DNA from: Bacteroidales bacterium
GTDB lineage: Bacteria; Bacteroidota; Bacteroidia; Bacteroidales; UBA932
Length of the DNA stretch: 34,167 nucleotides
Assembly (NCBI GenBank): GCA_017445015.1
Contig: JAFSVL010000090.1
Span: forward strand, 1 to 34,167
Reading direction: 5' to 3'
Shown here: positions 1-34,167 of the stretch, in pieces
Layout: every line of letters starts with the position of its first letter
Position numbering within the stretch: position 1 is the stretch's first letter
Program-made: the position numbers and the translations under genes
Notes under the pieces: model-generated
The model's database searches: none
Told to the model about the DNA's origin: nothing
Seen by the model: the letters and a program-made list of their open reading frames with translations, nothing else

Positions 1-1931
1 CGGTGCGCATCTACGACAGCGAGTCCCGCTATATGCGCCTGCGGACGACGTCTCCGGTGACGCTGCGTCCCGGGGTGATCCTGAATGCGCCGGAGGTGTC
101 CTATGCGCCGAACGGGACCCTGCTGGACGGCGAGACGCCGGAGGGCGTCGGCGAGGACGGGGCACAAGTCCTCTGCCGCGTGCGCCGTGTGACGGAACTT
201 GACCTGGAAGAGCCCTCCGCCCTCAACTCCCATGCGGGATACGAACTGGAGAGCGTGCTTCAGCCCATGTACGACTATTATCAGATGCTGGACAACCTCT
301 GGCTGCTCAAGGACATCGATATCGATGTATACCGGGACCAGCGGGCGGCGATGTACCCCCGCATCCGGCGTCTGCCCGACGGCACTTTCATTATGTTTTA
401 TATGGGAGGGCATTATGGTTCCCGCATCTGGGCGGTGAGAAGTCCGGATTTCAAGACCTGGTCCGAGCCGGTCATGCTCTATAAGCCTTATTCCGTTACC
501 GGTGAGAGCGGGGCTAAGGGGACCCGCCGTTTCGTGAATCCCGACGCGGTGGTCCTCCCGGACGGGGAACTGCTGCTGGTGGTGGCTTACCGTACGCCCG
601 GTCTGAGCGAAACGGACGACCGCAGCAGCCTTTCCTTCCGGCGCAGCACCGACGGCGGACTGACCTGGGGCGAACCCTATGAGGTGCGTGTAGGCACCCA
701 TATCTGGGAGCCCTGCCTGACCCTCCTGCCCGACGGTACGCTCCACTGCTACTTTACGGATGCCATCGCCGCTACCCGCAATTCCGGCATGGGGCTGATT
801 ACGTCCACGGACGGCGGCAGGACCTGGTCTCCCAAGATCCGCTGCTGCCAGCAATATAAATACGACTATTATACCACGCACGCGGAGAAAATCCAGTACA
901 ACGGCCAGAAAATCTATACGGACCAGATGCCCGGTTTCCGGGTACTCAACGATGGCCATACCATCGCGGGACTGGTGGAAGGCCGGCAGGAAAATCCGCG
1001 TCCCGCAGACTGTGACGACGACAGTACCTATGATTCCTACTGTTCCCTTTCCCTGCTGCGCAATCCTTCGCTGACCTGGACGGACCTTACCTCCTACGAT
1101 GTCGTCAGGGAGGGTCCGGCGGACAGGACGAAACTGATATCCCGCCTGGCTTATGCGCCCAGCCTGGAAACCTTCCCTTCCGGCGAAGTGGCGGCGTCCT
1201 GGACGGGCGGTCACCGCTCCCGTTCCGAGGGAATCAAACTCCGGCTGCGGCTCGGCAACGCCTCGCTCTCCGCATTTGCCGGTGACGGATGGGCCAGTAC
1301 CGACAGCGGGGTATATACCCCTTTCTCCGACAACGGCCTCTGGGCGGGTATCGAAGCCTGGGGGGCGCATTTCCTGGCGATGGGCTGCATGGCGGAGATG
1401 GTCGGGACCTGCGATACGCTGGGCATCCAGATCGGTCAGATGTTCCTCAATCACCGCCTTTTTGCCCGGATGCAAACCATCGAACCTGACGGGGACCTTT
1501 CCGACTGGACACCCGGCGGTGCCCTTTATGTCTGCACCCCTTCCGGGGAACAGGCAACCCTTCGCGCCTGTCACGATGACGCAAGACTCTACCTGGCCGT
1601 GGAATGTATCGATCCCGCCCTGTCCGAAAACACGCAATTGAATCTGCGGCTTGCCTGGGGCGGGGCGCAGAAGACAGCGCTCACATTGACGCCGAATGGC
1701 GTTACCGGCAGTCAGAATCTGTCGGCGATAATCCGCAAAGGCATAACTTCAGATGGTTGCAAGGGCTATGTCTGCGAGATGTCGCTGCCGCTCTCCGTTC
1801 TGGGTGCACAGCCGGGTTCGGAACTGCGGTGCTACATGGATATCACGGTAAACGGGACCGCCTGGCCCCTGAGCCGCGCATCGTCGGGGACGATACAAAA
1901 TTGGCAGTATATCTCCCTGACAGGAAAGTGA
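1..1931 (+). CDS. Sialidase-fold exo-glycosidase lipoenzyme with CBM9-like C-terminus, 5' end cut by window
   Basis: The reading frame is open to the left edge, so the protein lacks its start; the GTG at position 3 is probably an internal Val. The first ~45 residues match the end of the fimbrillin-like module of the gene at 19021 (MRVRTTDPV...LLNAP..SYA.NGTLIDG there, MRLRTTSPV...ILNAP..SYAPNGTLLDG here), so the missing part is probably a lipoprotein signal plus that module. Residues ~95-490 look like a six-bladed sialidase-type propeller: YPRIRRLPDGTF at the start of a blade and two clear Asp-boxes (STDGGLTW, STDGGRTW). The last ~150 residues (GDLSDWTPGGALYV, DDARLYLAVECID) resemble a CBM9/DOMON-like sugar-binding sandwich. 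GH33 sialidase and GH93 exo-arabinanase share this fold and I cannot separate them; the arabinanase-like gene at 30582 mildly favours the latter. The fold call is firm and the substrate is unknown. Confidence 0.75.
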   Translation, partial: VRIYDSESRYMRLRTTSPVTLRPGVILNAPEVSYAPNGTLLDGETPEGVGEDGAQVLCRVRRVTELDLEEPSALNSHAGYELESVLQPMYDYYQMLDNLWLLKDIDIDVYRDQRAAMYPRIRRLPDGTFIMFYMGGHYGSRIWAVRSPDFKTWSEPVMLYKPYSVTGESGAKGTRRFVNPDAVVLPDGELLLVVAYRTPGLSETDDRSSLSFRRSTDGGLTWGEPYEVRVGTHIWEPCLTLLPDGTLHCYFTDAIAATRNSGMGLITSTDGGRTWSPKIRCCQQYKYDYYTTHAEKIQYNGQKIYTDQMPGFRVLNDGHTIAGLVEGRQENPRPADCDDDSTYDSYCSLSLLRNPSLTWTDLTSYDVVREGPADRTKLISRLAYAPSLETFPSGEVAASWTGGHRSRSEGIKLRLRLGNASLSAFAGDGWASTDSGVYTPFSDNGLWAGIEAWGAHFLAMGCMAEMVGTCDTLGIQIGQMFLNHRLFARMQTIEPDGDLSDWTPGGALYVCTPSGEQATLRACHDDARLYLAVECIDPALSENTQLNLRLAWGGAQKTALTLTPNGVTGSQNLSAIIRKGITSDGCKGYVCEMSLPLSVLGAQPGSELRCYMDITVNGTAWPLSRASSGTIQNWQYISLTGK

Positions 1932-2034
1932 TGGAAAATCGTTGCATCCGTTGGTATTTTTCTCCTCATCCTTGCAGGGAAACTTTTCCAAATTTGCGTC
2001 ATAACACGAAATACTAAAATCAATCAGTCCAAAT
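1932..2034 (+). promoter_or_regulatory. Leader region before the small protein/GLUG units, possible operon promoter
   Basis: This 103-nt gap is one of only two plus-strand gaps above 100 nt in the cluster, so a transcript may begin here. It is A/T-richer than its surroundings (about 1981-2040). CAAATTTG at 1989-1996 and TATTTTTC at 1955-1962 resemble the Bacteroidota -7 box TAnnTTTG, but neither has a properly spaced -33 TTTG, so no promoter is firmly assigned. Confidence 0.25.
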
Positions 2035-2175
2035 ATGAAAAAAGTTTTAATTACATTGCTCCATTACGAGGTTCCTTCTTGCTTCGTATTCCAGAATACG
2101 CCATGCGGCGTACTCTGCGGCAGTTTTACGACTCCTGACATTGTCGAGGAGGACGGTAATTTCAATTGGGAGTAA
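2035..2175 (+). CDS. Small protein (46 aa) with paired Cys and C-terminal EEDGNFNWE, upstream of GLUG lipoprotein
   Basis: ATG at 2035 opens a 46-residue frame (MKKVLITLLHYEVPSCFVF...) ending in TAA at 2173-2175. It is judged real because it is homologous to the small frame at 5765. Both have Tyr, then Pro, then Cys five residues after the Tyr (Y11, C16), a second Cys exactly 12 residues later preceded by Leu (L27-C28), a Ser two residues on, and an acidic-aromatic C-terminus of the form EEDxxFxWE. Both stop exactly 15 nt before the ATG of a GLUG lipoprotein. The short hydrophobic start (KKVLITLL) is too short for a convincing signal peptide. From memory it resembles the many unnamed 50-70 residue Bacteroidales proteins with a Y-x-x-P start and a Cys/Gly-Ser middle. 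The function is unknown: it could be a leader, a chaperone-like partner or an exported peptide. Two small hairpins (2085-2100, 2098-2111) lie inside it. Confidence 0.6.
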   Translation: MKKVLITLLHYEVPSCFVFQNTPCGVLCGSFTTPDIVEEDGNFNWE

Positions 2176-2190
2176 AACATCTCAGAGGCT

Positions 2191-5100
2191 ATGAAAAAAA
2201 ATCTGTTTGCCCTTTGCGCGCTGGCAGCCATTGCCGCCGGCTGTGCCAAAAATGTAATCCAGGAACCCGTTGAAGGCGGTACTACCGTCATCAGCGCCAC
2301 AATGGCGGACGACCCGGTCGAAGCCAGGACAGCCATCGGGGAGAAAACGGGAACTTCGTATCCCATCATCTGGACTGCCGGTGACTGCATCAGTGTCAAC
2401 GGCTGCCCCTCGACGGCGCTGACCGAAGCGTCCATCAGCAACAACGGCAAAAATGCGACCTTTGAGATCGAGGGGCTGGTGAGCGCCCCGTTTACCGGTG
2501 TTTATCCGCTTTCCGCCGTCGCTTCCTACACAGACGGCGCCTATAAGGTCACCCTGCCCCAGGTGCAGCACTACACTGCGGGGAGTTTTGATCCCGCCGC
2601 GGCCGTCATGCTGGCCTCCGGAAGTTCGTCGCTTTCGTTCCAGAACGCCCTGGCCTACCTCAAGGTCAAGGTGACCGAGGGGAGCGATGCGGCCACGATC
2701 AAGTCCATGAAACTCGCTGCGGGGAACGGCGAGGCCCTGAGCGGCACTTTCTCCGCCGTTTTCGGCGAGACCTGTTCCATCACGGCCACCGGCTCCGGTT
2801 CCGGTGTCACCCTTGACTGCGGCGACGGCGTCGCGCTCGGGGAGGAACTAATCCTTGCGATTCCTGCACGCACCTATGCCCAGGGCTTTGTCATCACGGT
2901 CATCACTACCGCGAACAAATACCAGCAGGTGGCGTCTTCCGCCAGTTTCACCGCGGAAGCGGGCAAACTCTACAGCACCTCCTTCGCTTATGCGGAAGGC
3001 GGCGACTACAGTTCCGGCATCTGGACCGAGGAAGACCTCATCGCTTTCCTGGCCGCCGCGGACGGCGGGGTGGACGGCACCTACAACACGAGTCAGCTGG
3101 ACAAGACCACGGCTTCCTTCGGTGACTATTCCCAGTGGGTGGATACCGACGGAAAGGTCCATCTCAAGGCGGATATCACCCTTTCGCAGCCCGTGGACTG
3201 GTCCAAATCGGTGGAAAACCGCAAGAATTCGGTGACCAACTTCGACGGCTACTTTGACGGAGAGGGCCATACCATCACCATCGCTTCCGGTACCACCTGG
3301 CGTACCCCGCTGTTCATCAATGTCTGGGGTACCATCGCCAACCTGACCATCGCGGGTGAGATGCGTAACGACCACGCGCCCGAACTCGGTTCCGCCCTGG
3401 TCCATGCCCTGCAGGAAGGCGGTGTCCTGGACAACTGTACCAACCGCGCCGACATCACTTATGACACGGTGGACCAGGAAAACTGGAAAAACGTATTTGT
3501 GGCAGGACTGGTGGCTCTGACCAGCAAAGCGACCGTGACGGGCTGTACCAATTACGGCACCCTCAATGTCACAGGAAAGGCTCAGAACCTCGCCCGCGTC
3601 GGCGGTGTCGCCGTTTATGCCGATTACGAGACCGTCATTACCGGCTGTACCAATTACGGGGAAATCATTGGCTCCACTTACAGTTTTGAAGGCAACCGCA
3701 TTGCGGAAGTGGGAGGTGTTGTCGGTTATGCCGCGCACAATGCCAGCGTGACGAACTGTTACAACCGGGCCGCCGTATTCAATACCGGAAAGGCAAAGCA
3801 GGTGGGCGGTGTCATCGCCAGCGCACGGACGGATCTCTCCGGCCTGCACAACTATGCTCCCATCGTCCAGGGGGACGACAATGACTCTACGACCGTAGGC
3901 GGCGTCATCAACTGGATCGGTGCGGGTTACACCCTCAGCAATTCCACCAACAATGCGGCCCTCACGGCTGGCAAGGCGAAGGAAATCGGCGGCGTCATCC
4001 TCACGGTTTACGGTTCCGCCAGGAACTGCACCAACAACGGGACGATTTATGCCAGCAACCGCTCGACGGTCGTCGGCGGCGTAGCCCGTACCGTCGAATC
4101 CGCCGGCGTGCTGGAAAACTGTACCAATGCGGCCGATTTCCTCGTGATGAGCGCCTACCTTGCAGGTGTCGTCGCCAAGAACCAGGGTACGGTCACCGGT
4201 TGCACCAACAACGGGAATATCAGTTTCGGCGCGACCAAATGCCGTGCGGCGGGTATCGCCTATGACAACAAGGCCATCATGACGGACTGTGTCAACAACG
4301 GTTCCATCGACTGCGACCAGACCTTCTGCAATATCGGCGGTATTATCTGCCGGAACTCCTATACCACCTCCGACAGTGTCAATACCTACGCGACCCTGAC
4401 CAATTGCGACAACAACGGCACCATTACCGTTACCGGTGAAAACAGCCGTGCAGCAGGTATCTGCTTCAATATGGTCGGCGGTACCATCAAGGACTGTGAC
4501 AACACGGCGGACGTGACCATCGACCTGGTTCCCGTCAGTGCCGGTGTCGTGGAATTCGCATCCGGCGTGGTGGGTATCGTTTCCCGTCAGGACCTCTCTG
4601 TGACCGATGTCGCCAATATTTTCTCCAATGCCACGGGTTCCTATTCCCCGGTATCGACCTACAAACAGAATATCCACGAGTCGAAGCTGCTGATTGAGAA
4701 TTGCACCAACACCGGCCATATCAAGATCAAGGCGGCGCCCGCATCTTCTTCCGCCTTCCTGCGCAATGTGGCCATCGGCGGCATCGTCGGCTGGAACTGG
4801 GGCGCCACCACGGATGACGCTTATCTGGAGATTAAAGACTGCACCAACGGCGATCCCCAGGCCACGACGGATACGGACTATTATTACGTCCAGTTCCAGC
4901 AGAGCGTGAATCCGCCCTCCTACCTGGCGCCCGCGCTGGGCGGCATCATCGGCCAGTCCGCCCCGTACAACGCCGGTTCCGGCGGTGTCACCATTTCTCC
5001 CTATACGGAAGGCTATGCCACGAGCAGCTGGCGTGACGGAATGAAACTCGTCATTGACGGGTGCAAGTCCTATGGTGTCGTCGCCAACGGTGATTCCTGG

Positions 5101-5751
5101 TCCGGAGGCGCCGGATTTACCACGCGTGCCATCCGCGGCAGCGGCGGTATCGGCGGACTCCTTTACGGTTCCAAGGACGAGGGACAGAGCGTGATTGTCA
5201 GGAACTGCACCAGCAATGCTTACGTGTTCATGGGACCGATCAAGGGGAAGAATGGCTTCACGCCTTCTTCCAAGAGCAACTGTGTGGGCGGCATCGCCGG
5301 TTGCGCCGCCTATGTGGATGTTGACAATTGTACCGTCAAGGGGCAGGTTGGCTCCACCACCCGCTTCATCCTGGCGGCTGGCGGCATCTTCGGTACCTGT
5401 ATCGAACGCTTCAGCATTACCAATTGCAGCCTGGAGATGCCGATGGGCTATTGCAACAACCAGCAGCGTCAGCACTGGGGCCTTGCCGTGGGCGGCATCG
5501 TCGCCTTCCCGACGGCTGCGGCCCGCAACCAGGGCTATGCCACCCTTTCCGGTTCCGTCATTTCCAATAATGTATTCAAGCCCGGGACGGTGAATGAATG
5601 GGTGCTCAATGGAAACGATGATGTCATTGCTTCCCATGCGGTGGAAATCGATGCGGCCAACTTCCGGAATTACATCATCTGCGCGGCGGATGCGGCCAAC
5701 AATGCCACCAATGGCTGGCTTACGATGAGTGGCAATACCTTTGGAGACTAA
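2191..5751 (+). CDS. GLUG-repeat surface lipoprotein with fimbrillin-like N-terminal module
   Basis: This 1186-residue protein starts with a lipoprotein signal peptide (MKKNLFALCALAAIAAGC, lipidated Cys18). Residues ~30-270 form a fimbrillin/Mfa-like module: ARTAIG (R46-T47), WTAGDCISVNG, a PLSA-type strand, FDPAAAVMLASG, and a closing YSTSFAY strand. A linker (IWTEEDLIAFLAAADGG) and an entry strand (FDGYFDGEGHTITI) follow. Residues ~390-1150 are many GLUG-type repeats of the form GGVVG..........NCYNRA or GCTNNGNI. These usually build a right-handed beta-helix on the cell surface. It ends NATNGWLTMSGNTFGD, which is nearly repeated at the end of its paralogue at 5939. It lies 15 nt after the small gene at 2035, and the next small gene starts 13 nt after its stop. 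The likely role is adhesion or glycan binding (inference); no catalytic motif is visible. Confidence 0.85.
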   Translation: MKKNLFALCALAAIAAGCAKNVIQEPVEGGTTVISATMADDPVEARTAIGEKTGTSYPIIWTAGDCISVNGCPSTALTEASISNNGKNATFEIEGLVSAPFTGVYPLSAVASYTDGAYKVTLPQVQHYTAGSFDPAAAVMLASGSSSLSFQNALAYLKVKVTEGSDAATIKSMKLAAGNGEALSGTFSAVFGETCSITATGSGSGVTLDCGDGVALGEELILAIPARTYAQGFVITVITTANKYQQVASSASFTAEAGKLYSTSFAYAEGGDYSSGIWTEEDLIAFLAAADGGVDGTYNTSQLDKTTASFGDYSQWVDTDGKVHLKADITLSQPVDWSKSVENRKNSVTNFDGYFDGEGHTITIASGTTWRTPLFINVWGTIANLTIAGEMRNDHAPELGSALVHALQEGGVLDNCTNRADITYDTVDQENWKNVFVAGLVALTSKATVTGCTNYGTLNVTGKAQNLARVGGVAVYADYETVITGCTNYGEIIGSTYSFEGNRIAEVGGVVGYAAHNASVTNCYNRAAVFNTGKAKQVGGVIASARTDLSGLHNYAPIVQGDDNDSTTVGGVINWIGAGYTLSNSTNNAALTAGKAKEIGGVILTVYGSARNCTNNGTIYASNRSTVVGGVARTVESAGVLENCTNAADFLVMSAYLAGVVAKNQGTVTGCTNNGNISFGATKCRAAGIAYDNKAIMTDCVNNGSIDCDQTFCNIGGIICRNSYTTSDSVNTYATLTNCDNNGTITVTGENSRAAGICFNMVGGTIKDCDNTADVTIDLVPVSAGVVEFASGVVGIVSRQDLSVTDVANIFSNATGSYSPVSTYKQNIHESKLLIENCTNTGHIKIKAAPASSSAFLRNVAIGGIVGWNWGATTDDAYLEIKDCTNGDPQATTDTDYYYVQFQQSVNPPSYLAPALGGIIGQSAPYNAGSGGVTISPYTEGYATSSWRDGMKLVIDGCKSYGVVANGDSWSGGAGFTTRAIRGSGGIGGLLYGSKDEGQSVIVRNCTSNAYVFMGPIKGKNGFTPSSKSNCVGGIAGCAAYVDVDNCTVKGQVGSTTRFILAAGGIFGTCIERFSITNCSLEMPMGYCNNQQRQHWGLAVGGIVAFPTAAARNQGYATLSGSVISNNVFKPGTVNEWVLNGNDDVIASHAVEIDAANFRNYIICAADAANNATNGWLTMSGNTFGD
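3540..5640 (+). repeat. GLUG-type beta-helix repeat region in the first GLUG lipoprotein
   Basis: The protein repeats a ~20-35 residue unit, typically a hydrophobic Gly-Gly turn (VGGVVG, AGVVAKN, GGIICRN), a variable stretch, then a Cys-Thr/Asp-Asn turn (GCTNYG, NCYNR, GCTNNG, NCDNNG). At DNA level the GGCTGTACCAA and AACAACGG elements recur. Several units also match the second GLUG gene, including a 26-nt stretch identical at 4762-4787 and 8540-8565. Confidence 0.75.
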
Positions 5752-5764
5752 ATGCTTAAAGACC

Positions 5765-5923
5765 ATGAAGTTATCTGAATATTTGGATTCTGCGGCCCGG
5801 GGGGAGTATATCCCCCCATATTGCCGTACCAACGCCCTTGTGCGTAAACAGGCCCTTTGTGTCAGCAACCTGGCGGAGACCAACCCCGCCACGGAGGAGG
5901 ATTATGATTTTGACTGGGAATAA
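5765..5923 (+). CDS. Small protein (52 aa) with paired Cys and C-terminal EEDYDFDWE, upstream of second GLUG lipoprotein
   Basis: The ATG at 5765 (MKLSEYLDSAARGEYIPPYC...) is chosen over an earlier in-frame ATG at 5729, which lies inside the preceding gene. It is paralogous to the small protein at 2035: Y15 and C20 have the same five-residue spacing, C32 follows 12 residues after C20 and is preceded by Leu, Ser lies two further on, and the C-terminus is EEDYDFDWE against EEDGNFNWE. It begins 13 nt after the previous stop and ends 15 nt before the next ATG, so it is almost certainly co-transcribed. There is no signal peptide: the N-terminus is charged and amphipathic. The function is not known. 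The independent preservation of Cys spacing, C-terminal motif and position argues against a chance frame. Confidence 0.72.
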   Translation: MKLSEYLDSAARGEYIPPYCRTNALVRKQALCVSNLAETNPATEEDYDFDWE

Positions 5924-5938
5924 CAGCGCGTCTGAATT

Positions 5939-8900
5939 ATGAAAACAAGAACCCTTATTCTTTTCGGAGCATCCTTTTCGCTCCTTGCCGCCTGCAATAC
6001 GGCGGAACTGGAACCTGCTTTCCCCGAAGGCGCCGCTGAAAATCCTGCGGTAACTGTTTTGGAGGCCTCGACGGCCGGAGACCTTGTCCCGGATTCCCGG
6101 ACGGCGTTCGGCGACAAGGACGGAAACACGTACCCTGTCCTCTGGTCGGAGGGAGATTGCATCAGCGTGAACGGAGTTGCAAGCGCACCCCTGGCTTCCG
6201 GAGGCGGAGTTTCCGCGGCATTTAACTTTAATGCCCTGCTCGACGCACCCTTCCAGGGCGTATATCCGCTTTCCGCGGTAAAATCCTATGCCCAGGGCGT
6301 CTATTCGATTTGCGTGCCTTCCGGTCAGACCTATGTTCCGGGGCAGTATGATCCGGCGGCGGGCATCATGCTCGCCAGCGGCAGCGGCAGCCTCTCCTTC
6401 CGGCATGTGATGTCCTATCTGAAGATTACGGTCACCGGAAGCGGCAGTGAGAAGATTCAGTTCGTGAGCGTTTCCGCCCGGGGCGGTGAAGACCTCAGCG
6501 GCACCTTCACCCCGGTTTTCGGGGCAGCCCCTTCCCTGACGGGCGGGACCGGCGGCAACGCCGTCACCCTGGACTGCGGAGCGGCGGGCGTATCGCTCGG
6601 GACGGAACTCATTATCCCCATCCCGGCACGCACGCTTGCCTCAGGCCTGTCCGTAACCGTCCGGACCACGGACAAGAAGTTCTGTACCATGACTTCTTCC
6701 GCATCCTTCGCGCCCGTGGCCGGCAGAATCTACAAGACTTCCTTTGCCTTTGAGGAAAAGGGCTCTGCGAAGGGCATCTGGACCGAGGAAGACCTCGTCG
6801 CCTTCCTCGCCGCCGCGGACGGAAAGGTTGCCTGTTCCAACTACACTTCGTCGAAAGACATCTCGGAGGCCCTTTTCGGGGATTATTCCGATTATGTCGG
6901 CGAGGACGGGGCGGTCCATATCAAGGCGGACATCACCCTTTCTTCGACCATCGACTGGTCCGGTTCGGCGGCCAGCCGCAAAAATGCGGTTTCGAACTTT
7001 GACGGCATCCTTGACGGCGAGGGCCATACCATCACCATTGCAGACGGTACGTCATGGAAGACGCCCCTCTTCATCAATCTGTACGGAACCATCAGGAATC
7101 TTAAACTGGCGGGCAACATGACGGCATCACATGCCGCGACGCTGGGCGCTCCGCTCGTGAACGTCGTCCAGGCGGGGGGCGTGGTTTCCAATGTGCAGAA
7201 TTATGCGGACGTTACTTACAATACCGTCATTTCAGCCACAAACACGAATTATACCGCGCTGCGTCTTGGCGGCGTGGCCGCTTATGTCTTTGGTACGGTG
7301 CAGGACTGTGAAAATCATGGCGCCGTCACTGCGGGGGGAACCCTTGTTCCCGGAACGAATACCATCGCTTATGTAGGAGGTGTCGTCAGCGCCATCAATA
7401 CAGGCGGACTGGTGACCCGCTGTACCAACTACGGCCCCGTCACGACCAGTCTCCTTGACAGGGACGGCAAAGTGCTGACCAATTTCTATGTCGGCGGTGT
7501 CTGCGGTTATGTCAATTATGGAAGCGGCAGTTGGGGAACCATCAACTACTGCTACAACCGCGCTGCGGAACTGGAGGCCGGAACGGCTTACTATCTGGGC
7601 GGCGTCGTCGGGGGGGCGCGCAGCAGCGGCCTGTCGCAACTTCATAATTACTGTCCCATTACGGCGGAAGACGATAATTCCGCGACTTCCCAGATGGGAG
7701 GCGTTACCGCATTTCTCGGTGCAGGTTATACCATGAGCGACTGTACCAACAATGCAAGCATTTATGCCGGTGGCTGCTCCCAGGCCGGAGGTGTCATGTG
7801 CATCGCCTACGGCAGCATGACCAATTGCGTGAACAACGGGATGCTCAGTTGTGCGGACGGTCAGCTTGAGACCCGGCTGGGCGGTGTATGCCGCGAGGTG
7901 AAAAGCGGCGCGACGCTCACCAACTGCCGCAATACCGCAGATCATGTGTTGAAGACCACTTACTATGCCGGGGTTACCTGCCTGAACTCAGGCACGCTTG
8001 ACGGATGTTCCAACAGCGGAAACATCAGTTTCGGCGTTGACTACGGGCGGCTCGCCGGCGTTGTCTATGACAATTCCGGCACCATGACCGGCTGCTCCAA
8101 CAGCGGCAGCATTTCATGCGACAAGGAAAATTGCAACATGGCCGGAGTCGTTGCCCTCAACCGGTCCTCCATGACCAACTGCGACAACAGCGGGACCATC
8201 ACCGTAACAGGAAACGGCTCGCTTCCTGCGGGGGTATGTTTCAATATGGTCGGCGGAACCATCGACGGTTGCGACAACAGCGGAGACATTACCGTCGATG
8301 TCGCGCCGGCCTCCGCCGGGGAAATCGCCTCCGTCGGCGGTATCGTGGGCATCGTCAGTAAAACCACTTTCGCCAATACCTCCGGAAAGTTGATTTTCCC
8401 CCAGAAAAATGATGGGCGCTACGGCCCGGCCTACAGTTTCACCGACAATGTGCTGGATGCCGTCCTGACCATCCAGAACTGCACCAATACCGGCCAGTTG
8501 AAGATCATCTCAAAACCCGCAAATTCATCGGTGTTCCTCCGCAATGTGGCCATCGGCGGCATCGTGGGCTGGAACTGGGCCAAGAGCACGGATGATTATT
8601 TCCTGAAGGTGCTTAACTGTACCAACGGCACCGGCGTCGCGGCGACCAGGACCAAAGGCATGATAGACTTTGAGCAGGCGGGTGCTTCCGCTTATATCGG
8701 ACCTTCACTCGGCGGAATCATCGGGTGGAGCGCTCATTATAATACGTCTGGGAACAACGGACTGCTTCCTTACCTTCCGGACTGGGCGCAATCCTTGGGA
8801 GACCAGGGCTTCAAGGTATGGATCGAGGGCTGCAGGAGTTATGCACGGATTTCCAATATGGCATCATACTCCAGCACTCCGGATTCCCCTACCGAGCGGG

Positions 8901-9490
8901 CGCTGCGGCCCTGCGGCGGAATTGCGGGCGTCCTTTACGGTCATTCCACTTCCCATGCCGTGGTCAAGGATTGTACTTCCGCCACCTACATCCTCATGGG
9001 TACGACTGGTTCCGGTACGGCGACGCAAAAACAGTCTCTGACCAACTGCGTGGGCGGAATCGCAGGATCCGCGGCATTTGTCGACGTCTCAGGATGCACG
9101 ATCAACTCCAGCCGGACTGATACCTACGGAGTCGGTTCCGAGAGCCGGTATGTCTTTGCGGCGGGCGGCGTATTCGGCGCCGCGCTCGAAAAATTCAGCG
9201 TAACCGACTGCGACATCCACATGCGGATAGGCTATATGAACAACAAGGATTATTCCAACTGGGGCCTTGTGGCGGGTGTGGTTACTCCCCGGAGCAGAAC
9301 ACGGGGTTACACCAACCTCATGGGCTGCGAAATATCCGGCAACCGGATTCTTCCCGGGACCGTCAAGGTCAATAATACGACCCAGACCATCACGGAATCC
9401 AACTTCGGGGACTATCTCATCAGCGCTGCGGATGCGGCCGACAATGCCACCAATGGCTGGCTGACCTGTAGCAACAATACTTGGGAATAG
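5939..9490 (+). CDS. Second GLUG-repeat surface lipoprotein, paralogue of the gene at 2191
   Basis: This 1183-residue protein has the same order of parts as its neighbour: lipoprotein signal (SFSLLAAC, Cys19), a fimbrillin-like module with SRTAFGD (R54-T55), LWSEGDCISVNG, YPLSAV, YDPAAGIMLASG and IYKTSFAF, then IWTEEDLVAFLAAADG, FDGILDGEGHTITI and a long GLUG-repeat helix. Blocks such as NVAIGGIVGWNW and the C-terminal NATNGWLT are almost unchanged between the two, while the repeat edges have diverged; this is an old tandem duplication. It probably presents a glycan-binding or adhesive beta-helix at the surface (inference). The stop at 9488-9490 lies only 4 nt before the regulator's ATG, so the two are probably translated from one message. 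Confidence 0.85.
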   Translation: MKTRTLILFGASFSLLAACNTAELEPAFPEGAAENPAVTVLEASTAGDLVPDSRTAFGDKDGNTYPVLWSEGDCISVNGVASAPLASGGGVSAAFNFNALLDAPFQGVYPLSAVKSYAQGVYSICVPSGQTYVPGQYDPAAGIMLASGSGSLSFRHVMSYLKITVTGSGSEKIQFVSVSARGGEDLSGTFTPVFGAAPSLTGGTGGNAVTLDCGAAGVSLGTELIIPIPARTLASGLSVTVRTTDKKFCTMTSSASFAPVAGRIYKTSFAFEEKGSAKGIWTEEDLVAFLAAADGKVACSNYTSSKDISEALFGDYSDYVGEDGAVHIKADITLSSTIDWSGSAASRKNAVSNFDGILDGEGHTITIADGTSWKTPLFINLYGTIRNLKLAGNMTASHAATLGAPLVNVVQAGGVVSNVQNYADVTYNTVISATNTNYTALRLGGVAAYVFGTVQDCENHGAVTAGGTLVPGTNTIAYVGGVVSAINTGGLVTRCTNYGPVTTSLLDRDGKVLTNFYVGGVCGYVNYGSGSWGTINYCYNRAAELEAGTAYYLGGVVGGARSSGLSQLHNYCPITAEDDNSATSQMGGVTAFLGAGYTMSDCTNNASIYAGGCSQAGGVMCIAYGSMTNCVNNGMLSCADGQLETRLGGVCREVKSGATLTNCRNTADHVLKTTYYAGVTCLNSGTLDGCSNSGNISFGVDYGRLAGVVYDNSGTMTGCSNSGSISCDKENCNMAGVVALNRSSMTNCDNSGTITVTGNGSLPAGVCFNMVGGTIDGCDNSGDITVDVAPASAGEIASVGGIVGIVSKTTFANTSGKLIFPQKNDGRYGPAYSFTDNVLDAVLTIQNCTNTGQLKIISKPANSSVFLRNVAIGGIVGWNWAKSTDDYFLKVLNCTNGTGVAATRTKGMIDFEQAGASAYIGPSLGGIIGWSAHYNTSGNNGLLPYLPDWAQSLGDQGFKVWIEGCRSYARISNMASYSSTPDSPTERALRPCGGIAGVLYGHSTSHAVVKDCTSATYILMGTTGSGTATQKQSLTNCVGGIAGSAAFVDVSGCTINSSRTDTYGVGSESRYVFAAGGVFGAALEKFSVTDCDIHMRIGYMNNKDYSNWGLVAGVVTPRSRTRGYTNLMGCEISGNRILPGTVKVNNTTQTITESNFGDYLISAADAADNATNGWLTCSNNTWE
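7250..9300 (+). repeat. GLUG-type beta-helix repeat region in the second GLUG lipoprotein
   Basis: The pattern is as in the first copy: Gly-Gly hydrophobic turns (LGGVAAYV, VGGVCGYV, GGVVGGAR) alternate with Cys-Thr/Ser-Asn turns (RCTNYG, DCTNNA, GCSNSG, NCDNSG). A run of GCSNSG-type units at about 8000-8300 is more regular than the rest, which suggests recent internal unit copying. Confidence 0.7.
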
Positions 9491-9494
9491 TCCT

Positions 9495-12400
9495 ATGGGG
9501 TTGCGGCGCACGCTGATTGTGACCTTCCTGTTCTGCCTCTGCACGCTTGCAGGGGCGGAACAGGCGGGTTACAGTTTCCTGCGCTTTGACAAAACCAATT
9601 CCAGCCTGCCCTGCGACGGCGTCCGTGTGATGCTGCAGGACAGCCGGGGCTATGTCTGGCTGGGGACCTATAAGGGAGTGAGCCGTTACGACGGTACCCG
9701 TTTCCTGACCTATGGGACGGAGTATATCAGTTCCCTTTCGGAGAGCGCTTCCGGCGATGTCTGGATCGGTACCGATGACGGGGCGGTCGTTTACCGTTAT
9801 GCGGAGGACCGCTTCGAGCGCATCGATACCACACGGCTTCCGCCCGACAGGGTATTCTCCTTCCTACAAAGACCCGGCGGTGATTTTCTGGCCAGCGTAC
9901 GTTCCCGGGGGCTGTTTGTGCTGCCTTCCGGGGAAAAGGACTTCCGGCCATTCCCGGTCAGGACGCCGGAAGGGGAGTCCCTGCTCTCCGTTTACCGCAT
10001 GGCCTGTACCGGGGAAGACAGGCTCTTTGTCGCCGACTACAGCAATAATCTCTATGAAATCTGCGACACCCTGGCCGTTCCCGTGCTGGGAGACTTTTTC
10101 AAGGATGACAATATCGAAGGTCTCTGCGCAGATGCCCAGGGGGTGCTCTGGATCGCCTCGCAGCGGTATGGGCTGTGCCGGCTGAACAGGGTCAGCGGGT
10201 TTGCCGCTACGGTATGTGCGTTGCCCGAAGGGGCGCGTCCGACCAATGTGACCTGCGACGGCCGTTATGTGTGGTTCAGTACTTCTGCAGGCTTGTTCCG
10301 CTATCATCCCGCGTCAGGAGGGGTGAAGTTCTTCACCCATGATCCGGCGGATATTTCTTCCCTTTCCGAACGTTCCGTAACCTATGCCATGACGGATGCG
10401 GCGGGAAGCCTTTGGGTGGCTACGCCGGACAACGGGGTCAACTGGCGCAACGCCAATGAAGACCGTTTCATCAAACTGGTGACCACCGATACCGGCGAAC
10501 ATCTGGAAGGGGCGGCCATCACCTCCTTCGCCTCCCGTCCGGACGGTAAGGTATGGGTGGGTACGGCCAATTCGGGCATTCTGCTGCTGGACCCTTCCAC
10601 GACGACCCTGACCCGCAGGGGCGTGCCCGGGAACCTGCCTTCCGGCGTATCTGCGCTCTGCGCGGATGGTGCCGCACTTTGGATAGGAACGCAGCGGGGC
10701 CTGTACTACATGGCGTCCGGGGGCAGCGTCAGGCAGGCAGCGGATCTGCGCATCGTCAGTCTCTTCCGCTCGGCGGAAGGCGACCTGTACGTGGGATCCA
10801 ACGTGGGCGTTTTTGTCTATGACCCTTCGCTCGAAGCTCTCAGGCCCATCCACGGCCTGGAGGATGTGACGGTCGAAGATATGGTCCAGTCCGCCGGAGG
10901 CCTGGTCTGGATGGCCTCCTATTCCATGGGCGTATTCCGTTATGATCCCCTCAGCAGGGAGGTGAAGCGTTACTGTTCCCAGCGGGGCGACTCCCCGGTC
11001 CGGGCCATGACCTCTTCGGTCTGTGTAGATGCTTCCGGTGTCCTTTGGGTGACGGGCTTTTCGTCCGGAATGTATTATTTCAAGGATGGCGATTTCCGGC
11101 TTTCTGACCGCTTTGTTCCCGGACGCCTTTCCTCCAGCCTCTATTACACGGCCCTCCCGGATGATGCCGGACACCTTTGGATCAGTTCTGACAGCGGGCT
11201 GCTGGACTATGATACCAAGACCTCGTGTGTGAATAAATTCACGACCTACGACGGCCTGCAATGCAACCGTTTCCTCAAGGGGGGCATCAAACTGCCGGAC
11301 GGCCGGCTGGTATTTTCCTATCGTTACGGACTGCTGCTTTTTGACCCCTCCCAGATCAAAAACGGTGCTTCGTCTTCCGTACAGGTGGCTATCACCGGCC
11401 TGCGTGTCGGAGGGAAGCGCCGGCAGAACCCGGATTCCGGCAATCCGGATACCGTCTCCGAACTCAGACTGCGTTCCGGTGAACGAAACCTGGCGATGGA
11501 TTTTTCCATCCCGGGAGATCCGGACCGGGCCCTGCACAATATTTTCTGCTGCCTCGAAGGGTATGACGCCGGCTGGCGAAATGTTTCCTCCGGCCGCAGC
11601 GTCGAATATTACAACCTGCCCAAAGGCCGCTATGTGATGCGGATCGGCCTCATGATGGCCGACGGGCGGGTGCAGCCCGCGCACAAATCCCTGAAAATCG
11701 TGGTGCCCCCGCGTTTCTTTGAATCCGTCTATGGCATCCTTCTGATTATCCTGCTGGCCACCGGTCTTGTGGCCGCCCTGATGACTTTCTTCTACCGGAG
11801 GGCCATGTCATCCCAGTCCGCTCATCTCTACCACGAGAAAATGGACTTCTTCGCGAATGTGATTCACGAAATCAAGACCCCTCTCACGCTGATCCGTACG
11901 CCGCTCCAGAACCTGATGATGGACGATGAGCTGTCTGCCGACCGGAAGGAGGACCTGGAACTCATCGGAAATTCCACGGATTATCTGGAAAAACTGGTGC
12001 GGGAACTGCTCGAATTCATCAGCGTGGAGGAGCACGGTTATGTGCTTGAACTCTCGGATGTGAATTTTGTGGACCGCATGGGCTTTGTGTGCTCCACATA
12101 CGCCGAATCCGTACGGAGCCGGAACCTGCGCCTCAGTTTCCTGCACGACGAGGATGAAATCGTCTGTGCCGTGGATACCAAGGCATTCTCCAAGATTGTC
12201 AACAACCTGATGGGGAATGCGCTCAAGTATGCAGAATCGTTTATTGAACTGGAACTGCGCAGGGAGGATGACCGGATCCAACTTTATTTCCGCAATGACG
12301 GACCGCAGATCCCGCAGGAGCGCCGGCAGGCGATCTTTACCCCTTTCGTCCATTTTGCGGCGGGGCAGGAGGGCCAGAGTTTCGGTATCGGACTGCCGCT

Positions 12401-13328
12401 GGCGCGGCGGCTGGCCGAACTTCACCGGGGGTCGCTGGTCCTGACGGAACGCGAGGACCTGACGGAATTCCTGCTGACGCTGCCGCTCCGGCACGCGGAT
12501 GCTTCCGCCGGGGAAAAGGAGGGGAATGATGCGGATTCCGCCGATATCGGTGTACCGGTCGCCAATATGCCGTTGCTGCTCATTGTAGAAGACAATCCGG
12601 ACCTGCTGGGATATCTGCGGCGCAAATTGTCCCCGGAATACAAGGTGATTGCGGTGAATTCCGCGGAAAAGGCGCTCGAAAAACTATCCGCTTACAAGGT
12701 GGACCTGCTGCTCACGGACCTCGGCCTGCATTCGATGAGCGGCATCGACCTTTGCGCAAAGATGAATTCCACCCCCTCGCTGGCGCATATCCCGATTATC
12801 GTGCTGTCGGCGATATCGTCCGTGCGCACCAAGATCAAATGCATGGAGAACGGCGCCTCGATGTATATTGAAAAGCCCTTCAGCCTGGACTACCTGATGA
12901 CCTGCATCAAGTCGGTTCTGGAAAAGCGCAAGGCGGCGAAAAATGTCTATCGCGGCGGCGGGGAAGCGGTGAGCATAGACCTCCCGGACCGCGATGAGGA
13001 ATTCATGCAGCGCATCGACAAGTTCATCCGGGAAAATATCCAGGATCCGACCCTGGGAAACAAGCGTATCGAAGAGGCGCTTTTTGTCAGCCACTCGTCG
13101 CTGAACCGGAAGATGAAGGAAATTTACGGAACCACCCCCAACGAGTATATCCGGAATCTGCGGCTGGAACTGGCCGCGCGGATGCTCCGGCGGGGAGGGA
13201 ACCTGATCAGTGAAGTCTGCTACAATGTGGGCTTCAACAGTCCGTCGTATTTTGCCAAGTGTTTCAAGGAGAAGTACGGCGTGCTTCCGGCGGAGTACGC
13301 CCGTCGGAATAATGAGGAAAATCATTAA
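9495..13328 (+). CDS. Hybrid two-component system (HTCS) sensor-regulator, AraC-type output
   Basis: This 1277-residue protein is a one-piece sensor kinase, response regulator and transcription factor typical of Bacteroidota polysaccharide loci. After a signal peptide (LIVTFLFCLCTLAGA) comes a double beta-propeller of Reg_prop repeats to ~620 (GYVWLGTYKGVSRYDG, GDVWIGTDDG, GVLWIASQRYG, GSLWVATPDNG, GHLWISSDSG). A Y_Y_Y domain spans ~628-735 and one membrane segment ~743-766 (YGILLIILLATGLVAAL). HisKA carries the phospho-acceptor His791 (FANVIHEIKTPLTLI). The HATPase (~890-1000) has NNLMGNALKY and FGIGLPLARRLAELHRG. The receiver (~1024-1145) has E1032-D1033, phospho-acceptor Asp1075 (LLTDLGL) and EKPF. 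The AraC HTH (~1175-1277) has VCYNVGFNSPSYFAKCFKEKYG. All catalytic residues seen are intact. The ligand is probably an oligosaccharide in the periplasm. It sits within its presumed target operon. Confidence 0.95.
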   Translation: MGLRRTLIVTFLFCLCTLAGAEQAGYSFLRFDKTNSSLPCDGVRVMLQDSRGYVWLGTYKGVSRYDGTRFLTYGTEYISSLSESASGDVWIGTDDGAVVYRYAEDRFERIDTTRLPPDRVFSFLQRPGGDFLASVRSRGLFVLPSGEKDFRPFPVRTPEGESLLSVYRMACTGEDRLFVADYSNNLYEICDTLAVPVLGDFFKDDNIEGLCADAQGVLWIASQRYGLCRLNRVSGFAATVCALPEGARPTNVTCDGRYVWFSTSAGLFRYHPASGGVKFFTHDPADISSLSERSVTYAMTDAAGSLWVATPDNGVNWRNANEDRFIKLVTTDTGEHLEGAAITSFASRPDGKVWVGTANSGILLLDPSTTTLTRRGVPGNLPSGVSALCADGAALWIGTQRGLYYMASGGSVRQAADLRIVSLFRSAEGDLYVGSNVGVFVYDPSLEALRPIHGLEDVTVEDMVQSAGGLVWMASYSMGVFRYDPLSREVKRYCSQRGDSPVRAMTSSVCVDASGVLWVTGFSSGMYYFKDGDFRLSDRFVPGRLSSSLYYTALPDDAGHLWISSDSGLLDYDTKTSCVNKFTTYDGLQCNRFLKGGIKLPDGRLVFSYRYGLLLFDPSQIKNGASSSVQVAITGLRVGGKRRQNPDSGNPDTVSELRLRSGERNLAMDFSIPGDPDRALHNIFCCLEGYDAGWRNVSSGRSVEYYNLPKGRYVMRIGLMMADGRVQPAHKSLKIVVPPRFFESVYGILLIILLATGLVAALMTFFYRRAMSSQSAHLYHEKMDFFANVIHEIKTPLTLIRTPLQNLMMDDELSADRKEDLELIGNSTDYLEKLVRELLEFISVEEHGYVLELSDVNFVDRMGFVCSTYAESVRSRNLRLSFLHDEDEIVCAVDTKAFSKIVNNLMGNALKYAESFIELELRREDDRIQLYFRNDGPQIPQERRQAIFTPFVHFAAGQEGQSFGIGLPLARRLAELHRGSLVLTEREDLTEFLLTLPLRHADASAGEKEGNDADSADIGVPVANMPLLLIVEDNPDLLGYLRRKLSPEYKVIAVNSAEKALEKLSAYKVDLLLTDLGLHSMSGIDLCAKMNSTPSLAHIPIIVLSAISSVRTKIKCMENGASMYIEKPFSLDYLMTCIKSVLEKRKAAKNVYRGGGEAVSIDLPDRDEEFMQRIDKFIRENIQDPTLGNKRIEEALFVSHSSLNRKMKEIYGTTPNEYIRNLRLELAARMLRRGGNLISEVCYNVGFNSPSYFAKCFKEKYGVLPAEYARRNNEENH

Positions 13329-13341
13329 TACAGTACCTTTT

Positions 13342-16300
13342 ATGAAGCGATTGATTCTATTTGCGATGGGGTTGGCGTTTGCCCTTCAGGGGGCCGCTGC
13401 CCAGAACGGACCCGTAAAAATGTGGGAGGGAACCATAGACCTGCCGACCTACCGTGTGGCCGCTCCGGAGAAGGCGCCGCTTTTTGCACGTGACTTCGCC
13501 TATCAGCGGGCCAAGCGCTGGGTCTATCCCTATGCGATGAATGACAACCCCACCCGGGTGAAGGTGGATTCTACGCACCGTGCATTGTATCTGGAGAACG
13601 ATTATATAAAGGTATGCGTACTGCCCGATATCGGAGGGCGCTTGTTCTACGCGACGGACAAGACCAACGGATATGAGATTTTTTATCGGCAGACCGTCAT
13701 CAAACCTGCGAATGTGGGCATGCTCGGCGCCTGGATTTCCGGAGGTGTTGAGTGGAACGTCTTCCATCACCACCGTGCCACCAGCCAGTTCCCCATCGAC
13801 TCGAAACTCGTGGACAACGGGGACGGCTCCAAGACCATCTGGGTGGGCGAAATCGAAAATCGTCACCGCATGAGCTGGGCCATCGGCATGACGCTGCGTC
13901 CGGAGACCAGTTATATCGAGGTGACCGGCCGTTTCTTCAATGACAGCCCGGACCGCAACTCCATGCTGCACTGGAACAATGTGGCCACCCATGCCAATGA
14001 GAACTACCAGATTATCTTTCCCGAGAGCACGCAGTTCGGCATGTTCCATCATAAACTCAGCCATATCCACTGGCCGGTGGCGAACGAGCCCTACAAGGGC
14101 AATCCCGATTTTGTCGGCGTGGACGTGAGTTACTGGAAGAACCTCCCGTCGCTGACCGGCGACTCCGTGTTTATCCAGGACCTGCAGGACGACTATGTGG
14201 GCGGATACGATCATGGCAAGGACGCCGGAACCATGCTGGCCGGCAACCATCATATCAACAAGGGCGGCAAGTTCTGGACCTGGGGCCACAAGGCGTATGG
14301 CCATGCCTGGGACTGCGTCACCCTGACCGATTCCGACGGCGCCTACGTGGAACTGATGACTTCCGCCTATTCCGACAACCAGCCCGATTATTGCTGGCTC
14401 AATCCGTATGAGACCAAGGAATTCACCGCTTACTGGTACGGTATCCGCAACCTCCGGCATGTGAACCGGGGGAACGAGAAGGCTACCGTCAATATGGATA
14501 TCGATCCCTCCGGGGCCATCCATGTGGCCGCCAATGTGACGCGCATCCGCAAGGGAGCCCGTATCGAGGTTACCCGGGGCGGAAAGGTGCTCTACAGCAA
14601 GACTGCGCTCATGGCTCCCGACAAGCCTTTTGCGGATGATTTTACCGTATCCCCGGAAGAGGTGGCCGATCCCACGCAGGTGCTGCTGAGCCTTTACAGC
14701 GCGGAGGGCGAACTGCTCATCGACTATCACCCCGTCAAACATGATATCAACTCCCCGCTTCCCGAGGACCTGAAGCCCGTGAACCCGGATCCGAAGAGCA
14801 TCGAGAATACCGAGGAGTGCTACTATGTGGGTATGCGCAACCTGCAGTTCCATCAGGCGCACGTCGATCCCAATGACTACTTCTACGAGGTGCTGCGCCG
14901 CGATCCCGGCGATGTCCGCGCGAACACTCAGCTCGGCATTTTCTTCCGCAGGAACGGGGACAATGAGAACGCGAAGAAGCACCTGCGTGCCGCGCTGGTC
15001 CGCCAGTGTGCGAATTATACCCGCGTCGCAGACGGCGAGGCGATGTATAACCTGGGCCTCGTACTCAAGGGCGAGGGGAACTGGCGCGACGCCGTCGATA
15101 CCCTCTACCGCGCGGCCTGGGATTACGAATATGCTTCGGCGGCTTACTATCAGCTGGCACAGATTTCCTCGCTGACCGGGAAGGCAGTGCAGGCGCTGCA
15201 GGAGTCCGGCATGGCCGTGAATTACAACGGCATGAACATCGATGCGAAGAACCTCCGCACCACGCTGCTCCGCAAAGCGGGCAGGAAGGCCGAGGCCATC
15301 GCGCTTGCAAAGGACGTGCAGACCTTCGACCCCCTGAACTACTATGCCGCCCGCGAACTGGCGGAAATGGGTGCCGCGCCCAAAGCGGAGTTCGTGAAGT
15401 TGTTGCGCGGCGTCCCCGAGAGTTATCTGGAACTGGCGCTCTATTATTTCAATAACGGATTCCCCGAGGACGGAGAAGCGGTACTGGCCGAATCCGAAGC
15501 CATCCGGCCGTATCCGACGACGGAATATTACCTGGGGTACCTGGCTGATGCGAAAGGGGACAAGGCGGCTGCGGAAGCCTGGTTTACGAAGGCTGAAAAC
15601 GCCTCCTTCGACTATGTCTATCCCTTCCGCCTGGAGACCGTCCGCGTGTATGCCAAGGCGCTGGAATACCATCCTTCCGCCGCGAATACCTGGTATTACC
15701 TGGGAAACCTCTGGTATCAGAAACAGCCGGAGAAGGCTCTGGAAGCCTGGGAAAAGGCCGTGGAATGCCGTTCGGACTTTGCGATGGCGCTGCGCAACCT
15801 CGGCTGGTACTGGCGCTTCAAGGATGAGTATCACACCAAGGATGCCGCAGATTACGACAAGGCCGTCGCCTATTATTTGCAGGCGATTGCCGCCGATCCC
15901 GCTTCTGCGGTATTCCTCACCGAGTGCGATGAAATCATGGAACACATCAATGCCCCGCTCGAACAGCGCCATGCGCTCTTCGCAGGGAAGAAAGCGGTCT
16001 ATGAGCAGCGCTACGACAGCGAAGTGCGCGCCCTGCGCCAGATGGTGCTTGCCGGGGAATATGAGCCCGCCTATGCATCCCTGACCTCCCGTGAGTACAG
16101 CCGCCGCGAGCATATCGACGACCTTCACGATGCTTACGTCGATCTTTGCCAGCTGCTTGCCCTCAAGGCCTGGAAGGAAGGCGACGATGCGAAGGCGCTG
16201 GAGTACCAGCTCGCCTCCAACGAATATCCCGAGCCCATGGGATATGCCCATCTGGAGTATTATGCCCGCGATGCGCAGGTGTATTACAATATCGGCCTTG

Positions 16301-16683
16301 CCTACGAGAAACTCGGTCAAAAGGAAGCGGCCGGGGAGTGGTATGAGAAGGCCGCCCGGACAGAAGTGAAGGACAAAGATGCGAAATACCTTTACGAGAA
16401 AGGACTGGCGCTGGAGAAACTGGGCCGCAAGGCGGAAGTCAGGCCGCTCTACAAGCATATCGTGGCCTGCGGCCGGGCGCAGTACACCGAATCCTTCAAC
16501 CGCTTCTTCGAGAGTTTCGACCGCGGTCCCTTCGAGCAGGATATCAATACCGACGCCTACTATACGCAGGCCGTCGGATACAAGGCGCTGGGCCGGAAGG
16601 GGAAGGCGCGCAAACTGTTCCGCAAGGCGCTTGCCGAGCGCAACGATAACCTTTGGGCCATCTATTATCTGAATAACGAATAA
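13342..16683 (+). CDS. DUF5107-like domain protein with long C-terminal TPR array
   Basis: The start is set at ATG 13342, which gives a clean signal peptide (MKRLILFAMGLAFALQGAAAQ). An upstream extension to 13210 would overlap the regulator and lose it. The protein is 1113 residues. Residues ~80-400 match what I know of DUF5107: ENDYIKVCVLPDIGGRLFYATDK, then GGVEWNVFHHHR and MLHWNNVATHANENYQIIFP, a galactose-mutarotase-like supersandwich. From ~494 the chain is helical TPR-like repeats (ANTQLGIFFRRNGDNENAKKHL, AMYNLGLVLKGEGNWRDAVDTL, ALRNLGWYW). Proteins with this order are common in Bacteroidota glycan loci, but I know of no settled activity. It is probably periplasmic. It starts 13 nt after the regulator and ends 10 nt before the next gene, hence operonic. 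Confidence 0.8.
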   Translation: MKRLILFAMGLAFALQGAAAQNGPVKMWEGTIDLPTYRVAAPEKAPLFARDFAYQRAKRWVYPYAMNDNPTRVKVDSTHRALYLENDYIKVCVLPDIGGRLFYATDKTNGYEIFYRQTVIKPANVGMLGAWISGGVEWNVFHHHRATSQFPIDSKLVDNGDGSKTIWVGEIENRHRMSWAIGMTLRPETSYIEVTGRFFNDSPDRNSMLHWNNVATHANENYQIIFPESTQFGMFHHKLSHIHWPVANEPYKGNPDFVGVDVSYWKNLPSLTGDSVFIQDLQDDYVGGYDHGKDAGTMLAGNHHINKGGKFWTWGHKAYGHAWDCVTLTDSDGAYVELMTSAYSDNQPDYCWLNPYETKEFTAYWYGIRNLRHVNRGNEKATVNMDIDPSGAIHVAANVTRIRKGARIEVTRGGKVLYSKTALMAPDKPFADDFTVSPEEVADPTQVLLSLYSAEGELLIDYHPVKHDINSPLPEDLKPVNPDPKSIENTEECYYVGMRNLQFHQAHVDPNDYFYEVLRRDPGDVRANTQLGIFFRRNGDNENAKKHLRAALVRQCANYTRVADGEAMYNLGLVLKGEGNWRDAVDTLYRAAWDYEYASAAYYQLAQISSLTGKAVQALQESGMAVNYNGMNIDAKNLRTTLLRKAGRKAEAIALAKDVQTFDPLNYYAARELAEMGAAPKAEFVKLLRGVPESYLELALYYFNNGFPEDGEAVLAESEAIRPYPTTEYYLGYLADAKGDKAAAEAWFTKAENASFDYVYPFRLETVRVYAKALEYHPSAANTWYYLGNLWYQKQPEKALEAWEKAVECRSDFAMALRNLGWYWRFKDEYHTKDAADYDKAVAYYLQAIAADPASAVFLTECDEIMEHINAPLEQRHALFAGKKAVYEQRYDSEVRALRQMVLAGEYEPAYASLTSREYSRREHIDDLHDAYVDLCQLLALKAWKEGDDAKALEYQLASNEYPEPMGYAHLEYYARDAQVYYNIGLAYEKLGQKEAAGEWYEKAARTEVKDKDAKYLYEKGLALEKLGRKAEVRPLYKHIVACGRAQYTESFNRFFESFDRGPFEQDINTDAYYTQAVGYKALGRKGKARKLFRKALAERNDNLWAIYYLNNE

Positions 16684-16693
16684 GTCGCAAGGG

Positions 16694-19024
16694 ATGAAAC
16701 GGCTGGCGCTTGTCCTTCTGGCATCTGTCCTGTTCCCGCTGCTCTCTGAAGCGGCGGGCAGGAAAAAAACGGCCGGGGCGGAGGACGGTTTTGACGTCTA
16801 TCTGCTGATCGGCGAGGCCAATATGGCGGGCCGGGGCTTTCTGGACCCGAGGGACAAGTTTGCCTTGGACGGCGTCTTTCTTCTCAATGACCGCGGGGAA
16901 GTCGTACCTGCGACACAGCCGCTGAACCGTTATTCCTCCGTGCGTTGCCTGCTCAAGTGGCAGGCGACCTGCCTGGGCGGCGCCTTTGCCGAAGATGTGC
17001 ACCGGGCGACGGGCCGCAGGATCCTGCTGGTGGTGAATGCCCGCGGCGAGACTTCCGCCCGCCAGTGGCTGCCCGGCGCGGAAGGCATCGTCGCCAAGGC
17101 TTCTTCCGATGATTTGTTCAACGAGGGAGAGACCCTCCCTTCGCTCTACGACGAGGCCGTCCGCCGTACCCGCGAGGCGCTCCGTTACGGGAAACTCAAG
17201 GCCATCCTCTGGCACCAGGGCGAGCGGGATGCCTATGAGCAATATGCCCCGCTCTGGGCCGGAAAGGTGGAGGAAATCGCCTCTTCCCTGCGTTCCGACC
17301 TCAAGTGCGGTCCCGTCCCTTTTATCGCCGGGGAGACCAATGAGGCCTTTGAACGGAGTACTTTCATCAATCCGGAAATCCAGGGGCTTCCGAAGATGCT
17401 GTCCCGCTGTGATTATGTGCCTGCGGAAGGCTGTCTGGTGAACAAAAACCAGAAGAGTTTCAGCCGTCAGGGCGTGACGCTGCTCGGGCACCGTTATGCC
17501 TCCAAGGTGTTGCAGATGGTCTATGGCTGGAGCCCGGAGAAGGCGGATGCCGTCTGTCGCCTTGGGGGAGAGCAAGCCTATGCAGGCGCTCCGCTGGATA
17601 ACGACGGAATGTACACGCTCTGCGATTTTGATGCGCGCTGCTGTGCGGTTGGCGAGGCCAATACCCGTTTTTCGGTGGTGCCCAACCCGGCTCCGGATGC
17701 CGTGAATGCCTCCGCGCTGGTGGGACGCATCGAACTGCAAGGCGGAACCTGGGACTGTATTTCCCTTAATCCGAGCTCTCCGCTGGACTTTGGTGGCGGG
17801 AAGACGGAAATCCGTTTCAAGGTGCTTCCGCCCGCGGACGGGGCTTCCCTGAGCGTCAAGCTTACGCCCTTCCGCAGCAAATGCTGCGAGCCCGTGAAAG
17901 TGGAAATTCCCCTCAAGGCATCAGGCGGATGGCAGGAGGTCGTGGTGGACCTCTCGCAGTACGCTGCGTATTCCAATTACTTCCAGAAATTTTATCTGAT
18001 GCCTGACGGAGGGGAACGTATCCGTCGTGTCTGGTATTTTGACGATGTGCTGATTCCCGACGACGACCTTTCGTCCCTGAGCCTCTTCCGGCGGGCGGCA
18101 CCGCCCCTCAAGGCGGACAAGTCCAAATCCTGGATGAGCAATTCCATCGCCAATCCGGGCATTCTCCGGCCGGAACAGACCCTGGACGGGCGCTGGTGGC
18201 TGATGGTGCGCGGCGGTGACGGAAGACAAGGGCATAACGGCTACTTTACCCAGGAGGCGGAAGGCTTCAACCCGCTGGGAGGATGGCAGGACCACGACGC
18301 GAACCCGACGATGCCTGCGGGCTGGTGGGGCGAAGAGGACGCATCCACCGCCATCGACCCCTGCGGATTTACCGTGGACGGGACGTTCTACTATTATTAT
18401 AAGGGTATTGCCAAAGGCGGAGTCAATAGCGTGCTGGTCGCCCGGACCACGGACGGGAAGCGGTTTGAGAAGGTGCTTCCGATATGGAAGTCCGATTGCG
18501 GCGTGGCCGACGTGGGGAAATGGAACGGGAAGTACTGGCTCTATGTGGCGCGCCGGATCTATTTCTATGAGCATCCGGAATCCTCGGAAGGCGCCGTCTG
18601 CTGCGATATCCTTGAACCCGGCGGGGGACCGGACAACTGTGACTGGTACTCTATCAACGGAGGAAAAATGCTGTATATGGACGGGAAATGGTTCCTTTTC
18701 TACCAGGCGGGGGTCTGCAATCCCGATTTTCCGGGACGTATCCATGTCGCCTGGTCCGATGACCTGCTGCATTTTACGAAGGTACAGAACCCTCAGCCGC
18801 TCTTTACCCGCGGACCTCGCGGGGCGTGGGACCAGGGCGCCGTCTGGGCGCCGAGCGTCTTTGAATACGGAGGAACGCTCTACATGTATTACGAAGGCTG
18901 GGGTGTGGAAGGTGCCGTCACCAACCGCGACCGCCAGTATTTCCGTGACGGTGACGGCGGCCATTCCCAAATCGGGATTGCCGCCTGCTCCAAGGATGAT
19001 TTCCTCAAATGGTGCGGCCTATGA
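16694..19024 (+). CDS. SASA-type pseudo-esterase domain fused to five-bladed beta-propeller glycosidase-like domain
   Basis: This 776-residue protein has a type I signal peptide (VLLASVLFPLLSEAA). Residues ~33-280 are an SASA (sialate O-acetylesterase-like, SGNH) domain: VYLLIGEANMAGRG, WHQGERD (E177) and FSRQGVTLLGHRYA. The family's GQSNMAG serine is Ala42, and the DxxH pair is N252...S255, so the triad is gone. Residues ~345-455 look like a sugar-binding sandwich ending VWYFDDVLIPDDD. Residues ~465-776 are a GH43/GH32/GH117-superfamily-like propeller (NSIANPGILRPE, AIDPCGFTVDG, GGPDNCDWYSINGG, GAWDQGAVWAPSVFEYGG). This half is closely paralogous to the next gene. CAZy family and substrate are unclear. 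Its stop overlaps the next ATG (ATGA). Confidence 0.75.
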   Translation: MKRLALVLLASVLFPLLSEAAGRKKTAGAEDGFDVYLLIGEANMAGRGFLDPRDKFALDGVFLLNDRGEVVPATQPLNRYSSVRCLLKWQATCLGGAFAEDVHRATGRRILLVVNARGETSARQWLPGAEGIVAKASSDDLFNEGETLPSLYDEAVRRTREALRYGKLKAILWHQGERDAYEQYAPLWAGKVEEIASSLRSDLKCGPVPFIAGETNEAFERSTFINPEIQGLPKMLSRCDYVPAEGCLVNKNQKSFSRQGVTLLGHRYASKVLQMVYGWSPEKADAVCRLGGEQAYAGAPLDNDGMYTLCDFDARCCAVGEANTRFSVVPNPAPDAVNASALVGRIELQGGTWDCISLNPSSPLDFGGGKTEIRFKVLPPADGASLSVKLTPFRSKCCEPVKVEIPLKASGGWQEVVVDLSQYAAYSNYFQKFYLMPDGGERIRRVWYFDDVLIPDDDLSSLSLFRRAAPPLKADKSKSWMSNSIANPGILRPEQTLDGRWWLMVRGGDGRQGHNGYFTQEAEGFNPLGGWQDHDANPTMPAGWWGEEDASTAIDPCGFTVDGTFYYYYKGIAKGGVNSVLVARTTDGKRFEKVLPIWKSDCGVADVGKWNGKYWLYVARRIYFYEHPESSEGAVCCDILEPGGGPDNCDWYSINGGKMLYMDGKWFLFYQAGVCNPDFPGRIHVAWSDDLLHFTKVQNPQPLFTRGPRGAWDQGAVWAPSVFEYGGTLYMYYEGWGVEGAVTNRDRQYFRDGDGGHSQIGIAACSKDDFLKWCGL

Positions 19025-21288
19025 AAAATCGCGCTGTCTTCCTGCTTGGCTGCCTTTTCGCGTTTTCCTGCTCCCCGTTGCGCGATGGGGAGGTGACGCG
19101 TTTTGCCGTCCGGCTTCCCTCCGATGCGGAGACCCGGGTACACATGGGCGCGAAGGCAGGGGAGACCTATCCGCTGCTTTGGTCTCCGGGAGACCGTATC
19201 TGCGTGAACGGACGCACCTCCTCTCCGGTGGATATCGCTGAAACCGGTACGCGCGAGGCGCATTTTACCTTTTCCGGAACGCTGGCGGCACCTTTTCTTG
19301 CCGTTCATCCCGAAAGTGCCTATCTGGACGGAACACGGCTGCGCTTCCCTTCGGTACAGACGCACAAGGATGCCTCCTGTGCCTATAACAGCAGCGTCCT
19401 GGCCGGCCGTTCACAGCAGTTGGAGGAAGGGATTGCGCTGCAGGCCGTCAGCGGTTACATCCGTTTCCGCATCGACAAGGGCGATTATTCCGGCACGCTG
19501 AAGAAACTCTCGCTGCGCGGCAATGGCGGGGCTCCGCTGGCGGGCGATTTTTCGCTGGGGTTCGATGCGGACGGTGCTCCGGAACTCGGTCCCTGCATCG
19601 CCCCGGCGGAGGAAGTCGTGCTCAGCGCGCTTTCCGCTTCCGGTGAATACATCGTGGCCCTGCCGCCGGTGGACCTCCCGCAGGGTTTTACCCTGACCGT
19701 CTATGGCAGCCGGTCGGATTTTATGCGGGTGCGGACGACGGACCCGGTGCGGATCCGCTCCGGCGTGCTACTCAATGCCCCGGCCCTGAGTTATGCGGCG
19801 AACGGGACCCTCATCGACGGGAGCGTCCCGGACTACCTTTCCGGAGAGGCCCCGGACCTTTACCTGCTGACGGATTTTGAGACCCGCTACTGTGAGCGTG
19901 TAGCCGCGACGGTGGATTTTGCGACCTGCGCAAATCCCTTGAAGGAAGGGATCAACCCTTCGGATTCCTGCCTGCAGATTACCACCGCCGGCCGGACCTA
20001 CGACTGTGCCGCGCTGTATTCCCCCTTTTCGCTGGACTACGGGCTGCGGACCGCGGAAATCCGGATGAAGGTGCTGCCTCCGCGGGCGAATGCGCCCTTT
20101 GCCATCAAACTGTCGCCCGTCAATACGGCAACCTGTCCCGAAACGCTGCTCAGTTGCACGCTGGGACCCGCAGGGGAGTGGCAGGAAATCAGTTTCGACC
20201 TTTCGCCCTATGTCCGATATTCGAATTTCTACCGTCGTATCTATGTCTATCCGGATTACGGTGTAAAGCTTTCCTCCGTCTGGTATATTGACGATCTATA
20301 TGTTCCGGACGACGATATTTCCGCCTTTTCGCTCTTTAAGCGTGCCGCCCCGCCGATGCTGCCGGACCCCTCGAAATTTTGGATGAGCAATTCCATCGCC
20401 AATCCGCATATCCTCACGCCGGAGCGGACGCTGGACGGAAAGTGGTGGCTGCTGACCCGCGGCGGCGACAAATACAAAGGCCGTCTGGGGTATTATACGC
20501 AGGACGCAGCGTCCTTTCACCCGCTCGGGCCTTGGCAGTACCATCCGGGCAATCCCATCATTGACGTGAACATTCACGGCGAGGAAGTAGATTCCTTCCA
20601 GGCCATCGACCCCTGCGGATTTGTCGTGGACGGTGTCTTTTACCTTTATTACAAAGGAAACGGCTGGAAGGACGGGGCGATGACGAGCACCGTCCTGCTG
20701 GCGACATCCACGGACGGGCAGACATTCACCCCGGTCATGACGCCGTGGAAGTCCGGAATCGGTGTGGCGGATGTAGTGCAGTGGAATGGAAAGTACTGGC
20801 TCTATGTAGCGCGGCGCATCTATGAATTTACAGACCTGATGAGCGGGGAGGGTGCCGTTGAGCACAAGGACATCCTTCTGCCCGGAGGAGGGCCGGACAA
20901 CTGCGACTGGTACTCCATCAACGGCGGCAAACTGTTCTATATGGACGGCCGCTGGTTCCTGTTCTATCAGGCGGGGACCCGCAACCCGGATTTTCCGGGC
21001 CGCTTCCATGTGGCCTGGTCGTCGGATATGTTGCATTGGACCAAGGTGGGCAATCCCCGCCCGCTGTTTACCCGGGGGCCGCGCGGAGCCTGGGATCAGG
21101 GGGCCATCTGGGCGCCCAGCGTCTTTGAATGGCAGGGGAATCTGTATATGTACTATGAGGGTTGGGGCATCGAGGGCGCGGTACCGAACCGTGACGAGGC
21201 CTATTTCCTTGATAAAATCGGCGGGCATTCGCAAATAGGCATAGCCGTATGCTCCAAAACGGATTTCCTTAACTGGTGTGGACTATGA
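19021..21288 (+). CDS. Fimbrillin-like lipoprotein fused to five-bladed beta-propeller glycosidase-like domain
   Basis: ATG 19021 is preferred over the in-frame ATG at 19009 because it overlaps the previous stop as ATGA and gives a proper lipoprotein signal (FLLGCLFAFSC, Cys17). The protein is 755 residues. Residues ~25-270 are the fimbrillin-like module: TRVHMG (R39), LLWSPGDRICVNG, APFLAVHPESAY, and closing NGTLIDG. A sandwich domain with WYIDDLYVPDDD follows. The last ~310 residues are a beta-propeller highly similar to the preceding gene (WMSNSIANPHILTPE, GVADVVQWNGKYWLYVARR, GAWDQGAIWAPSVFE, and an identical NWCGL/KWCGL end). Lipid anchoring suggests surface display, against a probably periplasmic paralogue. 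It is likely a glycoside hydrolase of the GH43-like superfamily; family not assigned. Confidence 0.75.
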   Translation: MKNRAVFLLGCLFAFSCSPLRDGEVTRFAVRLPSDAETRVHMGAKAGETYPLLWSPGDRICVNGRTSSPVDIAETGTREAHFTFSGTLAAPFLAVHPESAYLDGTRLRFPSVQTHKDASCAYNSSVLAGRSQQLEEGIALQAVSGYIRFRIDKGDYSGTLKKLSLRGNGGAPLAGDFSLGFDADGAPELGPCIAPAEEVVLSALSASGEYIVALPPVDLPQGFTLTVYGSRSDFMRVRTTDPVRIRSGVLLNAPALSYAANGTLIDGSVPDYLSGEAPDLYLLTDFETRYCERVAATVDFATCANPLKEGINPSDSCLQITTAGRTYDCAALYSPFSLDYGLRTAEIRMKVLPPRANAPFAIKLSPVNTATCPETLLSCTLGPAGEWQEISFDLSPYVRYSNFYRRIYVYPDYGVKLSSVWYIDDLYVPDDDISAFSLFKRAAPPMLPDPSKFWMSNSIANPHILTPERTLDGKWWLLTRGGDKYKGRLGYYTQDAASFHPLGPWQYHPGNPIIDVNIHGEEVDSFQAIDPCGFVVDGVFYLYYKGNGWKDGAMTSTVLLATSTDGQTFTPVMTPWKSGIGVADVVQWNGKYWLYVARRIYEFTDLMSGEGAVEHKDILLPGGGPDNCDWYSINGGKLFYMDGRWFLFYQAGTRNPDFPGRFHVAWSSDMLHWTKVGNPRPLFTRGPRGAWDQGAIWAPSVFEWQGNLYMYYEGWGIEGAVPNRDEAYFLDKIGGHSQIGIAVCSKTDFLNWCGL

Positions 21289-23198
21289 AAAAAATGTGGA
21301 TGCTTTGGGCTGTCCTGCTCTGCAGCATACCCTCCCTGCCGGCAAGGTCCCAGTGGACTGCGGAACAGGCCCAGACCTGGTGGGACGGGACGGAATGGAC
21401 CGTGGGAATGACCCTGCAAGTTCCCGCAGGAGAGGGACTTCCCAAAGCGTTTCAGGATGAACTTCAGTTGTGCAGGGACCTGGGCTGCAATGCGGTGCAG
21501 TTGATGCTGGACTGCTCCAGCCCTGCAGGCGACCGGCTGCGCCTGGCCCTGGAAGCGGTAAACGGGGCCGGGATGCAGGCCGTCGTGGCAACGGCGAATA
21601 CGCTGGACCCGGCACCGCTCTGCGCGAAGTTTGCCGCCGACAAACGTATCCTCGCATGGAATCTGCTGCCCGATGCGGAATCGGCCCTGGACGGCGTAAA
21701 GGAAGTGATACCCGTCATTTCCGGGATTTTTTCGGCCGTCCGTGCCAAAAATGTGCGGCAGCCGCTCTGTGCGACGGTGGACTGCCCTTATCCGTACAGC
21801 GACAGGCCCTTCGGCCGCATTGACATTTTTTCGGCGATGGCCATGCAGGGCGACATCTTCGCCTTCCGCTGCAAGGGCCCGGTGAAGGAGTTGCAGGACT
21901 GCATCGGCAGGTTCAGCGTTTTCCGCAGGCCCCTGCTCTGTCTGGATTATCTCGACCGTGAAGGAGAATCGACCCTGGACCGCTGCCTTCCGCTGCTTAA
22001 AAAAGAGAAAGTGGGGGCGTTCTGTCCTTTGAGCGCCATCTGGAAGGAGGGGGAAACCCCTTTCAGCGTGGCTGAACCCGATATGTTCCGGCGCCTCGCT
22101 CTCAAAAAGGATATCGCCGGCGCAAATGCGGCTTTCCGGGAGACCGGCTGGGGCATCAGCGCCCCGGACCCTGCCAGCGTCAGGCAGTGGACGGCACAGC
22201 AGGCCCGGGACTGGTGGGCCAGGCAGGAGTGGCCGGTGGGCTGTATGATGACACCCCTGGGTAGCCGGAACCAGTATGGCGTGTGGCAGGCGGAGACCTT
22301 TGACCCGGCGGTGCTCACACGGGAATTCAATGTCTGCAAGAACCTCGGGTTCAATGTGGTGCGCCTCTATCTGCATGAAGATATGTGGTTCCAGGATGCG
22401 GAAGGCTTCAAGGCGCGTATCGACGAGGTGCTCTCCATCGCTGCCGCGCGGGGCATCCGGATTACCTTCACTTTCTGTACCAACGGAGGCTCCAGCCGCC
22501 CCAGTCCCGACGGGGTACAGCCCCCTCATGCAGGCTGGGTGCAGAGTCCCAAAGACGATATCTTCTTTGACGAGTCTCGCTGGCCGCAGTTCAAGGCCTA
22601 TATGCAGGATATCCTCCGGACTTTCGGGAAGGATGAGCGCATCTTCTACTGGCTCCTTTGGAACGAACCGGAAAACCTGCGCTCGGCCCAGCGCCGCCGT
22701 GACGTGATGAAACTGATGGCCCGGATGTACGAATGGGCCTGGGAGGTGCGGCCTTCGCAGCCGCTTTCCAGTTCGCCCTGGTTCCCCTTCAACCCTGACG
22801 GGAGCCTGCGTTCGCGTTATGACGTGGAAGCCTTCGCGCATTGTTATTCGGACATTTGCGTGTTCCACTGCTATCGTCCGCCCCTGCAGTTGGAGAAATT
22901 TATCGCTACGCTTTCGCAGCTGCGCCGGCCCATGGTCTGCGAGGAATATATGGCGCGGAATCTTGGCTCCCATTTCGATTTCTACCTTCCGGTTCTCAAA
23001 AGGGAAAAGATAGCGGCCATCAACTGGGGGCTGGTACATACCTTTGCACCTGGCGAAAAGCCCGATGCGATATGGCAGCATGGGATTTTCTACAATGATG
23101 CGAAGACGCCCTATAATCCTGCAGAAGTGGACTTTATCCGCAGTGTCTGTGCTGATAAATCCACGGCCGGGCAGGGCGCACGATATCCCTTGGAATAA
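21285..23198 (+). CDS. Clan GH-A-like glycosidase with degenerate duplicated N-terminal half
   Basis: The start at 21285 overlaps the previous stop (ATGA) and gives signal peptide MKKMWMLWAVLLCSIPSLPARS; 637 residues. The chain has two homologous TIM-barrel-type halves. The C-terminal half (~301-637: QWTAQQARDWWARQEWPVG, FNVVRLYLHEDMWF, WLLWNEPENL, RRPMVCEEYM, INWGLV) has the expected acid/base Glu461 and nucleophile Glu554. The N-terminal half (~24-265) repeats the plan in shorter form (QWTAEQAQTWWDGTEWTVG, CNAVQLML, FRRPLLCLDYL, LLKKEKVGAF), but the matching positions are Asp130 (LLPDAES) and Asp221 (CLDYL), and the Asn before the acid/base is Pro. That half is probably inactive or repurposed. 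Such proteins are often labelled cellulase or 1,4-beta-xylanase; the substrate is not established. It is closely related to the next gene. Confidence 0.78.
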   Translation: MKKMWMLWAVLLCSIPSLPARSQWTAEQAQTWWDGTEWTVGMTLQVPAGEGLPKAFQDELQLCRDLGCNAVQLMLDCSSPAGDRLRLALEAVNGAGMQAVVATANTLDPAPLCAKFAADKRILAWNLLPDAESALDGVKEVIPVISGIFSAVRAKNVRQPLCATVDCPYPYSDRPFGRIDIFSAMAMQGDIFAFRCKGPVKELQDCIGRFSVFRRPLLCLDYLDREGESTLDRCLPLLKKEKVGAFCPLSAIWKEGETPFSVAEPDMFRRLALKKDIAGANAAFRETGWGISAPDPASVRQWTAQQARDWWARQEWPVGCMMTPLGSRNQYGVWQAETFDPAVLTREFNVCKNLGFNVVRLYLHEDMWFQDAEGFKARIDEVLSIAAARGIRITFTFCTNGGSSRPSPDGVQPPHAGWVQSPKDDIFFDESRWPQFKAYMQDILRTFGKDERIFYWLLWNEPENLRSAQRRRDVMKLMARMYEWAWEVRPSQPLSSSPWFPFNPDGSLRSRYDVEAFAHCYSDICVFHCYRPPLQLEKFIATLSQLRRPMVCEEYMARNLGSHFDFYLPVLKREKIAAINWGLVHTFAPGEKPDAIWQHGIFYNDAKTPYNPAEVDFIRSVCADKSTAGQGARYPLE

Positions 23199-23218
23199 TC
23201 CGTGTAACGAATAGAGAG

Positions 23219-24367
23219 ATGATGAAAAAGATTTTGATGCTTGTTGCGCTCGCCGGCCTCTGCCTGGGTGCCGAGGCGGCCAATAAGAAGAAGACGGAAG
23301 CGCCGGTCCGGCCTGTCTGCACGCAGTGGACCCCTGAACAGGCGCGTGCCTGGTGGGCGGATAAGGAGTGGCCGGTAGGCTGCTGCTTTGTTCCCTCCTA
23401 TGCCGTGAACCAGTTCGAGATGTGGCAGGACGAGACGTTCAATCTCCCTGTGCTGGACAAGGAGTTCGGCCTGTGCGAGGAACTGGGATTCAACCTTGTG
23501 CGCATCTATCTGCACGAAAAACTCTGGTGGGCGGATGCCGACGCTTTCAAGAAGAAGATTGACAAGGTGCTCGAATGCTGCGCCTCCCACGGCCTGAAGG
23601 TGACGTTCACCTTCTGTACCAATGGCGGCGGCGAGCAGGAACTCGGTCCCCAGCCCGCCCCCCAGCCGGGGATCCATGGCGGCGGGCGCTGGTGCTGCAG
23701 TCCCTCTACCGAGATGATGAACAATCCGGAACTCTGGCCCCGGTTCAAGGCCTATCTGCAGGATATCCTGCGGACTTACGGCAATGACGACCGCATCCTT
23801 TACTGGTGCCTCCAGAATGAGCCGGAGAACATCAAGAAGGACCGCGACCCGCTGGAGTGGATGAAGGCCCTTTATCAGTGGGCCTGGGAAGTGCGCCCCT
23901 CGCAGCCGCTTTCCTCACCGGTTTGGCAGCGTCCCGGTTTCCACGGAGCGACCACCAAGCTCGACGAGATCGTCGTGGCGCTCGGCTGGTCCGACATCAT
24001 TACCTTCCATTGCTACTATGGTCCCGAAGAACTGGAAACCTTCATCAAGATGCTTTCCCGTTTCCGCCGACCGATGGTGTGCCAGGAGTATATGGGACGC
24101 ACGCTGGGCAGCACCTTCGAGTTCTGCATGCCGGTTCTCAAGCGCGAGAAGGTCGGTGCCCTGAACTGGGGCCTTGTGGAGGGAAAGTGCAAATACCGCT
24201 ATCCCTGGGGGCATAAGCCCGAACAGGGGGAGCCTGACATTTGGTTCCACAGTATTTTCTGGGAGGATTATACCCCCTGGAGGGAGTCCGAGGTGCAGTT
24301 CATCAAACAGGAAACGGCGGACAAGTCCGTTGCGGGCAAAGAGGCGAAATATCCCATTGGCAAATAA
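23219..24367 (+). CDS. Clan GH-A-like glycosidase, single domain, with signal peptide
   Basis: This 382-residue protein has a type I signal peptide (MMKKILMLVALAGLCLGAEA) followed by a Lys-rich segment (NKKKTEAPVRP). The start may be 23219 or the adjacent ATG at 23222; GAGAG lies just upstream. The single TIM-barrel domain matches the C-terminal half of the preceding gene: QWTPEQARAWWADKEWPVG, FNLVRIYLHEKLWW, TFTFCTNGGG, CLQNEPENI with acid/base Glu201, RRPMVCQEYM with nucleophile Glu290, and LNWGLVEGKCKYRYPWG. Both catalytic residues are present, so it is probably active on a beta-linked glycan in the periplasm (inference). It follows the previous gene by 20 nt and is the last gene before the palindrome at 24372. 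Confidence 0.82.
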   Translation: MMKKILMLVALAGLCLGAEAANKKKTEAPVRPVCTQWTPEQARAWWADKEWPVGCCFVPSYAVNQFEMWQDETFNLPVLDKEFGLCEELGFNLVRIYLHEKLWWADADAFKKKIDKVLECCASHGLKVTFTFCTNGGGEQELGPQPAPQPGIHGGGRWCCSPSTEMMNNPELWPRFKAYLQDILRTYGNDDRILYWCLQNEPENIKKDRDPLEWMKALYQWAWEVRPSQPLSSPVWQRPGFHGATTKLDEIVVALGWSDIITFHCYYGPEELETFIKMLSRFRRPMVCQEYMGRTLGSTFEFCMPVLKREKVGALNWGLVEGKCKYRYPWGHKPEQGEPDIWFHSIFWEDYTPWRESEVQFIKQETADKSVAGKEAKYPIGK

Positions 24368-24371
24368 TCTT

Positions 24372-24478
24372 TGCTATGCGTATTGCATCAGGTTGCTATC
24401 TGCTCCCTGTTGCTTCGCAACTCTATCAGGGTAAATGGTCGCAGGTAGCAAACCTTCTGCAAATGAGCGCGCATAGCA
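24372..24478. repeat. 107-nt imperfect palindrome in the 138-nt intergenic gap
   Basis: Nested arms pair in order: TGCTATGCG (24372-24380) with CGCATAGCA (24470-24478); the 24390-24403 arm with 24441-24455 (GCTATCTGC against GCAGGTAGC, one mismatch that would be a G-U wobble in RNA); CCCTG (24405-24409) with CAGGG (24427-24431); and a central GTTGC-TTC-GCAAC hairpin (24409-24421), which takes its first G from the CCCTG arm. It starts 5 nt after the stop at 24367 and is followed by a T-rich run (24481-24497). It could be a terminator/attenuator, an mRNA-stabilising structure, a small RNA or a mobile-repeat remnant. A 38-codon frame inside it (24376-24492) is probably incidental. Confidence 0.6.
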
Positions 24479-24480
24479 CA

Positions 24481-24505
24481 TTTAATTTTTAATTTATAGA
24501 TAATC
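24481..24505 (+). promoter_or_regulatory. AT-rich leader before the fimbrillin-SGNH gene, possible promoter
   Basis: The stretch between the palindrome and the ATG at 24506 is almost all A/T, in contrast to the GC-rich surroundings, and contains TAATTTTT and TAATTTAT, loosely like the Bacteroidota -7 element TAnnTTTG. No well-spaced -33 TTTG is present. It may start a second transcript or simply supply a low-structure ribosome-binding region. Confidence 0.25.
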
Positions 24506-26068
24506 ATGATAACAAGAAAACAGTTTATGTTATTTGTTATTCTGTTGGTTACTGCCGTTTTGACAACTGGTTGTGAGAAGCAAGCTATACAGGAGGGAAC
24601 GGTGATCCGGGCGACGGTGGACGAAGCGTCGCGTACGGCCCTGGACGGTGTGAAGGTGCTTTGGAGCGAGGGGGACGCTATCGTGGTGAACGGAGCGGCC
24701 TCGACCTCGACGACGCTCAAGGAAGGCGGCCGGAGTGCGGAGTTTACCTTCGCGGGGACGCTGTCGGCGCCTTACTATGCGCTGTCTCCCGCATCGGGCT
24801 ATGTGTCGGGCTCTTATGTACCGTCGAGCGGCCGCTACGGCAGTATCGTGCTTCCGGCGGAGCAGACCTGGACGGAGGGGAGTTTCGACCCTTCGGCAGC
24901 GCTGATGTACGGCTACAGCGCATCGACCCCCGACGTGAACTTCCACCTCGGCGTGGCTTTCATCCGTTTTACCCTTACGGGCGGTGACGGCGGCCATGCC
25001 ATCAAACGGATCGAGATATCTTCGCCCGGCGGTGAGGACATGAGCGGAACCTTCATCCTGAAGTCCGGTCCCGTGCTGGAATTTGACGATGCCGGACATG
25101 CCGGGGGAGTCATCGTCAGTGCGGAGGGCGGCATCCCGCTCGGGTCTTCCGTCATGGCCGCCATCGCGCCCGGGAATTACCCTTCGGGCCTGCGCGTCCG
25201 CATCGTGGATATGGAAAACCATTATCAGGACATCCGTTCCTCCGCAGCGTTCAGCGCCGTCGCGGGCACCGTGTACAATACTTCGGTGAACTTTACGCCC
25301 AAGGGGACGCTCATCGAAGGTTCGACCTCCGACTCTTCCGGAGAAGGGAGCATCCCCTATGTGACCAGTTCCACCGTGCGTGTGGGAATCATGGGCGATT
25401 CGATTTCCACGTTCAAAAACTGGATTCCCTCGGCCTTCGCGGCCTACTACCCCCACTCCTACAACGGCAAGAGCCTGACGGAGGTGGAGCAGACCTGGTG
25501 GTACCGCTTGATTTATGACCTGATGCCGGATGCGGTCCTGGACAAGAATCTCTCCTACAGCGGTTCCTTCGTGACGAAACTCGACGACGGAAGAGCCCGC
25601 GACGCGTGGACCTTCCCCATGCGCTGCGCCATGTATGAGGATCCGGACATCATTATCCTGCACGGCGGAACCAACGACCGCGGCATCTCCCGGGGGGCGA
25701 TGGTGCCGCTGGGTACCTACGATTATGATACCCCGGTGGAAGAACTGGACATCCGCGCTTTCCGTTCCGCCTACATCAAGACCATCCGGCAGTTGCAGGC
25801 CAATTATCCCGGCGTGCAGCTTGTCTGCCTGATCAACAGCGTGCTCTACACGGAAAATACGGCGGACCAGACCAAGAACTACAAGTTGCTCGGGGAATCG
25901 ATCCAGGCCATCGCGGACCACTACGGACTGCCGGTCGTCAGCCTGAAGGATGTCTCTTACGGTACCCTGGACGGGCTGCATCCCGATCCGGAAGGTTCGC
26001 TCGTCATCGCGGGCGTCGTCCATAACCGCCTGGCGCAGGAAGAATTGTTGCACTACAAACGGCATTGA
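24506..26068 (+). CDS. Fimbrillin-like lipoprotein fused to SGNH-family esterase domain
   Basis: This 520-residue protein has lipoprotein signal ILLVTAVLTTGC (Cys23). Residues ~30-275 form the fimbrillin-like module (SRTALDG with R43-T44, LWSEGDAIVVNG, YALSPASGYV, FDPSAALMYGYSA, VYNTSVNF, closing GTLIEG). Residues ~288-520 are an SGNH hydrolase with the family blocks intact: IMGDSIS (nucleophile Ser299), NLSYSGSF, ILHGGTND, and DGLHPD with Asp489 and His492. SGNH enzymes remove acetyl or other acyl groups from glycans; the target here is unknown. The first ~100 nt of the gene are much more A/T-rich than the rest. The N-terminal module is closely similar to that of the gene at 28139. The stop is 1 nt before the next ATG. 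Confidence 0.82.
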   Translation: MITRKQFMLFVILLVTAVLTTGCEKQAIQEGTVIRATVDEASRTALDGVKVLWSEGDAIVVNGAASTSTTLKEGGRSAEFTFAGTLSAPYYALSPASGYVSGSYVPSSGRYGSIVLPAEQTWTEGSFDPSAALMYGYSASTPDVNFHLGVAFIRFTLTGGDGGHAIKRIEISSPGGEDMSGTFILKSGPVLEFDDAGHAGGVIVSAEGGIPLGSSVMAAIAPGNYPSGLRVRIVDMENHYQDIRSSAAFSAVAGTVYNTSVNFTPKGTLIEGSTSDSSGEGSIPYVTSSTVRVGIMGDSISTFKNWIPSAFAAYYPHSYNGKSLTEVEQTWWYRLIYDLMPDAVLDKNLSYSGSFVTKLDDGRARDAWTFPMRCAMYEDPDIIILHGGTNDRGISRGAMVPLGTYDYDTPVEELDIRAFRSAYIKTIRQLQANYPGVQLVCLINSVLYTENTADQTKNYKLLGESIQAIADHYGLPVVSLKDVSYGTLDGLHPDPEGSLVIAGVVHNRLAQEELLHYKRH

Positions 26069-26069
26069 T

Positions 26070-28139
26070 ATGAAAAAGTTTTGCATGGCAGCCGCGGCAC
26101 TGCTGCTGGCGGTGATACCGGCATCGGCCGGGAAGAAGGCCAGGGCCCGCAAAGCGGCGCCCCAGCCTGTACTGGAGGTCCCCAATCTCCGCTTTGAACT
26201 CAGCGAGGATGCGTCCCGGGGTATATTCGTCCTTCCGGGACGAGAGGAAAGCGCGTCACGCGATGCGGACTTCTGGCGTCTCATCCTCGATGACGGACAG
26301 CGCACGGAGATTCCGGTCCTTTCCAGCCGGCAGAAAGGGACTTTCCGCTTCGAGAAAGACGGAGCCCTTGTCGTGGAGTATGCACAGGTGGTGTCGGAAT
26401 ACGGGGACGTCTATCCCGTTTCCGTCAGCATCCGCATCGAGAAAGCGGACGGGCTGTTGCGTTTTACGCCCGAACTGGAAAACCGTGCGGAGGGCATACG
26501 CATCAACGAATGCTTCTGTCCCATGGCGGATTTTACCTCGTTCTGCGGCGACAAAAAGGCCGATGCGCTTTATTGGCCGGAAGGCCCCGGCATGCGCTAT
26601 CGCGACCCCTGGGCCTGGATGGAGTCCAAGACGGCGGCCTATTACCAGCACGACGAATATGAAACGCACGTAAACCTCATATATCCCCGCGCCTCGATGT
26701 GCTGGTACGGCATCCAGTCCGCGGACAAATTCTTCTACATCAGCCGTCAGGATCCGGAGATGCGCCTCTGTTTCTTGAGCCTGCGGCACCGTATCGGCGG
26801 GGACAATCTCAGTTGCAGCATCGACCATTGGCCGATGACGCGCTGCGGCGAAAAGATGACGCTTCCTCCGACGGTCGTGGGGTTGCTGGACGGCGACTGG
26901 CGTGCCGGGGCGGACCGCTATCGCGCTTGGGCGGATAAGACATTTTACAAGCCCCTGCAGATGCACGACTGGATGCGGACGATGACCGGTTTCCAGCGCG
27001 TGATCATGCGTTCCCAGTACGGGGAGGACTATTATACGCCCGCCGATCTGCCCGCACTCTATGAGGAAGGGGCGAAATACGGCATCAAGACCCTGTTCCT
27101 CTTTGCCTGGTGGAAAGAGGGGATGGACCGTGCCTATCCCAAATATGAGGAAGCCTATCCCGGCGCGTTCAAGGACCTTGCGGACAACATCCGGAAGGTG
27201 CAGGAAATGGGCGGCCGGGTGATTCTGGAGTGCAATTGTCACTTCATGGACCCGAAGAGCGATTTTTATAGGCAATATGGAGCCGAATGCCGTTTGCTGG
27301 ATATCAATGGCAACGAGTATCATCCCGCCTTCGTGTATGCGGGCCGGGGAGAGTTGCGGCAGCGTTTCGGCAGTGTGCAGTTTCCGCTGGCCTGTGAGGG
27401 TTCGCCGCGCTGGCGCAGGCAACTCGCGGATCAGGTGCGCCTGCTCGAATCTTTCGGTGCGGACTGCCTCTTCATGGACTGCTACGGTTTCTGCCCTTAT
27501 CAGCCCTGTTTTAACGATACCCACGACCACGGTCCCCGTGTCGATGAGGCCTGGAAGTATCATCGCATGATTTTCCAGGATGCGATGGACTTTTCCTACA
27601 GCAGGGACAAGGTGCTCGGCACCGAGGGGGTGACCGATATCGCCGGAGCCTATTGCCAGTTGCTGCACGGCAATATCCAGGCGGATTACAAGGTAAAGGG
27701 CAACCAGTTCCCGCAACTCTTCCGCTATACCTTCCCGGAGCCGGTGACGACCGAACGCGGTTTCCTTTCCTCGAAGGGCGATTACCGCAGGCAGGTCAAG
27801 TGTGCGCTGGTAATGGGTGAGCGTTATGATTCTCAGCTCTGGGTCTGCCGCAAAGGCATGGCCGCTGATCCCGCGTATGCGGAGCCGATGGGGTGGTGCG
27901 CCTCCAAACTCGACGAATGGGGCGAATATTTTTATTATGGCAAATTTACGGTCATCGATACCTCGGAATTGCCCTATTACGTCAAGCGTTCCGAATGGTA
28001 CAGCGCGGATGGCCGGACCCTTTTGCGGGTGCTTTATAATGCGGCGGAAAGGACCGCCGCGCAAGTGTGCGGCGTGACCCTCAAGCCCGATGAGATGCGC
28101 TTCGATGTTTTCAAAACGGAAGAGTATTTGAAGAAATAA
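26070..28139 (+). CDS. Putative TIM-barrel glycosidase (DUF6259-like)
   Basis: ATG 26070 directly follows the previous TGA and gives signal peptide MKKFCMAAAALLLAVIPASA with a basic segment after it (GKKARARKAAP); 689 residues. Upstream in-frame codons overlap the previous gene and are ignored. Residues ~35-270 look like a beta-rich N-terminal domain. Residues ~300-560 look like a TIM barrel: FLFAWWKEGMDRAYPKY, GGRVILECNCHF, GADCLFMDCYGFCPY with candidate nucleophile Asp470, and KVLGTEGVTDI with candidate acid/base Glu519. A small beta domain ends it. The arrangement resembles clan GH-D/GH101-type enzymes and, from memory, the DUF6259 family; the family name is uncertain. It is probably periplasmic. 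Its stop and the next ATG share one base (TAATG). Confidence 0.65.
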   Translation: MKKFCMAAAALLLAVIPASAGKKARARKAAPQPVLEVPNLRFELSEDASRGIFVLPGREESASRDADFWRLILDDGQRTEIPVLSSRQKGTFRFEKDGALVVEYAQVVSEYGDVYPVSVSIRIEKADGLLRFTPELENRAEGIRINECFCPMADFTSFCGDKKADALYWPEGPGMRYRDPWAWMESKTAAYYQHDEYETHVNLIYPRASMCWYGIQSADKFFYISRQDPEMRLCFLSLRHRIGGDNLSCSIDHWPMTRCGEKMTLPPTVVGLLDGDWRAGADRYRAWADKTFYKPLQMHDWMRTMTGFQRVIMRSQYGEDYYTPADLPALYEEGAKYGIKTLFLFAWWKEGMDRAYPKYEEAYPGAFKDLADNIRKVQEMGGRVILECNCHFMDPKSDFYRQYGAECRLLDINGNEYHPAFVYAGRGELRQRFGSVQFPLACEGSPRWRRQLADQVRLLESFGADCLFMDCYGFCPYQPCFNDTHDHGPRVDEAWKYHRMIFQDAMDFSYSRDKVLGTEGVTDIAGAYCQLLHGNIQADYKVKGNQFPQLFRYTFPEPVTTERGFLSSKGDYRRQVKCALVMGERYDSQLWVCRKGMAADPAYAEPMGWCASKLDEWGEYFYYGKFTVIDTSELPYYVKRSEWYSADGRTLLRVLYNAAERTAAQVCGVTLKPDEMRFDVFKTEEYLKK

Positions 28140-30580
28140 TGGCTAAAAGAGTATCTGTTTATTTGTTATCCGCCGCCCTGTTCCTGTCAATGGGTTGCAG
28201 GGCCCTTGAGATGGCGGAAACGGAAGGGACGGTGATCGGGGCCACCATCGAGGGATCGCGTACGGTATTGGACGGGACGAAGGTCCTGTGGACTGCGGCA
28301 GACGGAATTGTGGTGAACGGGGCGCTGTCATCCTCGACGACGGTCAGGGACGGCGGGCGGAATGCGGAGTTCAGTTTCAGCGGAACGCTCGGCAGTCCCT
28401 ACTATGCCTTGTACCCCTCGTCCCGCTTTATTGCGGACTCCTATATCCCCGCAGCCGGCTCCTACGGAAGCATAACGCTTCCGCGGGAACAGGCCTGGAC
28501 GGAGGGGAGTTTCGACCCTTCCGCCGCGGTGATGTACGGCACTTCCGCCGATACGCCCGATGTCAATTTCCACCTCGGCGCGGCGTTTATCCGCTTTACC
28601 GTCTCCGGCGGGGGCTATCCTGCGCTCAAGCGCATCGAAATATCTTCGCTCGGCGATGAAGATATGAGCGGTACGCTGGTGCTGAAGTCCGGTCCGGTGC
28701 TGGAACTCAGTCCCGATACGCATACCGGCGGAGTGACCGTGCGTGCGGAAGAGGGGATTCCGGCCGGTGCTCCGGTGATGGCCGCCATCGCGCCTCAAAC
28801 CTACGCATCGGGCATCCGTGTGCGCCTTGTCGATATGGAGAACCACTTTCAGGATATCCGTTCTACGAAGACCTTTTCCGCAGTGGCGGGGACGGTATAT
28901 AACACTTCCGTGACCTTCGCGCCGACGGGCACGCTCGTCGAAGGTGCAACCGAAGCGGGCGAAGATGGCGGAGAACTCCCGAGCGGCCTCCCTTTGAAAA
29001 TCCTCTTTATCGGCAACAGCCACACTGTCGATGCCACGGACCTTCTGCCCTTCATGCTGAACAGCGCCGGCGTGCGGAATGTGGAAATCACCCGTACCTA
29101 TCACGGCGGATACTATCTGGTGGGATACAACACGAATTATGCCCAGCCCGACATCTGCTCCATCATGACGTGGAAATCCGGGCAGATGCGCATGCGCGGT
29201 GTCCTGACCAATGACCATTCCCTCAAGGAGGCGGTCGAGGCCGGTCCCTACGATATCGTCGTGCTGCAGGAGTACGCCGGCAGCAGTTATTGCTGGGACT
29301 GGTCGAAGGATAATTTCGCCGAACGTGCCGCGGTGCAGGGGCTCATCTCCAAAATCAAGGCGTTCAGCCCCGATGTCAAACTCTATTACTATCTTTCGCA
29401 TACTTTCGGAACGGGAAACAGTTCGCTCATAAAGAATTTCAATGACGACAACGTTCTCCAGTTCAATACCTGTATCGAGGGCAATGCGCGGCACATGATG
29501 GACCCGGAGGAAGGTTTCGGTTTTGAACACATGATTTCTACGGCGGCGCTGATGCAGAACCTCCGCACCAGTGCCCTGAACATCGATAACGGCAAGGACC
29601 TCTTCCGCGGTGACGCGCTGCACATGGATTACGGCGCCGTCCGCTATGCCGGGTCCTGCCTGTTGTGGAAGACCTTGCTCGAGGAATACACGGGTATCGA
29701 CTATCGCGACGTGCCTTTCCGTTACCGGGAATTCTATCCTTCCGCCTCGGCCTATACCACGCCGGTCACCGACGGGAATATCGCCGTGCTTCATGCGGCC
29801 GTGGAGGCGGCCTATGCGCATCCGATGGAGATTACCGACCTTTCCGGAATCCCGGTCGATACGGAGTATGCGGATGATCCCGGCGCCACGACGATGGACC
29901 TGACCGGGGTGGACTTCGAACCCGCGACCTGGCCGGTGGACTTCAATATGGGCTTCATCGGCGGGGTGGCACAGGCCGGAACCGGCCCCCAGCCCTATTG
30001 GCTCAGCCACGGGGTCTGGGTCGGGGCCCAGTCCCAGTGCTTCGCCAAGTGGATTTCCGTATCGCGGCCGCGTCAGGATATCGTGTACAGCCGGACGACT
30101 ACTCAGGGGACCGAGAGCAACAACCTCTCCTCTCCCAAGGTGCAGGGCGTCTGGACCGGGGACTACATGGAGTTCGTGATTCCGGTGCGGAACTTTGCTG
30201 CCGGAACCACCGTGAACCTCTATATCCCGATGTATGTGGACCATGCTCCCGTATTCTGGTATGTGGATTACCTGGACGGCGGCGTCTGGAAGTGCGACCA
30301 TTCCGAAAAGACCTCGTATGGCGACAGCCCTTATACCCGCGACTGTACGGTAGCGCTCAATTATAAATTGAATTCCCTCAATGTGAAGATGACCTTTGCG
30401 AATGCCGTCCCCGAGGGCTATCTGCGCTTCCGCGTGCGTTGTGCCGACGGTACCATCCAGGCAGAGAGCGGCAATCCCGTGCAGCGAGATGAACCCCATG
30501 TCCAGAACGGAGCCTACTACTCCACCCTCTGTTTCTGGAGTACGAATTACAGCCGGGTCCGGTTTTCGATAGTTGATTAG
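28139..30580 (+). CDS. Fimbrillin-like lipoprotein with DUF4886-like SGNH domain and novel C-terminal domain
   Basis: This 813-residue protein has lipoprotein signal LLSAALFLSMGC (Cys20). Residues ~28-270 form the fimbrillin-like module (SRTVLDG with R41-T42, LWTAADGIVVNG, FDPSAAVMYGTSA, VYNTSVTF, GTLVEG). Note WTAADG where other copies have W..GD. Residues ~283-525 look like DUF4886, an SGNH-type fold: LKILFIGNSHT (Ser294), DIVVLQEYAGSS, and GDALHMD with Asp492 and His495. Residues ~590-813 (WPVDFNMGFIGG, GDYMEFVIPVRNF, FWYVDYLDGGVWKCD) are a beta-rich domain I do not recognise; it may bind ligand. It is likely a surface deacylase (inference). It is translationally coupled to the gene before it and overlaps the start region of the gene after it. 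Confidence 0.75.
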   Translation: MAKRVSVYLLSAALFLSMGCRALEMAETEGTVIGATIEGSRTVLDGTKVLWTAADGIVVNGALSSSTTVRDGGRNAEFSFSGTLGSPYYALYPSSRFIADSYIPAAGSYGSITLPREQAWTEGSFDPSAAVMYGTSADTPDVNFHLGAAFIRFTVSGGGYPALKRIEISSLGDEDMSGTLVLKSGPVLELSPDTHTGGVTVRAEEGIPAGAPVMAAIAPQTYASGIRVRLVDMENHFQDIRSTKTFSAVAGTVYNTSVTFAPTGTLVEGATEAGEDGGELPSGLPLKILFIGNSHTVDATDLLPFMLNSAGVRNVEITRTYHGGYYLVGYNTNYAQPDICSIMTWKSGQMRMRGVLTNDHSLKEAVEAGPYDIVVLQEYAGSSYCWDWSKDNFAERAAVQGLISKIKAFSPDVKLYYYLSHTFGTGNSSLIKNFNDDNVLQFNTCIEGNARHMMDPEEGFGFEHMISTAALMQNLRTSALNIDNGKDLFRGDALHMDYGAVRYAGSCLLWKTLLEEYTGIDYRDVPFRYREFYPSASAYTTPVTDGNIAVLHAAVEAAYAHPMEITDLSGIPVDTEYADDPGATTMDLTGVDFEPATWPVDFNMGFIGGVAQAGTGPQPYWLSHGVWVGAQSQCFAKWISVSRPRQDIVYSRTTTQGTESNNLSSPKVQGVWTGDYMEFVIPVRNFAAGTTVNLYIPMYVDHAPVFWYVDYLDGGVWKCDHSEKTSYGDSPYTRDCTVALNYKLNSLNVKMTFANAVPEGYLRFRVRCADGTIQAESGNPVQRDEPHVQNGAYYSTLCFWSTNYSRVRFSIVD

Positions 30581-30581
30581 C

Positions 30582-31622
30582 GTGAAGCGGGTTATACTCA
30601 TACTGGCGTCGTTTTGGCTCGTGTGCTGTTCCCGGATGGAGACGGCGGGTGCGCAAGGACCGTTTTTCAACAATCCGGTCTGGCCGGAGAACTGGCCGGA
30701 TCCGACGGTATTCTATGATGCGGGGACCTGCAACTGGCTCTCATTTTCAACGGAGGGTTCCGGGCGCAGGAACTATCTGGTGAGCAAGGACCTTGTTACC
30801 TGGCAGGACGGCGGCCGCCGCCTGATAGCGCCTTCCGCCTACACCCTGATGGCCAGTTATGCCCCGCACCGCTGGGCTCCCGCTTACGCTTATGTGGGCG
30901 GGAGGCACAGGCTGTACGTTTCGGTCGTGCGAACCGGGACGGGGGGACGCGATACGCGCATCGTGGCGCTGGGGTCGGACAACATACGTGGCCCCTATGA
31001 ATTCGAGTCCGTCGTTACCGCCTGTGAGGACAGCGGCATCAAGGACACCATCGATCCCTTCGTGCTGGAGGCGGACGGAAAGGTCTGGATGGTGTTCGGC
31101 AGTACCGGCGGAATGTATATTCTGGAACTGACAGCGGACGGTACCGCTCCGGCTCCTTCCGCTGTGTGCCGGCACATTGCAGGACTGACGGATGAGGAGG
31201 ACCGTAGCCGCTCGGGCGTGTACGAAGGCGCATACCTTTACTATCGCGACGGCTGGTGGTATCTTTTTGCCAGCGGCGGCTATTACGCCAATCATAGCTA
31301 TAAACTCGTCTGTGGCCGCAGCAAGGTCATTACAGGCCCCTACAAAGACCGTAACGGCGTGGATATGAGGAAGGGGAAGGCCCCGGCACTGTTATCTAGC
31401 GAACCCGGCAACAAACTCGTTTTCGGACCCGGACATAACGGAGAGATCTTTACCGACAGTACCGGCCAGGACTATATGTTCTATCATTGCCACTACCGTT
31501 CCTCGCCCGGCATGGAGGAAACGCGCACGCTCTTTCTGCAGCGCCTTTTCTGGGACGACAAGGGCTGGCCCTATTTCCGGACAGGACACCCGCTGCCGGA
31601 AGACACCGCTCCACAGCTATAG
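30582..31622 (+). CDS. GH43-family glycoside hydrolase, arabinanase-like
   Basis: The GTG at 30582 is taken as start because it follows the previous TAG directly and opens on MKRVILILASFWLVCCS; a TTG at 30573 is the alternative. The protein is 346 residues. It shows the classic GH43 acid trio of a five-bladed propeller: general base Asp40 (NWPDPTVF), Asp158 (DTIDPFV) as pKa modulator, and general acid Glu215 (VYEGAYLYY). HNGEIFTDSTG and the single-domain length fit endo- or exo-arabinanase-like members, though GH43 also includes xylosidases and galactanases. The signal region could be lipoprotein type (Cys15 or Cys16), but the lipobox is poor. It is the last plus-strand gene; its stop is 2 nt from the stop of the convergent peptidase gene. 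Confidence 0.85.
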   Translation: MKRVILILASFWLVCCSRMETAGAQGPFFNNPVWPENWPDPTVFYDAGTCNWLSFSTEGSGRRNYLVSKDLVTWQDGGRRLIAPSAYTLMASYAPHRWAPAYAYVGGRHRLYVSVVRTGTGGRDTRIVALGSDNIRGPYEFESVVTACEDSGIKDTIDPFVLEADGKVWMVFGSTGGMYILELTADGTAPAPSAVCRHIAGLTDEEDRSRSGVYEGAYLYYRDGWWYLFASGGYYANHSYKLVCGRSKVITGPYKDRNGVDMRKGKAPALLSSEPGNKLVFGPGHNGEIFTDSTGQDYMFYHCHYRSSPGMEETRTLFLQRLFWDDKGWPYFRTGHPLPEDTAPQL

Positions 31623-31624
31623 TA

Positions 31625-33541
31625 TCAGTGGAGGTTCCGTTCGAAGAAGTCGGTAATCTTGGAATTCATCTGCGCCCGCCAGGGACCGCGCACATTGTGG
31701 GCGGAAAGGGGATAGGGGAAGTAGTCGGGGCATTTCCCGGCTTCCACGCAGGCCTGCACGAAACTCAGTGAATGGAGATTCACCACCGTGTCGTCCAGTT
31801 GCCCCTGCATCAGCAGCAGGCGGCCCTGCAGGTTTTGGGCCTGGGGAATGAGACTGGTCTGCGCAAAGCCCTCCGGGTTGGTTTCGGGCGTGTCCATATA
31901 GCGCTCTCCGTACATCACCTCATACCATTTCCAGTCGATGACGGGACCGCCCGCCACCCCGGCTTTGTAGATTTGGGGATAGTGGGTCAACAGGGAGATG
32001 GCCATAAAGCCTCCGTAGCTCCAGCCATAGACACCTACGCGCGCTTCATCCGCCCAGGGCTCACGGAGCAGCGCCGTCAGCCCCGCCACCTGGTCTTCCA
32101 TTTCAACCTGTCCGCAGCGGCGGTTGATGGCTTTTTCAAATGCGGCCCCCCGGTTCTGCGTGCCCCGGTTGTCCTGTACATAGACCACATAGCCGCGCTG
32201 GGCCATCAGCATTTCCCACATCCGGATATTCCCGAGCCATGCGTGCGTGACCATCTGCGAATGCGGCCCGCCGTAAACATAATGGATGACGGGATACTTG
32301 CCTTCGGGCGTCCAGCCCAGCGGCTTGATGAGCCGGTAGTAATTGTCCGTGACGCCGTCCGCAGACTTGACGGTGCCGAGCTCTACTTCACAGACGGCAT
32401 AGTCCCCAAGCGGGTCGTCCGCCCGCAGCAGACCGTCCGTCACGGCTCCCCGCAGGTCGAGCACGGCGGAAACCCCGGGGGTGGAAGGGCTGCTCCATCG
32501 GTCCTGGAAGCCATTTCCGTCCGGAAGCACCCTGATTTCATGCCAGGCGGGGCCGGAAGTCAGCCGCTGCGGTTTTCCCGTGCGTACCTTCCCGTTCCGG
32601 GAGATGCTGACGGGAAGGCGGAAGAGGTGGTTTTCCACCGGTGAAACTTCGGCGCTGGTATAATAAAGGTAGCCGCCCCGGTTGCAGAGGTAACTCACAT
32701 CCGCGTTGCAGCAGGTCAGGCGGGTAAGCTGCCGCCCCAGGGTATCGCAGAGATAAAGATTGCGCCAGCCGTCCCGGTTGTCCGTACGATAGATGAACCG
32801 GTCGCTGCGGCCTTCCCAGAACCAGATGGGGTCGAGGGGTTCCACCCATGCATCGTTGTGCTCGCTCAGGACGGTGCGCCTCAGGGAGCCGTCGGCGCTG
32901 CTGTAGGCATTCAGGTGAAGGTCGTGCTGGCTGCGGGACAGGACCTGTATATAAAGGGTACGTTCGTCCGGGGACCAGCTGACCCCCGTCAGGTAACGTT
33001 CATCGTCGAAGTCCGTAGGTGTGATGCAGACGGTCCCGCCGCTCACGCTGTCGTAAACCATCAGGCTCAGCCGCTCCGACGCCATGCCGTTCATCGGATA
33101 ACGGACGAACCGGGCTTCTCCCGTCCTGGTGCGGATGTCCAGGATGGGATAGCGGCTTACCGCACGCTCGTCCTTGCGGTAGAAGGCGACTTTCCTCCCC
33201 GTCGGCGAGGGAAAAATCCCTCCGTCGATACCGAATTCATTGCGGGAAACGGCCTCTCCGTACACGATACCGTCTTCTTCGCTGCGGGCGATGCAGACTT
33301 CGTTCCCCTCGTCCGTCCTTTGGTAAACGCTTCCGTCCCGGCTGAAATAGCGGGGAACGAGGGTGGGAATGCCGCTGTCCGGCCAGTGCGGATACAAACT
33401 CCCGTCCACCACCGCCTCCTGCGTGATGCGCTTCCCCTCAGGGTTCCGCTCCGGCACCCGCACCAGCACCTGCCGCTGCGCATAAATTCCATTCGTGAGT
33501 CCCAGCGCCGTCGCCAGGAGAAGTATCAGATACCTTTTCAT
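31625..33541 (-). CDS. S9 family serine peptidase, dipeptidyl-peptidase IV type
   Basis: This 638-residue protein has a signal peptide (MKRYLILLLATALGLTNGIYA). An N-terminal DPP4-type beta-propeller (FPSPTGRKVAFYRKDERAV, VSWSPDERTLYIQVLSR, FIYRTDNRDGWRNLYL) is followed by an alpha/beta-hydrolase domain with all catalytic residues: Ser508 in GWSYGGF, Asp583 in GQLDDTVV, His615 in SAHNVRG. Such enzymes cut dipeptides, often X-Pro, from peptide N-termini in the periplasm. At 638 residues it is somewhat shorter than typical bacterial DPP IV (~700-750), with the reduction in the propeller. It is on the opposite strand to the glycan cluster and converges on it with a 2-nt gap, so it is unlikely to belong to it functionally. 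Confidence 0.9.
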   Translation of the reverse strand: MKRYLILLLATALGLTNGIYAQRQVLVRVPERNPEGKRITQEAVVDGSLYPHWPDSGIPTLVPRYFSRDGSVYQRTDEGNEVCIARSEEDGIVYGEAVSRNEFGIDGGIFPSPTGRKVAFYRKDERAVSRYPILDIRTRTGEARFVRYPMNGMASERLSLMVYDSVSGGTVCITPTDFDDERYLTGVSWSPDERTLYIQVLSRSQHDLHLNAYSSADGSLRRTVLSEHNDAWVEPLDPIWFWEGRSDRFIYRTDNRDGWRNLYLCDTLGRQLTRLTCCNADVSYLCNRGGYLYYTSAEVSPVENHLFRLPVSISRNGKVRTGKPQRLTSGPAWHEIRVLPDGNGFQDRWSSPSTPGVSAVLDLRGAVTDGLLRADDPLGDYAVCEVELGTVKSADGVTDNYYRLIKPLGWTPEGKYPVIHYVYGGPHSQMVTHAWLGNIRMWEMLMAQRGYVVYVQDNRGTQNRGAAFEKAINRRCGQVEMEDQVAGLTALLREPWADEARVGVYGWSYGGFMAISLLTHYPQIYKAGVAGGPVIDWKWYEVMYGERYMDTPETNPEGFAQTSLIPQAQNLQGRLLLMQGQLDDTVVNLHSLSFVQACVEAGKCPDYFPYPLSAHNVRGPWRAQMNSKITDFFERNLH

Positions 33542-33554
33542 TTTAGAAACAATG

Positions 33555-33597
33555 AAAAAATGCGGGAGACGTCACACTGTATGGCGCGTCTCCCGCA
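33555..33597 (-). terminator. Intrinsic terminator of pckA
   Basis: A perfect 11-bp stem, TGCGGGAGACG (33561-33571) with CGTCTCCCGCA (33587-33597), has a 15-nt loop. Read on the minus strand it is followed by six T's (AAAAAA at 33555-33560 on the plus strand). It lies 20 nt after the pckA stop and ends 14 nt before the peptidase start codon. Confidence 0.9.
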
Positions 33598-33616
33598 GCG
33601 ATAGGGGATTCAGGTC

Positions 33617-34167
33617 TTAGTCCAGTTTCGGACCGGCCTTCACAAGGGCCTTTCCGGCGTCGTTGCCTTCGTACTTGGCGAAGTTCTTGATGAAGCGGCC
33701 GGCGAGGTCTTTCGCCTTGGCCTCCCACTCGGCGGCGTCCTTATAGGTGTCGCGCGGATCGAGGATACCGGTATCCACACCTTCAAGGACGGTGGGAACA
33801 TCGAAGTTGAAGAAGGGAATCTTCTTGGTAGGGGCCTTGTCGATGGACCCGTTCAGGATGGCGTCGATGATGCCGCGGGTATCACGGATGGAGATGCGCT
33901 TTCCGGTGCCGTTCCAGCCGGTGTTCACCAGATAGGCCTTTGCGCCGCTCTTTTCCATCTTTTTCACCAGTTCCTCGGCATACTTGGTGGGATGCAGTTC
34001 GAGGAAGGCCTGACCGAAGCAGGCGGAGAAGGTCGGGGTAGGCTCGGTGATGCCGCGCTCCGTACCGGCGAGTTTTGCGGTGAACCCGCTCAGGAAGTAG
34101 TACTTCGTCTGCTCGGGATCGAGGATGCTGACCGGAGGCAGGACACCGAAGGCGTCGGCGCTCAGGA
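33617..34167 (-). CDS. pckA: Phosphoenolpyruvate carboxykinase (ATP), C-terminal part; 5' end outside window
   Basis: The frame is open through the right edge on the minus strand; about 183 residues are visible. Hallmarks of ATP-dependent PEP carboxykinase are clear: [27 protein letters not shown] is followed by [37 protein letters not shown] and [20 protein letters not shown], and the C-terminus carries the usual GILDPRDTY segment. The enzyme interconverts oxaloacetate and PEP with ATP/ADP in the cytosol; in anaerobic Bacteroidota it commonly works in the CO2-fixing direction toward succinate. The gene ends at TAA (complement of 33617-33619), and a strong intrinsic terminator follows. Confidence 0.97.

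Follow-up and report, generated by a model that had tools for sequence, protein, structure and literature searches.

Small Bacteroidales peptides encoded next to lipoprotein genes: a candidate family of LPP-like RiPP precursors predicted to be matured in trans

The closest described counterpart of the genes analysed here is the LPP system (linear polyphosphorylated peptides; PMC13381572, Nat Commun 2026). According to that paper, its core set consists of an SpI peptidase, an RRE, an HprK-like kinase, an NTP transferase and an MsbA-like transporter. The precursors carry the motif YxxPxVLxHQxIxFETxxS, cleavage occurs after T-1, and phosphates are found on core Ser3. S29, H68 and D93 are the catalytic residues of LppS, and N33 and D70 of LppB are conserved. 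Lasso recognition elements bind leaders with the shorter motif [Y/W]xxPx[L/V/I/A/F/Y], which also forms part of the LPP motif. LPP is stated there to be restricted to Bacillota, and the string 'Bacteroid' does not occur in the main text. Two other systems share features with the genes described below. Paeninodin-like lasso peptides have a [Y/W]xxP leader, a discrete RRE, an HprK-like kinase and an NTP transferase (PMC13381572), and the GG-motif/C39 (PCAT) precursors of Bacteroidales are small, consist of a leader and a variable core, and are exported by an ABC transporter (PMC10352776).

The window, i.e. the whole stretch of DNA analysed in this work, is the 34,167 nt contig JAFSVL010000090.1 of a Bacteroidales bacterium (assembly GCA_017445015.1), probably a rumen or gut dweller. 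The original prediction described two homologous small proteins in it, and translation of the plus strand yields both: peptide 1 (46 aa, 2035..2175), which also matches the family profile described below, and peptide 2 (52 aa, 5765..5923). The spacing is as it had been described: the first Cys follows the Tyr by five residues (Y11-C16 and Y15-C20), the second Cys follows the first by twelve (C16-C28 and C20-C32), Leu precedes the second Cys, Ser stands two residues after it, and the proteins end in EEDGNFNWE and EEDYDFDWE, respectively. In peptide 1 YxxP occupies residues 11-14, and Cys28 (Y+17) and Ser30 (Y+19) are followed by an acidic tail; in peptide 2 the corresponding positions are residues 15-18, Cys32 and Ser34. 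The segments from Tyr11 to Cys28 (2065..2118, plus strand) and from Tyr15 to Cys32 (5807..5860, plus strand) are predicted to serve in recognition and processing, on the strength of family motif statistics and, for peptide 1, of PMC13381572. A GTG further upstream would open a 64-aa frame for peptide 2.

Each peptide gene is followed on the same strand by an ORF whose product carries a lipoprotein signal by rule. Lipoprotein 1 (1186 aa, 2191..5751) contains GLUG repeats (Glug, PF07581, E=4.4e-4, just over the cut-off of that model), and lipoprotein 2 (1183 aa, 5939..9490) has an Mfa_like_1 region (PF13149, E=9e-6, just under the curated cut-off). The four genes are separated by gaps of 15, 13 and 15 nt. 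Since BLASTP aligns the two lipoproteins over their length (1208 positions) with 47% identity, the arrangement is most simply read as a tandem duplication of one peptide-lipoprotein unit. The two peptides are 30% identical.

Small Y-x-x-P proteins of similar kind are common in Bacteroides and Prevotella. A search of 61 genomes (its own and related ones) with peptide 2 as query yielded weak matches, several of which keep the layout; a scan of the genome contigs with peptide 2 alone detected no relative. A six-row profile built from the two window peptides and four weak relatives matched 90 of 151 genus genomes (E<=0.1 per genome, own genome included), and a 52-row profile found matches in 73 of the 149 genomes of the taxonomic family at E<=0.01. 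At the latter threshold the window's genome has 11 family matches. The highest number of matches counted in any genome is 21. Iteration of the profile yielded 130 members at E<1e-3, 128 of them distinct, in the 101 stretches scanned (the window plus 100 fetched, 1.23 Mb). A lack of homologues outside the window, which had been named as grounds for giving up the prediction, is thus not what was found. The family had no match in NCBIfam, and in Pfam just nine models gave matches, each to a single member (best E 0.018). The profile matches show that neither small ORF is a chance frame; the two are members of a large family in Bacteroidales for which Pfam and NCBIfam have no model.

The skeleton common to the family is Y/F-x-x-P, C/A 16-18 residues after the Tyr, and S/T two residues further on. 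It is present in 124 of the 128 members, with Y in 122 and F in 2, C in 118 and A in 6, S in 120 and T in 4, and I, L, V or F before the C/A; these residue classes were demanded by the motif script, and the informative figures are the four misses and the spacing, which from Tyr to C/A is 17 residues in 120 members, 18 in three and 16 in one. The part after the Cys has a median length of 20 residues and a median net charge of -5, which is positive in none of the 124. W, F or Y occurs within the last eight residues of 119 of the 128 members. The Cys pair, proposed as the fixed skeleton, did not hold up beyond the window: only 22 of 121 members with exact spacing have the first Cys (Y+5). The pair is common to the two peptides of the window but was rejected as the defining feature of the family. 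The suggested selection on the proteins is borne out by uncorrected pn/ps ratios below 1 in 75 of 76 homologue pairs (pooled 0.42), all pairs having been preselected at >=55% protein identity, which biases the ratio down; the one pair left over contains no synonymous difference. A relative of peptide 2 in locus L170 is 57% identical to it, and the 1201-aa lipoprotein encoded downstream there looks similar.

A lipoprotein ORF, defined by a regular expression for the signal, lies just downstream of 106 of the 128 distinct members, in 84 of these 106 cases at a distance of 11-19 nt. At the same loci the rule found a lipoprotein downstream of 85 of 826 other genes and of 16 of 354 other small intergenic ORFs. 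Among the 22 members missed by the rule, six precede proteins that by eye resemble lipoproteins (L164, L154, L145, L074, L077, L064). Another member follows in L062, L058, L073_4011 and L082 (script rule) and in L051_1787 (by eye), and secreted-looking proteins follow in L148, L143, L163 and L073_3872. L183_16843 precedes a kinase, and L180, L065, L171, L155, L177 and L183_5055 have no clear partner. BLASTP (E<=1e-4) placed 112 of 120 downstream proteins in one cluster, by single linkage, which can chain. The claim of an N-terminal region common to the partners is derived from this one single-linkage cluster. The original prediction had asked whether homologues sit beside GLUG or fimbrillin genes. 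Lipoprotein genes adjoin them, often with fimbrillin-like N-termini, although Mfa_like_1 (Pfam) is recognised in only 12 of 120 partner N-termini. GLUG was rejected as a general partner because the partners vary, Glug being absent from the 20 Pfam families found in these N-termini (at most the first 330 residues).

The window's genome contains one operon, located on another contig (C90), that encodes a kinase-like protein (293 aa), a peptidase-like protein (162 aa), a PqqD protein (89 aa) and an ABC exporter (563 aa). PqqD (PF05402) occurs once in this genome (G000:C90:39411-39587) and was found in 11 of 13 genus genomes examined. The PqqD-like RRE (L197:9328-9597) matches PF05402 at 1.4e-15. 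All matches of the MsbA-like exporter (L197:9604-11295; PF00664 and PF00005) are to ABC_membrane, ABC_tran and generic AAA/SMC models; none is to a C39 peptidase domain. The kinase and the peptidase were identified through sub-threshold matches or through similarity to counterparts in other genomes. The library matches of the kinase (TIGR04249, TIGR04352 and PEPCK models) are all weak and sub-threshold. The peptidase had no match in Pfam or NCBIfam, its counterpart in L198 gave sub-threshold matches to Peptidase_S24 and LexA, and it appears SipW-like by its motif only. Sequence searches of the PDB gave nothing significant for the peptidase (best 0.049, LexA), the kinase (best 0.31, PEPCK) or the RRE (best 0.078, a fructose-1,6-bisphosphatase). 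The next RRE match, at 0.14, was TfuB1, which we take to be a lasso RRE.

In sets chosen by profile score and length, the peptidase residues S36, H74 and D89 are present in 97 of 97 sequences, and K163 and S164 of the GTGKST loop of the kinase in 97 of 97; of 88 RRE sequences, all have N35 and 87 have D73. We infer that N35 and D73 correspond to N33 and D70 of LppB, and the Ser-His-Asp set of the peptidase to the catalytic residues of LppS. An NTP transferase was recognised in L204 (PF14907, 3.4e-35); the operon of the window's genome has no adjacent NTP transferase and no adjacent precursor, and no family member was found within 20 kb around it (L197). Relatives of the kinase were found at no fewer than 583 places. 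Among the 80 best-scoring kinase loci of the matches listed, 78 have the peptidase, 71 the RRE, 59 the exporter (some loci end at contig ends) and 12 the NTP transferase. By its predicted products, the operon is most of the core set of Bacillota LPP.

Co-occurrence of the family and the operon was assessed in 149 genomes of the taxonomic family by Fisher's test, which ignores ancestry; both it and the hypergeometric test treat genomes as independent. With the mixed Cys/Ala profile the kinase was found in 84 of 89 member-bearing genomes versus 17 of 60 others ([[84,5],[17,43]], p=5e-18), and after removal of the 21 genomes that had supplied rows to the profile, in 64 of 68 versus 17 of 60 ([[64,4],[17,43]], p=1.3e-15). 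The strict profile was positive in 73 genomes, 71 of which have PqqD and 71 the kinase; the 76 negatives include 34 with PqqD and 30 with the kinase ([[71,2],[30,46]], p=1.1e-15). Without its 12 row genomes the kinase figures were 59 of 61 versus 30 of 76 ([[59,2],[30,46]], p=1.3e-13). Of 20 genera, nine have the kinase, and the mixed profile was positive in these and in no other (p=6e-6, ancestry ignored). In the window's genus (64 genomes) none of the eight kinase-less genomes has members by either profile.

Across 198 genomes of the order, all six positives of the strict profile were kinase-positive, the base rate being 30 of 198; among these 30 some matches to the kinase are weak and could stem from different HprK-like proteins. 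The mixed profile had 10 order-wide positives, nine with the kinase, and without its five row genomes four of five, the base rate then being 25 of 193 (p=0.001, ancestry ignored). The separate counts over the 149 (and 198) genomes were taken as the same draws from their equal totals and matching identifiers; their listing of genomes that lack a match is incomplete. Members without a kinase at E<=1e-10 were found in G374, G384, G386, G428 and G438. PqqD was found at E<=1e-4 in just one of the five, G428; G374 and G386 gave no match to it at E<=0.05. G300, an order-wide exception, was set aside as a probable false positive, since no ATG-started member could be recovered for its match.

Members were found inside or next to the operon at eight loci of other genomes, at seven of them with a lipoprotein. 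L183, from another taxonomic family, encodes on one strand a peptide and, after 38 nt, kinase, peptidase, RRE, NTP transferase and exporter; no lipoprotein follows this member (L183:16843-16986). In L233 the order is peptide, lipoprotein, NTP transferase, exporter, kinase, peptidase, RRE, and in L235 peptide, lipoprotein-like ORF, RRE, NTP transferase, exporter, kinase, peptidase. L236 has two peptide-lipoprotein pairs followed by kinase, peptidase, RRE and exporter. In L268 the operon is followed by two pairs, in L269 and L270 by one, and in L225 a pair adjoins the exporter gene of the operon. These loci are examples and give no rate: match lists had hinted at linkage in L236, L268, L269 and L270, L233 and L235 were picked because their genomes have the kinase but lack members by the strict profile, L183 on account of its members and L225 on account of its kinase. 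The nearest thing to an unselected sample are the 80 best-scoring kinase loci among the matches listed. Only 11 of these contain a recognised member, and in seven a member lies <=215 nt from the operon on the same strand.

We propose, with a probability of about 0.8, that peptides 1 and 2 are LPP-like RiPP precursors, each having its own lipoprotein, and that they are matured in trans, because the operon of this genome is on another contig. The proposal is based on the family, its pairing with lipoprotein genes, the operon with intact motifs, the co-occurrence, and the co-location in other genomes. Of the roles suggested in the original prediction, substrates of a modifying enzyme and exported peptides are the best supported, from gene arrangement and co-occurrence only. 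We infer leader binding, phosphorylation, the side of cleavage, export and the lipoprotein role as follows. The N-terminal half, from YxxP to about the conserved Cys, would be a leader bound by the PqqD-type recognition element. Phosphorylation of the conserved Ser would be the task of the HprK-like kinase, and cleavage by the SipW-like peptidase beside the conserved Cys/Ala would remove the leader; alignment by the Ser would make Cys/Ala core residue 1. Export of the short, acidic core from the cytoplasm would then fall to the MsbA-like ABC exporter. Finally, the co-encoded lipoprotein, often with a fimbrillin-like N-terminus, might bind, display or anchor the peptide at the cell surface, the weakest step of the mechanism, to which we give about even odds.

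The operon-linked members count against part of the LPP-like reading. The seven operon-adjacent ones have Met (six) or Leu (one) at Y+17, never Cys or Ala, and Ser at Y+19 is found in L322 only. Since Cys/Ala is absent and Ser mostly so, both the phosphorylated Ser and the cut-site residue fail in this Met sub-group, in which phosphorylation, if any, would have to fall on another residue.

Compared with LPP as presented in PMC13381572, the Bacteroidales genes have in common the RRE, the HprK-like kinase, the signal-peptidase-like peptidase with Ser-His-Asp, the MsbA-like exporter and, in some loci, the NTP transferase. The precursors of both systems have an N-terminal YxxP, a Ser 18-19 residues after the Tyr, and a variable C-terminal part. 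In contrast, the Bacteroidales leader often reads E-G-V/I-I/L-C-x-S and has no HQxIxFET; of the full LPP motif only YxxP and Ser are common, and the Tyr-Ser distance is 19, not 18. Members are often scattered and multicopy, and most are paired with a lipoprotein. Because the precursors of the two systems agree in no more of their consensus than YxxP and Ser, we class the system as LPP-like and not as LPP proper. The GG-motif/C39 systems differ from it by the C39 peptidase, which its exporter does not have, and by GG, which is not a conserved feature of the family (PMC10352776).

The tight spacing upstream of the lipoprotein gene and the short acidic tail at the stop codon would also suit a cis-acting leader ORF, whose own translation couples or regulates that of the lipoprotein and whose product is idle after synthesis. 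However, Y, P, C/A and S are conserved at the protein level, the family co-occurs with the kinase operon, and members lie inside kinase/peptidase/RRE operons, including L183:16843-16986, where the kinase follows and no lipoprotein does. We therefore regard such a leader ORF as quite unlikely to be the explanation; translational coupling could be an additional effect. The co-occurrence and the physical linkage with the operon, as well as the presence of YxxP, also argue against a small cytoplasmic protein that stays unmodified, serves the paired lipoprotein as partner or chaperone and has no connection with the kinase operon. The one-to-one pairing would fit this role, as would G374 and G386, which keep members without kinase or PqqD matches, but we consider it very unlikely.

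Lasso-type peptides, with the same YxxP leader and RRE and a cyclised core, would account for the leader and for the weak, sub-threshold matches of the PqqD proteins to lasso PqqD chaperone models, and a kinase of this kind is also reported for paeninodin clusters in PMC13381572. By eye, however, no B2 peptidase or macrolactam synthetase was noticed among the neighbours of the operon in the window's genome (L197), and the operon has a peptidase with the Ser-His-Asp set of LppS. A linear product is expected, and a lasso structure seems extremely unlikely.

LPP was described in 2026 as Bacillota-restricted, with precursors in the cluster (PMC13381572); here most of the enzyme set is found in Bacteroidales. 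A search of open-licence papers found no description of this peptide family. RiPP mining that looks for clusters would be likely to overlook the link, given that members often lie at a distance from the enzymes. The LPP-like reading can be extended, tentatively and with somewhat less than an even chance of being right: one maturation and export machine may serve precursors scattered over the genome, most with their own variable surface lipoprotein, and phosphorylated, possibly further decorated acidic peptides may be held at or presented on the surface by these lipoproteins. If true, the RiPP system would be many-to-one and work in trans, with products that belong to the cell envelope and are not secreted antibiotics. 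What the peptides do is hinted at by their pairing with surface lipoproteins. In the window, the second peptide-lipoprotein unit is followed after 4 nt by a gene (9495-13328) for a 1277-aa protein that, by eye, resembles a hybrid two-component regulator.

In seven loci carrying members of the peptide family (L322, L323, L325, L329, L333, L334 and L340) the peptide gene lies close to the kinase operon, at a distance of 113-215 nt or, in L323, overlapping it. In this sub-group position Y+17, counted from the leader tyrosine, is occupied by Met and once by Leu, and the Ser at Y+19 is mostly absent. Thus, the residues at the presumed cleavage and phosphorylation sites differ between clades.

Genomes G374 and G386 (L156) contain family members, but neither the kinase nor PqqD was matched in either genome. 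This could be due to losses or to assembly gaps, or these peptides might use another machine. In the L239 locus of genome G081 a single kinase gene is adjoined by two RRE-like ORFs, and an Ala-type peptide (LLAGSG) is encoded approximately 7 kb away. A short member-like ORF in L137 (7513-7605, E=0.002 with the family profile) and the profile matches in G375 (contig C5) and G414 (contig C9), which cross one in-frame TGA, are possibly decaying copies.

The window contains three further lipoprotein-like ORFs (19009-21288, 24506-26068 and 28139-30580), in which a similar-looking N-terminal region is fused to GH43, GDSL lipase and DUF4886 domains. Inspection by eye revealed no member-like small ORF directly upstream of them. 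The 1014-aa open frame on the minus strand (2848-5892), antisense to lipoprotein 1, is presumably a composition artefact. A large protein (9495-13328), by its appearance a hybrid two-component regulator, begins 4 nt downstream of lipoprotein 2. In L049, from the same genome, a further family member with its lipoprotein is preceded, at a distance of approximately 95 nt, by a similar-looking 1310-aa protein.
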